Shown here: piece by piece, positions 1 through 42,526 of the stretch
Layout: each line of letters begins with the position of its first letter
Position numbering within the stretch: position 1 is the first letter of the stretch
Source: a virus
Length of the DNA: 42,526 nt
Virus record (IMG/VR): IMGVR_UViG_3300032289_001820
Location: 1-42,526 of that record
Direction: 5' to 3' (one strand)
The notes under the pieces: model-generated
The model's input: the letters and a program-made list of their open reading frames with translations, nothing else
What the model was told of the DNA's origin: nothing
Database searches by the model: none
Position numbers and translations under genes: made by a program

Positions 1-93
1 CAGGTTCCGCTGACGACTCCTCCGATGCCGTAGGCTGTGCCGCTTCGGACATCGCTGGCAGATGGGAAATTCGTGGCGTTGTCGGGGGTGACG
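1..93. repeat. Terminal direct repeat, left copy (circular assembly overlap)
   Basis: Bases 1-93 are identical to 42434-42526. The repeat lies inside one continuous reading frame, so it is best read as the overlap of a circular or circularly permuted assembly and not as a packaged terminal repeat. Its odd length would fit an assembler k-mer. The unique genome is then 42,433 bp. Confidence 0.93.
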
Positions 94-992
94 AGGTTGC
101 GCTTTTGCAGGAGGGTCTGGGTTGCCACCTCAAGGTAGGTTTGGTCGTTAAGCGCGGAGGCCCAGCGCCATGCGGTGCAACCAATGGGGTTCACTCCCAA
201 AGTTGGCGAGATGAGGAATGGGCCGGTAAACAGGGTGACTTGCTGGCGATTTGTGCCGCCGACACCTGCGACAAATTCGCTGGCTTGGATCGCGCCGCTG
301 ATGACCATCGTGCCGGTGGAGTTGTTAAATGCTCCGGGGGAGGCGCTTCCCCCAGTGCAATTCCCCGTTATGTTTAAAACACCCAAAGAATTGTTATTTG
401 CTGCATATGAATTGGTGGCGACGGAGCCACCAGTGCAATTCCCTGTAATGTTTAGGGCACCGGAAAAACTGTTATTTGCTGCATGTATGGTTCCAGTGCT
501 GGTGCTTCCCCCAGTGCAATTCCCCGTTATGTTTAAAGTGCCGCCTGCACTGTTAACTGCACAACTTGCGAAGGTTCCAGTGGTGCAGTTGCCAACAATG
601 TTTAGTGTTCCGCTGGAGGTGTTATTGGCTGCAAATGCGTTTGATCCGCTGCCGCCAATGCAATTACCAACAATTGTAGCAGAGTTGCCAGATGTGCCGG
701 AAAAGGTCACGCAAACAGAATTTCCAAAAGATCCAGCAAAACAATTTGCCGTGAGCGTCACGCCATTCGACAAAGTGAATCCGCCTCCTGCCGTTGCCCC
801 GCCAAATGTGTCATTCCGCACCTCGCCTAGTGCGCCAAGGTTAGTCGAGACATTGACGGCGATGGCGAAGGAATTGGCCATGAGGACATCGCCATTTGCA
901 AAAGTGACCGCCGCTGCCGTGCCGCTGGGCGTGGTGGCCCAGACATCCGAGGCGTTAATGTTTCCTGCCTTACGGGCAAAATAGGTTGCCAT
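1..992 (-). CDS. Tail or appendage protein with NCTGG repeats (N-terminal part; gene crosses the contig edge)
   Basis: The frame opens with an ATG at 992 (MATYFARKAG), runs leftward to base 1 with no stop, and continues in the same frame from 42433 to 41911, giving 504 residues. Residues 1-95 look like the head of a beta-rich phage appendage. Residues about 105-235 hold five imperfect repeats of about 23-26 residues built on LNITGNCTGGS, each with one cysteine at the same place, which suggests a stacked beta-helix with a cysteine ladder (inference). The part after about residue 330 (in 41911-42433) carries two AIKAKTDLL segments of a type common in phage tail proteins. It lies last in the fibre gene block and directly before the lysis cassette. 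No named family is recognised; a virion appendage or host-binding role is inferred from position and repeats. Confidence 0.72.
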   Translation of the reverse strand, partial: MATYFARKAGNINASDVWATTPSGTAAAVTFANGDVLMANSFAIAVNVSTNLGALGEVRNDTFGGATAGGGFTLSNGVTLTANCFAGSFGNSVCVTFSGTSGNSATIVGNCIGGSGSNAFAANNTSSGTLNIVGNCTTGTFASCAVNSAGGTLNITGNCTGGSTSTGTIHAANNSFSGALNITGNCTGGSVATNSYAANNNSLGVLNITGNCTGGSASPGAFNNSTGTMVISGAIQASEFVAGVGGTNRQQVTLFTGPFLISPTLGVNPIGCTAWRWASALNDQTYLEVATQTLLQKRNLVTPDNATNFPSASDVRSGTAYGIGGVVSGT

Positions 993-994
993 GA

Positions 995-1279
995 TTAGAG
1001 TCCTTTCGCGACGAGGTAGGCTTGGAGTGCGGATTGAATCGCCCCGATGGCTTGCTGCTCTTCGGCGCTGGCTTGGGAGAGCGAACCGAGGACGACGGCT
1101 TTGCGGTGCTCAAGACCGGCTTGCTCAACGACTCCGTTTTCGATTCGGGTCGGGATGAGTGACATGGCGACATTCGCGTCTGGCTGGCCGTCTGGCTTGT
1201 AGAAGCCGGTGATGGCGAGGTTTAGCGAGTAGCGGTCGTAGGTTTTGCCGTCGATTTGGAGTGGTGTGGATGCTTGCAT
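995..1279 (-). CDS. Small tail-region protein, 94 aa, unknown
   Basis: The protein starts MQASTPLQIDGKTYDRYSLN and ends with a helical segment (SQASAEEQQAIGAIQSALQAYLVAKGL spans the last third). It is soluble, with no signal peptide or membrane segment and no cysteines. It sits two bases before the start of the repeat-bearing appendage protein and 18 bases after the preceding fibre gene, in the same leftward tail unit. The leader is A/C-rich (AAAAACCACCACC before the ATG) with no Shine-Dalgarno sequence. Position suggests a tail accessory or fibre chaperone, but no family is recognised. Confidence 0.7.
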   Translation of the reverse strand: MQASTPLQIDGKTYDRYSLNLAITGFYKPDGQPDANVAMSLIPTRIENGVVEQAGLEHRKAVVLGSLSQASAEEQQAIGAIQSALQAYLVAKGL

Positions 1280-1297
1280 GGTGGTGGTTTTTAGGGG

Positions 1298-1666
1298 TTA
1301 GGAAAATTGGAGGTTGGTTTTGTTCGACCACGCGCCGGTGGCGGATTGCTCCGAGAGCACATCGCCTGCGGAGTTGCTGGTGATTCGGTAAATTGTCCAG
1401 GCGGTGGAGTCCTCGGCTGGGCCGGATGCGGGGTAGTCGTCCCAGGCGAGGCGGCCGAGGTAGAGGTGGTCGCCGTCCACGGCGTGGAGGAGCTGGTAGT
1501 CGCTGGGGTCGCGGGGGCGGGCGAGTCGGAAAACTTCGTTGGTGTGGTCTTTGCTGTAAAGTCGGCGGTCGGCGAGGTTGATGGCGAGGGAGCCCTGCGC
1601 CACTTGCGCGGCGGTAGGGACTCGACCTGGGACCGTGCTTCGCAGGAGTTTTATGACCGTGGCCAT
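1298..1666 (-). CDS. Tail fibre-type protein with phage N-terminal motif, 122 aa
   Basis: The N-terminus contains PGRVPTAAQVAQGSLAINLA followed by DRRLYSKD. This is the common phage tail-fibre opening in which a 'P-T-..-Q-L..GE.AIN..D..LY.K' segment precedes the fibre body. The remaining 85 residues are beta-rich with several W and Y (DYQLLHAVDGDHLYLGRL), without transmembrane segments. The same opening occurs in the neighbouring 278-residue protein (GAPSSLAVGELAYNKVDDKL), so the two probably belong to the same appendage. The start at 1666 is ATG with no Shine-Dalgarno sequence. A fibre or baseplate-like structural role is supported by motif and location; the receptor is unknown. Confidence 0.72.
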   Translation of the reverse strand: MATVIKLLRSTVPGRVPTAAQVAQGSLAINLADRRLYSKDHTNEVFRLARPRDPSDYQLLHAVDGDHLYLGRLAWDDYPASGPAEDSTAWTIYRITSNSAGDVLSEQSATGAWSNKTNLQFS

Positions 1667-1721
1667 TGAGGAAGTTTTAAGTTTTAAGGATTAGGTTTTA
1701 AGCAGTGGCCCCGTGGAGCGA

Positions 1722-1743
1722 TGGCGCGGGATGAACCGCGCCA
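1722..1743 (-). terminator. GC-rich hairpin between two fibre genes
   Basis: TGGCGCGG (1722-1729) and CCGCGCCA (1736-1743) form a perfect 8-bp stem with a 6-base loop in the 100-base gap between the 278-residue and 122-residue genes. There is no T-run on the leftward strand, so it is a weak terminator candidate and could equally be an RNA-stability or processing element. The rest of the gap (1667-1766) is T/A-rich with repeated GTTTTAAG units. Confidence 0.4.
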
Positions 1744-1766
1744 CCGCTGTGGGGAGGGAGGAGCTA

Positions 1767-2603
1767 CTAGAAGCTGCCGCCGTCGAAGCTGATGCCGTCG
1801 ATGCTGCCGCCGGTGATGGCGACATTGTTGGCATTCTGCGTGGACATCGTGCCGAGTCCTGCTGCGGTGGTCTCCAAGCTGGAGACGCGGCCTGTGAGGG
1901 CTGTCGCGGCGGATTCGATGGAGTTGATGTCACCTTCGGCAGTAGAAACACGGCCAGTAAGGGCTGTGGCTGCTGACTCGATGGCGTTGATATCGCTCTC
2001 GGCTGTGGAAACACGGCCAGAGAGAGTTGTCGCTGCGGACTCGATGGCGTCGATGTCACTCTCTGCGGTGGTGACACGGCCCGCGAGGGTCGAGGCAGCA
2101 CCTTCGATGGTAGCGGCGCGGGACTCAAGGGCGTTGATGTCGCTCTCTGCGGTGTCGAGGCGGCCGTCAAGTGCGGTATCGGCTGCTTCGAGTGTCGCCA
2201 CGGCCGAGCTGAGGGCGCTGGAGGCGCTGTTGGCGAGGGTGGTGATGGCTCCATTGAGGCTGGAGTCTGCGGCCTGGAAGGCGCTCACGACCTCCGTCAA
2301 CGAATCAAGCGATCCTTGTGTGGTGTTCGAAAGCACCGAATCAATGCGTGAACCGAGGGCGGCTTCTGCTGCGGTCGCACGGGATGTTTCCGAGCTGATG
2401 CTGGAGTTCAGCGTGCTGACTTCCGAGGAGAGGTCGGCGTTCGTGGCGAAGTGGCCTTCACCCGCGAGGGTGATGATGCCGCTGTCGAGTCCGATGTAGA
2501 GTTTATCGTCAACCTTGTTATAGGCGAGTTCGCCTACGGCAAGGCTGGACGGGGCTCCGGCGTTACCGGAGAGACGGCGTTTGATGCGAAGGGTATTTGG
2601 CAT
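1767..2603 (-). CDS. Trimeric coiled-coil tail fibre, 278 aa
   Basis: Residues about 1-45 carry the phage fibre opening (RIKRRLSGNAGAP then LAVGELAYNKVDDKLYIG). Residues about 55-250 are an almost unbroken heptad pattern of A, L, I, S and E. The core has three near-identical 21-residue units of the form GRVSTAESDINAIESAATAL, i.e. three heptads each. The C-terminus has QNANNVAITGGSIDGISF, a motif often found at fibre ends that trimerise. This is typical of a shaft that links a tail to a receptor-binding tip. The gene lies between small tail genes and has an A/C-rich leader without Shine-Dalgarno. Structural role is well supported; the binding target is unknown. Confidence 0.8.
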   Translation of the reverse strand: MPNTLRIKRRLSGNAGAPSSLAVGELAYNKVDDKLYIGLDSGIITLAGEGHFATNADLSSEVSTLNSSISSETSRATAAEAALGSRIDSVLSNTTQGSLDSLTEVVSAFQAADSSLNGAITTLANSASSALSSAVATLEAADTALDGRLDTAESDINALESRAATIEGAASTLAGRVTTAESDIDAIESAATTLSGRVSTAESDINAIESAATALTGRVSTAEGDINSIESAATALTGRVSSLETTAAGLGTMSTQNANNVAITGGSIDGISFDGGSF

Positions 2604-2642
2604 GGTGTTTTGGGGGTGTTTGGTTGTTCTGCGGGGTTAGTC

Positions 2643-2915
2643 CTAAAACTCACCGCCGTCGGAATCCGAGACGATGGGGATGTAGGAAAGGGTTTCAGTG
2701 TCCCAACGGTGTGGGACATTGTTGTCGGCTGAAAAATAGATGCGGGCGACGACGCCTTCGGCGGGGAAATCGGCGAGAGTCGGGAAACGCTGCACATCGT
2801 CGAAGTCGTCAGGGATCATCGTGCCGGAGATTTGGCCCGAGGAGTCAAGCTGCGCCACCTGGGCGGTGGTGCTGACCATGTTGCCGGTAAGAGGATCGAA
2901 TGCGATTTGCGACAT
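2643..2915 (-). CDS. Small tail-region protein, 90 aa, unknown
   Basis: The sequence begins MSQIAFDPLTGNMVSTTAQV and has a central segment with RFPTLADFPAEGVVARIYFSADNN followed by a W and Y pair (HRWDTETLSYIP). The 'FP..G....IY...D....Y.WD......Y' pattern resembles short beta-rich fibre-tip modules seen next to phage tail fibres, though no family name can be given. Its start is 2 bases past the stop of the preceding 95-residue gene, in the same leftward tail unit. A small structural appendage protein is the likely role. Confidence 0.66.
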   Translation of the reverse strand: MSQIAFDPLTGNMVSTTAQVAQLDSSGQISGTMIPDDFDDVQRFPTLADFPAEGVVARIYFSADNNVPHRWDTETLSYIPIVSDSDGGEF

Positions 2916-2917
2916 GG

Positions 2918-3205
2918 TTACGCGAAGGGAGGATATTGGATGAAGGAAGTTTTAAGCTGGGCGTTGTCGGTCGCGGGAACGCCGCCGAAATAGGTCATGC
3001 GGATGCGGGCGACTGCGGTTCCGGCAAAGGAGTATTCCGTGTAGTCAGTGTTGTTCGTAGCACCGACGCGGAAGATTTCAAACTTGTCGTAGAGAGGAAG
3101 CGCAAATCCGGTGGTGGTCCGCAGAGCCCCATCAGGAGTGGCTTGGACGGGTTGCACAACTCCCGAGGAGGAGCGAGCGGCGATCTGAATGGTGGGGTTA
3201 CTCAT
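2918..3205 (-). CDS. Small tail-region protein, 95 aa, unknown
   Basis: A soluble, beta-rich protein starting MSNPTIQIAARSSSGVVQPV, with no cysteine, signal peptide or transmembrane segment. A hydrophobic beta stretch (TEYSFAGTAVARIRMTYFGG) lies in its second half. It is the first gene downstream of a 40-base gap that carries a TTGACA/CATAAT-like sequence (3218-3237), so it may head a fibre sub-transcript. Position among adaptor and fibre genes supports a virion role. No family is recognised. Confidence 0.66.
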   Translation of the reverse strand: MSNPTIQIAARSSSGVVQPVQATPDGALRTTTGFALPLYDKFEIFRVGATNNTDYTEYSFAGTAVARIRMTYFGGVPATDNAQLKTSFIQYPPFA

Positions 3206-3217
3206 GTCGTTAATTTA

Positions 3218-3237
3218 ATTATGGGAGAGGGTGTCAA
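3218..3237 (-). promoter_or_regulatory. Candidate promoter-like motif TTGACA-N8-CATAAT
   Basis: On the leftward strand TTGACA (3237-3232) is followed after 8 bases by CATAAT (3223-3218), 13 bases before the ATG at 3205. A closely similar block lies at 10960-10980. The spacing is much shorter than the usual 17 bases of a sigma-70 promoter, so this is a shared motif with promoter-like parts, not a confident promoter. Confidence 0.35.
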
Positions 3238-3245
3238 GAGGGGTG

Positions 3246-4208
3246 TTATTGGAAGCTGGCGGAGTAGCGGCGGACCTCGCCTTTGCGCAACCATGCGTCG
3301 TCCATTTTGCGGAGCAACACGCCTTCTGCGCGGCTGAATTGGTAAGCGGCGCGTTCGGGTTTGTCGGCGGCAAGCAAAAGCTCGCCGATGACTTTTTCTT
3401 TTATGTAGTCGGCTAGGAACGCGGGGATGGATTGCTTTTGCCATGCCGAGCTACCGGCCGGCTCGCCTTGGGATTCAATGAGGGCTTTGTAGCAGTCGCC
3501 TTTTTCGGCAAAATAAACGACCGTGCCAGGTTGATAAATGCGATTGCTGTCGTAGTCTGACAGCGCAAATTCCGGCTGCGGCAGGGCAAATTCGACGAAG
3601 ACCGGACCGGAGGAGTAGGCGGTATCCGTGATGAGGATGCGGTCTGCGGTGAGGGTGTAGCGGAGCTTGTTGGCGAGGCCGGAGGGGTCGGAAGACCAGA
3701 CGGCGGTGATTTCGCCAATGGGCGTAGCTCCGGCACTGGCAAGGTAAATGTAGGGAATCTCGGAGGCGGGGTCGTTTTCACTATCTTCGAAATAGGAGAC
3801 ATCTAGGCGCTGGGTCCACGCGACATCGTTGGCGGTGTCAATATTGATAAGGTCGCCGCTTTCGGTGGTCGTGATTCGCTTGATACGCCAAAGGGGCTGG
3901 TCTTGCGCGGAGCCTTCGATAGCGCGGCCAAAGTAGGAAATGGTGTCCACATAGTCCGCTTCGTAGGTGTAAGCACCTTCGACGAACCCCGCGCCGAGCG
4001 GCGTGCGGGATTCGACGAGGTAGATTTCTGGCCAATCAAAGAATGTCCAAGCGTCATCAAGAGCCGAAGAGATGTAATCGGCGACCAGCGTTGCTTGGCC
4101 GCTAGAGAGGCGGCCATGCACTTTTGAGGCGGCTTCGGGCAAGGCGGGGTCGATCCCCGCCCGTGCCACGATGCTGTCTATGAGTTGCTGGAGGCGGATT
4201 GTTTTCAT
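3246..4208 (-). CDS. Head-tail adaptor / tail tubular A-like protein, copy 2, 320 aa
   Basis: The N-terminus (MKTIRLQQLIDSIVARAGID) followed by a helical segment ending in DDAWTFFDWPE matches the N-terminal layout of the next gene (MRTVTFQSVLDGAAARIGLD, then FAWEAYKWPE), so the two are tandem paralogues. A segment near residues 215-245 reads YQPGTVVYFAEKGDCYKALI, resembling a small carbohydrate-binding-like beta module with the 'Y..GT.V......Y.A' pattern. The C-terminal 50 residues are helical (KEKVIGELLLAADKPERAAY). Placement just after the portal and before the fibres is that of a head-tail connector in podoviruses. Structural role is likely; exact equivalence to T7 gp11 is inference. Confidence 0.68.
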   Translation of the reverse strand: MKTIRLQQLIDSIVARAGIDPALPEAASKVHGRLSSGQATLVADYISSALDDAWTFFDWPEIYLVESRTPLGAGFVEGAYTYEADYVDTISYFGRAIEGSAQDQPLWRIKRITTTESGDLINIDTANDVAWTQRLDVSYFEDSENDPASEIPYIYLASAGATPIGEITAVWSSDPSGLANKLRYTLTADRILITDTAYSSGPVFVEFALPQPEFALSDYDSNRIYQPGTVVYFAEKGDCYKALIESQGEPAGSSAWQKQSIPAFLADYIKEKVIGELLLAADKPERAAYQFSRAEGVLLRKMDDAWLRKGEVRRYSASFQ

Positions 4209-4211
4209 CCG

Positions 4212-5378
4212 TTACTGCTGACGGGGGCCTTTGTCTAAGGCACCAGCGATTATACTGGACGAGGCGCGTTGCATCGGCGTGCTCGGGAACAAGTCGCGGC
4301 GATTGCTTTGCAAGCGAGTCTGCCCTTGCTTCAGCTCAATGATGTCAAGTTCCTTTTGCAGCGCGTCGGCGGCAAGGCCGTCCATGTAGGCAGCTTTGTC
4401 GAATTGCCCGTCCTCACGCAGCGCGTCGGCGGCTGCGGAAAATTTGACATATTCACTGAGCACTCGGGGGAAGTCGGCGTCGCCGGAGTTCGTGTTGTAG
4501 ATATTCGGACGCTTCGTGAATTCGATGTAAACCTCGTCGGGAGTGAGGTTGGTAAATTGCGTCGAGCCGCAAATAATACCAGCATCTGTGACCCAGAAAT
4601 TCACACGCTCCGCGTAGCGTGCGATTCGAGGGTCCTGAGCATAGACATGGATGACTTCGCCAATGGCTGTGGCGGGCGTGGATGAGCTGTTGAGGGTAAA
4701 TTGCTGCTCGAAGTTGACGGACCGAATGAAGTCCGAGTAAACTTTGATCTGCACCCAGAAATTTTTTGAGCCAGTTCCGCCTGGGACGACGCCAGCATCC
4801 ATGTTGCTTCTTGCAAAGTAGAATTTGCCGTTGTGTAAGACTTGGGCTCCTTGTTTGTATGCGGTCGCTGCACTCCACACTGGATAAGTGGAGTCATCGG
4901 GATCTGTAGCTATTTGCCAAGCCTCGGCACCTAGCGCCCGATTGTAAGGCTCCCAATACTCAGTGTTAGTAACCTCGATATTTTTAATGACTGCTTTTTT
5001 GGCTTCGTAATATGTTTTGTCTTTTAAGACAATTGCATTATCAGCATAAGTATTATTCTTGTCATGCAGCGTGTAGCTGAATGAGGTGTCTGGGCCTACA
5101 CCGGCAGCAGTCGTGAGGACTTTGCGCCAGTAGTTGTTTTCAAAAAAGATTTCAGAACCGATGGGATAAACTTCGGATGCGCTGTAATCTTCCCGAAAAC
5201 GGCGGCGCTCCACGGTGCTCAGTTCAGGCCACTTGTAGGCTTCCCAGGCAAAACGGATGCGGGTGTTGATGTATTCGGTCAGCGCCGAAGCTGTCGAGGC
5301 GGCGATGGTCTGTGTGGGGTCAAGCCCGATGCGGGCGGCGGCTCCGTCTAGGACGGATTGGAAGGTGACGGTTCTCAT
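4212..5378 (-). CDS. Head-tail adaptor / tail tubular A-like protein, copy 1, 388 aa
   Basis: The first 60 residues are helical and match the paralogue at 3246-4208. The middle holds WSAATAYKQGAQVLHNGKFY, the pattern of a small chitin-binding-like (CBM5/12-type) beta module, and an earlier YPIGSEIFFENNYWRKVL stretch that may be a second such module. The C-terminal part (LSEYVKFSAAADALREDGQF, then DKAAYMDGLAADALQKELD) is helical, as in T7 gp11-type gatekeepers. The ATG at 5378 overlaps the portal stop (ATGA), so it is translationally coupled to the portal, which fits a protein that docks on the portal ring. Confidence 0.7.
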   Translation of the reverse strand: MRTVTFQSVLDGAAARIGLDPTQTIAASTASALTEYINTRIRFAWEAYKWPELSTVERRRFREDYSASEVYPIGSEIFFENNYWRKVLTTAAGVGPDTSFSYTLHDKNNTYADNAIVLKDKTYYEAKKAVIKNIEVTNTEYWEPYNRALGAEAWQIATDPDDSTYPVWSAATAYKQGAQVLHNGKFYFARSNMDAGVVPGGTGSKNFWVQIKVYSDFIRSVNFEQQFTLNSSSTPATAIGEVIHVYAQDPRIARYAERVNFWVTDAGIICGSTQFTNLTPDEVYIEFTKRPNIYNTNSGDADFPRVLSEYVKFSAAADALREDGQFDKAAYMDGLAADALQKELDIIELKQGQTRLQSNRRDLFPSTPMQRASSSIIAGALDKGPRQQ

Positions 5379-7483
5379 GGGTTGTTATTGGGGGGTGGGT
5401 TGTTGGGGGATTGCAACGCGGGAAGGGTGCCTTGGCGGCCTATCTGGGCGTTTTGCTGTTGCTGGAGCTGGAAGTTGAAGCCCTTCATGCGGGCTTCGAT
5501 CATTTTGCGGAAAATCTCGTCCTGCTGGATGCGCTGCTGGAGGGCGGGGTTGGCCTGGATGATGCCTTGGAGGACTTGGGCGCGGAGCTGGTGGTTTTGG
5601 CCTTCGGCGGGAAGTTCGGGCTCGGTGCCTGCGGCGATTTTTGTGAAGGCGAGTTGTTCTTCGTTGGCTTCCATGGCGGCGGCGGGGCCGGGGTCGCGGA
5701 CGAGCATTTCGGCAAGAACTGGATCGACGGCGCTCATGATGAATTTGATGAGCCCGGCGCGGTCGATGACTCCGGCGGTATCCATCGGCACGATGGCTTT
5801 GCTGATGTAGTCGAGCTTTGCGCCGAGGGCTTCGGCGTCGAGGTTGCGGGCGTCCCAATCCACGATCAAATCGAACTTGCCTTGGATGCTTTCGCGGTCG
5901 GCTTGGAACGGGAGAGCCTGCCCTCCAGAGACGCGGAGGATTTGGACGGGCAGCATGTATTGCTGCATGAGCTGGTAGGTCTGGGTAATGATGCCCTTAA
6001 AGTCGCGGAGCCAGCGGTCCACCGTGTGCTGCTGGACGAGGGCGACATAGTTGGGATCGACTCCCTCGCCTGCCATGCCGAAGTATTCATTCACATCGCG
6101 GCGCACGGCGCGTTCGATCTCGATGGTGCCTTGGTCGAAGGGCGGCGGTTGCATCCAGCCGATTTCGTTGGGACGACGCTCAGGGATTTGCACGGCGGGG
6201 CCGAGGATGATGTCGAGCTTGCCACGGTTGGCGGGCACGCGCATGGGCGGCAGGATGGCGATTCCGGCGCGGTCGGTGCGATAGTCGCGCTGGGTTTTGA
6301 TTTCCGCCTGCATGGTGCTGACGATCTCGGGGATGCCTCGGGCTTCGATGAGGCAGCGGGTGACGCGCTCGCGGGGGAGTTCGATGAAAGGATATTCGCC
6401 GTGCGAGTAGGGGGAGATTTCTTCTTTGGCAAAGATGTCCACATTCGGGTGCATGACCCGGCACATGATTTTCGTGGCTCCGGTCTTCTCGTCGGTCTCC
6501 TTGCTGTAAACATGCCAGATTTCCACCAGGTCGCGGTGGTCTTGCCAGAGGATGCTGTCGCGGCGGTTCGTGTTCTGGTGGGCGTAGATGGGCCAGAGGG
6601 AGGTGCCTTTGTAGTTCTCGGCCTTTTCGTAAAATTCGTAGGGGTAGCCTTCGGTGACGGTGCGCTCTTCCAACTCCTCGCAAGTCACCATCTCGCGGCG
6701 GGCGATCCAGGGGGCGCGTTGGAGGTCGTAGGTGGCGGTGGGGAAAATAATGTCGTTGAAAGGTTCGAGGGCGGTCCACTCGGGCTTGCTCTCGAAAATG
6801 TAGGGCTCGGTGTATTCGACGGTGCCGCCTTCGCGGAGCTTGCGGACATTGGCGGCGGTGCCGGTGCCGGGGGCGAATTGCTCGGCGAGCTCGATGGCGA
6901 TCTCTTCTTGGAGGGGATCGAGGATCGCGCCGATGAGCATGGCGAGCGGCGAGGCGGGGTCGCCTTGCTCTTGGGCCATGACGATGAGTTCTTCGAGGCT
7001 GACGCTTTTCTGCTCAATGCGTGTCGTCGTTTTCCAAAACACGCCCATGATGGCGAGGCCGTAGGTGGCGCGGATGTTGAGGGCGAGTTCGAGTTCGCGG
7101 CGGAGGTCGGAGGCGCAGTGGGTGAAGAGCATCCACTTCAGCACGGCCTCGGCGGCGGTGCGGGAGAGGGCGTCGGAGGATTCGACCGGCATCATTTGCA
7201 AGCGGGCGGCAAAGGTGGCGGTGAGGCAAAGCTGGGCCTCGCGGTTGCAGACGAGATCGGCGAGGCGGATGCGGCAATCACTCGAACCGGACCAGGGGAA
7301 AACATTTTTGCCGTAATTCTCAGGCCACTTTTTGCCGTCGGAAGATTGGCCATCCCACAGCGCCATGCGGGTGTCGTAGTTGCGGGAGCGGACGGAGGAG
7401 AACCAGCCGCCATCGGTGGCGGCTTCGGTGAGCTGGCCGATCCAGTATTTCGTGTCGCGGTCTGGCTCGTCGGATTCAGTCAT
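5375..7483 (-). CDS. Portal protein, 702 aa
   Basis: The protein forms the dodecameric DNA-entry ring at one capsid vertex. Visible features are an N-terminal WIGQLTEAATDGGWFSSVRS segment; a long helical region with EPFNDIIFPTATYDLQRAPW, a typical portal wing motif in which the protein states a location in the wing domain; and the clip/stem region near YFGMAGEGVDPNYVALVQQH. The C-terminal 80 residues are Q-rich and helical (QLQQQQNAQI), like portal barrels. The open frame extends upstream to 7612, but the ATG at 7483 overlaps the preceding stop (ATGA), which fixes the start. Length and its place between capsid and tail adaptors fit podoviral portals. Confidence 0.8.
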   Translation of the reverse strand: MTESDEPDRDTKYWIGQLTEAATDGGWFSSVRSRNYDTRMALWDGQSSDGKKWPENYGKNVFPWSGSSDCRIRLADLVCNREAQLCLTATFAARLQMMPVESSDALSRTAAEAVLKWMLFTHCASDLRRELELALNIRATYGLAIMGVFWKTTTRIEQKSVSLEELIVMAQEQGDPASPLAMLIGAILDPLQEEIAIELAEQFAPGTGTAANVRKLREGGTVEYTEPYIFESKPEWTALEPFNDIIFPTATYDLQRAPWIARREMVTCEELEERTVTEGYPYEFYEKAENYKGTSLWPIYAHQNTNRRDSILWQDHRDLVEIWHVYSKETDEKTGATKIMCRVMHPNVDIFAKEEISPYSHGEYPFIELPRERVTRCLIEARGIPEIVSTMQAEIKTQRDYRTDRAGIAILPPMRVPANRGKLDIILGPAVQIPERRPNEIGWMQPPPFDQGTIEIERAVRRDVNEYFGMAGEGVDPNYVALVQQHTVDRWLRDFKGIITQTYQLMQQYMLPVQILRVSGGQALPFQADRESIQGKFDLIVDWDARNLDAEALGAKLDYISKAIVPMDTAGVIDRAGLIKFIMSAVDPVLAEMLVRDPGPAAAMEANEEQLAFTKIAAGTEPELPAEGQNHQLRAQVLQGIIQANPALQQRIQQDEIFRKMIEARMKGFNFQLQQQQNAQIGRQGTLPALQSPNNPPPNNNP

Positions 7484-7827
7484 GCTGTTCGTAGGCCGGG
7501 CATGAGGATGGCGAATTTCCCGGTGCCGCCGCATTTGACGACGCATTGGGGGAAGTTGCGTTTGAACCACGCAATGAAATCGGAGTCGCGCCAGCAGCCG
7601 GGGACTTTCCAATTCCAGAAGTGATAAATTTGGGGATCAACGGAGAGGGTCAAAGCGCCCACGCCCTCGATGGAGCGGAGGTCTTGCTTGGCGTGGTCGG
7701 CGGCGATGGCGTGCTGGCGGGCGTCGGCCTGCACGGCGCGGGAGTTCCACTGCTCGAAGAGCTCCGATTTCGCTCCTTCGGCGAGATCGCCGGGAAGGTC
7801 GCTGAGGGCTTCTTTGAGGATTTCCAT
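7480..7827 (-). CDS. Hypothetical protein between capsid and portal, 115 aa
   Basis: The likely start is the ATG at 7827 (MEILKEALSDLPGDLAEGAK); a TTG two codons earlier is also possible. The first half is helical, rich in A, E and Q. The second half has aromatic-rich IYHFWNWKVPGCWRDSDFIA and two cysteines (QCVVKCGGTGKF). Its stop overlaps the portal start as ATGA. The location behind the capsid terminator suggests a head-completion or connector role, but nothing in the sequence proves it. Confidence 0.65.
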   Translation of the reverse strand: MEILKEALSDLPGDLAEGAKSELFEQWNSRAVQADARQHAIAADHAKQDLRSIEGVGALTLSVDPQIYHFWNWKVPGCWRDSDFIAWFKRNFPQCVVKCGGTGKFAILMPGLRTA

Positions 7828-7831
7828 TGTC

Positions 7832-7891
7832 AAAAAGGGGAGCCCGGTTGCCGGTGGCCTGTCCCGAGACGAGGGGCCACCGGCAAGGGCT
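7832..7891 (-). terminator. Intrinsic terminator downstream of the major capsid gene
   Basis: TTGCCGGTGGCC (7848-7859) pairs perfectly with GGCCACCGGCAA (7875-7886) over 12 bp with a 15-base loop. AGCCC (7841-7845) and GGGCT (7887-7891) extend the stem past a 2-base bulge. On the leftward strand the stem is followed by CCCC and then TTTTT (7836-7832). It sits directly after the capsid stop and would lower expression of the portal relative to the capsid. Confidence 0.75.
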
Positions 7892-7902
7892 GGGGGGCGG
7901 AA

Positions 7903-8913
7903 TTAGGTCGTTGCGGCAAATTTGCCGAGAACCTGCGGGTTGCTGACCGCTACGCCAAAGATGGCGTCGCAGAAGCCACGGCGTCCACCACCACGGTCTT
8001 CAAGCTCTTCCATTCTTGGTTTGCGATTGAAGCCAATGGAAACGAGGTCCATGTCGAGCACATAGCCACGGGCTGCCGAGACGGCGGCTGCCGCGCCATG
8101 AGCGAGGTAGGTGGACACATGCAGCGACAGGATGCCGAAGTCGCCTTCGTAGATGTCGATGGTGTTCACGATCTTCTTGTCGGAAACATTGGCGTTGAAG
8201 GTGCGCACGGAGGACATGACATTCGTGCTGCCCGCTTGGGTGCGGATGAAGTTCGTGAACGCACGCTTGAGGCTGGTGCCGCAAACGAGGTCGTAGTTGC
8301 GACGAGCGCGGCGGACCTTGAACATCGACTCCAACACATCAATGACATTGCTCTCGGTGAGAGAAGCGGTCGCGGTGGTGTTGATCGACGCGGCGGGTGT
8401 GCGGAAGTTAGCATCTACTGCTGTGGCTGTGTCGGCCTGCGCGGTGGCTTTGATCCATTCACCGATGCCACGGGTTTTGTAGGGGGCTGCGCCGGATTGA
8501 ACTTGGCTGTCGTTGTCGGAGCCCATGATGGACTCGATGTCGATTTTCAGTTCGACGAGGGCTTTGGCTGCGGACTTGTTGAAAGCCTGCTTTTTACCAA
8601 CTCCTGCGAGGTCGGCGACATTTTCAACGAGGTCGTCCACTTGGAACGAACGGCGCACTTTTTGGATGCGGCCACTGAGGAGGACGCGGTTGGCGTGCTG
8701 GTCGTCGAAGCTGGAGACATCATCGTTGGCAAGGACGCCAGCGGTTTGCGGGTCGTTGTAGCGGTCGGCGGGCCAGGAAAAAAGGACATTCGCGGGCTCT
8801 TTCGACTTTTTGCAAAGCGAGAAGAGGGGCGTATCGCCGGGTTCGATAAGGACCATTGCGTCGGAAAGATCCTCGCGTTGGCCTTTGACTGTAGTGATGG
8901 GGGTTGCTGCCAT
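7903..8913 (-). CDS. Major capsid protein, SU10/DUF5309-like, 336 aa
   Basis: This is the shell subunit of the head. It starts MAATPITTVKGQREDLSDAM, a type of N-terminus seen in DUF5309/SU10-family capsid proteins. Residues about 20-40 read IEPGDTPLFSLCKK, the usual 'P.DTP.....' segment of that family. The central VIDVLESMFKVRRARRNYDL and the later IDIYEGDFGILSLHVSTYL match the family's helical spine and P-domain. Length fits. It follows the scaffold candidate and is backed by a strong terminator, as expected for the most abundant virion protein. The family name is from memory of these motifs. Confidence 0.8.
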   Translation of the reverse strand: MAATPITTVKGQREDLSDAMVLIEPGDTPLFSLCKKSKEPANVLFSWPADRYNDPQTAGVLANDDVSSFDDQHANRVLLSGRIQKVRRSFQVDDLVENVADLAGVGKKQAFNKSAAKALVELKIDIESIMGSDNDSQVQSGAAPYKTRGIGEWIKATAQADTATAVDANFRTPAASINTTATASLTESNVIDVLESMFKVRRARRNYDLVCGTSLKRAFTNFIRTQAGSTNVMSSVRTFNANVSDKKIVNTIDIYEGDFGILSLHVSTYLAHGAAAAVSAARGYVLDMDLVSIGFNRKPRMEELEDRGGGRRGFCDAIFGVAVSNPQVLGKFAATT

Positions 8914-8949
8914 GATAGTGTTTGGGGGGTTTTAAGTTTTGGGTTGGGT

Positions 8950-9996
8950 TTAGTTGAAAAGTGAGGCGACGAAATTCTCGGCGGCATCACGGTTTCCTGA
9001 CTTCTTCAACATTTCGAGCGGGTCGGCTTTGGATTTGGTTTTGGGGGCGGCTGAGGGGCTGACAACCTTGGGAGCGACGGCGGTTTTCGCGGGAGCGGCG
9101 GGAGCTTTTGGCTTGGTCGCTGCGGATTTTTTGGCCATGGCCTCGGCTTGCTGGAAGCGGAGGGCTTGGCCGCGAATGGCGTCGCCGATGATGAGTTCGA
9201 GATTCGGGAGCTTGGCGATGCCGGGGTAGGCTTTCAGCGTGGTGAGCATCATCTTGCGGGCCGGGGCGTCTTCCTGGAAAAGCTCGGGATAAACTTGCCG
9301 GGCTTCTTGCTGGAAGGTTTCGCGCTGGGCGAGGTAGTTCCGGCGGGCGGGCTCGGACTTGAGGATTTGGCGGGCGACTCGCAGGCGGTCTTGAAGCTCT
9401 TGCTTCGTGAACTTGCGGGTGCTGCCGTCTCCCATGGGCACTTCCACTTCGCCTTCCATATCGGCCTTGGCAATGAGGTCGGGCACATTGTCGAGGACGG
9501 TGTTGGCGGCGGCGAGGCGGCTTTCGAGGATTTCGGCGGTGGTGACATCGCCGAGCGGGTCGGCAGCGTCTTGTAGCACGATGGGCTGGGCTTTGGTCAG
9601 CGCATCCCGGGCGGCGGCGAGTTCGGCTTGGAGGGTGTTGGCTTGCTCCTCGGCGCTTTTGGCGCGGGCGGTGAGCTTGTCCACACGCTTGGTGAGTTTC
9701 CGAACGGCGGCGGGCTCGGCCTCTACAGGCTCCTCGTCGGGGTCTTCGTCGTCGGTGGCGTCGTCGGTTTCCTCGGGCTCGTCGTCGGCTTCGTCGGAAG
9801 GATCGGACGAATCAGACGGATCTTCGGGGGAATCTTCGGTCTCGGTTTCTTCGGTTGTATTGTCAGGGCTCTCATCCGCGATTGCTTCCTGGTCGGCCTC
9901 GGGGGCCGCCGGAGTAGTCTCATCTGCGGTCGGGAGTGTGATGCCCAACTGGTCGATGACTTCGCCGATGCTGAATGCTGATTCTGTCTGGTCCAT
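8950..9996 (-). CDS. Scaffolding-like protein, 348 aa
   Basis: The start chosen is the ATG at 9996 (MDQTESAFSIGEVIDQLGIT); a TTG at 10014 would add six residues. Residues about 30-100 are extremely acidic (runs of D, E, S, T and P). Residues about 105-150 form a coiled coil (KLTKRVDKLTARAKSAEEQA). The middle is helical, and the C-terminal 70 residues are A/P/K-rich and basic (KPKAPAAPAKTAVAPKV) with a final helix. The order acidic tail, coiled coil and basic C-terminus, placed directly upstream of the capsid gene, is that of phage scaffolds that guide shell assembly and then leave. No protease signature is seen. Confidence 0.62.
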   Translation of the reverse strand: MDQTESAFSIGEVIDQLGITLPTADETTPAAPEADQEAIADESPDNTTEETETEDSPEDPSDSSDPSDEADDEPEETDDATDDEDPDEEPVEAEPAAVRKLTKRVDKLTARAKSAEEQANTLQAELAAARDALTKAQPIVLQDAADPLGDVTTAEILESRLAAANTVLDNVPDLIAKADMEGEVEVPMGDGSTRKFTKQELQDRLRVARQILKSEPARRNYLAQRETFQQEARQVYPELFQEDAPARKMMLTTLKAYPGIAKLPNLELIIGDAIRGQALRFQQAEAMAKKSAATKPKAPAAPAKTAVAPKVVSPSAAPKTKSKADPLEMLKKSGNRDAAENFVASLFN

Positions 9997-10146
9997 GGTT
10001 TGTGGTGCGTCCAAGTCGCGGTGTCAGAACTGAGGTTTTATGCGGCTCCGCACGGTTTCCACGGAGTCGCGGCGAGCAGTTCAGCCCTCGCTTGAGAAAG
10101 GAAATGCCTGTGAAATGCGGGGAGCGGAAGGGGGTGCTGGCGTAAT

Positions 10147-10186
10147 GGGCGCTAACGGGAGCTAATGGGTGCTAACGGGGGCTAAA
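10147..10186. repeat. Four tandem 10-bp repeats GGGNGCTAAY
   Basis: Units GGGCGCTAAC (10147), GGGAGCTAAT (10157), GGGTGCTAAC (10167) and GGGGGCTAAA (10177) stand head to tail, one helical turn apart. They lie in the largest untranslated gap of the leftward unit (9997-10310), which otherwise holds the long repeat at 10192-10301 and no gene I can support. Iteron-like binding sites are one reading. Confidence 0.75.
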
Positions 10187-10191
10187 AAGAT

Positions 10192-10301
10192 TTGACCACA
10201 ACCGAACGCCGGGGCAGGCGTGAGGAAGACTAACCAAAGGTTAGCCCCGAAGGGGCGAGACTCGCGGGAGCGAGCGAGTCAAAGGCACAGAGAGCACGGA
10301 G
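10192..10301 (+). repeat. Long form of the TTGACCACA...CACAGAG repeat, copy A
   Basis: It starts TTGACCACAACCGAACGCC, contains two hairpins (GCCCC-GAA-GGGGC and GACTCGC...GCGAGTC) and ends CACAGAGAGCACGGAG. A near copy lies in opposite orientation at 13552-13651. The ends match the short repeats at 10989 and 12791, so it looks like the short unit with about 80 bases inserted after TTGACCACA. It fills the gap before the scaffold gene. Confidence 0.8.
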
Positions 10302-10310
10302 GAGAGGAAA

Positions 10311-10547
10311 TTATTTCTTTGACTCGAATGCCTCAGCGCGGGTGCGCTCGATTTCTTCGCGGAGGGTGCGGAGGGCTTCGAGGCCACCGGCGCTGTGGGC
10401 GAGCAGGCCGGGGTTCTGCGCGGTCTGTGGCATGCAGGTGATCTCGGCGGCGTCCTCGATGGCGTCGGTTATTTTTGCGATGACGCTGCGGAACCAGAGT
10501 TCCTCGGGCGGCACGCACCATGCGGCTTGCAAGTCTTCGGCGCTCAT
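10311..10547 (-). CDS. Hypothetical helical protein, 78 aa
   Basis: The start is the ATG at 10547, which overlaps the preceding stop (TGATG); the longer open frame to 10691 would begin inside the upstream gene. The protein starts MSAEDLQAAWCVPPEELWFR and is largely helical (IAKITDAIEDAAEITCM, LEALRTLREEIERTRAEA). It lies between terminase and scaffold, where a small terminase subunit, a head decoration protein or an unrelated accessory protein could sit. It is short for a terminase small subunit and has no clear helix-turn-helix, so no function is assigned. Confidence 0.66.
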   Translation of the reverse strand: MSAEDLQAAWCVPPEELWFRSVIAKITDAIEDAAEITCMPQTAQNPGLLAHSAGGLEALRTLREEIERTRAEAFESKK

Positions 10548-10801
10548 CAAAAGGGAATGTCTGGAGACTCGGAGATCGAGGCGCAATGCGGCTCGGCGGT
10601 GGAATCCTCGCGGGGTTTCTTCTGCTCGAAGTAGAGCTTGAAATACTTTTCTCCGCTGTCGCGGCTTTCGTTCACATACGCGCTGATCCAATACTCGCGG
10701 CCTTCGATGGTGCAGGAGCCCTTGTGCGTGGGGTGCGTTTCCTTTTCCTTTTTCTTGTTGCGGCTCAGGCTGCCGTGGTTGTCGGTGCGCTTGGTGCTCA
10801 T
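10547..10801 (-). CDS. Small hypothetical protein, 84 aa, beta-rich
   Basis: It begins MSTKRTDNHGSLSRNKKKEK and contains GSCTIEGREYWISAYVNES followed by GEKYFKLYFEQKK. This 'basic N-terminus, then Y-G-G-ready-W-I-A-W-V-K' layout occurs in many small phage and plasmid proteins of unknown function that resemble compact single-stranded nucleic-acid-binding folds; I cannot name the family. It is coupled on both sides, with ATGA at 10798-10801 and TGATG at 10545-10549, so it is a true member of this gene string. Confidence 0.68.
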   Translation of the reverse strand: MSTKRTDNHGSLSRNKKKEKETHPTHKGSCTIEGREYWISAYVNESRDSGEKYFKLYFEQKKPREDSTAEPHCASISESPDIPF

Positions 10802-10950
10802 GCGAGTTTTTCTAAATCGGCGGCGCGATACCAGGCGCGGGCTCCTTGTCGGCGAATCGGGCGTAGAATGCCCGAGTCGATGAGTTTGGTGATTTGCTTT
10901 GCAGTGACGCCCAATCGGGCCATGACATCGCGGCGGCGGAGTAGTTTCAT
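10798..10950 (-). CDS. Excisionase/MerR-type helix-turn-helix protein, 50 aa
   Basis: A whole protein of one winged-helix domain: MKLLRRRDVMARLGVTAKQI gives the first helix-turn-helix, followed by KLIDSGILRPIRR and the wing ending in WYRAADLEKLA. This is the pattern of the HTH_17/excisionase (MerR-like) group, which bind DNA as small directionality or regulatory factors. It lies about 13 kb from the integrase, not beside it. It heads the leftward string after the terminase, 10 bases behind a TTGACA/TATAAT-like motif. It could be the excisionase or a late regulator. The start is fixed by the motif and the A/C-rich leader. Confidence 0.75.
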   Translation of the reverse strand: MKLLRRRDVMARLGVTAKQITKLIDSGILRPIRRQGARAWYRAADLEKLA

Positions 10951-10959
10951 GCTGTTTTG

Positions 10960-10980
10960 ATTATAAGGTGAGCGTGTCAA
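10960..10980 (-). promoter_or_regulatory. Candidate promoter-like motif TTGACA-N9-TATAAT
   Basis: On the leftward strand TTGACA (10980-10975) and a perfect TATAAT (10965-10960) are 9 bases apart, ending 9 bases before the ATG of the excisionase-like gene. Both hexamers are perfect sigma-70 boxes but too close for a standard promoter. A very similar block is found at 3218-3237. Confidence 0.4.
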
Positions 10981-10988
10981 GGGAGGGA

Positions 10989-11018
10989 TTGACCACAGAG
11001 GACACAGAGGACACGGAG
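10989..11018 (+). repeat. Short TTGACCACAGAGG repeat, copy 1
   Basis: The block starts TTGACCACAGAGGACACAG and ends GACACGGAG. It recurs at 12791-12820 with two base changes and forms the outer parts of the long repeats. It lies in the 136-base gap between the terminase stop and the excisionase-like gene. Similar CACAGAGGACACAGAG strings are, from memory, common between genes of many environmental bacteria. Confidence 0.8.
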
Positions 11019-11086
11019 AAAATGTGATGTGTCTGGAGAATGGCTTGGAATGGGGCTGTGTGGGGGTTTGTGGTTCTGATGTGTTT

Positions 11087-12790
11087 TTAATAGCAGCCGC
11101 CTCCTCGGGTGCGGAGGGAGGCGGGGTCTTCGTATTCGACGCCGGAGAGCGCAATATAGCGACAAATATCAATCCAATCTTTTGTTGCACCGCGTTTGCC
11201 GTCGCTGCCGGTCCAGGTCTTGAGGGCGTAGATGAGGTTTTGGCAACGCTCGGAGATGTAGAGGCGGGGGGAGTTGAGGGCATCGACGGGGGCTTCGTCG
11301 TTGTAGGCGAGCCAATCGTTGATGAGGGTGACGCCTTCGACGATGGCTTGGCCGCTGGTGGCGCGGAAGTCGAGGCCGATGCGCTCGCTGCATTGCTCGA
11401 TCAAAGTTCGCACACCTTCATGCGTCATGGTGGGGGTGTTGCCGTAGCGGGAATCCATCCAACGCTCGGCGGGCTCGGCGGAGTCGGCTTTCTCGGCGGC
11501 TTCGATGAGGCGCTTGTAGTCCTCGAATCCAAACCCGGCGCAGGCTTTTTGCGCGGGGCCGGGGCGTCCGTCTTGCAGTTTGCCATCGGCTTCGGCCCAC
11601 GGGCCGGGGTAGCCGACGCCTTCGATGTAATCGAGCTGGTCGGGAAACTCGCGGTAAATCCAGCACCGGCCATCGGGGGTGAATCGAATCCACAACATGG
11701 CCCAAGTTTTCCCTTCGCCGGGATCGACGAAGTGGAAGACGGTTCCCGCTGTGGGAACTTTGTCGTGAGGGACGACATGAACATTTTCGCGGAACTTGGG
11801 GAACATGGACATTCGCGCTTTGGTGGGGACGCCGTAGGCTCGCATCAAGATTCGCTCGCGGTTGCTGCCGCGCAGTTCGGTCTCCATGGCCTCGGGGTTG
11901 CCGTAGGGGTTGTCGGCGGTGTGGAAATAAACGACGCGGGCTTTTTCCCTGGTGCATTGCTGGATGCGGGGGACGCTTTCGACGCCGAGGAGGTGGCCGT
12001 CGCGGTAGCGGGGAAGGAGCGGGGCGGGGCATTCCTCCAAGGTCTTCGCGCCATCGAGGTATTCTTTGACCGTCGTTGTGTAGCCTTCGACCGGCGTGAA
12101 GCCGATGCCGAGTTCGCCGTCGCGGGTGAGCAAGCGGAAGCGCAGGGCTTCGAGCCAATCGGGGGTGACAAGTTCGTCGGCCCAACAGAAATTCAACTCC
12201 GCGCCTTCGATGGAGCTGACATCCATGGAGTAGAACTTGAACCAGCATTGGGAGCCATTTGGCAGGACGAAGGAGTTTTCGGTGAAGCCGCCTTTTTGCG
12301 AATAGGTGATGTTGGCGACGGCACCTTTTTTGAGTTTGCCGCTGGCGCTGGGTTTCCACTCTTTCGGCAAATACTCCCACAAGTAGGGTTGTTGGTTTTG
12401 GATGCTGGCGGCTTCGGTGGATTGGAGGCACCAGACTTTGGCTCCGGGCTTTTCGACGAGGTGCTGCATGGCGCGGCGGGCGAAGTAGCGGGACTTGCCG
12501 GAGCGGTTGCCGCCGAGGATCAGGAGTTCGGTGACGCCTTTGGGGAATTTCTCGCGGAGGCTGTCGTAGGCGCTGTCGGCTCGCTGCCAGGCCGGATTCA
12601 GCCAACCGTAGCGCCACGGGTCTTCGACCATGCGGGCGATCTGCTCCTCGCGCTCGCGGTGGATGGCGAGAAGTTGGGCCTCGGTGGCGGCGAGCTTTTG
12701 GCCTCGGTAGCGGACGACGAAGCTGCCATCGGCGCGGCGGCCTTCGACTTCGATGGGGGGGATGACGGGGTTGGGGGTTTGGGGGATCAT
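11087..12790 (-). CDS. terL: Terminase large subunit, 567 aa
   Basis: This is the motor that cuts and pumps phage DNA into the procapsid. The Walker A P-loop is GGNRSGKS at residues 93-100, followed by an adenine-binding/coupling region (CLQSTEAASIQNQQ). The Walker B acidic pair is in NFCWADE (200-206). The C-terminal nuclease domain begins near FHFVDPGEGKT (about 352-361), whose Asp356 is a likely metal ligand, and continues with WMDSRYGN and the C-terminal DIC motif. Length and motif order fit terminases of headful or cohesive-end phages. The ATG overlaps the preceding gene's stop (ATGA at 12787-12790). No separate small-subunit gene is certain. Confidence 0.9.
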   Translation of the reverse strand: MIPQTPNPVIPPIEVEGRRADGSFVVRYRGQKLAATEAQLLAIHREREEQIARMVEDPWRYGWLNPAWQRADSAYDSLREKFPKGVTELLILGGNRSGKSRYFARRAMQHLVEKPGAKVWCLQSTEAASIQNQQPYLWEYLPKEWKPSASGKLKKGAVANITYSQKGGFTENSFVLPNGSQCWFKFYSMDVSSIEGAELNFCWADELVTPDWLEALRFRLLTRDGELGIGFTPVEGYTTTVKEYLDGAKTLEECPAPLLPRYRDGHLLGVESVPRIQQCTREKARVVYFHTADNPYGNPEAMETELRGSNRERILMRAYGVPTKARMSMFPKFRENVHVVPHDKVPTAGTVFHFVDPGEGKTWAMLWIRFTPDGRCWIYREFPDQLDYIEGVGYPGPWAEADGKLQDGRPGPAQKACAGFGFEDYKRLIEAAEKADSAEPAERWMDSRYGNTPTMTHEGVRTLIEQCSERIGLDFRATSGQAIVEGVTLINDWLAYNDEAPVDALNSPRLYISERCQNLIYALKTWTGSDGKRGATKDWIDICRYIALSGVEYEDPASLRTRGGGCY

Positions 12791-12993
12791 TTGACCACAG
12801 AGGACACAGAGGGCACAGAGGAGGATTTGAGTTTATCTTCGCGCAGGCTTAACCAGGTGATGGCTTTTCCCGAGTCGCCGACATCTTCGGGGGTGACGCA
12901 TTCGTCGGAGATGATGCCGTGGTCTTGGAGGAGATTGAGGGCGTGGTCGGGATCGAAGCAGCGGGCGGTGAGGTAGTCGCGGAGGGAGTTCAT
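12787..12993 (-). CDS. Hypothetical protein, 68 aa, C-terminus encoded by a repeat
   Basis: The start is the ATG at 12993, overlapping the upstream stop as ATGA; the open frame extends further but would run through the neighbouring gene. It begins MNSLRDYLTARCFDPDHALN and has the layout of small phage proteins with one amphipathic helix (LNLLQDHGIISDECV). The last 13 residues (KSSSVPSVSSVVK) are encoded by the short repeat at 12791-12820, so the repeat has become part of the gene's 3' end. Function unknown. Confidence 0.65.
   Translation of the reverse strand: MNSLRDYLTARCFDPDHALNLLQDHGIISDECVTPEDVGDSGKAITWLSLREDKLKSSSVPSVSSVVK
12791..12820 (+). repeat. Short TTGACCACAGAGG repeat, copy 2
   Basis: It reads TTGACCACAGAGGACACAG and ends GGCACAGAG, matching 10989-11018 at 28 of 30 positions. 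It lies immediately before the terminase start codon and encodes the C-terminus of the 68-residue protein. Confidence 0.8.
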
Positions 12994-13223
12994 GCGGAAA
13001 CGAAGGCGGCGATGCGGGCGAGCCAGTGGGTGGATTGTTGTTTGGGTTTGGGCTTGGGGCGTTTGGGGGCGGGTTTTTTTGGCCAGGGATACCGGCCTTC
13101 GGCGGGCAATTCGCAGGTGTAAAAGCGGTGCCCGGCAGCGCACTCGCGCAGGCGGTGGACTCGATGGCCCTCCGCTCGGCAAGTGACAACGCCGGTCTCG
13201 GCTTGGCAGATGGGGCAGGTCAT
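12990..13223 (-). CDS. Zinc-ribbon-like protein, 77 aa
   Basis: MTCPICQAETGVVTCRAEGH followed by RLRECAAGHRFYTCELP places cysteines at residues 3, 6, 15, 28 and 37 and a histidine at 32. The CPxC ... R-R-x-C-x-x-x-H-x-F-x-T order resembles the N-terminal zinc ribbon of NrdR and related phage zinc fingers. The last 40 residues are K/P-rich and basic (KKPAPKRPKPKPKQQ), suitable for nucleic-acid contact. It is coupled on both sides by ATGA overlaps (13220-13223, 12990-12993). DNA or RNA binding is likely; the target is not known. Confidence 0.74.
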   Translation of the reverse strand: MTCPICQAETGVVTCRAEGHRVHRLRECAAGHRFYTCELPAEGRYPWPKKPAPKRPKPKPKQQSTHWLARIAAFVSA

Positions 13224-13657
13224 TTGGTGGCATCCTGTCGCATGATGGCGCGGAGCCCTTTGATGACGGCTGTGAGTTCTTCCACCTGGTCCCTCGCCTG
13301 ATTGCGCTCGCGTTTTAGCTTTGGTATGACTTCGTTTTCCGAAATTATTCCGTTGTCGCGCTCGTGTTTTATTCCACGCAACCTTGCTTCAACTATGTCA
13401 TATTCAATTTTCCAATGTTCTAACTCCTCCCTCGCCTGGTCGCGTTCGCGTTCCAGTTTGCGTGCAAACTCAATATCCACGCATGGCACTTGGTAGCCGT
13501 TATCGTTGATCGCGTAGATGATTGGCTGGTCATCCGTCTCGGGCGTAGCCTGCTCCGTGTCTTTGACTCGCTCGCTCCCGCGAGTCTCGCCCTTTGGGCC
13601 AACCTTCGGTTGCTCTACCTCCGGCCTGCCCCGGCCTGCGGTTGTGGTCAATTTCAT
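13220..13657 (-). CDS. Coiled-coil protein with repeat-encoded N-terminus, 145 aa
   Basis: The start is the ATG at 13657, which overlaps the upstream stop (ATGA). Residues about 3-35 (LTTTAGRGRPEVEQPKVGPK and on through GETRGSERVKDTEQ) are encoded in frame by the long repeat at 13552-13651. Residues about 60-140 form two similar heptad segments (KLERERDQAREELEHW and KLKRERNQARDQVEEL). The protein therefore looks like a coiled-coil core that gained a repeat-derived leader, either because the repeat inserted near its start or because the start moved. Function unknown; a structural or recruiting role is possible. Confidence 0.66.
   Translation of the reverse strand: MKLTTTAGRGRPEVEQPKVGPKGETRGSERVKDTEQATPETDDQPIIYAINDNGYQVPCVDIEFARKLERERDQAREELEHWKIEYDIVEARLRGIKHERDNGIISENEVIPKLKRERNQARDQVEELTAVIKGLRAIMRQDATK
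13552..13651 (-). repeat. Long form of the TTGACCACA...CACGGAG repeat, copy B
   Basis: Read on the leftward strand it starts TTGACCACAACCGCAGGCC, contains the same GACTCGCGGGAGCGAGCGAG hairpin block as copy A and ends AAAGACACGGAGCAGG. It lies opposite in direction to 10192-10301 and inside a coding frame, giving the N-terminus of the 145-residue protein. Confidence 0.8.
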
Positions 13658-13914
13658 GGATGGGGCTCGGGGGGATAGTCTTGGAAATGCCCGGCTTTGA
13701 CGACGAGGCGGCGGGCGTTTTCCACCAGGTCGAAGAAGATTTCCTGCTCGGTGATGTCGCGGGAGTATTCGGGGGCTCGGACATAGGTGAGGATGTCGCG
13801 CAGGCTGGCGGCTAACTCGGTGGCGAGTCGGCAGGTATGCTCGACGCCGGGGTGGTCCTGCCACTCGCGGCGGCAGGCGGGGCAGGCGATGGTGGGGTCG
13901 ATGGTGTTTTTCAT
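13654..13914 (-). CDS. Small protein with CPAC motif, 86 aa
   Basis: The start at 13914 is set by the ATGA overlap with the upstream stop. The protein begins MKNTIDPTIACPACRREWQD and has a third cysteine near EHTC (about residue 28), so a small zinc site (CxxC...H..C) is possible. The rest is helical (LRDILTYVRAPEYSRDITEQ, then FFDLVENARRLVVKAGHF). Such short accessory proteins are frequent in phage early regions. Function is unknown. Confidence 0.68.
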   Translation of the reverse strand: MKNTIDPTIACPACRREWQDHPGVEHTCRLATELAASLRDILTYVRAPEYSRDITEQEIFFDLVENARRLVVKAGHFQDYPPEPHP

Positions 13915-14189
13915 TGGGTGACGCTGGGTTGAATGTAAGTTGCCCATTTGGAATGATCACTGGGCAGTTCGATTTGCTTTTGTGGCTGCTTGGTGGGCGG
14001 TTCGGGGAATGGTGCCCAATGCACGACTTGGGACTCGATGCGGTCGCCGGAGACGAATCGCCAGACTTCGCCATCGTGAAAGCCGGTCCAGACTTCGCCA
14101 TCGGAGAGGTGGACAAGGACGGTGATGTCGCTATCGGGCAGGCCGCGCTTGGCAGGTGACCAGGTGATGATGGAGTCGATGCGGCTCAT
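13911..14189 (-). CDS. DUF551-like small protein, 92 aa
   Basis: The N-terminus (MSRIDSIITWSPAKRGLPDS then DITVLVHLSDGEVWTGFHDG) and a central VVHWAPFPEPP give the layout of DUF551, whose members typically read 'I..W.....LP..D..VLV......V......W....I.HW.PLPEPP'. These are abundant small phage proteins of unknown function. It is coupled to both neighbours by ATGA overlaps. The family call is from memory of the WxPLPEPP motif. Confidence 0.74.
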   Translation of the reverse strand: MSRIDSIITWSPAKRGLPDSDITVLVHLSDGEVWTGFHDGEVWRFVSGDRIESQVVHWAPFPEPPTKQPQKQIELPSDHSKWATYIQPSVTQ

Positions 14190-14764
14190 CGTTCAATCTC
14201 CGAAATGATTTGAGCTAACTGCCCGGCGGTGAGTTCGCAGGGGCGCTTGATGACGACGCGCTTTCCTCGCACTTGGTAAATCGGCGTGGGCGTATCCAAA
14301 ACCTCGCGGATTTCTTGTGCGCTTCGCTTGTCTTCCAGCCAGGCCCTTTGCGCTCCGATGGATCGGATTTGGTCTCCATCAAAAACTTGCCTGCATTGCG
14401 CGGGCGTGAGGTTTTCAACGGCGACTTTTAGCAAGGAATGCTCTTTGCCCTCCAAAACCAAAAGCTCGACAGAAGCCTCGACGGCCCGCTTTTGCTCGCT
14501 GTATGGCAAGCGCACCAGGTGGCGAGCGGCGGGGTAGTCTGCCACAAGCAACCTCGGAATAAGCTGCTTGCGCCCAAGTTGCTCAAAGCGCGTCACGATA
14601 TCTTCGGTTAAAAACTCGGAGGTTTCCGCGATTTCCGAAATCGTCATTTGGTGTTCATCGAGAAGTTGAACGACCAACTCTCCGGCCTTGTTCCAGCATT
14701 CGATCCCCTGAGTAATCAGGGAAACAAACTCGGTGATTAGTGGTTTTTGTATGGTTTTTGTCAT
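14186..14764 (-). CDS. Helical protein with possible HTH, 192 aa, unknown
   Basis: Residues about 35-65 (HQMTISEIAETSEFLTEDIV then TRFEQLGRK) can be read as a helix-turn-helix, followed by LIPRLLVADYPAARHLVRLP. The middle has an SEQKRAVEASVELLVLEG segment and an LTPAQCRQVFDGDQIRS segment, and the C-terminus is basic (YQVRGKRVVIKRPCELTAGQ). The pattern looks like a DNA-associated host-takeover or replication accessory protein, but no family is named. It is the gene directly downstream of the AT-rich orphan and overlaps its stop (ATGA at 14761-14764), with normal GC-rich composition. Confidence 0.64.
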   Translation of the reverse strand: MTKTIQKPLITEFVSLITQGIECWNKAGELVVQLLDEHQMTISEIAETSEFLTEDIVTRFEQLGRKQLIPRLLVADYPAARHLVRLPYSEQKRAVEASVELLVLEGKEHSLLKVAVENLTPAQCRQVFDGDQIRSIGAQRAWLEDKRSAQEIREVLDTPTPIYQVRGKRVVIKRPCELTAGQLAQIISEIER

Positions 14765-15660
14765 GGTTGTGTTGCGTATTGTGCTGCTTTTTGAAGGTGC
14801 GCAAGGGCACCTAAATTTTTGAAAAAGGTCTTAGTGGCTTCACTAAGAGGCGCGATGCGCGAGATTTTCTTAATGTGTCTCGCGGCGGATTTTATGATGT
14901 CTTCTTGATAAACTTCTAATGGATAATCGTTATCAAATAGCCGCCATACAAATTCTCTCGGGTTGCCGGAGTAATTTTTCTTTCTATATCCGGTATATTT
15001 TCCCCATCCAATTTCGTATAATCCAGATAAATAGCCATACTTCGCAGTGGAAGAAGCAACTTTTTCCCAAGTTGGGCTAAGAGTTGTTTTATCAAAAGAA
15101 ACACATTCGTAGTCCCACAATTTAACACCTAGGGGAGTTCCGCTTACAAGATAGACATTACGCTCAAGAGCTTCTATTATACCTTTAGGCGCAAATAAAT
15201 TTTCATTATTATAGAAATCTTTGTATGTCTTAAAATACCATGGCCTTCGGACATGATACTGCCGAAAAAAAGGCCAAGGTTTACCAAATCCTTCATTTTT
15301 CCAAACAACCCCGCTAATAGGGCAAATAAATATTTTTTGAGAAAATTTTACATTGTGAACACAATACACGCTTTCGCTATGATTTGCTAAATGAGTGATT
15401 CTTTTATTATATTCACTTCCAGAAATTTCACTGTCAAAGAAATCGTTTTTATTTCTAAATTCTTTTTTATCTGCGCTTAAAATGTAGTCCAATGCGTGCT
15501 GAAAATTAAATGATGGAAATTTGCGACATGGCTTTTTCGCATTTACATCATAAATGATTTTATGAATTGCCTTTCCATTTCTGTAAAACCAACGATCAAA
15601 CACAACCCACCCATCTTGAAACTTCGGATATAATACTAAATCGCAGTTAATGGTTTTCAT
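14761..15660 (-). CDS. AT-rich orphan protein, 299 aa, probable acquired gene
   Basis: The start is the ATG at 15660, which overlaps the helicase stop as ATGA; the longer open frame to 16551 would run through the helicase. The protein begins MKTINCDLVLYPKFQDGWVV and is rich in aromatics, lysine and asparagine (KPWPFFRQYHVRRPWYFKT, YEIGWGKYTGYRKKNYSG). No signal peptide or transmembrane helix is seen. Composition breaks sharply: counted lines 15001-15060 and 15181-15240 have 25/60 and 15/60 G+C, whereas most neighbours are well above 60%. The last 20 residues return to normal composition. No family is recognised. It is probably a recently acquired moron that settled into the coupled string, with a host-interaction or defence role possible. 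Confidence 0.75.
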   Translation of the reverse strand: MKTINCDLVLYPKFQDGWVVFDRWFYRNGKAIHKIIYDVNAKKPCRKFPSFNFQHALDYILSADKKEFRNKNDFFDSEISGSEYNKRITHLANHSESVYCVHNVKFSQKIFICPISGVVWKNEGFGKPWPFFRQYHVRRPWYFKTYKDFYNNENLFAPKGIIEALERNVYLVSGTPLGVKLWDYECVSFDKTTLSPTWEKVASSTAKYGYLSGLYEIGWGKYTGYRKKNYSGNPREFVWRLFDNDYPLEVYQEDIIKSAARHIKKISRIAPLSEATKTFFKNLGALAHLQKAAQYATQP

Positions 15661-17021
15661 TTCTGCCTTTCGTTCTGGTTGTTGCTGTAAGCCTTTTCGG
15701 TGACATTGCGGAAGACGGTGTGCTGGCCGATGAAGTTGAGTTTGATCTCGGGGGTGGGGCCGTTTCTTTGTTTTGCTAAGATGAGCAAGGTGTTGTGATC
15801 CATGGGCTCTTCGTCGGCGTCGCGTTTTTTGTTTTTGTCTAGGCGGTGAATCAACAAAACGGTGTCGGCGTCTTGCTCGATGCTGCCGGACTCGCGGAGG
15901 TTCGAGAGCTTGGGCTTGGAGCCTTCGTCGGCGTCGCGGTTGAGCTGGGCGAGGGCGATGATGGGGATGTTTAACTCTTTGGCGGTGGTCTTGATGGCTT
16001 TGCTGATCTCGCTGACTTCGAGGGCGCGGCTCTCCCCTGCCCTTTTGGACGATCCGTGCATGAATTGCAGGTAATCGACGACGATGAGGCCGAGGCCGTG
16101 CTGGGTCTTGGCGCGGCGGGCGCGGGAGCGGAATTGGGCGACGGTGAGGCCGGGGGTGTCGTCGAGGTAGAGCTTGGCTTGGGCGACGCGGGCGGCGGCG
16201 GCTCCGACGCCGGAGAGCTGGGCGGTGCCAAGGAATCCGTCGCGGATGCGCTGGAGATCGACCCCGGCCTCGGAACAGAGGGCGCGGACCATGAGTTCGG
16301 TGCTGGGCATTTCGACGGAGAAAACGAGGGTGGGCACGGCGGCTTTCATGGCGGCGTGGAGGGCGAATTGCATCCCGAGCGCGGATTTGCCGCAGGCGGG
16401 GCGGGCGGCGATAACGATCATCTGGCCGCCGAGGAATCCGCCGGTGGAGCGGTCGAGATCGTGAATGCCGGTGGAGAGGCCGACGCATTGGCCTCGGTTC
16501 GCATAGACTTTCTCGATGTGATCGACGGCGGCGAGGACGGCGGTTTTGCAATGGGACACGGGGTTTTCCCTGGTGGATTGCTCGCGGAGGCCGTAGAGGG
16601 CGACTTCGCAGCGTTCCATGGCGTCGTCGGTGGTGAGGCCGGGGTCGTTGGCGGCTTCAGCCATGGCGAGGGCGGCGGAGCGCATGGCGCGGCGTCGCCA
16701 GATGTCGAGGACTTCGACGGCGTAGTAGCGCCAGTTGGCCGTGACGGCGAGGTCTTGGACGAGATCGGTGAGGCCGTGGTGGCCGCCGCACTCTTCGAGC
16801 TGGCCGAGTTTTTCCAACTCGGTGGTGACGAGGATGAGATCGACGGGCCGGGCCTCCTGGCGCATGGTGGCGAGGCAGGAGAGGATGAGGCGGTGGGCGG
16901 GGTGCGTGAGCTGGTCGGGGCTCACGACTTCGAGGACGGCATCGGCGTGGCGGCCATCGGCGATGGCGGCTCCGAGGACGGCCCGCTCGGCGAGGAGGTT
17001 TTCGGGTAGGGAGCTTTTCAT
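15657..17021 (-). CDS. dnaB: Replicative DNA helicase, DnaB family, 454 aa
   Basis: The hexameric helicase opens the fork for phage replication. The N-terminal primase-binding domain covers residues 1-150 (LPENLLAERAVLGAAIADG). The linker is followed by the RecA-like core: GLSTGIHDLDRSTGGFLGGQ (181-200), Walker A ARPACGKS (206-213, against the common ARPSMGKT), VFSVEMPSTELMVRAL (H1a), the Walker B region GLIVVDYLQFM, and an IIALAQLNRDADEGSKP segment (H3/H4) with SGSIEQDADTVLLIHR. All DnaB motifs are present and the length is normal. It is coupled to both neighbours and lies next to a replication-initiator-like gene, forming the replication module. Confidence 0.9.
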   Translation of the reverse strand: MKSSLPENLLAERAVLGAAIADGRHADAVLEVVSPDQLTHPAHRLILSCLATMRQEARPVDLILVTTELEKLGQLEECGGHHGLTDLVQDLAVTANWRYYAVEVLDIWRRRAMRSAALAMAEAANDPGLTTDDAMERCEVALYGLREQSTRENPVSHCKTAVLAAVDHIEKVYANRGQCVGLSTGIHDLDRSTGGFLGGQMIVIAARPACGKSALGMQFALHAAMKAAVPTLVFSVEMPSTELMVRALCSEAGVDLQRIRDGFLGTAQLSGVGAAAARVAQAKLYLDDTPGLTVAQFRSRARRAKTQHGLGLIVVDYLQFMHGSSKRAGESRALEVSEISKAIKTTAKELNIPIIALAQLNRDADEGSKPKLSNLRESGSIEQDADTVLLIHRLDKNKKRDADEEPMDHNTLLILAKQRNGPTPEIKLNFIGQHTVFRNVTEKAYSNNQNERQK

Positions 17022-17347
17022 CAGGCGGCGAGGGCGGCGAGCTTGGGTGAGGCGGCGGCGGTGGCGATTTTCAAATCTGCGCCGAAGCCGAGGAGGTGGA
17101 AGACTTTGACAAACACAATGGGGTTCGTCTCGTAGCCGATGAGGCGGTGCTGGATGGCGTCGGACTCGGTGAGGATGGGCTGGCCATTCTCGTCGTAAAT
17201 GGTCTCATAAATAGGTTCTTCGACGGGGCGCAAGGTGTAGATGCCGACTTGCCAGGTGAGGAAGTCATTGATGCAATCGGGGTAGTGGCGGGTGACGACG
17301 CGGGGGCCGTCGGTGGCTTCTTCGATGGTTTCGATGTAGTTAATCAT
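17021..17347 (-). CDS. Hypothetical protein, 108 aa
   Basis: A soluble protein starting MINYIETIEEATDGPRVVTR, with a hydrophobic beta strand-rich middle (LTWQVGIYTLRPVEEPIYE) and an alanine-rich end (KIATAAASPKLAALAA). Its leader is a run of A and C (AAACAAAAACAAC) with no Shine-Dalgarno. The stop overlaps the helicase ATG by one base (TGATG at 17019-17023), so the two are coupled. Placed between the initiator-like protein and the helicase, it may help load the helicase, but nothing in the sequence proves it. Confidence 0.7.
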   Translation of the reverse strand: MINYIETIEEATDGPRVVTRHYPDCINDFLTWQVGIYTLRPVEEPIYETIYDENGQPILTESDAIQHRLIGYETNPIVFVKVFHLLGFGADLKIATAAASPKLAALAA

Positions 17348-17363
17348 GTTGTTTTTGTTTTGT

Positions 17364-18263
17364 TTAGGCTGCGGAAAGTTCGCGTTGTTTTTCTCGCACC
17401 CAGGCTTTCATGCTGTCGGGGAGAGCGGCCCAGGTGGTGAGGTTGCATTCGGGGTGTTCGGTCTCGATAAGGTCGCGCCAGCCAGCGGGTTCGACGGGGG
17501 CGGTGGTGGCGGCGCTGGGGTGGTAGCCGGATCGGGTGGCCCACTCGCCGGAGCGGGTGACTTCGGCGAGGAGGTTATTAAGAAGGGTGGATAAATCCTT
17601 GCGGCGGAACTGCGCGGCGGGGCCTTCTTTTTGGCGGTAAGCCCATTCGAGGGTGCGCCACTCGTCTTCGGTGAGGGCCGCCGCGCTTTTTTTATTTTTC
17701 TCCCAAGCTCGGAGGGAGGAGGTATCGAGCGGGGTGGAGGGCTGGATGCGGAAGAGGGCGCGGAGCCGGGCGAGGTGGGGGTGTGTTTCCTCGGGCTTGG
17801 GAGCTTCTTCGACTTCCAAATTCATGTCCCCTTGGGGACTTATAGGGGATATATCTATTCTATTCTTATCTAGCTGCGCATGGTGTTCGCTTTCCGTTCG
17901 CATGGGTTGCGAACAGGTTTCTTTGGGCTTGCGAACAAATTGCATACGCTTGGCCTCACTGGCGCGGCGTTTTGCGGAGGCTCCGTTGTGCTCGTCAAAG
18001 CGTGCAATCTCCACGCCGTCTTCGGTTTCCAAAAGCCAGCCGACCTTTACCAAGGCGGCTCCGATGCCTTTGAATCCGGTCTTGCGGTCGATAGCTGCCA
18101 GAGAGAAGCCGTCAAGCCGACCATCAACGCTTTGATCGTCGGCCATGGCCCAGAGCCAATACAGGCAGCCGATCACTTCGCGCTCAGGCTTGTTTGTGAT
18201 GTCGCAAATTTTGGTGACGCGGGGGTCGTTCCAAAGATTGCTACGCATTTTAATCCAGTTCAT
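17364..18263 (-). CDS. Replication initiator / replisome organiser-like protein, 299 aa
   Basis: The N-terminal domain (MNWIKMRSNLWNDPRVTKIC, then EREVIGCLYWLWAMADDQSV and a GFSLAAIDRKTGFKGIGAAL segment with a VGWLLETEDGVEI strand) is the winged-helix layout of phage replisome organisers and DnaD-like initiators. The middle is basic and low complexity with several K/R runs. The C-terminus (ALTEDEWRTLEWAYRQKEGP, then FRRKDLSTLLNNLLAEV) is helical, as in helicase-loading domains. It precedes DnaB in the same string, the usual order of initiator or loader then helicase. The longer open frame to 18374 lacks a plausible start. The binding site is unknown. Confidence 0.74.
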   Translation of the reverse strand: MNWIKMRSNLWNDPRVTKICDITNKPEREVIGCLYWLWAMADDQSVDGRLDGFSLAAIDRKTGFKGIGAALVKVGWLLETEDGVEIARFDEHNGASAKRRASEAKRMQFVRKPKETCSQPMRTESEHHAQLDKNRIDISPISPQGDMNLEVEEAPKPEETHPHLARLRALFRIQPSTPLDTSSLRAWEKNKKSAAALTEDEWRTLEWAYRQKEGPAAQFRRKDLSTLLNNLLAEVTRSGEWATRSGYHPSAATTAPVEPAGWRDLIETEHPECNLTTWAALPDSMKAWVREKQRELSAA

Positions 18264-18265
18264 AA

Positions 18266-18433
18266 TTAGTAGTTGCCGAAGCGGCGTTTTTTCTTTTTGG
18301 AGGGGGGGGTGTGTTTTTCGAGCCAGCGGGCGCAGGCGCGGTCGATTTCGCGGCCACCGCCCGTAAGCTTCCAACCGGCCCGAGCGTCGCGGTCGTCGAG
18401 GACTTCGAGAAATTCTTGGCCGTTTTTTTTCAT
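18266..18433 (-). CDS. Small basic protein, 55 aa
   Basis: MKKNGQEFLEVLDDRDARAG is followed by WKLTGGGREIDRACARWLEK and a lysine tail (PPSKKKKRRFGNY). The start at 18433 overlaps the exonuclease stop as ATGA. The basic tail suggests nucleic-acid contact, and its coupling to the exonuclease suggests it acts with it. No family is recognised. Confidence 0.6.
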   Translation of the reverse strand: MKKNGQEFLEVLDDRDARAGWKLTGGGREIDRACARWLEKHTPPSKKKKRRFGNY

Positions 18434-18999
18434 ACGATGGTCGGGGGGGGGAGGCGGTCGATGAGGCGGCGGAGGCAGGCCGTGGTCATGAGGGCGTCTT
18501 CGAGGGCGTTGTGCACGCTGCTGGATCGGGAGAAGCCCATGGTGGCGGCGATGTGGTCGAGGCTGAGGCGGGGCAGGCCGTCCTTGCCCTCGGGGAGCGG
18601 GAGCCGACCGGCTTCGTAGGCGAGCCAGGCGGCGGCTTGGAGGTCGATGCTCTTGTGCATGGGCCAGGTCATGCCGTAACGGGCGAAGGCGGCTTTGAGG
18701 AAATCGCGGTCGAAGGCGACATTGCACCCGGCGAGGATGCTGAACCGGCGCTGGGCCAGCCAGAGGGCGAGGTCTTGGAGGACATCACGCTCGGGGCGTC
18801 CGTTTTTTTGCAGAAACTCAAGGGTGAAGCCGTTCTTGGCCAATGCCTCGGGCTCGGTGATCCAATCGGCATGGGGGCGAATCAGGCCGACAAACGCCTC
18901 GCCATCCTTGCTATCCACGGCAGCGACGCTCAGGAGGGCGTGGCGCTCGGGATCGAGGCCGCCGGTCTCCGTATCTATTGTGATAAGACGGGACTTCAT
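18430..18999 (-). CDS. DnaQ-like 3'-5' exonuclease (DEDDh), 189 aa
   Basis: The exonuclease motifs are clear: ExoI with D9 and E11 in ITIDTETGGLD, ExoII with D97 in GCNVAFDRDFLK, and ExoIII with H163 and D168 in SVHNALEDAL. These give the DEDDh set of two-metal-ion 3'-5' exonucleases. The length is that of a stand-alone proofreading or RNase T-like enzyme. There is no phage DNA polymerase in the window, so it may support host polymerase fidelity, trim ends in recombination or degrade host RNA/DNA; the choice cannot be made here. It is coupled by ATGA to a 55-residue basic protein downstream. Confidence 0.86.
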   Translation of the reverse strand: MKSRLITIDTETGGLDPERHALLSVAAVDSKDGEAFVGLIRPHADWITEPEALAKNGFTLEFLQKNGRPERDVLQDLALWLAQRRFSILAGCNVAFDRDFLKAAFARYGMTWPMHKSIDLQAAAWLAYEAGRLPLPEGKDGLPRLSLDHIAATMGFSRSSSVHNALEDALMTTACLRRLIDRLPPPTIV

Positions 19000-19142
19000 A
19001 GGGACCTCCTATGGCGGCGGGCGCGAAGGGCCGAGAGAAAGGCGGTGGCGGTGACGCGGGGGGGTTGTTTTTCGAGAAATCTGCGGAACAAAGCGACCGA
19101 CTCCGGCGCGGTGGTGTAGAGGGTGACGGGTGTTTTTTTCAT
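18996..19142 (-). CDS. Very small basic protein, 48 aa
   Basis: The start at 19142 is set by an ATGA overlap with the upstream stop; its stop overlaps the exonuclease ATG in the same way. It reads MKKTPVTLYTTAPESVALFR and ends with a helix and an arginine tail (SALRARRHRRSL). It is too short for family assignment, but the double coupling argues that it is a real gene. Confidence 0.55.
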   Translation of the reverse strand: MKKTPVTLYTTAPESVALFRRFLEKQPPRVTATAFLSALRARRHRRSL

Positions 19143-19417
19143 AAAATCGAAGGAAAGGGTTCGACTACAAGTGGATCGTTCGTGCGACGCACACGGACGA
19201 CGGCGTTTTTTTTGAAGCAATGGGATAGGCGGAGCGGAACGCGCATCCGGGCGCGGGTGAAGCCCCCCGACCCATCGGGAACGGAGAGAGTGAGGAACTG
19301 CTTGTTTAGCTCATGCCCAAGGAGGCGGGCATTGATGTATTCCGGCGCAGGAGGCGTCGGCGTGTCCTGAGCCAGAGAAGGCTCCGGCGCGGCGTTTTTT
19401 TGTTTTTTATTGCTCAT
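19139..19417 (-). CDS. Hypothetical protein, 92 aa
   Basis: It starts MSNKKQKNAAPEPSLAQDTP with a low-complexity leader of about 28 residues, then a beta-rich segment (LLGHELNKQFLTLSVPDGSG and ARMRVPLRLSHCFKKNAVVR). The second half resembles a small nucleic-acid or protein-contact domain, but no family is named. Both ends are coupled by ATGA overlaps (19414-19417, 19139-19142). Confidence 0.62.
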   Translation of the reverse strand: MSNKKQKNAAPEPSLAQDTPTPPAPEYINARLLGHELNKQFLTLSVPDGSGGFTRARMRVPLRLSHCFKKNAVVRVRRTNDPLVVEPFPSIL

Positions 19418-20283
19418 GGTAGGGTTGATGAATCCGAAGCGTCCTGCGGGGCAGACGAGACCCCTTTGTCAAAAATTTTCTGTGGACCCAAACCAGTGGG
19501 TTGTGATGGGGGGGCCTCGAAATTCTCGACCCCCTCCCCCCCCTCCTGATCGACCAGCCCGGCCACGGCCTCGACCGGCTCGGCACCGGCGGCGGCGGGC
19601 AAAGTGGCAACCAAAGTGGCGACCTGAGGCCCCTCTGCGTAGCTGTAGACTTCTGATAACGAATCAGAGCCAAGCCCGGCAGGCATCACGCCAGGCAGGG
19701 CATCGGTGCCCTTTTGTGCCGGCGCGGCGTCGCTTGGACCGGTTAGCGGCAGCACCTCGGCCTCGAGGACCGGGAGCGAGGCCAGCATCTCGGCGAGCTT
19801 GTCCTGGCTAACCTCGACCCGCTCGACCCGGGCGGTAGCCTCACCGCTGAGGAGCTGGAGTTTGTCCACCATGACAGCCGCAACAATCGCCGCATCCTTG
19901 GCGTTGGTGATCGCAGGCACCAACTCAACGACCCGCTCGACCGACAGCCGGGCAGCCGTGCGCACATTGCGCAGCAACTCCTTTTTATGCTGCTCTATAG
20001 AAATTCCCTCACGCTCCTGGACAGCCGCCACCGTGTTCCGGCTCACCCCGAGCGCCCGAGCCATGGCCGACATGCTCAATCCCTCGGCACTCATCCGGCA
20101 GATGGCACGATAAACCTCCGGCCTCCGAGTCAGTAGCCGCTCCCCGCTGAAATCTCCAGTTGCCTCTAATCTCTCAGCCCCGATTTCCTCCTCGGAAAAA
20201 AGAAACGGCGCGGCGGCGGCGGCAGCCTCCACGGTTTGCAATGGGGTGATTCCCTCAGTGGTCACAAAAAAAGGACGCGGCAT
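19414..20283 (-). CDS. HTH DNA-binding protein (regulator or terminase small-subunit-like), 289 aa
   Basis: Residues about 55-95 contain YRAICRMSAEGLSMSAMARA and LGVSRNTVAAVQEREGISIE, a resolvase/Trf-like helix-turn-helix. The next 80 residues are helical (LRNVRTAARLSVERVVELVP, then DAAIVAAVMVDKLQLLSGEA). The C-terminal 110 residues are disordered and A/P/S-rich. The layout 'HTH, helical core, RLxxxLxxxP...KLQLLxGE' occurs in many phage proteins, including some small terminase subunits. Here it heads the early string far from terL, so a regulator is at least as likely. Bases 19601-19624 in its coding sequence carry two copies of the 12-bp repeat that flanks attP. Confidence 0.68.
   Translation of the reverse strand: MPRPFFVTTEGITPLQTVEAAAAAAPFLFSEEEIGAERLEATGDFSGERLLTRRPEVYRAICRMSAEGLSMSAMARALGVSRNTVAAVQEREGISIEQHKKELLRNVRTAARLSVERVVELVPAITNAKDAAIVAAVMVDKLQLLSGEATARVERVEVSQDKLAEMLASLPVLEAEVLPLTGPSDAAPAQKGTDALPGVMPAGLGSDSLSEVYSYAEGPQVATLVATLPAAAGAEPVEAVAGLVDQEGGEGVENFEAPPSQPTGLGPQKIFDKGVSSAPQDASDSSTLP
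19601..19624 (+). repeat. Two 12-bp AAAGTGGCNACC repeats inside a coding region
   Basis: AAAGTGGCAACC (19601-19612) and AAAGTGGCGACC (19613-19624) match the repeats that flank the attP core at 23786-24051, with one base difference in the first unit. They encode the QVATLVAT residues on the leftward strand. A second integrase- or regulator-binding site is possible, but chance or common origin cannot be excluded. Confidence 0.7.
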
Positions 20284-20505
20284 TTACAGAGACGCGGCCA
20301 GCGGGCGACGGCCCCGGCGATGATGCACGACGCCACCCATACGGCCCTCGTCGAGAGCCCGCTGGACAGACGACTCGGGCACCAATATTCGCCCACCCAG
20401 GCGGACATGAGGCAGCGTGCCATCATAGAGCAGGGCATGGATCGCAGTCCGCGACAGGCTCAAGAGGCCGACTAGCTGTTTCGGCGAATAATGCTTTTCA
20501 ATCAT
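20284..20505 (-). CDS. Excisionase-family helix-turn-helix protein, 73 aa
   Basis: MIEKHYSPKQLVGLLSLSRT followed by AIHALLYDGTLPHVRLGGRI and LVPESSVQRALDEG is the HTH_17/excisionase motif: helix 'SPKQLVGLLSLSRTAIHALL', then the 'G..P.VR.GGRI.VPE..V...' wing. The C-terminus is arginine- and histidine-rich (VVHHRRGRRPLAASL). The start at 20505 overlaps the upstream stop (ATGA). Members act as excisionases or small regulators. Placed in the early leftward string, it is one of two excisionase-type candidates (the other at 10798-10950). Confidence 0.8.
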   Translation of the reverse strand: MIEKHYSPKQLVGLLSLSRTAIHALLYDGTLPHVRLGGRILVPESSVQRALDEGRMGGVVHHRRGRRPLAASL

Positions 20506-20609
20506 CGCGCCAGCCTCCAGGTCAACCCCGCCAAAAAAAGCGCCGGAGCCATCGCCCAGGCAAAATCCCAGGCATACCCGGCCAGCCTCAAAAAATCCGC
20601 CCCGCTCAT
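20502..20609 (-). CDS. Tiny hydrophobic membrane peptide, 35 aa
   Basis: The frame reads MSGADFLRLAGYAWDFAWAM and APALFLAGLTWRLAR, a single hydrophobic helix with a positive end. It overlaps both neighbours by ATGA (20606-20609 and 20502-20505), which is the main reason to accept so small a gene. A small single-span membrane protein (regulatory, or acting on the host membrane) is likely; it is too short for any family call. Confidence 0.5.
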   Translation of the reverse strand: MSGADFLRLAGYAWDFAWAMAPALFLAGLTWRLAR

Positions 20610-20752
20610 TTCTCCACCTCCACGGAAAAAGGCATAAGCCCAAAAATTTCAAAAAACCTCGCCCGAGCTGCTGCCGGGCTCACCGCCCGCACATAGTCCC
20701 CAAAAGGTCCGGTGAAAGGGTCCACCGCCCGGCATAAAAAAAGGCGGCTCAT
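20606..20752 (-). CDS. Small protein, 48 aa
   Basis: It reads MSRLFLCRAVDPFTGPFGDY and continues with an R-rich helix (AARARFFEIFGLMPF). It is overlapped by ATGA on both sides (20749-20752, 20606-20609) within the leftward early string. No signal peptide and no family are seen. Coupled position supports it as real. Confidence 0.5.
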   Translation of the reverse strand: MSRLFLCRAVDPFTGPFGDYVRAVSPAAARARFFEIFGLMPFSVEVEK

Positions 20753-20898
20753 ATTGCCGCCTCCTGTGCCTTGGACTTAGCGACCGCCTTGACTAACAAC
20801 TGCCGCACGATGGCGGCCCGGCTCACCATCTGGCGCTTGGCCAGGGCGGTGATGATCAAATCGACCTCTGCGGGGACTTGGGTTTGAATAGTTTTCAT
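20749..20898 (-). CDS. Ribbon-helix-helix regulator, 49 aa
   Basis: MKTIQTQVPAEVDLIITALA opens with a TIQTQVP beta strand, then helix KRQMVSRAAIVRQLLVKAVA. This is the CopG/Arc/MetJ ribbon-helix-helix pattern: one strand that forms a two-stranded sheet in the dimer, then two helices. It is the first gene of the leftward unit and is read away from a second ribbon-helix-helix gene at 21006. The gap between them carries paired CTTATAAG palindromes. It is probably one half of the lysis-lysogeny switch, binding those sites as dimers. The start at 20898 follows an A/C-rich leader. Confidence 0.75.
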   Translation of the reverse strand: MKTIQTQVPAEVDLIITALAKRQMVSRAAIVRQLLVKAVAKSKAQEAAI

Positions 20899-20933
20899 TT
20901 TGTTTGCCTGAGGCATTCACCCCAGTTGCAAAA

Positions 20934-20956
20934 TTTCTTATAAGAAATCTTATAAG
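20934..20956. promoter_or_regulatory. Paired palindromic operators CTTATAAG in the divergent control region
   Basis: A perfect 14-bp palindrome TTTCTTATAAGAAA spans 20934-20947. Its core CTTATAAG (20937-20944) repeats at 20949-20956, with centres 12 bp apart. Ribbon-helix-helix repressors bind such closely spaced sub-sites as adjacent dimers. The sites sit between the two divergent ribbon-helix-helix genes and probably overlap both promoters. Confidence 0.62.
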
Positions 20957-21005
20957 CGTCAAACAAAAAAATTGAAAAACTTTGAAAATCTTTGAAGTTG
21001 ATTCC

Positions 21006-21326
21006 ATGCCCAAAAAAACCAACGGACCCGGCAAGGATTCCGTTCTCATCAGCACTTCGGTCGATAATTCGACATTTCAAGAAATCATACGCCTCGCCGC
21101 TGAAAGCGGCATGACCAAAGGCGGCTGGGCTCGCGCCGCCCTTACCGACGCCGCAAAAGAACACGCCGTATTCAAACAACAAAAAACAACCAGCTTTCAA
21201 AAAACGGGAAAAGCCTCGCCCCAGAGCAAGAACCCAAGTGCTGGTGCAAAGACCCTAAGAGCGTCCGAGAATTTCGCTTCTACGCCCTCAACAGCTACAG
21301 GGAAAAACTCCCTCCTGGATGGATAG
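21006..21326 (+). CDS. Ribbon-helix-helix-like regulator, 106 aa
   Basis: The start is the ATG at 21006 (MPKKTNGPGKDSVLISTSVD), preceded by a T/A-rich leader without Shine-Dalgarno. After the basic leader, SVLISTSVDNSTFQEIIRLA and AESGMTKGGWARAALTDAAK give strand-helix-helix as in ribbon-helix-helix DNA-binding proteins. The C-terminal 50 residues are S/K/T-rich and probably disordered. It leads the rightward lysogeny unit and is read opposite the 49-residue ribbon-helix-helix protein, so it is the likely lysogeny repressor or its antagonist. Which of the two acts as repressor cannot be said. Confidence 0.66.
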   Translation: MPKKTNGPGKDSVLISTSVDNSTFQEIIRLAAESGMTKGGWARAALTDAAKEHAVFKQQKTTSFQKTGKASPQSKNPSAGAKTLRASENFASTPSTATGKNSLLDG

Positions 21327-21367
21327 GCCAGATCCACGACCTCACCAGCCACCAGCCACCAGCCACA

Positions 21368-21781
21368 ATGAAACCACTCCTCGCCCTGCTCGCCCTCCTT
21401 CTTGCGGCCTGCGCCAGCCCTGAGCCTGAGACCTACGCACCCCGCGCCATCGCCGCCCATGCCCCCATGGAAATCCTCATCGAGACCAGCCCCGCAGGCG
21501 GAATTGTCGATTGGAACGGGAATGTTCTAGGCGCGGCCCCCGTCACTTTAAAAATCCGCCCCGACACCACTTTCGCAGGCCGTCCCCGATGGCCCGAGAC
21601 CGGAGCCCTCACCCACTATTTCCGCGCTCGATGGCCCAACGGAGCCCGCGCCTTTGAGCTTTTCCAGCCCGCCGAAATGCCACCCCAGCACATCGCCATC
21701 GTGTGCCCTGGCGCAGCCAATCCCCTACTCGATTCCCTCCGAGCCGACGCCCGCACACTCACGCAGAAAAAAACCCGCTGA
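21368..21781 (+). CDS. PEGA-like lipoprotein, 137 aa
   Basis: A bacterial lipoprotein signal is clear: MKPLLALLALLLAACASPEP ends in the lipobox LAAC with Cys at residue 15, so the mature protein is lipid-anchored and, with no Asp at +2, probably sent to the outer membrane. Residues about 35-65 (METSPAGG-like IETSPAGGIVDWNGNVLG, then AAPVTLKI) resemble the PEGA domain, a surface beta module with the same 'SxPxGAxVxxNGxxxGxTPxxxxL' pattern. Carried in the lysogeny module, it could be a conversion or superinfection-exclusion factor. The next gene begins about 200 bases later. Confidence 0.75.
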   Translation: MKPLLALLALLLAACASPEPETYAPRAIAAHAPMEILIETSPAGGIVDWNGNVLGAAPVTLKIRPDTTFAGRPRWPETGALTHYFRARWPNGARAFELFQPAEMPPQHIAIVCPGAANPLLDSLRADARTLTQKKTR

Positions 21782-21862
21782 CCCGCAGAGCCCCATTCCA
21801 TCGGCCTCCGCGCCTGTCAACAAAAATCTCAAAAAAAAGTTTCAGCAAAAAATAAAAAAACC

Positions 21863-21890
21863 TTGCGCCCATTTTAATTCTCCGTAGGTT
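21863..21890 (+). promoter_or_regulatory. Candidate promoter TTGCGC-N16-TAGGTT
   Basis: TTGCGC (21863-21868) and TAGGTT (21885-21890) are 16 bases apart in an A-rich leader ahead of the 166-residue gene. The match to sigma-70 boxes is only moderate (TAGGTTTATT also resembles the Bacteroidota -7 box, but the spacing is off). The surrounding gap 21782-21978 holds no gene I can support. Confidence 0.3.
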
Positions 21891-21951
21891 TATTTCCGCA
21901 GGCCACAAACGGCCCGCCCGCCGAGGCGGCACCTCGAACCAAACAAACCGC

Positions 21952-21968
21952 GCCGGTCGGTATCCGGC
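21952..21968 (+). promoter_or_regulatory. Hairpin motif GCCGG...CCGGC before a start codon
   Basis: GCCGGTCGGTATCCGGC can fold into a 5-bp stem with a 7-base loop, ending 10 bases before the ATG at 21979. The sequence CGCGCCGG.CGG..TCCGGCAC recurs at 23365-23385, 7-9 bases before another rightward ATG (23393). A shared translation or RNA-level control element is possible. Confidence 0.45.
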
Positions 21969-21978
21969 ACAGAAGAAA

Positions 21979-22479
21979 ATGATCACCTACTCATCCATCT
22001 CCGGCGGACGCACCGCCAGCCGCTCCCGCCGGGCGCAAATCGCCGAACTCGATGGCCGCATGCCCGCCACCCGCGCCGCCAAATCGTGGGGATTCAAATC
22101 CGCCGCCGCTTTGAAAAAGTGGGTCCGCTCCACCGAGTGGCACCATGTCGGCAAATTCGGCACGATAACCGACTACTACGATGTTTACGAATTTGTCCGC
22201 GAGGCTGATTTCATCGACCTCACCGAGCTCGTCGGCCTGTCCTCCGACCTCACCGCCAAAGGCCGCGAGCAGGTCCTCGCCCCCATAGTTCAAAATTTCG
22301 TTGCCTACAATCTGCGCCCGAGCAAAATCTGGCCCCGCGACACCACCGCCAATTTAACCAGGCACCTCATCGCCAAAGGTTGCGACCTATCAAACACCCG
22401 CACTTTCAAAATCCTGAACGCCATAAAAAAAGGCAGCACCCTCCAAACCGAAATCCAAAAACTCCCAAAAAAATCATGA
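21979..22479 (+). CDS. Hypothetical protein, 166 aa
   Basis: MITYSSISGGRTASRSRRAQ is followed by IAELDGRMPATRAAKSWGFK and SAAALKKWVRSTEWHHVGKF, in which ATRAAKSWGFKSAAALKKWV could be a weak helix-turn-helix. The middle is helical with hydrophobic patches (DFIDLTELVGLSSDL). The C-terminus is basic (LNAIKKGSTLQTEIQKLPKK). The gene starts 10 bases after a hairpin motif and overlaps the next start (ATGA at 22476-22479). Probable lysogeny or early regulator, function unknown. Confidence 0.65.
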   Translation: MITYSSISGGRTASRSRRAQIAELDGRMPATRAAKSWGFKSAAALKKWVRSTEWHHVGKFGTITDYYDVYEFVREADFIDLTELVGLSSDLTAKGREQVLAPIVQNFVAYNLRPSKIWPRDTTANLTRHLIAKGCDLSNTRTFKILNAIKKGSTLQTEIQKLPKKS

Positions 22480-22721
22480 ACCTACCAAAATTCCTTATAG
22501 CCGACGACGGAGCCGACCGCGAATTCGTCATACATAACCACTGGCCCCGATTTATCATCGAATTCGTCCAAGGCGTCGGCACCCCGCACTTTTGGGACCC
22601 CGAGGCCGAAATCATCGCCGAAGAACTCAAAGCCGGACGCGAGCCCACGGCCCTCCTCTCCCGCCTCATGCGCGAATCCGGAGACTTCTACAACGAGTGC
22701 CAAGACCAGGCATTTGAGTAA
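22476..22721 (+). CDS. Small acidic protein, 81 aa
   Basis: The start is the ATG at 22476, overlapping the upstream stop (ATGA). It reads MNLPKFLIADDGADREFVIH and contains aromatic-rich NHWPRFIIEFVQGVGTPHFW followed by an acidic helix (DPEAEIIAEELKAGREP). Net charge is negative. It has the small size and composition of phage anti-host or inhibitor proteins, but no family can be given. Confidence 0.62.
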   Translation: MNLPKFLIADDGADREFVIHNHWPRFIIEFVQGVGTPHFWDPEAEIIAEELKAGREPTALLSRLMRESGDFYNECQDQAFE

Positions 22722-22758
22722 CCAAACCAAAAAAACAACCAAACCAACCCAAAGCAAA

Positions 22759-23013
22759 ATGAAAAAATACACAACATCAGGCTGCCAGGCAGTGACGGCA
22801 GAAAACATGAGCGAGGCCGCTGAAATTTTTGCCGGTCGCATGGCCCGCAAAAAATACGGCAAAACCGGTTATTGCCGGACCTGCAAATTAGAATCCTGGC
22901 GCCCGGATCAAACACTCGGCGAATACAACGCATTTATTGGCTACACGCCCGCAGGCAAACACAACCGAGGCACAACGGTCGGAGGCAACATCCGTTTCAG
23001 CGTTACGCAGTAG
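22759..23013 (+). CDS. Hypothetical protein with SGC and CxxC motifs, 84 aa
   Basis: The start chosen is the ATG at 22759 (MKKYTTSGCQAVTAENMSEA); a TTG at 22714 would add 15 residues. It contains AAEIFAGRMARKKYGKTGYC followed by RTCKLESWRPD, with three cysteines (TSGCQ, YCRTC). The motif SEAAEIFAGR..R.+YG..GYC is shared by a group of small phage proteins of unknown function. A downstream frame (22872-23138) continues past this stop; a -1 shift would join the two. Confidence 0.58.
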   Translation: MKKYTTSGCQAVTAENMSEAAEIFAGRMARKKYGKTGYCRTCKLESWRPDQTLGEYNAFIGYTPAGKHNRGTTVGGNIRFSVTQ

Positions 23014-23138
23014 AGGCCGTCAAGTCTGCATTTGAAACGGAGCTTAAACGCCAGCTCATTGAAAAAGGCGGAATCAACCCCGAATGGGCAAAAACTCATC
23101 TGATAATTGATAAATCCGAACCGCTAATAATCGAATGA
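22872..23138 (+). CDS. Small ORF ending in a helical tail, possible frameshifted continuation
   Basis: Only its C-terminal part (YAVEAVKSAFETELKRQLIE, then HLIIDKSEPLIIE) looks protein-like, and no ATG or GTG lies near its start; the only upstream start is a TTG at 22872 inside the previous gene. The stop overlaps the next ATG (ATGA at 23135-23138), which supports the 3' end as real. A -1 shift at about 23003 would fuse it to the 84-residue protein. A sequencing error, a separate short gene or programmed frameshifting are all possible. Confidence 0.4.
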   Translation: MPDLQIRILAPGSNTRRIQRIYWLHARRQTQPRHNGRRQHPFQRYAVEAVKSAFETELKRQLIEKGGINPEWAKTHLIIDKSEPLIIE

Positions 23139-23302
23139 CACCCGAGCAACTCACCCGCGCCGCCTCCTCGATGGAGGCGGCGCTTGCACGTCTCGACATC
23201 GAGCCCGGCCACACCACCGAGGCCCAGCTCGCCCAGGACGACGCCGAAATCCTCCCCGCCCTGGTGGGCGGCCAGCCGGTAACTACCCCCGAGCCGGAAT
23301 AA
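23135..23302 (+). CDS. Small acidic helical protein, 55 aa
   Basis: It reads MTPEQLTRAASSMEAALARL and then DIEPGHTTEAQLAQDDAEIL, an acidic, helix-rich protein. Its ATG overlaps the preceding stop (ATGA at 23135-23138). No membrane segment, no cysteine and no family are seen. It ends 90 bases before the next gene, which starts beyond a second hairpin motif. Confidence 0.55.
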   Translation: MTPEQLTRAASSMEAALARLDIEPGHTTEAQLAQDDAEILPALVGGQPVTTPEPE

Positions 23303-23366
23303 AACAAGGCGGATGGCCGCGAAAATTAAAAGCAAACCAACCCACCCCCATAAAAATTGAACCCGC

Positions 23367-23383
23367 GCCGGACGGCTTCCGGC
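23367..23383 (+). promoter_or_regulatory. Hairpin motif GCCGGA...TCCGGC before a start codon
   Basis: GCCGGA (23367-23372) and TCCGGC (23378-23383) form a perfect 6-bp stem with a 5-base loop, ending 9 bases before the ATG at 23393. It matches the motif at 21952-21968 in sequence and in distance to the start. Confidence 0.45.
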
Positions 23384-23392
23384 ACCGACACC

Positions 23393-23560
23393 ATGGAAAC
23401 CCTCAAACTTTACAACACCCTCGCGCTGCTCACCGACTGCGCCAAGCGCCTCACCCAAGAGATCGAGAACCCCATTGCCACAAAAATCAACATCGAGTTC
23501 CTTGTCATGGCCATCAAAAACGCCGAGACAATCCTAACAAAATATCCAACCACACAATGA
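23393..23560 (+). CDS. Small helical protein, 55 aa
   Basis: METLKLYNTLALLTDCAKRL is followed by TQEIENPIATKINIEFLVMA and a C-terminal helix (IKNAETILTKYPTTQ). It is amphipathic and leucine-rich with a single cysteine. The start follows the hairpin at 23367, and its stop overlaps the next ATG (ATGA at 23557-23560). No family is recognised. Confidence 0.58.
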   Translation: METLKLYNTLALLTDCAKRLTQEIENPIATKINIEFLVMAIKNAETILTKYPTTQ

Positions 23561-23787
23561 ACGACCAACTCCACGGCAACACCGGCAAACGCAACGCCGC
23601 CCGCGACCCCGACGCCGAAAACATGACCGCCAAAATCCAATTCTTCTGTTGGCCCGAGGAAAAATCCGCCTGGATAAGAGCCTCCCACCCCGAAAAATTA
23701 AGCGCCTGGATCCGCCAGCAACTCAACCAAGCCACCGGACGCCCCACCCAACCCACCGAAGAAGAACGCCGCCGAATTAAAATGTAA
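23557..23787 (+). CDS. Hypothetical protein, 76 aa
   Basis: MNDQLHGNTGKRNAARDPDA is followed by a repeated tryptophan pattern (KIQFFCWPEEKSAWIRASHP and EKLSAWIRQQLNQATGRPTQ). The middle could be a strand-helix-helix, as in ribbon-helix-helix proteins: KIQFFCW as strand, EEKSAWIRASH and EKLSAWIRQQL as helices. That would make it a third such regulator, but the match is weak. It is the last gene before attP. Confidence 0.55.
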   Translation: MNDQLHGNTGKRNAARDPDAENMTAKIQFFCWPEEKSAWIRASHPEKLSAWIRQQLNQATGRPTQPTEEERRRIKM

Positions 23788-23809
23788 AGTGGCTACCAAA
23801 GTGGCGACC
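23786..23809. repeat. Two tandem 12-bp repeats left of attP (arm-site candidates)
   Basis: AAAGTGGCTACC (23786-23797) and AAAGTGGCGACC (23798-23809) stand head to tail 39 bases left of the tRNA-like core. Further copies lie at 23908-23919 and 24016-24051 on the other side, as arm-type sites of tyrosine integrases do. Confidence 0.72.
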
Positions 23810-23847
23810 TTATCACTAATCAATTCATTACCAATACCCCATTCCGA

Positions 23848-23891
23848 GACTACGGATCAGAAGGTTGAAAGTTCGAGTCTTTCCGGCTGCA
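23848..23891 (+). other. Probable attP core: 3' half of a tRNA-Arg(ACG)
   Basis: The block starts GACTACGGATCAGAAG and ends GGCTGCA. It contains an anticodon loop CTACGGA (23850-23856; anticodon ACG), a perfect T-arm (stem GAAAG 23867-23871, loop TTCGAGT, stem CTTTC 23879-23883), a 7-base acceptor strand CGGCTGC and discriminator A. The D-arm and 5' acceptor are absent, so this is not a tRNA gene. It is the tRNA tail that phages keep at attP. It ends 166 bases before the integrase start and has repeats on both sides. Confidence 0.78.
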
Positions 23892-23907
23892 TTCCCCTCA
23901 CCCCCTC

Positions 23908-23919
23908 AAAGTGGCGACC
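23908..23919. repeat. Single 12-bp repeat right of attP (arm-site candidate)
   Basis: AAAGTGGCGACC, identical to the unit at 23798-23809, 16 bases right of the tRNA-like core. It is separated from the three-unit cluster at 24016 by about 96 bases of AT-rich DNA, a region in which integrase arms and host factors often bind. Confidence 0.7.
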
Positions 23920-24015
23920 TTCCGCCCTTTTCCCTAGGCAAAAATCAGATGTTGTGGGGCAAATATGGCTTAGAGGCTTTTCTATTGTTTCTGGATTTTT
24001 GATGTTTTGCTGTTC

Positions 24016-24051
24016 AAAGTGGCTACCAAAGTGGCGACCCAAGTGGCGACC
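24016..24051. repeat. Three tandem 12-bp repeats before the integrase gene
   Basis: AAAGTGGCTACC (24016), AAAGTGGCGACC (24028) and CAAGTGGCGACC (24040) end six bases before the integrase ATG at 24058. They can serve as right-arm integrase sites and could also let integrase control its own promoter. Confidence 0.72.
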
Positions 24052-24057
24052 CATCCT

Positions 24058-25152
24058 ATGAGAAAACACGGCGAGATTTCAGTTGAATGGAGGAAGGCGA
24101 AAAATACCTGGTATTATCGCGTCCAACTTAATGGCAAGCGGCCCGCTTATTCGACGGGCGTTCACCAACACACGGCGGCGGGCGAGATGGCGGCGATAGC
24201 GAAGGCCAAGCAGCTCCACGCGGCGATGGCCAGCAAGGATCAGCACAAACTTTCTGCCGTGGTGAGGCGTCCAGGCTATGCCACGGCTGGGGAGATCGTG
24301 GACCGGTTCAAGCTCCACGGCCCTGGCGGATCGGCGGTGAAGGCTGCGAGCGGGTTTGCCAAGTATGTTGCCGAGGCCAGCGGCAAGGCGGATTGGCGCG
24401 GCGTGTCCTCTCATTCGGTTCTCACGGCTCCGGTCTTGAGGAATTGGATCACGGTGCGGCTGGCTGCGGGCTGCACCGAGGCGGGCGTGCGGTCGAGTGT
24501 GCAGACGGTCAAGCAAGTGGTGGCCCAGCGGCGGATGCACCTCTTCGCGGATTTGACGCTGCCGGATTTGACGGAGTTCTGGAAAGTCTCTGGCGGAAAA
24601 GCCCAGGATCAAAGCTATGAGCCCATTCCCCGCGACATCCTGCGGCGGATGGATGCGGCGGCGAGGATTCCTCTGCGTCGGGAAAATCCCCGAGTGTGGG
24701 CGATTTACTGGCTCATGCGGCGGGCGGGGTTGCGAAACTCCGAGGTGGCCAAGCTGCGGTGGGATTGGGTGGATTGGCTTCCCAACAAGCGCGGCGTGGA
24801 TTTGGTTCTCATCAAGCGCCCCGACTTTCACAGCAAAAATGGAAAGTATGGCCGAGTGCCTGCGAATCTCCGCCTGATGCGGTTGATCCAGGCCACGCTT
24901 GGCGAGGGCGAGTATGTGATTCCCCGCGCTCACAAGACCGAGGCCGACGACCTGACCCACGACGGCATCAATGATTTTGTGCGGCGCTTCATCCCCGACG
25001 GCGCGAAGGGAGCCTATAATCTGCGAAAGGAATACGGCAGCCGCATCGCTCAGCGGGACGGCCTGGAGGTTGCGGCCAAGCTGCTGCGCGACTCGATGGA
25101 TGTCGTCGAGAAGCACTACCACGCCCTGCTGGAAAGGCCGAAGCCGCTTTAG
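24058..25152 (+). CDS. int: Tyrosine recombinase integrase, 364 aa
   Basis: The start is the ATG at 24058; the frame is open further up but would translate the repeats. Residues 1-55 (RKAKNTWYYRVQLNGKRPAY then STGVHQHT) form an AP2-like arm-binding domain. A core-binding helical domain follows. The catalytic domain has R226 in RRAGLRNSEVAKLRW, K260 or K263 in FHSKNGKYGRVPAN, R323 in AYNLRKEYGSRI and the nucleophile Y354 in EKHYHALLER. The two histidines of the usual R-K-H-R-H-Y set are replaced, Y320 for the first H of HxxR and D345 for the second H. It should catalyse integration at the adjacent tRNA-like attP. It is convergent with the 2008-residue gene, overlapping by 4 bases. Confidence 0.88.
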   Translation: MRKHGEISVEWRKAKNTWYYRVQLNGKRPAYSTGVHQHTAAGEMAAIAKAKQLHAAMASKDQHKLSAVVRRPGYATAGEIVDRFKLHGPGGSAVKAASGFAKYVAEASGKADWRGVSSHSVLTAPVLRNWITVRLAAGCTEAGVRSSVQTVKQVVAQRRMHLFADLTLPDLTEFWKVSGGKAQDQSYEPIPRDILRRMDAAARIPLRRENPRVWAIYWLMRRAGLRNSEVAKLRWDWVDWLPNKRGVDLVLIKRPDFHSKNGKYGRVPANLRLMRLIQATLGEGEYVIPRAHKTEADDLTHDGINDFVRRFIPDGAKGAYNLRKEYGSRIAQRDGLEVAAKLLRDSMDVVEKHYHALLERPKPL

Positions 25153-28100
25153 CGGGCTTTGTAGAGTTTGCTGTGTTGGACTAGGCCACGGATGGCGGAT
25201 TGCGCGGCGGCGCGGTTGCCAAACTCCATGTTGGTTTCCACCTCGTCCATGGCTTGCCGGTAGGTGCGATACCATTGGCCGAGTTCGTAGTAGCGCAAAG
25301 TTTCGCGGTCGCTGCGGTTCTCGCCTCGGTTTTTGAGGTAGTTGTATTCGGTGCGGAGGCCGTTCACCTGGTCGGGGAGCGAGAGTCGGACCTTGGCCAT
25401 GTCGCGCTTGTCGGCTTCGTCGGCTTTGGCTTCGCTTTGATAAACGCCTCGGTCGCTGATTTTGATGAACCGATTCAGAATAGGCGCGGCGCTGAGGGTT
25501 GTTTCGGTGAGCGTGTCGGCCTTGGGATCGTAGGTGAAAAAGTTGGTGATGCCGGTTTGCTCCAGCGTCCAGCCGAGCATGGGCTTGGTGGCATCCCATC
25601 CCCCGGCGAGCCATTGGTCGTCGGAGAGGATGTAGCGGTTGCGGAAATCATCACGCGGATTGCGGCCTGCCAGGAAGGTTGTCCAGTTCTGGCCGAGTTC
25701 GAGGATGGTGTTGGTGCCGGGGACTTGGGAGCTGATGCCTGCGAAAACCTCGCCGAGTTGCGGCGCGGAGGGATCGCCTTTGGCGGAGCGGATGGCCGAG
25801 GTGAGCATTTTACTCACGACGCCGTTGATGACGCGCAGCCCTTCATCTTGTGGAAGGCGGGCATAGACGGTCTTGCCGCCGGTCTCGCCGGTGGGGACTT
25901 CGCCGAGGGGCAGCACGGCAAAGTTCGTCATGTCCCAAGCAGGCACGCGGGAGTAGAGCTTTTCGAGGTCTTTGCCGAAGAGTCCTTCTTTGGCGAGGGT
26001 TTGCAGGACAGCGATAAGGCCGCCGCCGGTGAGCGCCCAGGCCAGCCACCATTCCTTGCCCCCCATGTTGCGCTCGGCTCCTCGGAGGTTGCGTTGCAGG
26101 GAATCGTAGGAGCGGAGGAAGATGTTGAGAAACGGCACCAGCGCACCAGCGGCTTGGGCGTGGCGGCCTTTCTTGTAGTAGTTCGGGATGCCGATGTGGT
26201 TGCGGATGGTGTTGGCTGCTTGCGGCGCGGGGATGCCGGTATCTTTGACCAGGACTTTGTAGGCGGCGGCTTTGGGTAGGAGTTGCAGGACTTGCCCGGC
26301 AAACTCGATGCCTTTGAGCGGGGCCATGAGAGCTCGGACAAAACCATTTCGGGATTGCTGATCTTGCAGGTGATACTTGCGGAGGATGGCGTCGAGGCTG
26401 TCGTCGTCGCTCCCCATGCGGCCACCGAAGGCGCTGTGCGGTCCGCCTGTGGCGGCGTTCTCAATCATCTCGCGGAGGAGTTCGGTCTTGCCGATGTCTC
26501 CCCTCGCCCATTCCACGGAGGCTCCCCAGGTTTCGGGATCGAGGAGGCGCTGGAGGAAACGGGCGCGGCCTTGGATGCCGCCAGGCATGTTGGTGATGGA
26601 TCGTTGAAGGTCGCGGGCGGGCGACATGAAAAGCTGGAAGGCCGGGTTGTAGCGGATGATCGCGCCATAGACGAGGCGTTGGAATCCCGTCGAGAGGAGC
26701 TTAAGAATGGCGTCGCGCTCGGCGGGGGATTGATCCTCCCACATGCGGGCGTAGCGGTCGGGGAGGTGAACGCCGGTGAGTTGGCCATCGTCCTTCCATT
26801 GCACCAGGGTAAAGCCAGTTTCTTGTGACTCCTGCGGCACCATGGCTTTGCCGTTGTATTTCATGGGCGCGGGCTTCACCAGCTCTGGCGCGGTCTGGCG
26901 GATCGCCTCCACGGCGGCGCGTTTGAATCGGTTATTCTGCGCGGCGCGGTGGATGCTGATGGATTTAAGCACCGTTTGCTGGAGCGGGTCGGCGATTTCC
27001 TTGAAGGTTCCCACCTGCTTGCGGATGGCCGAGGGTAGATACTCCTGCACATATTCCAGCGGGGTGAAGGCGGCGTAGTTGTCGCGGTTGGCGCTGATGA
27101 TTTCCCAGAGGTCGGCAGAGAAAAGCCCGGCGTCGTTCGCATCCTCCATGATGGTGAAAACAACATCGCGGAATCCCGCGACGGCGGATTCGAGGGCGGC
27201 GGTTTTATCAGGGCCGAGGCGCTGCTGGAGCGAGGCGAGCATTTCGGCGGAGGTGCGGGCGGTCTCGCCGCCAGGGTTGGCCATTACGGCGCGGCCTTTC
27301 TCCACCGTGAGATCCATTCCTTTGATCTTCTCAGTGACTTCGTAGCGTTCGTTGGCGATGCGGTGATGCTTGAGCCAGACGCCGAAATAATCACGCGGCA
27401 CGCCTGCCGCATCGAGGCTTTGGTAGAGACGGCCAATGTCGGCGAGCTTGAGCTGGAGCTTGCTGTCGGCCAGCGGGTGCTCCTCGGTGAGCCAGCGGAT
27501 GCCGTCCTCCGACGCCTTGGTGATGGTGCCAGCGGCGCGGGCCTTGGCGGCGGACTCGATGAGCGGTTGGTAGCGGTTCCAGTATTGGTCTTTGAGGTTT
27601 TCCCACCAGCCGGTGAGGCTGGCGCGGCGCTCGGCAGCGGCGGCCTGCTTGCCAACGAAAACCTCGGCTCCTGCCTTGAAGGATTCCAGGTCGCGGGCGA
27701 GGCGCTTGTCCAGCACAGCATCGCGGCCCATGAGGATGCGGTTTTGAATCTCGAAGATGCTGGCCTTCACCTGCGGGCGGGCGTCGGCGTAGTTCCAGAA
27801 GGCTTTGTAAAATACGGGGGCGCGGGCTTGGAGGTCCGCCGGGGAGTTGAAGAGCACGCTGATGGCGTCGGCGTAGAGTTCTTCGGCGCTGTGTCGGTAG
27901 TCCACATAGCTATCCTTGGCATCGTCATAGCTGAAGGGCTTCCACCATTCGGATAGGTTGATGAGTTCTTCGCGGATGTTCGGCGAGTAGCCGCCTTGCT
28001 TCTCGGAGACAGCGCCAAGGTTTCGAGTGTCCATGGTTTGCTGCACAAGCTCGCGGTAGCGGGTGGTGCGGGCGTCGGGATCGGAAGGATTCTCGGCCTT

Positions 28101-31100
28101 GGCTTGAGCTTGGAGCTTGCGGCGGTCGGCAGTGGTAAGGGCCGGGCCTGCGCCGGGCGTTATTGGAAAAGTGGTCTTGAGATAGTTAGCCACATTCATG
28201 ATGTGGCCGCCGAGGTTGCCGAGCTTAATGTTGCGCTCATCCATCCAGCTCACCAGGTGGCCGATCTCGTGGGCGAAGGTCATCATGGCACTGGCTTCGT
28301 TTTGGAAAAGGTCAGGCCGGAGCGTGATGATGCCGGAGCCGGGGTTGAATGTGCCGAGGGCTTTGGGCATTCGTTTCAACTTCGGGTCGTTGCCGGTGAG
28401 GGAGCGCACCATTTCTACCAGCTCGGGCATTTCCATGACGGGCACCTTGTCCGTGCCGCCGAGGATCAGAGGCATCGTCCAGCCGCTGCTTTTTGTGGAA
28501 CGCACCACGCCAACGGCATCGGGGAAGTCGGCGAAGACTTGAGCGTCGTTGTAGGTTTCGAGCGGTGGCTTGGGGAGCGTGGCGGTGGTGGGAAGGAGCG
28601 GGGCGGGCGGCCCGGCGTCGGCCATCGACTTGCCGCCTCGGGAGGATTTGGCGGGGGGACCGGCATCGGCAAAGGCCATGTTGGTTTGGCTTTTCTGCGC
28701 TTCCTCGTAGGCGGCTTGCTGGCGGTTGGCTTCGTCGGCTTCGCGTTGCAGCTTTAAGCTGTCGTCATCCAGCGGGCGGTCGAGGCTGAATGGCATTTCG
28801 CCAGGGGTAAAAAGATTGCCTGAGAAGGGTTCGGCTTGCGGTGCGGCGGCGGGCGCGGTGTCGGTCTCAGTGAGAAATGAGAAGCCATCATCCTGTGAGG
28901 GGGAGATTTCGGTTTCCTGCACCCACATTTGCGTGCCGTCTTCCACTTTCTGGAGGCCAAACTTTGCGCCGTCTTCCAGGGAAATGGTGAAGGTCTCGGG
29001 GTCGATGGCTTTCACATTGAGCCATTCGTCTGCGATCTTCACGCGGTCGCCGATCTTGAGGTCGCTGGTTGTGACCGGTTGCAGGTTGGATTTCTTGGTC
29101 TTCGAGGGGTCGAGGGCTTGTTTAGTGAAGGTGTCGTATTGCTTTTGGATTTTATTTTGCTCGGCCTCGGTGGGGTCGCCATCCTTGATTTGACGGTAGC
29201 TATTGACCTCCGCCATGTAGGCGTTGAACAAAGTATCCGGCGAGGGGTCGGGCAATAAACCTTGCTCGAAGAGTTCTTGGGCGCGGACATCGTAGGGTTG
29301 GCCTGTCGAGCGGTGGGTCTCGGCGAAGTGCCTGCCGGTGCGGCGGATTTCGTTCCAAAAATCATTTTCTCCGCCCGCCGTGCCGCTTTTGCTCGGGCGC
29401 ATCGGGCTTTCTTGAAGCGCGGAAAGGATAGGAAATGGGCCGGGATCGTAGGAGATGCGGGGGAACTGGCGCTTGGGCTTGGCGGGCGGCGGAGTGGTGG
29501 CCCCCTCCCCGGCGATCACTTCGGGTGAGCCTGTCAGTTCAGGCGCTGTTGGTGCGCTTGCTGCGGGAGCAGAGGCGGTTGGGGGAATGTCGTCAACCAG
29601 CGTGGCGGTGGTGGGGTCGAAGGGGATGATGTTCGACGGCTCGGCAGCGGGTCCTGGTAAAGCAGGCACGCCCTCGGGGCCGGGCAGGGCGTTGGTGCCG
29701 CCTTGGAAAGCTGGCGCGGGGCCGCCTCGGTTGAGGAAGGCTTGGCCGGTGTAGGCGGCAGGGCTTCCAGAAAGCGGCACGGCGGCTTGGGGATTCTCGG
29801 CGGCGTAGGCCAAGGCGGGCTGGCCTGCGGGAGGAGCGAATCCTGCATCGGCCAAGGCGGATTGCTGGAAGCGGGGGTTGATGATCTCGGTGGTATCGAG
29901 GAAGCGGAAGCCTGCGGCGTCCACGGTGGCGCGGCGGATGGCTTGGGCATCGAGGAGGCGTTCATCGGCGCGGAGGGTATCCACGGCTTGGCGCATGACT
30001 CGGTAGTCCTCGGCCTCTTGGCGGGTGGCGCGTCCGGTTTTGACCTGGGATTCAAGTGTGACCAATTCCTCGGGGGCGTAGGTTTTATTGCGAGCCTTTA
30101 CCCCGAGGCCCGCGCCGAGGCCGCCGAAGATGGCGGAGATGCCGGTGCTGGCGGGGTTGTATTGCGGGCGGGGGGCGAGTTGTTCGCCGGTCTGGCGGAA
30201 ATGCTCCATCGCCACTTCCTTGCTGATGTCTTGGTGCAGGAGTTTATCGAGGCCGAGGTTGCCGACTTGGATCGTGGCGTCGGTAGCCACGCCGATGCCT
30301 GCGCCTGCGCCGAAGGCTCCGGTGACAAACTTGGCGGCGGCGGCGCTGCCTTTCTCGGCTTGGATGAGATTGGCGGCATTCGCCAGGCGGGAGATGGAAA
30401 CGGGCGTGGGGGCGAGGATCGAGACGAGCTGGCCGCCGGTGTTGTAGCCGGGCTTGAGTTGGTTCGCGGCGTAGAAGCTATCGAGCAGGTCGCTTTCCTT
30501 GGAGGAAAGTTCGAGGAGCTTGTCGTAGGCGGCTCCGGTGCCGAGCGCGGCGGCGGTGCCTGCGCCAATGCCAACGGCGATGGCCCCCGGTCCAGTAAAG
30601 CCGGTGGCTGTGGCGGCGGCTCCCCCTCCCACGATGGCGGCTCCGGTTTGCATGGCTCCTTTGAGCAAGCCGGAGGCGGCGGCTTTGGCTTCGGGGAAAG
30701 CTCCGGCGCGGCGCTCCAAGTCGCGGCGGGCGGCGGTGGCTTTCTCCACCGAGGGGATCACGGTGCGGGTGGCTTCGTCCCATTGATCCACGGTGCCTTT
30801 CTGGAGCTGGGTGTAGGAGTCGGAGTCGATCACCCCGGCGGACCACAGATTCTCGACGGCGGAGTTGTAGCGAGCGGGGTCGATGTAGATGCGGCCTTCG
30901 AGGACTTTCCAAGATTGGCTGCCCTCGGGGAAAATCCCCTCTTCGCGGATAAGTTGATCCTCGCGCATCCCGGCATCGCGGGCGGCATCGAGTTCGGGAT
31001 TCGGTGCGGGCAATGGCGAAGGCGTGGCAGCGGGCAAGGCGGGCTCGTCCTCGACAAGAACGGCGGTGGTGGGATCGAATCCCATCGGTTCCTCCTCCGC

Positions 31101-31175
31101 CGGCACGGCAGAGGCGGCATCGAAATCAGCCGGTTCGTCCTCGATGAGAACGGCGGTGGAGGGATCGAAACTCAT
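25149..31175 (-). CDS. Large polyvalent internal-virion protein with zincin motif, 2008 aa
   Basis: The ATG at 31175 overlaps the upstream stop (ATGA); the TTG two codons earlier is less likely. The motif FDP[ST]TA.L..D occurs three times: near residues 3, 33 and 515. Residues about 175-215 are glycine- and alanine-rich and hydrophobic (GAAIVGGGAAATATGFTGPG), possibly membrane-active. HEIGH at about 969-973 (FAHEIGHLVSWMDE) is the HExxH zinc-metallopeptidase signature. The C-terminal 600 residues (IGIPNYYKKGRHAQAAGALV, then FLNIFLRSYDSLQRNL) resemble the LPD38-type end of large polyvalent phage proteins. Such proteins ride in the head and are injected to assist DNA entry or attack host targets. 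It is the last gene of the leftward unit. The role is inferred from family habits. Confidence 0.72.
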   Translation of the reverse strand: MSFDPSTAVLIEDEPADFDAASAVPAEEEPMGFDPTTAVLVEDEPALPAATPSPLPAPNPELDAARDAGMREDQLIREEGIFPEGSQSWKVLEGRIYIDPARYNSAVENLWSAGVIDSDSYTQLQKGTVDQWDEATRTVIPSVEKATAARRDLERRAGAFPEAKAAASGLLKGAMQTGAAIVGGGAAATATGFTGPGAIAVGIGAGTAAALGTGAAYDKLLELSSKESDLLDSFYAANQLKPGYNTGGQLVSILAPTPVSISRLANAANLIQAEKGSAAAAKFVTGAFGAGAGIGVATDATIQVGNLGLDKLLHQDISKEVAMEHFRQTGEQLAPRPQYNPASTGISAIFGGLGAGLGVKARNKTYAPEELVTLESQVKTGRATRQEAEDYRVMRQAVDTLRADERLLDAQAIRRATVDAAGFRFLDTTEIINPRFQQSALADAGFAPPAGQPALAYAAENPQAAVPLSGSPAAYTGQAFLNRGGPAPAFQGGTNALPGPEGVPALPGPAAEPSNIIPFDPTTATLVDDIPPTASAPAASAPTAPELTGSPEVIAGEGATTPPPAKPKRQFPRISYDPGPFPILSALQESPMRPSKSGTAGGENDFWNEIRRTGRHFAETHRSTGQPYDVRAQELFEQGLLPDPSPDTLFNAYMAEVNSYRQIKDGDPTEAEQNKIQKQYDTFTKQALDPSKTKKSNLQPVTTSDLKIGDRVKIADEWLNVKAIDPETFTISLEDGAKFGLQKVEDGTQMWVQETEISPSQDDGFSFLTETDTAPAAAPQAEPFSGNLFTPGEMPFSLDRPLDDDSLKLQREADEANRQQAAYEEAQKSQTNMAFADAGPPAKSSRGGKSMADAGPPAPLLPTTATLPKPPLETYNDAQVFADFPDAVGVVRSTKSSGWTMPLILGGTDKVPVMEMPELVEMVRSLTGNDPKLKRMPKALGTFNPGSGIITLRPDLFQNEASAMMTFAHEIGHLVSWMDERNIKLGNLGGHIMNVANYLKTTFPITPGAGPALTTADRRKLQAQAKAENPSDPDARTTRYRELVQQTMDTRNLGAVSEKQGGYSPNIREELINLSEWWKPFSYDDAKDSYVDYRHSAEELYADAISVLFNSPADLQARAPVFYKAFWNYADARPQVKASIFEIQNRILMGRDAVLDKRLARDLESFKAGAEVFVGKQAAAAERRASLTGWWENLKDQYWNRYQPLIESAAKARAAGTITKASEDGIRWLTEEHPLADSKLQLKLADIGRLYQSLDAAGVPRDYFGVWLKHHRIANERYEVTEKIKGMDLTVEKGRAVMANPGGETARTSAEMLASLQQRLGPDKTAALESAVAGFRDVVFTIMEDANDAGLFSADLWEIISANRDNYAAFTPLEYVQEYLPSAIRKQVGTFKEIADPLQQTVLKSISIHRAAQNNRFKRAAVEAIRQTAPELVKPAPMKYNGKAMVPQESQETGFTLVQWKDDGQLTGVHLPDRYARMWEDQSPAERDAILKLLSTGFQRLVYGAIIRYNPAFQLFMSPARDLQRSITNMPGGIQGRARFLQRLLDPETWGASVEWARGDIGKTELLREMIENAATGGPHSAFGGRMGSDDDSLDAILRKYHLQDQQSRNGFVRALMAPLKGIEFAGQVLQLLPKAAAYKVLVKDTGIPAPQAANTIRNHIGIPNYYKKGRHAQAAGALVPFLNIFLRSYDSLQRNLRGAERNMGGKEWWLAWALTGGGLIAVLQTLAKEGLFGKDLEKLYSRVPAWDMTNFAVLPLGEVPTGETGGKTVYARLPQDEGLRVINGVVSKMLTSAIRSAKGDPSAPQLGEVFAGISSQVPGTNTILELGQNWTTFLAGRNPRDDFRNRYILSDDQWLAGGWDATKPMLGWTLEQTGITNFFTYDPKADTLTETTLSAAPILNRFIKISDRGVYQSEAKADEADKRDMAKVRLSLPDQVNGLRTEYNYLKNRGENRSDRETLRYYELGQWYRTYRQAMDEVETNMEFGNRAAAQSAIRGLVQHSKLYKAR

Positions 31176-32221
31176 TTCCAAGCATCGTTGCCACGGTAGG
31201 TTTTTACATTGCCAGCGGCATCGCGGTAGCGTTTGCCGACTTGGAATTTCTCAGGCGTGGGCATGGGGTTCGGGCGGGGAGTTTGTGAAGGGGCGGCGGA
31301 GCGGGTGGCAGGCGTCGGCGCTGGCGTGGCAGCGGGCGCGGGGGAGGATTTGGAGGAGCGGTTCACGGGGCGGATGGCGACTTCGATGCGTTTGTCGAAA
31401 TCAGATTTCTCGCTTTCCAGTTGCTTGCGGAGGGAAGCCACCTTGGTTCCGCCGAGCCACCCGGCAGGCTCATAGGTGCCGGTCTCGTCGTTGTAGGCCA
31501 CAGATTCCGCCTCGGTAAAACGAGTGAGATCCGTGAGGCGAGCGCCGACATTTTCACTCTGGAGCTGGAGGCGTTTGATGTTGTCCTCTTGCGTAGCGGA
31601 AAGTTTCGCGGGGCCGCGAACGGCTTCCCCGCTGTTTTCATAATATGCCGGGAAGCTGCGGCCCGTGAGCGGGTCGATCATAACCATGGTGCCATCCTCG
31701 GCTTGCTTGATTTCCTTCTTCACAGGCTCCGGTTGTTTATCTGCTTCAATTCGCTGGCCATTTGCAAAATACACCGTGCGGCCATCGGGCAGGGCTACGG
31801 TCTGAACTTGCGAAGCGCGGGCTTGCTTCACGCTGGCTTGGTAAATGCGGAGGGCATCGCTGGCGCGGAGGCGACCGCCCGAGGCTTTGGCAGCGCGAAT
31901 GACTTCCTTCTCATGCGGCGAGAGGGCGGCCCATTGTTCCTTGCTGGTAATGCGGAGGCTGGCTCCCTGGGCGAGTCGGGCGGCGACGGCATCGAAAGGC
32001 TCGTCGTCTTGACCCGCCACGGCATCGAGGGCTTGGCCCACCGGTTGTTGCTGGGTGGCCGGATCGACGGCATCAAACGCTGCCGATAAGGGCATGATGT
32101 TATTTGGATCAGCGTCGGCAGAGGGGTTCACCGGGAGCGGCACAACTTGGTCGTTGTCGAGATTGGCCTGCCGTGGAAGCGGCACGGAATTTACAAAAGC
32201 GTTTTGTGCGGGGGAGGCCAT
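31172..32221 (-). CDS. Internal virion protein candidate, 349 aa
   Basis: MASPAQNAFVNSVPLPRQAN leads into a low-complexity leader and a helical middle (HEKEVIRAAKASGGRLRASD, then KRLQLQSENVGARLTDLTRF). A 'VMIDPLTGRSFPAYYE' segment lies near residue 200. The C-terminal 80 residues are A/P/T-rich (PAPAATPAPTPATRSAAP) followed by KFQVGKRYRDAAGNVKTYRG, a small beta module seen at the ends of phage structural proteins. It is coupled to the 2008-residue protein (ATGA at 31172-31175) and probably travels with it in the virion. No family is recognised. Confidence 0.64.
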   Translation of the reverse strand: MASPAQNAFVNSVPLPRQANLDNDQVVPLPVNPSADADPNNIMPLSAAFDAVDPATQQQPVGQALDAVAGQDDEPFDAVAARLAQGASLRITSKEQWAALSPHEKEVIRAAKASGGRLRASDALRIYQASVKQARASQVQTVALPDGRTVYFANGQRIEADKQPEPVKKEIKQAEDGTMVMIDPLTGRSFPAYYENSGEAVRGPAKLSATQEDNIKRLQLQSENVGARLTDLTRFTEAESVAYNDETGTYEPAGWLGGTKVASLRKQLESEKSDFDKRIEVAIRPVNRSSKSSPAPAATPAPTPATRSAAPSQTPRPNPMPTPEKFQVGKRYRDAAGNVKTYRGNDAWK

Positions 32222-32230
32222 GGAAAGATT

Positions 32231-32731
32231 TTACTGATAGATGTCAACGCCATCTGCCACATCGACGCTAAACATGGGCGAAGACCCGCCGCCGCCACCG
32301 ATGCCGAGAGCGGCTTTCTGTTTGGCGAGATTGAAGGCTTGGGTGTATTGATTGTTTTGAATGAATCGGCTGCGGAGGTTTTCCATCGCGGGCACGGAGG
32401 CCATGTAAATGCCGGACATTTTATCGAGGTTATTTCCAGCATCGGCCATTCGCTTGGTGATGATTTGTTGCAGGGCTACTCCTTCGGCTCCGTAAGTAGG
32501 CAGGGTGGACTGCATGGTATTAAGGGCTTCGCCAATGCTGGTGGCTTTGCTGGCGTCTTCCTGTTTCTTGGTAATAACTTCCGCAATGCTGGACCCCATA
32601 GATTCTAGGCCTTCGCCGATGGATTGGCCGAAAAATTGCATTCCTTGGGCGCGGGTGTTGGCGGCGTTGGCTTGGGATGCTCCGAGGATTTCGCCGGAGC
32701 GGTCGTTGACTTGGGGGTTGTAGGCGAACAT
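32231..32731 (-). CDS. Helical structural protein candidate, 166 aa
   Basis: MFAYNPQVNDRSGEILGASQ leads into a continuous helical protein with A/N/Q-rich segments (ANAANTRAQGMQFFGQSIGE, then VALQQIITKRMADAGNNLDK). A glycine-rich GIGGGGGSSP hinge precedes a beta C-terminus (MFSVDVADGVDIYQ). The layout resembles small internal or tail-core proteins of podoviruses. It has no cysteine or membrane segment. It lies between the YkgJ-type gene and the internal-virion proteins, in the same unit. Confidence 0.62.
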   Translation of the reverse strand: MFAYNPQVNDRSGEILGASQANAANTRAQGMQFFGQSIGEGLESMGSSIAEVITKKQEDASKATSIGEALNTMQSTLPTYGAEGVALQQIITKRMADAGNNLDKMSGIYMASVPAMENLRSRFIQNNQYTQAFNLAKQKAALGIGGGGGSSPMFSVDVADGVDIYQ

Positions 32732-32737
32732 GGGCGT

Positions 32738-33031
32738 TTAGGGGGTTGGGAGGTTTTGGGATTGGCGGGCTTCTAAGCAGAGAGGGCTACCGGGCTGGAA
32801 GGACCGGCAGGCGGATGGGCGTGATTCGTATATTGCGCAGGCGACTCCTCGGCCCACCGCGCCACGGAGGGCGATGCAGCGTGCGCAGGGTGAGGTTTTG
32901 AGCAGAGGGTAGTCGGTGCGGAGGTATTCGGCAGGGATGCCGGTGGCGTCGGAGCGGTCGCGCCGGAGCACGGGCCAACTCCACTTGTGGCTGCAACATG
33001 CGCCACACCGTTGACAATCGTATTGTTCCAT
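32738..33031 (-). CDS. YkgJ-type cysteine-cluster protein, 97 aa
   Basis: MEQYDCQRCGACCSHKWSWP is the typical YkgJ/UPF0153 opening, with cysteines at 6, 9, 12 and 13, then SPCARCIAL (49, 52), GVACAIYESRPSACRSF (65, 75) and LCLEA (85). The family binds zinc or iron-sulphur and is often linked to metal or sulphur chemistry. Its ATG at 33031 is in a different frame inside the 3' end of the PAPS-reductase-like gene, so 259 bases are shared. The cysteine pattern proves this frame is coding. The pairing with a sulphur-related enzyme hints at joint work on a thiol or metal step. Confidence 0.75.
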   Translation of the reverse strand: MEQYDCQRCGACCSHKWSWPVLRRDRSDATGIPAEYLRTDYPLLKTSPCARCIALRGAVGRGVACAIYESRPSACRSFQPGSPLCLEARQSQNLPTP

Positions 33032-33861
33032 GTGGGCTGAAATCCTTGGGTGGCGCTGGAGAAGTCGATGTAGGGGGCGAGGTGGGAGATGTTGTTGGTG
33101 GAGGCGCGGAGCTTGGGGCAGTGGACGACGGGTCCGGCGTGGCGGTTCACGCAGTTGAAGCAGACGGGGTAGTAGTCGGCGTTGGAGGATTTGTCGGGAT
33201 TGTGCTGCCAGGTGTTGTGGATTTTCTGGTAGCGGGTCGGGTCGTTGGGGACGCCTTCGGCTTCGAGGTAGGACCAGACATCGGCATCGGTCCACTCGCG
33301 CATGGGGTAGAATTGCCAAGGGGCGTCGTCGGGGCGGACGACATCTTGCGCGAGGGGGACTTGGCCTTTGATGAGATCGACATCGGCGCTTTTCTGGCCA
33401 TGAAAGACGGCATCCCACGGGAAGTTAAACCGACCGGTGGGGCGTTGCAGAGCATCGAGTCCGCAGAGGTAGCGGTTTGTTTCGATGTCAAAAGGTGTGG
33501 GGGGCTCGGTGCCTAAAAAGAGGAGCAGGACTTTGTGAGGGGCCATCTCGTAGGCTTTGACGAAATCGAATCGCGGGGCTCCGGTCTCGATGTCGTAGCC
33601 GTCTTGGATGCCGTATGCGTAGGGGGTGTAGTCGTGCATCTCCAGGTCCCACTCGCGGGCGAGGAAGTCGCTGTGGGCGTAGCGGTGGCGGTGGCGGGGT
33701 TCGCGCCATTGGATGACGGGCAGCTTTGCCCCTACCTTGAAAAAAAGGAGGTGGAGCATGGCGGTGGAGTCTTTGCCCCCACTCCAGAGCACGGCGGGGT
33801 TGTTGACCTGAGAAAGCCAGGCTTCGATTTTGGCCGTGGTTTGGCGAATGAGTTCGTGCAT
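32773..33861 (-). CDS. PAPS-reductase-like PP-loop protein, 362 aa as called
   Basis: The PP-loop ATPase motif SGGKDS lies at residues 27-32 in NPAVLWSGGKDSTAMLHL. LPVIQWREPRHRHRYAHSDF and the PWDAVFHGQKSADVDLIKGQ segment fit the phosphoadenosine phosphosulphate reductase (CysH/DndC-like) fold. WQFYPMREWTDADVWSYLE is a conserved family block. Near residues 225-245 a VCFNCVNR...HC cluster replaces the CysH ECGLH tail. The last 85 residues are the out-of-frame shadow of the YkgJ-type gene and probably not part of the ancestral protein, so a stop near 33030 may have been lost. Such phage proteins may serve nucleic-acid thiolation or nucleotide sulphur chemistry; this is not proven. Confidence 0.78.
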   Translation of the reverse strand: MHELIRQTTAKIEAWLSQVNNPAVLWSGGKDSTAMLHLLFFKVGAKLPVIQWREPRHRHRYAHSDFLAREWDLEMHDYTPYAYGIQDGYDIETGAPRFDFVKAYEMAPHKVLLLFLGTEPPTPFDIETNRYLCGLDALQRPTGRFNFPWDAVFHGQKSADVDLIKGQVPLAQDVVRPDDAPWQFYPMREWTDADVWSYLEAEGVPNDPTRYQKIHNTWQHNPDKSSNADYYPVCFNCVNRHAGPVVHCPKLRASTNNISHLAPYIDFSSATQGFQPTWNNTIVNGVAHVAATSGVGPCSGATAPTPPASLPNTSAPTTLCSKPHPAHAASPSVARWAEESPAQYTNHAHPPAGPSSPVALSA

Positions 33862-33866
33862 GGAGA

Positions 33867-34940
33867 TTAAATAGCTCCGCCGAGAATCATGGCCCCGCCT
33901 ATTGATCCAGCGGCGGCCATTCCTCCGCCCCCGAGGCTGCCCAACATGCCCATCATTCCGGCATCGCGGGAGGCTCCGGCTTGTAAATAAGCGCCTTGGA
34001 GGGCGGCTTGATTGTTCATGAAGCTGTTGTAGCGGGTGTCGATCATGTTGGCATTGAAGGAGGCGACATTTCCGGCCATCTGGGTGGCATTGTTGTAGGT
34101 GTTACCGATCATCTGGCCGCTTTGGCCGAGGGTGCTTGAGCCCATGCCAGCGCCGGGAGCGAGGGCGCGAGCGTAGGGGTCGACGGTAATGTTGGCTCCA
34201 GCGAGGCCGGTGCGGAGGTTGGCTTGGGCGAGGCGGGTGTTGGCGCTTTGCCCGAGGATATTTCCTACGAGGCCGAGGCGGTTTTGCCGATTGCTGACGA
34301 GCATTTGGTTGGTTGAGCCTGCGAAGTTACGGCGGTCGGCCTCGCGCTGGCTGGCGTAGGCTTCTCGGTTGAGGATTTCGGCGGCGAGGGCTCCTGTGCC
34401 TGCGCCGAGGCCACGGGCTGCCATGCCAGCGCGGGCTTGCTGGGTGGCTTGGCGCTCCTGCTCGGGGCTGAGGCTGCGGCCTAGAGCAAGCTCGTTGGAG
34501 GCTTGGCGTTGTAGCTCTCGCTCGATGTCTGTGCCTTGCAGGTCTCCGGCAGCGGCATAGCCGAGCTGGTCTGTGTAGTCGGCGACGGATTGAAGGTCGT
34601 CTGCTTGCTGCCCTGCGGCGATGAGTTGGTCGGTGGCGCGTTTTGTGTAAAGGTTTGGCGCGGCGGTGCCGACGGTCTCAGAGCCTGTGATGTTGCCTTT
34701 TTCATCCACCTTGTAGCGGGTCACTACACCGCCCTCAGCTCGCAGGTTCGACGCTATATTTGAAATAGTGCCAAGCTGGAGGGCTTCTTGCTTAGGATAC
34801 GCTTCAATTTGGGCTTTGAGTTGGTCACGGTATTGCTCTTTGGCGGCGACGCTGGATTCTGCCATGAGCTTGCCGTAGTCAATAGGCTGCGCCTGTGGTG
34901 GCGGCGTTTCTTTCTTGGGCTTGCTGCCCCCGCCGCCCAT
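33867..34940 (-). CDS. Glycine-rich internal virion protein candidate, 357 aa
   Basis: The start MGGGGSKPKKETPPPQAQPI, followed by helical alanine-rich segments (ELALGRSLSPEQERQATQQA, MAARGLGAGTGALAAEILNR) and a C-terminus of G/A/M runs (MLGSLGGGGMAAAGSIGGAM), is the usual layout of gp14-like internal core proteins. The glycine/alanine-rich end may enter the host envelope during DNA injection. Gene order (collar, small gene, this, PAPS-like, internal proteins) supports a virion role. Its start overlaps the preceding stop by one base (34938-34942). Family name is uncertain. Confidence 0.68.
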   Translation of the reverse strand: MGGGGSKPKKETPPPQAQPIDYGKLMAESSVAAKEQYRDQLKAQIEAYPKQEALQLGTISNIASNLRAEGGVVTRYKVDEKGNITGSETVGTAAPNLYTKRATDQLIAAGQQADDLQSVADYTDQLGYAAAGDLQGTDIERELQRQASNELALGRSLSPEQERQATQQARAGMAARGLGAGTGALAAEILNREAYASQREADRRNFAGSTNQMLVSNRQNRLGLVGNILGQSANTRLAQANLRTGLAGANITVDPYARALAPGAGMGSSTLGQSGQMIGNTYNNATQMAGNVASFNANMIDTRYNSFMNNQAALQGAYLQAGASRDAGMMGMLGSLGGGGMAAAGSIGGAMILGGAI

Positions 34941-35305
34941 TAGGACACCCTCCCTTCAACGAGGCCCACGCGGCGGGCGAGTTTGGCCCATGGGTAGGCG
35001 TGGGGTTGGAAGGAATTGCGGCGGTGCCAGCAGGCCCACTCTTGGGGGTGCGTGGCGACGCGGAGAAATTCGCGGACGGGGTTCGCGTGGCCGACCGAGG
35101 CGGCCAACTCGACGAACCAGGCGTTTGAGGGGAGGTCGTAGGTCATGGTGTTAGTTTCTGGGGAGTAGTGGACTTCGTGGGCGAGGAGGAAGACTTGCGG
35201 GGTATTGAAAACGAGGCCGTGGGCCATGTGCCAGGCGAGGAGGGACTCGAAGGGTTCGGTGGTGTGTTCGTCATGCCAGTTGCGGGCGCGTTCCCAGGGG
35301 AGCAT
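34940..35305 (-). CDS. Hypothetical protein, 121 aa
   Basis: The ATG at 35305 overlaps the collar gene's stop by one base (TAATG), so the start is firm: MLPWERARNWHDEHTTEPFE. The protein is rich in tryptophan and histidine (SLLAWHMAHGLVFNTPQVFL, LRVATHPQEWACWHRRNSF) with a central LAHEVHYSPETNTMTYDLPS. No zinc-binding array is complete. Placement between the collar and internal proteins suggests a virion assembly or structural role, but no family is named. Confidence 0.68.
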   Translation of the reverse strand: MLPWERARNWHDEHTTEPFESLLAWHMAHGLVFNTPQVFLLAHEVHYSPETNTMTYDLPSNAWFVELAASVGHANPVREFLRVATHPQEWACWHRRNSFQPHAYPWAKLARRVGLVEGRVS

Positions 35306-36093
35306 TAGGCTTTGATGCAATACAGTAGGGCAATGTTGGCGGGGCGGATTTCGACCGTTGCAAAATTTGTCGTAAGTGTTGCAGATTTCAGTGCATCGTC
35401 TTTAGTCTCATCAACATTATACGCATCTGTAGCATATTTATCTAGGGTTGTTGTAAGCGTTGCGGTTAATGAAGACTGAGCTTGTTTGGCTCCAAAGGTT
35501 CCAGTGTATGTTGTCTCACCAATCTCCTGCAATCCGCTGCCGCGCACAAAAATGCCGCGCAGGTCGGGGAGTGGCAGGCGTTTGCCTGCGGCAAAATCGG
35601 CAGAGGCGGATGTGCCACGAGTAGACGCCAATCCGGCGCTGGTCAGGATTGGCAGGAGTGAGTTGACCCAATTTAACCACAGCACCGAATACAACGCAGA
35701 ATAAATATCGTTTGCAAAATTTGCACCACTGGCTGCGCTTCCGATGGTCTGTCCATTAGCGGGAAGCCATCCGAATGGGGCGGTTGTCATAACAAACGGA
35801 AGGACAGCACCAACCGGAACAAGTTGGTTTGAAAAACTTAAAGTCCCCGCCGTAAGTGTGCCGGTAGTGGTAATGTTCCCTGAGGTAACAATATTCCCGC
35901 TGGTGATCGCTGTGCCGCTGACCTTGCCAGCGGTGGAGATGGTGGCGAGTTTTGTGTCGGCAATGGCAGCGGAGGTCGAGATGTCCGCATTGACTATATC
36001 TTTGATCGTTGCTTTATCGACCAGATCGTTGAGCTTGGTCGGAGTGACGACTTCGTTTGTTGTAAAAATTTTACCTTTAGTGATTGTGGCCAT
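35305..36093 (-). CDS. Tail-collar fibre protein, 262 aa
   Basis: The N-terminal 30 residues (MATITKGKIFTTNEVVTPTK) are a fibre-attachment leader. A repetitive beta shaft follows (GKVSGTAITSGNIVTSGNIT). Residues about 92-140 read PVGAVLPFVMTTAPFGWLPA and NGQTIGSAASGANFANDIY, the phage tail-collar (Phage_Collar) domain 'P.G.I..F......GWL..NG..'. LPLPDLRGIFVRGSGL and the C-terminal VEIRPANIALLYCIKA are the usual second halves of that domain. The protein binds the tail and probably the receptor. It is downstream of the nozzle-like protein in the same unit. Confidence 0.85.
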   Translation of the reverse strand: MATITKGKIFTTNEVVTPTKLNDLVDKATIKDIVNADISTSAAIADTKLATISTAGKVSGTAITSGNIVTSGNITTTGTLTAGTLSFSNQLVPVGAVLPFVMTTAPFGWLPANGQTIGSAASGANFANDIYSALYSVLWLNWVNSLLPILTSAGLASTRGTSASADFAAGKRLPLPDLRGIFVRGSGLQEIGETTYTGTFGAKQAQSSLTATLTTTLDKYATDAYNVDETKDDALKSATLTTNFATVEIRPANIALLYCIKA

Positions 36094-36095
36094 GG

Positions 36096-39000
36096 TTATT
36101 TGATGGTGTGGGTGCGCATTGCGCTTGGGGAGAGTTGGGCGTCAGCGGTGATTTGGCGGAGAGTCGGGCGGCCTCGGATCGTGCGGTAGCGGGCTTCAAA
36201 TCCAGAGGCGCGGAGACGCACCGAGGCTTTCAACGAATAATCCTCCGGCCCTTGGTATTCAGGTTCGCTCAATGCCAAGGCTTGCTCGTCGGTGTCTGGG
36301 TCGAGCGTGATGGCGTCGAACGCCATATCGTCATGGTCCGTGGTAATCAGGACATTGGCTTGCAGGCGGTGGATGCGCTTAGGGCTGGGAGTGCCAAAAG
36401 TGTAGCGGCGAGTCAGCAGAGTGCCTTCGACATACTCGAATTGGTCATCGGCGGTCTGGGTGTCGTCGTAGCCATCGGCGCTTTCATCGAGCAGGTAGAG
36501 GCGTCCATTGACGGAGTTGGCAAAAAGGCGGCGCTCCTTGCCGAAGGTGGCGACAATGAACCCGTCGATAGGAAAATTGTATGTGTCCTTGCTTTCCCAC
36601 TGCTGGTTGAGCATGTTATAAATAAAGACCGTCGTCGGCGCGGTGGCTCCGCGATTAGCAAAGATCGTGCCGGTGGCCGGGGAATCCGGCAGGTTTTGCA
36701 CGGTAAACTGAAAAGTGTTTTGCTCCACTCTGTTGATCGCCCAGGTGCCATTGTAGGCATCCTGCACCGCCCCGCTGATGGTGATGAATTGCCCGGCTTG
36801 GTAACCATGCTTGGCCACCGTGGCACGGGCGGTATTGGCCGCCAGATTTGGGCGGATGAGCGAAGTCACCGGCTTGTCGTCGCCCATGAGCGGCACGGCG
36901 ACATACAAACGGTTGTCGTAATACGCCGCGCAGGATTTTGAGATGGCGTTGATGTTAATCTTAGCGATCTGGTCGCTGATCTCGTCCGAGAGTGGTTTGG
37001 TATTGCCGCGCAGTTTGAGGTCAAACTGGCTATCGAGCCGAAAAACGCCCCGGTCGCTGAGGAAAAAAACCGCAGTTCCGGCAGTAACCACCGACCGGCG
37101 GGCCGCGCAGCCGACTTCGTTGGTGAGCAGCGTGAGCGAGCTGTTGACCGGATCGATGTTGCCCGAAACATCCAAAGCAGCGGTCGCCAGGTAAATTGAG
37201 TTGCGGCAGAAAATAAGAAGCTGCTGCTCGGCGAATGCGTGGATCGCCACGATGTAATCGTTCGACCCCGCATTGGCTCGAAAGGTCTTGAGGATGGCGT
37301 CGTAGGTCTCGCCATCAAAAACATCCGAAACCAAAATCTCGTCGCGGCCACGCGCCACCACCACTTGATTATTAAAGTAGGTCGCAATCGCCGTCGAGGG
37401 CATACCGATAAATGAAAGCGAATTGAGCGAGGCCAGCGTGCCGATGTTCACGCGGGTGAAATTGGTGTCAGGGTCGCCATCCCACACCAGGGACGGCTGC
37501 ACGCGCTGGCTGAACATCGCTCCCGCCGCCAAGGCAAAAGTGGTGCCCGGCACCGAGTAGGTAAAGGTGGTCGATGTTGATGAGCGGATGATGAACTCGC
37601 CATTGTAAGCCTCGGAGGTCGTGACGCCCTCCGGCAATGTGGCCGGATCGACCACGCCGGTGATTCGCACCGCCTCGTTGACCTTGTAGCCATGCGGCGC
37701 GGAGCTGGTAGCCGTGGCTACCCCACGCACCACGGCAGTCCAGAGCGTGCTGTTCGTGCTGAGGAGGATCGTTCCCGCAGAGCCCACAGCGGCGAGGTTG
37801 GTGGAGGCGCTGCCTCGCACGCCATAGAGGTCGCCCGTTGTGTTGGAGGTTAAGGCGGTCCATGTCGTGCCATCGGTCGAGCGCAGCAACCGGCCTCCAT
37901 TTCCCACCGCAAAAATGTTAGTCGTGCCAGAGCCCCATACGGCGTTGAGCGTGTCGGTGACGCCGCTGGTCAGGGCGGTCCATGCCGTGCCATTGGTCGA
38001 ACGCACGATGCGCCCCGAGGCTCCCACCGCGTAGATGTTTGTGCTACCCGTGCCCCACACGGCATTAAGGGAATCGGTCGTGCCGCTGGTGAGCGTTGCC
38101 CATGCCGTGCCGTTCCAGCGCAGGATGGTGCCGGTGTCGCCCACCGCGTAAACATTATTGGCCGCCGTTCCCCACACGCCACGCAGAGTCGAGGCGGTGT
38201 TGCTCGTCTGCGGAGACCAAGAGGTGCCATTGTAAATCAAGATCGTCCCGTTAGTCCCTACCGCGACGACATGCGAGGCGCTGGTGCCCCACACGGCTAA
38301 GAGGTTTTCTGTCGTGTCGCTGGTCTGCGCAGTCCAAGACGCGCCGTTCCATCTCAAGATCGTCCCATTGTTTCCGACCGCCCAAGCATTCGTCGCGTTG
38401 GCCGCCCAGATGGCATTGATACCTTCGTCGGTTCCGGTCACTTGCGCAGCCCAGATTTTGCCATTGTAGGAAAGAATCGTCCCGAGGTCGCCCACCGCAA
38501 TCATGCTGGTCGTGCTGAAAAGCCAGATGTCGCGCAGGGTATTCAGCGTGCCGCCGGTCTGCGTGATGCCGCTGATGCGAATCTTTGGCTCCGCCCGGTC
38601 GCGCAAGATGTAGAGTTTGTCGAAGGCTTGCAGGATCGAGACATCATCTGTCGAAAGAATGGTGTCTGTTGTTGGGTAGCTTTTGGAAATGACACTGCCA
38701 TTTTGTTTCCACAGAAAAGCCGAGCTTGGGCCAGCCAGGACGATGTATTCACTGGCATTGTCCAATCGCGGCGAGGAGTAAAGGCCGCTGGCAAAGATGC
38801 CGCCCTCATAGACCTGCTTGATGATTGGCCCCTTGTTGGCAAAGATCGAGCCGCCGGCATTTACTCCAGGGTCCGCAGGCAATGTAAATTGGAACGAGGT
38901 GGCGGTGACATTGGTGATATACCAATCGCCGTTGTAATCGTCGGGAGTCGCGCCTTGGATGTTGAGGAGATCATTGGCCGCGTAACCATGCCCAGAGGCA

Positions 39001-39281
39001 ATGGTGGCGGTGGCCGTCGTGCCACTGCGGGTGATTGTGATGGATCGGTCTGCGGCGAGCGTCATCGATGCTCCCGTGGAGCGGACAAACTGAAAATCTC
39101 CCGGCAACGAGATTTCATTAGCCACCCGCTTGGCCCCTTTGCGAGTCTGCGCCACGCCACGATCCAATCGCATGTTTTCGGCGTATTGGACTATGCCCGG
39201 CTGGAGTTGCAGCGGGTTGAGGCGGGAGGCCATGCCAATAAATCCGGCATCGCCTTCGACTATGGTTTGGTCGTCGGGCAT
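36096..39281 (-). CDS. Tail nozzle / gp12-like protein with seven-bladed propeller insert, 1061 aa
   Basis: The N-terminus (GFIGMASRLNPLQLQPGIVQ, then YAENMRLDRGVAQTRKGAKR) and later VGCAARRSVVTAGTAVFFLS with LRGNTKPLSDEISDQIAKIN match phage stabilisation or T7 gp12-like tail nozzle proteins. Residues about 248-512 form seven repeats of about 39 residues of the type NAVWGTGSTNIYAVG, then GTILRWNGTAW, then TALTSGTTDSL, a seven-bladed beta-propeller. Three modules of about 70 residues (near 80-150, 520-600 and 790-860), with ATATIASGHGYAANDLLNI and YNGDWYITNVTATSFQFT, are beta-sandwich units. The propeller is an unusual insert and may bind a surface glycan or a partner protein. Confidence 0.75.
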   Translation of the reverse strand: MPDDQTIVEGDAGFIGMASRLNPLQLQPGIVQYAENMRLDRGVAQTRKGAKRVANEISLPGDFQFVRSTGASMTLAADRSITITRSGTTATATIASGHGYAANDLLNIQGATPDDYNGDWYITNVTATSFQFTLPADPGVNAGGSIFANKGPIIKQVYEGGIFASGLYSSPRLDNASEYIVLAGPSSAFLWKQNGSVISKSYPTTDTILSTDDVSILQAFDKLYILRDRAEPKIRISGITQTGGTLNTLRDIWLFSTTSMIAVGDLGTILSYNGKIWAAQVTGTDEGINAIWAANATNAWAVGNNGTILRWNGASWTAQTSDTTENLLAVWGTSASHVVAVGTNGTILIYNGTSWSPQTSNTASTLRGVWGTAANNVYAVGDTGTILRWNGTAWATLTSGTTDSLNAVWGTGSTNIYAVGASGRIVRSTNGTAWTALTSGVTDTLNAVWGSGTTNIFAVGNGGRLLRSTDGTTWTALTSNTTGDLYGVRGSASTNLAAVGSAGTILLSTNSTLWTAVVRGVATATSSAPHGYKVNEAVRITGVVDPATLPEGVTTSEAYNGEFIIRSSTSTTFTYSVPGTTFALAAGAMFSQRVQPSLVWDGDPDTNFTRVNIGTLASLNSLSFIGMPSTAIATYFNNQVVVARGRDEILVSDVFDGETYDAILKTFRANAGSNDYIVAIHAFAEQQLLIFCRNSIYLATAALDVSGNIDPVNSSLTLLTNEVGCAARRSVVTAGTAVFFLSDRGVFRLDSQFDLKLRGNTKPLSDEISDQIAKININAISKSCAAYYDNRLYVAVPLMGDDKPVTSLIRPNLAANTARATVAKHGYQAGQFITISGAVQDAYNGTWAINRVEQNTFQFTVQNLPDSPATGTIFANRGATAPTTVFIYNMLNQQWESKDTYNFPIDGFIVATFGKERRLFANSVNGRLYLLDESADGYDDTQTADDQFEYVEGTLLTRRYTFGTPSPKRIHRLQANVLITTDHDDMAFDAITLDPDTDEQALALSEPEYQGPEDYSLKASVRLRASGFEARYRTIRGRPTLRQITADAQLSPSAMRTHTIK

Positions 39282-39728
39282 CTATTTTCTATTCTGCGGA
39301 GGCTTGTCAAGGAGGCTGCGGATGGCTTTGGCGCTAATGCGCGGCTCGCCTTTGAATCGCATCAGGTCTGCAAGTTGGCTGGGGGTCTTACCGCGATGGC
39401 GGCCAAGGACGGCTTGCACCCGGTCGAGCAAATGGGCCGGAATGCCTGCGATGGCTTGGGGCGAGGATTTGGCGGGCTTGGGGGTGCCGGGCTCGATGAT
39501 GCGGTAGCAGGTGACTTGCACGGGGCGCATGGTGGCGGCGTCCCAATCGCTGAATTTTTTGGTCTCAATGTCGCGGGCCTCGATGGCGTCGCGCAGGAGG
39601 TCGTGGACATTTCGCTCGGGCTGGCCAAGCTGGCGGGCGGCTTGCTGTCGTGTAATCCAGCCTTGGTTCGGGGGGATGCCGTATTTGAGGGCTTTGTGCT
39701 TGAGGGCGATGGCGGCGAGTTTGTTCAT
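39282..39728 (-). CDS. Helix-turn-helix-like protein, 148 aa
   Basis: The start at 39728 overlaps the upstream stop (ATGA). MNKLAAIALKHKALKYGIPP is followed by NQGWITRQQAARQLGQPERN and VHDLLRDAIEARDIETKKFS, in which ITRQQAARQLGQPERNVHDL is a clear helix-turn-helix. The C-terminus (GRHRGKTPSQLADLMRFKGE, RISAKAIRSLLDKPP) has a second helical, basic unit. It may regulate late genes or bind a packaging site. Its stop is directly before the start of the nozzle protein. Confidence 0.72.
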   Translation of the reverse strand: MNKLAAIALKHKALKYGIPPNQGWITRQQAARQLGQPERNVHDLLRDAIEARDIETKKFSDWDAATMRPVQVTCYRIIEPGTPKPAKSSPQAIAGIPAHLLDRVQAVLGRHRGKTPSQLADLMRFKGEPRISAKAIRSLLDKPPQNRK

Positions 39729-40711
39729 GTGGACTTGGGTTTCAAAAGCAGGGAGGCGTAGCTGGTGCCTTCGTTGATGGTGACATTCACCATCTGGAAG
39801 TTGCCGGTCTTTTTGCTGATGAATCGGACGAGGTAGCCGTGCGTCCACTCGGTGGGGCGGGTGTTGGCGTAAAGGGGCTGGCGTTTGCACAGGCAGCCGG
39901 GGTTCCATGCGGAAATGAGGCCGACGCCGGGGAGGTGCATGGGCTTGTAGGCGGCGCGGTGAGTGTCGAAGAAAACGATGTTTGCAGCGGCCTTGGCCAT
40001 GGCTTGTCCGGCGGCGTCGCGGGCGTTGCTGATCTTGTGAACGAAAAAAGCCTTGTCGATTTTGACCCACCCTGGCGTGTCGCAGTCGCCGTGGGTTTTG
40101 CCTTGGTGGTAGTAGCGGATGCCTCGGTCTTTGAGCCGGAGGACATGCTCGGGGCAGAAGGTGCGGCGAAGCAGGTCGGTGTCTTTGTGGTGAGCGAGGC
40201 GTTGGGTGAGCGCCCAGCGCTCGACGCGCCATTCGTGGTTGCCTTCGATGTAATGCACTTCGGAGGGTGAGGCGGCGGCGAGGATTTGGTCGAGGAGGCT
40301 GTTGGCAACGGCGATGTCGTCTTCGTAGGAATCTTCGGTCTCGGCGACATAGCCGAGCGTGTGGTGCTCGGCGAGGAAGCCGCCGCAGTCGATGTAATCG
40401 CCGCCGATGATGAGGCGGTCGGGATTAAGGGATTTGAGATCGCCGAGGAAAGCAGCCATCGCGGCGGGGTCGTGCTTGTTGCCGTGGACATCGGAGAAAA
40501 TGACTTCGATGATGTCGCCGGTTCCGGCCTTCGATGTGGCTGGCGTGACCTTGCGAGGGGCTTTGGTGAAACGCGAACGCTCCAGAGCTTTGATCGTCTC
40601 GGCGTGAGCGCGGCGCTCGGCTTCGAGCTGGGAGCGGGCTTGTGCGGCTTCGTTCTGTGCGGCGGTGACTTGGCTTGCGTGAACGATGTTTTGCAGTTTG
40701 TTGGTTTTCAT
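39725..40711 (-). CDS. Metallophosphoesterase, 328 aa
   Basis: The start at 40711 overlaps the upstream stop (ATGA). After a coiled-coil leader (residues about 15-50, EAAQARSQLEAERRAHAETI) the calcineurin-like metallophosphoesterase motifs appear: SDVHG (73-77), GGDYID (103-108) and GNHEWR (157-162), with later HGD and GH-type segments that bind the metals. Such enzymes hydrolyse phosphodiester or phosphomonoester bonds of nucleic acids, nucleotides or signalling molecules. In phages they may aid DNA processing or counter defence signals; the substrate is unknown. It lies between lysis and tail genes, an odd place for a replication enzyme. Confidence 0.82.
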   Translation of the reverse strand: MKTNKLQNIVHASQVTAAQNEAAQARSQLEAERRAHAETIKALERSRFTKAPRKVTPATSKAGTGDIIEVIFSDVHGNKHDPAAMAAFLGDLKSLNPDRLIIGGDYIDCGGFLAEHHTLGYVAETEDSYEDDIAVANSLLDQILAAASPSEVHYIEGNHEWRVERWALTQRLAHHKDTDLLRRTFCPEHVLRLKDRGIRYYHQGKTHGDCDTPGWVKIDKAFFVHKISNARDAAGQAMAKAAANIVFFDTHRAAYKPMHLPGVGLISAWNPGCLCKRQPLYANTRPTEWTHGYLVRFISKKTGNFQMVNVTINEGTSYASLLLKPKST

Positions 40712-40953
40712 TCGTCGTCGTCCTCCTCGTCGGGATCGTAGGGCCACAGCATGTCTTCGGCTTCGCGGCAGAGAGATTTCGCTGCGTAGTCGTTGCCGAA
40801 TTTTAGATCCATGTAGAAAGTCTCGCCCTCCGCTTCCCAACTCACGATGCAGAGGCCGACATCGAAATGCTCGGCCAGGAGGTCACGGACTTGGAGCATG
40901 ACGGCTTCGCGGTCTTTCGGTGGGGAGGTTTTGGGTTTGCGCAGGCGGCTCAT
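40708..40953 (-). CDS. Small acidic protein, 81 aa
   Basis: The start at 40953 overlaps the endolysin stop (ATGA). It reads MSRLRKPKTSPPKDREAVML, then a beta-rich core (VGLCIVSWEAEGETFYMDLK) and an acidic tail (DEEDDDE). Its stop overlaps the metallophosphoesterase start. No family is recognised. Coupling suggests it may act with one of its neighbours, such as inhibiting or activating the phosphoesterase. Confidence 0.62.
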   Translation of the reverse strand: MSRLRKPKTSPPKDREAVMLQVRDLLAEHFDVGLCIVSWEAEGETFYMDLKFGNDYAAKSLCREAEDMLWPYDPDEEDDDE

Positions 40954-41402
40954 GCGAATATGTCCTTCCCTGCGGCGACGCGCTCGCGCATTTGGGCGAG
41001 GGTGAGGCCGGTTGGCACTTCGTAGTGCGGTGTGTCTTTGAAACTTTTGAAATCCCCTCCCCATGTGAGGCCGAGGCTGAGGGCGGCTTGGCCGATCTCG
41101 GTGTAGATGGGTGAGTCGGTGAGGTAGGTCTTGCCCTTGAAGAGGCCGATGTCCCAGGCGGTGCCGAAGTTGTGGTTGGAAAAGCCAGCGCGGGCGTTGG
41201 TGACTTTCGGGCCTTTGGCCGTGCGGCCTTTGGCGTAGAGCGCATCCTGTTCGGCGTAGCTGCGCAGACCGGAGATGATGCGGACCGCCACGCCGTGAGC
41301 GGTTGCGAGGTCGAGCGCGAGCCGCATGAACTCTCGCGCTTTCGGCTGGGCGGCTGGGTGCAGCGTCGAGATGTTGCGCTCAGTTCGCTCGTCGAAGGTC
41401 AT
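40950..41402 (-). CDS. Endolysin, M15/VanY-type peptidase, 150 aa
   Basis: The start is the ATG at 41402 (MTFDERTERNISTLHPAAQP), overlapping the upstream lipoprotein stop (ATGA); longer readings run through that gene. ISGLRSYAEQDALYAKGRT is the family's entry. Zinc ligands H77 and D84 in SNHNFGTAWDI, and H126 in DTPHYEV, give the M15 L-Ala-D-Glu / D-Ala-D-Ala peptidase site. The enzyme cuts peptidoglycan stem peptides at the end of infection. The length is that of phage M15 endolysins. It lies last in the lysis cassette, after spanin-like and holin-like genes. Confidence 0.86.
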   Translation of the reverse strand: MTFDERTERNISTLHPAAQPKAREFMRLALDLATAHGVAVRIISGLRSYAEQDALYAKGRTAKGPKVTNARAGFSNHNFGTAWDIGLFKGKTYLTDSPIYTEIGQAALSLGLTWGGDFKSFKDTPHYEVPTGLTLAQMRERVAAGKDIFA

Positions 41403-41575
41403 TTGCTGGAGGACGGATTGGGAAGCTCGGGGAGCTGATAGCAGAAGGTGCCGTAGTCGGTCTTGAGACAGACTTGGGGCGAGCCCATGCTGGCGCACCC
41501 ACCGAGGAGCAGGAGGGCTCCTACGGCAAAGGCAGTGGCGAGAAGGCCGGTGACGATCTGGGCGGGGTGGATCAT
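41399..41575 (-). CDS. Spanin-like lipoprotein (Rz1-type), 58 aa
   Basis: MIHPAQIVTGLLATAFAVGA ends in a lipobox LLGGC with Cys at residue 27, so the protein is lipid-anchored. The mature part is short and proline-containing (LPELPNPSSSK), as in Rz1-type outer-membrane spanins that help disrupt the outer membrane. It overlaps both neighbours by ATGA (41572-41575 and 41399-41402) in the lysis cassette. A separate Rz partner is not seen, so it may act alone or with a host protein. This implies a Gram-negative host. Confidence 0.72.
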   Translation of the reverse strand: MIHPAQIVTGLLATAFAVGALLLLGGCASMGSPQVCLKTDYGTFCYQLPELPNPSSSK

Positions 41576-41736
41576 TTCTCTTTGCGGAAAACTTCGATCA
41601 GTCCGAGGACGGCTGCCACAGCGGCGGCGATGGCGTTGACTTGGGCGGGGTCGATAGTTACACCGACGAGACCGGCGAGGATGGCGAGGCCGCGAAATGT
41701 CGAGGGTTCTTTGAGACGGGCAAGTATGTTATTCAT
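41572..41736 (-). CDS. Holin-like membrane protein, 54 aa
   Basis: MNNILARLKEPSTFRGLAIL leads into a hydrophobic pair (GLAILAGLVGVTID and NAIAAAVAAVLGLIEVF), a one- or two-span membrane protein with a basic tail (RKEK). The pattern 'LKEPST..GL..L.GL.G......V.AI...V.AV.G' is shared by short phage holins. It starts 8 bases before the stop of the 60-residue gene, sharing that overlap. It is one of two holin-like genes in tandem; a holin/antiholin pair is possible. Confidence 0.66.
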   Translation of the reverse strand: MNNILARLKEPSTFRGLAILAGLVGVTIDPAQVNAIAAAVAAVLGLIEVFRKEK

Positions 41737-41911
41737 GGGGGTGTTTTCTGTTTTTGAGGATGGCGTAGAGGGAGGCGAGGCCGACGGCACAGCCGATGAG
41801 CAAGGACGCGATACGAAGCCACGCCTCCAGCTCGGGGAGCATGGAGACCGTGAGGCCTGTTGCCGTAGCAAGCAGGCCGGTGAAGGAGGCGGTGGCTTGG
41901 TGGGTGTCCAT
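41729..41911 (-). CDS. Holin-like membrane protein, 60 aa
   Basis: MDTHQATASFTGLLATATGL and a second hydrophobic segment (LRIASLLIGCAVGLASLYAI) give two membrane spans with a basic C-terminus (LKNRKHPHE). This fits a class II-type holin that permeabilises the inner membrane. Its ATG at 41911 overlaps the stop of the large appendage gene by one base (TAATG), and it precedes a second holin-like gene, spanin-like lipoprotein and endolysin. The functional order is inferred from position. Confidence 0.7.
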   Translation of the reverse strand: MDTHQATASFTGLLATATGLTVSMLPELEAWLRIASLLIGCAVGLASLYAILKNRKHPHE

Positions 41912-42526
41912 TAGCTGAGGGCGGCAGCGAGCTGGGCTCCGGTGGTCGAGACCGTCGAGCATTGCGCCAAACGGGTGGTTTCGAGGAGGTCCGTCTTAGC
42001 CTTGATGGCCGAAATGTTGGCCGAAGGGATGTCGCCGGTCGCTGCTGGCGAGGCGGGGAGGAGGTCTGTCTTTGCCTTGATGGCTGCGAGCTGCGTGCTG
42101 TTGCTGTCGATCTCGGCGCGGATTGAAGCGGCGCTTGGGACGGTTGGCGCGTTGGTCAGAGTTGTGACCGTGCCGCCCGTGATTGTGCGTGTAGCATGAC
42201 TCCAGATGTCGCTCGGCGTGACAGATGCGGGGGCGTTAGTGAGGTTGGTAACGGTGGCGAGGGTGCCGCTTGGTGCGAGGCGCGACGAGATGGAGGCATC
42301 CAGACGCCCCAACTCGACGGAAAGCTCGGATCTCACAGCCGTGGCGATTTCGCCAGCGGTAGCAGAGGCCAGCGTTCCGACAGTGTTATCCACGGGAGTC
42401 CCAGCCGCAACCTGCGCTGGGGACGGGACGATACAGGTTCCGCTGACGACTCCTCCGATGCCGTAGGCTGTGCCGCTTCGGACATCGCTGGCAGATGGGA
42501 AATTCGTGGCGTTGTCGGGGGTGACG
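41911..42526 (-). CDS. Tail or appendage protein with NCTGG repeats (C-terminal part; gene crosses the contig edge)
   Basis: This is the 3' part of the 504-residue gene that starts at 992; 42434-42526 repeats 1-93, so no extra residues are added. The last 160 residues contain TVTTLTNAP and PSDIWSHATRTITGG, then two AIKAKTDLL segments separated by an alanine/serine linker. AIKAKTDLL segments are widespread in tail-associated phage proteins. The final helix (STVSTTGAQLAAALS) ends the gene. A GTG at 42393 could be read as a false start; the true start lies across the edge. Confidence 0.72.
   Translation of the reverse strand, partial: VTPDNATNFPSASDVRSGTAYGIGGVVSGTCIVPSPAQVAAGTPVDNTVGTLASATAGEIATAVRSELSVELGRLDASISSRLAPSGTLATVTNLTNAPASVTPSDIWSHATRTITGGTVTTLTNAPTVPSAASIRAEIDSNSTQLAAIKAKTDLLPASPAATGDIPSANISAIKAKTDLLETTRLAQCSTVSTTGAQLAAALS
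42434..42526. repeat. Terminal direct repeat, right copy (circular assembly overlap)
   Basis: It is identical to bases 1-93. See the left copy: the frame of the 504-residue gene runs through the joint, so removing one copy yields a closed circle of 42,433 bp. Confidence 0.93.

Follow-up and report, generated by a model that had tools for sequence, protein, structure and literature searches.

A predicted beta-helix appendage protein with in-phase cysteines and its small neighbour p94 recur together among phages in IMG/VR

The DNA analysed here, called the window, is a stretch of 42,526 nucleotides that comprises positions 1 to 42,526 of the IMG/VR virus record IMGVR_UViG_3300032289_001820. A perfect direct terminal repeat marks the record as circular or circularly permuted. 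The gene under study, which encodes the repeat protein hereafter called the solenoid protein, is incomplete within the window, being cut by the start of the record. When one copy of the terminal repeat was removed, the frame resumed at 42433-41911, giving a protein of 504 amino acids on the circle. The features of the locus are as follows.

1-93 = 42434-42526: direct terminal repeat, 93 bp
992..3, minus strand: first 330 codons of the putative appendage gene with a predicted beta-solenoid; the frame leaves the window at position 1 (open reading frame, and homologues with the same start)
41911..42433, minus strand: remainder of the solenoid gene over the circular join, C-terminal region (terminal repeat and in-frame continuation)
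753..992, minus strand: N-terminal cap, residues 1-80, with the motif GNINASDVWAT (alignment conservation)
288..782, minus strand: solenoid rungs, residues about 71-235 (repeats, predicted model, and profile scan)
741-743, 660-662, 585-587, 516-518, 435-437, and 357-359, minus strand: codons of the in-phase cysteines Cys84, Cys111, Cys136, Cys159, Cys186, and Cys212, respectively
995..1279, minus strand: p94, small neighbour gene, 94 amino acids; its stop codon lies 2 nt before the solenoid ATG
1298..1666, minus strand: short protein carrying an N-terminal module known from long tail fibre proteins (phrog_1699, E 3e-10)
1767..2603, minus strand: coiled-coil tail needle or fibre-like protein (phrog_1219, E 4e-10; coiled-coil matches may be unspecific)
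40950..41498, minus strand: peptidase M15/VanY (endolysin), located past the solenoid gene on its 3' side (PF13539, E 7e-13; PF02557, E 2e-10)

Holin-like and lipoprotein-like frames, recognised by reading the translation by eye, lie between the solenoid gene and the M15/VanY gene. The solenoid gene thus follows tail-fibre-like genes and precedes lysis genes, a gene order that makes a location of its product at the phage tip plausible. Elsewhere in the window, a major head protein and a terminase were recognised, and the portal was assigned from a weak SU10_portal match (E 2e-4, below the cut-off) together with distant matches to annotated portals.

Between the two fibre-like genes, the GTTTTAAG-rich segment 1668-1703 has matches of 30-35 bp (91-94%) elsewhere in the loci L020, L031 (two places), and L063, and may be a regulatory or recombination element that these loci have in common. 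The terminase gene (11087-12790) is flanked by the two copies, 93% identical, of a 30-nt repeat (10989-11018 and 12791-12820). The 2010-codon frame 25149-31181 had no match in Pfam or PHROGs, and the protein encoded at 32773-33861 had a short match to phosphoadenosine phosphosulfate reductase (phrog_424, E 1e-10).

The initial annotation had described five repeats with one cysteine in each turn, together with DNA repeats at about 355, 435, and 515. The DNA repeats were borne out: the 14-mer CCAGTGCAATTCCC is found exactly at 352, 430, and 511, with a further copy carrying two mismatches at 655, and a family of 71-nt direct repeats starts at 336, 414, and 495; relative to the first copy, the second has 77% identity and the third 72%. 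Translated on the minus strand, these repeats correspond to protein repeats of the LNITGNCTGGS type with about 25 residues per turn. The regular placement of one cysteine per turn also held, with repeat cysteines at residues 111, 136, 159, 186, and 212 (spacing 25, 23, 27, and 26), whereas the count proved to be six, since a profile scan in which cysteine was scored neutrally placed Cys84, whose codon lies outside the interval first described, in a sixth in-phase rung. The cysteine-bearing repeats are therefore confirmed as real. The first 330 residues hold nine cysteines in all, Cys94 and Cys144 lying within the repeat region but off register and Cys272 beyond it. When nine cysteines were placed at random in 330 residues, a chain of six at spacings of 22-28 arose in 19 of 100,000 placements; this null is crude, as residues are in any case shared between duplicated repeats and the range of spacings was chosen with the repeats already in view. 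The rung cores of Cys159 and Cys212 show no difference across 33 nt, suggesting some recent copying between rungs. The C-terminal region carries motifs of the AIKAKTDLL and ELxRxDAxISSRLA types; in this part (41911-42433) and in relatives, the latter and AIKAKTDLLPASPA form a second kind of repeat.

Relatives were collected by scanning IMG/VR. The single solenoid protein found 17 loci, and an alignment found 109, of which 80 were kept. From these, 82 entries gave 70 distinct proteins once exact duplicates were removed; near-identical proteins were retained among the 71 (window included), so that the counts below are not independent. Complete relatives range from 368 to 843 amino acids. In the 37-member alignment A2, 24 of the 28 invariant columns fall in the cap (residues 1-80), as do all of the conserved acidic residues D16, D35, and D61, and the conserved positions of the rungs are mainly glycines. 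The profile scan of the 71 proteins scored five rungs in 27, six in 20, four in 12, seven in nine, two in two, and three in one. The same scan of 13 other genes of the window (first 400 residues) scored none or one, and at least three rungs were scored in 58 of 1420 shuffled sequences (20 shuffles of each of the 71 proteins, first 330 residues).

Profile searches of the window's solenoid protein against Pfam, PHROGs, and NCBIfam returned no family, and scans of all 37 A2 members against profile families returned single-member matches only, with E values of 0.078 or worse. The solenoid alignment A1 matched no PDB sequence at E<=1, tblastn found no match to the protein in INPHARED phages, and a scan of genome contigs found no relative and hence no link to a host or prophage. 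Among the paper titles listed in literature searches on ladders of cysteines, on InlJ, and on solenoids or fibres of phages, none dealt with this family, a weak sign that the family is unpublished.

An AlphaFold2 model of the window protein built from 37 sequences (pLDDT 82.5, pTM 0.82) shows a parallel beta-helix, and over residues 71-230 most blocks reach a pLDDT of 89-98, with one at 80. By DSSP, two-residue strands are predicted at 111-112, 136-137, 159-160, 186-187, and 212-213, each opened by the in-phase cysteine, and Cys84 lies inside the predicted strand 83-85. In the model, regular coils with parallel strands are stacked in register according to DSSP and VIA-align 2, and, by the DSSP register, five cysteines recur at one and the same strand position from coil to coil, as in the fucoidan lyase domain FdlA-NTD. 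The prediction agrees with the initial annotation, which had foreseen a stacked beta-helix whose turns each place a cysteine at an equivalent position and had named structure prediction as the check. The annotation's view was to be refuted by a predicted structure that had no solenoid and cysteines lying far apart; the model predicts a solenoid, with the cysteines in register as judged by secondary structure.

Foldseek found no PDB match to the model below E 0.04; the best 50 rows were mostly beta-helix proteins, with FdlA-NTD at rank 41. VIA-align 2, which scored Foldseek's own candidates again and thus covers only families among those rows, gave a Z of 16.3 (rmsd 4.7, 269 residues aligned) with the tailspike 6f7k and a Z of 15-16 with alginate epimerase, pectate lyase, and pertactin; these neighbours imply a right-handed turn for the predicted solenoid. 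The likeness to tailspikes and pectate-lyase-like proteins (6f7k, 6w4q, and 1ru4) and to pertactin (1dab) consists in the predicted parallel beta-helix with stacked strands; no sequence relation to the solenoid protein was found, and no catalytic family was matched. In BFVD, Foldseek found A0A6J5NS31 and A0A6J7WPQ3 (E 3e-11 and 2e-4), uncharacterised proteins of uncultured Caudovirales phages with no function given, which are probably direct relatives.

We then compared the residue aligned with the in-phase cysteines, here called X, across the 71 proteins, using the profile scan, which is neutral for cysteine in every column. Among 373 rungs, X was Val in 112, Ala in 98, Cys in 79, Ile in 33, Leu in 26, Ser in eight, and another residue in 17, so that 294 rungs carry a residue other than cysteine; the cysteine is not conserved along the ladder across the family. 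At any other column from -16 to +8, cysteine reached 4.8% at most. Cysteine thus favours X, as one among small hydrophobic residues, as far as the aligned sequences tell. An earlier tally by regular expression (286 rungs; A 78, V 76, C 72) is superseded by the profile scan, and its absence of cysteine from neighbouring columns is uninformative, as its residue classes barred cysteine there. Every ladder cysteine of the window protein has a cysteine in a neighbouring rung; across the family, 25 of the 79 cysteines at X have none on either side. Among the 18 closely grouped proteins, the window protein being one of them, the string of X residues ranges from CCCCCC in the window to VPPPPI in L035, with VCVCV in L028 and L029, which are closely related to each other, and CVVVV in L006 between these extremes. 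All scored rungs carry cysteine in four of the 71 proteins (window, L027, L008, and L030, with L008 and L030 nearly identical), or in eight of 71 by the cruder regular expression. Among the six commonest residues at each column from -8 to +8, the only one of His, Asp, and Glu to appear was Asp, in eight of 373 rungs at +3.

A model of L006, with Val at four of its five rungs, was predicted to fold alike (pLDDT 79.3), with two-residue strands at 108-109, 133-134, and 162-163 and residue 189 within a longer predicted strand; as a control it is weak, since the same 37 sequences were used in another order and the model is not independent of that of the window protein.

These results bear on the proposal in the initial annotation that the cysteine ladder is stabilised by disulphides or metal, an unusual design for a phage tip. 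The claim of novelty is weakened by published reports, in which cysteine ladders in solenoids already appear. FdlA-NTD has a beta-helix in which five cysteines, one ladder spanning coils 4-8, are stacked, an arrangement regarded as stabilising by its authors, although it is an enzyme from outside phages and its ladder lies beneath the substrate groove (PMC9410043). InlJ, cited in PMC3196904 and PMC9525666 for a novel cysteine ladder, is likewise a solenoid but has a leucine-rich repeat fold and is a Listeria protein. A virion cross-linked by disulphides is known in phage Milano, a precedent with no link to the solenoid protein (PMC10811340).

That stacked thiols act as disulphides or metal ligands to stabilise the rod would fit the six in-phase cysteines of the window protein, their shared predicted strand position in five successive rungs, the few proteins with cysteine in every scored rung, and the Milano precedent. 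We nevertheless consider this highly improbable, and the proposed stabilisation is not upheld: relatives place Val, Ala, Ile, or Leu at X in most rungs, nearly a third of the cysteines stand isolated, the two close relatives L028 and L029 alternate Val and Cys, the four-Val relative L006 is predicted with the same rungs, and potential metal ligands near X are few. The observed swaps at X and the isolated cysteines are not what a family-wide requirement for pairing or metal would produce. In addition, phage proteins fold in a reducing cytoplasm, and disulphides are poorly suited to in-register neighbouring parallel strands. A role for cysteine confined to the all-cysteine lineage is possible, as cysteine concentrates at X.

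The pattern instead looks like ordinary core packing. Each turn of about 25 residues would have three strands: a long one, T-L-N-I-T, then one of two residues opened by X (which is Cys in the window protein) and, after a loop whose length varies, another short one, A-x-x-A-N. Small hydrophobic side chains at X probably point inward and pack in the core; cysteine is, alongside Val and Ala, among the three residues commonly found there and is probably present as a reduced, buried thiol. The X residues, stacked turn upon turn, would then pack much as aliphatic side chains do in the stacks of other beta-helices.

Subsequently, the neighbourhood of the solenoid gene was compared among relatives. 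p94 was present in all 70 loci and lay directly upstream of the solenoid gene in 69. A reverse search of IMG/VR with p94 confirmed at least 191 loci, of which 80 were kept; among the matches listed, the first frame downstream of p94 had at least three solenoid rungs in 77 of these 80, and in the remaining three the downstream pieces (69-112 amino acids) were cut by contig ends. As a control, the longest upstream frames, taken from sequence trimmed at the p94 start, had no rung in 64 of 71 cases and one rung in seven. The cap type of the window was found in 43 of the 80 p94 loci, many of them contigs of the first locus set. The other 37 (L115-L175) failed the strict cap motif and carried other caps, e.g., GNFNAGATWVGG and GNWSDTNTTTSPW, on a similar solenoid, suggesting that the family is wider than the subgroup of the window. 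p94 itself matched no family in Pfam or PHROGs at E<=0.1, including no TFA or other chaperone profile; its alignment A4 matched no PDB sequence at E<=1, and tblastn found no match in INPHARED phages. From the observed adjacency, we infer that p94 may be a partner (chaperone or adaptor) of the solenoid protein. The gp24-gp25 fibre and chaperone pair of Pam3 similarly sets an appendage gene beside a small gene (PMC9608196); p94 differs in lying upstream of its appendage gene and in having no relative in Pfam, PHROGs, or PDB sequences.

The pair was then followed through 22 whole records, picked for length and spread from those behind the 70 loci. p94 was found in all 22, the window's portal in six, and its terminase in seven, namely the same six and one weak match (E 5e-4); the portal was also found in eight of 30 loci with at least 7.5 kb upstream. 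IMG/VR records may be fragments, so that a missing portal in these counts is not proof of a different backbone. Two loci serve as examples: L063 has a terminase 99% and a portal 96% identical to those of the window but a p94 with 49% identity; L021 has a p94 96% identical to that of the window, and neither portal nor terminase could be detected in its 38 kb. At the DNA level, the window and L063 are 93% identical at 9343 to 5221 and 92% at 39326 to 35867. Much of the tail and lysis block that separates these stretches does not align; the pieces that do have 69-83% identity, except for a single piece of 35 nt that matches at another position (91%). This discordance of p94 and the solenoid gene with portal and terminase is most simply read as exchange of an appendage block between phages. 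The nearest isolate, Phage C75C1, has only 28.5% identity in the portal and 31.2% in the terminase, and its record names no host.

Taken together, we consider it fairly probable that the solenoid protein is a beta-helix phage appendage whose cysteines serve in core packing, that it likely binds the host surface, and that it is exchanged with p94 as a cassette. Rung number and loop length vary among relatives, the cap is nearly constant, and the gene lies 2 nt behind p94; with a virion location made plausible by gene order, binding of the host surface by the tail would be the most likely function, and p94 and the solenoid gene would move between phages together. The presence of many tailspikes and of polysaccharide lyases or epimerases among the fold neighbours could point to a beta-helix tailspike enzyme, a polysaccharide depolymerase using the solenoid groove. 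This seems quite improbable, given that the profile searches matched no enzyme family beyond the marginal single-member matches and that conservation, acidic residues included, is concentrated in the cap, the rungs keeping mainly glycines.

A protein that serves as a structural spacer or decoration and binds no receptor, and in which variable rungs set a length or drift neutrally, would account for the partial homogenisation of the rungs: identity at 4-fold third positions was 1333/3425 = 0.389, against 0.318 expected from the codons of the same genes (a descriptive comparison), and the Cys159 and Cys212 cores share their 33 nt. We regard such a spacer as rather unlikely, since its gene accompanies a fixed neighbour across phages whose backbones differ, and such an occurrence is typical of host-recognition modules. 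Returning to the host-binding appendage, a bolder version, which we offer tentatively as a possibility, is a plug-in adhesion cassette: the cap and the neighbour would fix a length-variable beta-helix onto the tails of unrelated IMG/VR phages, and the two genes would carry host range, tuned by gain, loss, or copying of rungs.

Reading the cysteines as core packing removes a tempting lead, and the pairing with p94 and its spread over different backbones is a more useful result than the cysteine pattern. The solenoid protein belongs to no Pfam, NCBIfam, or PHROG family, yet a single scan of IMG/VR found relatives at 109 loci. With a constant cap, a variable rod, and a fixed neighbour, it offers a simple marker of appendage exchange between phages that have no portal or terminase in common. 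Should p94 prove to be a chaperone or adaptor, it would represent a new type of partner for beta-helix appendages.

Follow-up and report, generated by a model that had tools for sequence, protein, structure and literature searches.

A divergent pair of ribbon-helix-helix regulators and a conserved −1 frameshift domain in a putative immunity region of Verrucomicrobiota phages

The control of lysis and lysogeny is known mostly from systems built on helix-turn-helix (HTH) proteins. In phage lambda, the divergent regulators cI and Cro act around shared operators, and their cassette is exchanged between similar phages. Mnt and Arc of phage P22 are both ribbon-helix-helix (RHH) proteins and are divergently transcribed, and to our knowledge no frameshift domain exists in either of them. 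P22 is also a case in which two small repressors of one phage jointly control one region (PMC2629481). With F55 of SSV1, a 55-aa RHH protein that keeps the virus lysogenic via repeated sites at early promoters (PMC9608457), Mnt and Arc provide a precedent for lysogeny regulators of this fold. F55 differs from the locus described here, as it belongs to an archaeal fusellovirus, uses 11-nt sites and contacts RadA, and the review's description of it includes neither a divergent RHH partner nor a frameshift (PMC9608457).

Frameshifting has been reported in a lysogeny regulator gene, cro of Lactobacillus phage A2, where a −1 shift seen when the gene is decoded in E. coli shortens the product by 12 aa and is reported to have no apparent relevance in the natural host (PMC5009743). 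Heptamers of the class GGGAAAN occur in phage G-T tail genes and in the Ig-domain frameshifts of T3 and A2; the Ig domain is a mobile C-terminal domain joined by frameshift to varying proteins (PMC5009743). No paper on programmed frameshifting with RHH phage proteins was found in a collection of open-licence papers.

The DNA analysed here, called the window, is a 42,526-bp IMG/VR virus record. With a probability of about two in three, it contains the immunity or early-control region of a temperate Verrucomicrobiota phage, in which two RHH proteins, RHH1 and RHH2, would act at the operator O2, and RHH2 would be made in two forms by ribosome slippage. The features of the locus are the following.

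20287–20505, minus strand: HTH_17 excisionase-like gene (Pfam HTH_17, E 3e-8; PHROG excisionase; synteny)
20609–20752, minus strand: orf48, a small, conserved gene that overlaps the stop of RHH1 and keeps its position in every long relative compared
20749–20898, minus strand: RHH1, a 49-aa RHH protein (open reading frame with ATG at 20898 and stop at 20749)
20937–20956, no strand assigned: operator O2, CTTATAAG AAAT CTTATAAG, in which two palindromic 8-bp boxes make up a near-perfect dyad of 20 bp
21006–21326, plus strand: RHH2, zero-frame product of 106 aa (open reading frame with ATG at 21006 and stop at 21324–21326)
21206–21212, plus strand: slippery heptamer G GGA AAA (zero-frame codons GGA AAA), from in-register conservation
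21206–21349, plus strand: −1 frame domain (FSD), GKSLAPEQEPKCWCKDPKSVREFRFYALNSYREKLPPGWIGQIHDLTS, from profile and selection
21324–21326, plus strand: zero-frame stop TAG, lying across the −1 codons ATA-GGC, from NTA-codon bias
21368–21781, plus strand: lipoprotein gene with a weak PEGA match, 3′ of RHH2 and sharing the reading frame of the −1 domain
24007–25152, plus strand: tyrosine integrase (PHROG integrase, E 1.6e-13)

The original prediction, made from the letters of this DNA, described a 49-residue RHH protein facing one of 106 residues, and both genes are present at these lengths. RHH1 opens the leftward (excisionase-like/replication) operon and has matches at 24 IMG/VR loci; RHH2 has 29. 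The Pfam RHH_1 profile finds the window RHH1 with an E of 0.007, under the curated cut-off, and RHH1 of close relatives exceeds this cut-off (about 21 bits vs 20.5), so that profile comparison assigns RHH1 to the RHH (CopG/Arc/MetJ) fold. In the zero-frame product of RHH2, the predicted RHH domain spans approximately residues 11–55 and is followed by an unconserved tail. The window RHH2 has no match in Pfam, and one relative matches RHH_1 below cut-off (E 0.0018, 18.6 bits). An AlphaFold model of RHH2 (pLDDT about 75, over the RHH part only) contains two helices, the beta strand not being formed in the single chain. Foldseek searches with this model place CopG best, with Rv0298, Arc and ParG also at the top, and nearly all matches are RHH proteins (E about 1, probability up to 0.96). 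The RHH fold predicted for RHH2 is based on this model and on the match of the relative.

With its two RHH genes diverging from one operator region, the locus reproduces the layout of P22 immI, in which two small RHH regulators also share one control region, and the position of RHH1 is Cro/Arc-like. Mnt and Arc, however, regulate ant, an antirepressor gene, alongside a separate c2/cro switch, whereas neither ant nor an HTH switch was found here: no P22 ant-like antirepressor is present among the proteins scanned, and the genes that follow RHH1 are orf48, the HTH_17 gene, p289 and replication genes. Unlike immI, the locus leads to replication genes on one side and to an integrase on the other. 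Some RHH1-like partners match HicB, CopG-antitoxin or RelB, mostly below cut-off, and RHH1 and RHH2 could accordingly be read as antitoxins of toxin–antitoxin modules. This reading is hardly credible, since the neighbours are orf48, the HTH_17 excisionase-like gene, the lipoprotein gene and the integrase, without a recognisable toxin, and no toxin family appears among the window proteins scanned.

Leftwards, the genes are orf48, HTH_17, p289, an exonuclease, a replication initiator and DnaB, then terminase and major head protein; rightwards, they are RHH2, the lipoprotein gene, small ORFs and the integrase. In relatives with enough sequence the order dnaB-exo-p289-xis-orf48-RHH1 facing RHH2/−1 domain-lipoprotein-integrase is fixed, and the integrase lies downstream of RHH2 in 9/9 IMG/VR relatives. 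The prediction that the locus lacks a cI- or Cro-like HTH pair is borne out by the window, which has no HTH_3 match above cut-off and no match to Peptidase_S24. A separate repressor elsewhere would speak against an RHH switch, and none of cI or LexA type was found.

Between RHH1 and RHH2, two CTTATAAG boxes (20937–20944 and 20949–20956) stand 12 bp apart from start to start, as had been predicted, and are the only two in the 42,526 bases of the window, against 0.12 expected. Both boxes together form one dyad. Dyads of the relatives, also intergenic, read CTTATAAG-AATT-CTTATAAG, CTTAAAAG-AATT-CTTTTAAG or CTATACAG-AAT-CTGTATAG, so the dyad persists while the box sequence varies. Other classes carry a single TTCTAATTAGAA, which is one palindrome instead of two boxes, or a tandem TTTCTCGTGAG (CTCGTGAG box), and a fifth type, TTTCCAATTGGAAA, was read by eye in locus L031. 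Two direct CTTATAAG repeats were discarded as the essential feature; the site is better described as a dyad of boxes, because relatives carry inverted 8-mers (CTTAAAAG/CTTTTAAG and CTATACAG/CTGTATAG), the CTCGTGAG class being still a direct repeat. The divergent RHH/RHH arrangement with its box pair, for which a search in related prophages had been suggested, recurs in about 30 close relatives.

The type of operator box tracks the type of RHH2 beta strand in four classes comprising 30 loci, with zero exceptions; as these loci are related and not independent, weight is put on the number of classes and not on that of loci.

RHH2 strand KDSV[LI]ISTSVD: box CTTATAAG or CTTAAAAG
RHH2 strand KNR[IA]V[AV]STTVD: box CTATACAG
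RHH2 strand KG[MR]ANVSTT[IV]D: box TTCTAATTAGAA
RHH2 strand GSVSISTSVD: box CTCGTGAG

This covariation points to a putative RHH-type operator that would be bound through the beta ribbon. Within the available sequence, the box is confined to the O2 site in 5 of the 6 loci tested. A promoter scan gave no sigma-70 match above chance; candidate promoters overlapping O2 were recognised by eye (TTGCAA-18-TATAAG rightward and TTGTTT-18-TATAAG leftward). In the CTCGTGAG class (L067–L072), a near copy of the operator occurs within the RHH1 coding sequence (position 2854 in L070) and is possibly a second binding site. Another palindrome, of GGGGTGATCACCCC type, lies near the RHH1 start (20910–20923 in the window, GGGGTGAATGCCTC on the minus strand) and also upstream of RHH1 in relatives such as L101, L103 and L108. 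It was rejected as an RHH1 operator, as it is not specific to RHH1 and is kept among unrelated RHH1 families.

Exchange of the regulatory cassette as a unit between related phages, as known for lambda, is observed here. Locus L026 (CTATACAG class) and loci L019/L020 (CTTAAAAG class) have flanks that are mostly 83–100% identical, with a few other dips, and identity falls to 48–68% across ~360 bp, from about 9660 to 10019 of L026. This divergent cassette comprises the slippery site, the RHH2 N-terminus, the operator and the first codons of RHH1. Over the same stretch, L026 is 97–100% identical to L025, a member of its own class, though the two differ around it. The cassette behaves as expected of an immunity region, and immunity is what it would encode. 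Divergent regulators, a shared operator and cassette exchange are the likenesses to lambda; the differences are that the proteins are RHH and not HTH, that the operator is a single dyad of two boxes, and that no RecA-cleavable S24 domain was found.

The RHH pair might instead regulate local operons, through excision or CopG-like copy control, with lysogeny maintained by a host factor or by a repressor that has escaped recognition. Plasmid copy number, conjugation and antitoxin genes are often under the control of RHH proteins, the link of the present pair to lysogeny is drawn from sequence, and the box occurs only here, so that the regulon would be this region alone. Against this stand the cassette, exchanged like a heteroimmune region, and the flanking operons, which carry replication and excisionase genes and the integrase, as those controlled by a switch do. 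There is also no other repressor candidate: p166 (21979–22479) is present in only one relative compared, and the HTH of p289 is weak. Local control is judged unlikely, and a lysogeny switch remains the preferred reading.

A second, hidden part of RHH2 came to light on reading RHH2 genes in all frames, where a conserved protein is seen in the −1 frame. The 106-aa ORF of the original prediction stands; its description as a single protein is incomplete, as the sequence indicates two products made via −1 frameshifting. A heptamer of the form X XXY YYZ lies in register with both ORFs and reads GGGAAA[A/C] in all 29 close RHH2 genes whose region is complete; the fused product of the window reads ...SFQKTGKSLAPEQEPKCWCKDPKSVREFRFYALNSYREKLPPGWIGQIHDLTS. 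A profile of the −1 domain matched 132 IMG/VR loci, of which 80 were kept, representing 75 distinct ones. Two of these are cut at the contig end; the other 73 are assessable, and each of them has the domain in frame −1 relative to an RHH-like ORF. GGGAAA[A/G] is in register in 58 of the 73. The −1 ORF has no start codon of its own between the upstream stop and the slippery site, in the window or in most loci, and independent translation was rejected on this ground. Modelled by itself, the domain is a single helix (pLDDT 72). A zinc ribbon (CxxC) was considered and dropped, the cysteines not being kept in all members.

The −1 frame is under purifying selection, as judged from 65 distinct cores. 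Variation is concentrated at third positions of the −1 codons (permutation p 0.0009, a value that ignores relatedness). The zero-frame tail of RHH2 has a pN/pS of about 1, also in a smaller set, and the RHH part, taken as a control, has 0.39 in frame zero. The −1 codon that follows PxxW is NTA (mostly ATA) in 60/65 distinct loci, and NTA|G preserves the zero-frame stop. Elsewhere ATA is rare: it accounts for 7 of 128 Ile codons in the core and for none of the 62 in three large genes of the window. Given the −1 frame ratios and these rare codons, both ends, −1 and zero-frame, appear selected.

A selected zero-frame stop could also suit another reading, in which the −1 domain reflects incidental slippage or is a remnant, and RHH2 acts as the 106-aa zero-frame protein alone. 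The same may be said of the 15 of 73 loci that have only A-rich sites and of the lack of a conserved downstream RNA stimulator: folding 3′ of the heptamer gave no structure common to the loci (mean z −0.19). Yet in the −1 frame pN/pS is 0.55 up to the zero-frame stop and 0.29 beyond it, vs 1.03 and 0.73 in frame zero; the heptamer is retained with unrelated upstream sequences; and recombinants always keep the −1 join. Incidental slippage is thus very improbable, and these sequence patterns speak strongly for programmed −1 frameshifting in a phage regulator.

The recombinants arise by exchange of the RHH2 N-terminal and −1 halves at the slippery site, as illustrated by three pairs of loci.

Window and L064: N-terminal half 93% identical, −1 half 52%
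L064 and L084: N-terminal half 44% identical, −1 half 100%
L072 and L068: N-terminal half 100% identical, −1 half 66%

The upstream halves are diverse. Of ten tested, one is above the RHH_1 cut-off and the others match RHH_1, RHH_5 or Arc below cut-off or, in several cases, nothing, which is why their RHH nature comes partly from reading the sequence. In A2 cro the shift shortens the product, whereas here it adds a conserved domain and is found in many lineages. The G-T and Ig-domain frameshifts use a heptamer of the class seen here and serve structural proteins, and the varying partners of the present domain are RHH-like DNA-binding domains.

The proposed mechanism is as follows. Two RHH2 dimers would bind the palindromic boxes of O2, shutting the leftward excisionase/replication operon and also regulating the RHH2 gene itself. 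RHH1, as the first product of the leftward operon, would be the opposing Cro/Arc-like regulator at the O2 region. RHH2 is most likely the repressor and RHH1 the opposing early regulator, a direction and function that we infer. Ribosomes that stay in frame on the RHH2 mRNA would end at TAG 21324–21326, and others, slipping by −1 on G GGA AAA, would append the conserved domain of 44–48 aa. As both forms share the DNA-binding half, the rate of slippage would set the ratio of the repressor forms. Oligomerisation or sensing is the most likely role of the added domain. A broader proposal is offered tentatively, as possible rather than probable: widespread temperate phages may set lysis–lysogeny by the rate of ribosome slippage in repressor mRNA, the RHH half carrying either a plain tail or a sensing/oligomerising domain. 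Immunity specificity would then evolve through exchange of the DNA-binding half at the slippery site, and the switch would directly read the translation state of the host.

Ordinary gene finding would miss the true C-terminal domain of these regulators, which is hidden in the −1 frame at over 70 loci. The RHH pair, its specificity classes and the conserved frameshift form a natural series in which to test how a genetic switch evolves, both in its DNA specificity and in its translational recoding.

The probable hosts of this integrase-carrying phage family are Verrucomicrobiota of Chthoniobacter/Terrimicrobium type. The −1 domain is present in a Chthoniobacter flavus MAG and in a Terrimicrobiaceae MAG, and a search of 213 genomes from the host order found it in 5, one of these (G044) being a weak and probably chance match. 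Another locus from this search, L172, has the −1 domain without a readable RHH half. On the Chthoniobacter MAG contig, smc-, thioredoxin-reductase- and glycosyltransferase-like genes, named from their translations, adjoin phage genes. This is what a prophage looks like, although on a single MAG contig a chimera is possible. The temperate life style is suggested by the integrase and by this relative joined to bacterial genes. Phage GenBank records gave no useful DNA match, and the RHH1 alignment had no match in genome contigs. Most of the more distant families examined have an RHH-like divergent partner, its RHH-like nature resting partly on reading of the sequence.

Several further observations concern the surroundings of the locus. 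The lipoprotein gene with the weak PEGA match adjoins RHH2 in the relatives compared and is possibly a lysogenic-conversion or superinfection-exclusion gene. In the window, the −1 frame is open from the slippery site through the FSD into the lipoprotein gene (21206–21781), and a repressor–lipoprotein fusion is possible there; roughly 12 of the 29 close relatives have such an open frame, and in the rest a stop follows shortly after DLTS. In L063, L064, L073, L081 and L084 the −1 domain is separated from the lipoprotein gene by a 21-nt tandem repeat (SHQPPAT), whose copy number varies widely. Elsewhere in the window, GC drops to 41% at 15001–16000, beside dnaB, in a genome otherwise of ~60% GC, accompanied by a 296-aa ORF (14761–15651) that has no PHROG match. 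A leftward ORF of 2010 aa (25149–31181) adjoins the integrase and reads like a large virion or injected protein. The ORF at 32773–33861 partially matches phosphoadenosine phosphosulfate reductase PHROGs (E 1e-10 over 45 residues).
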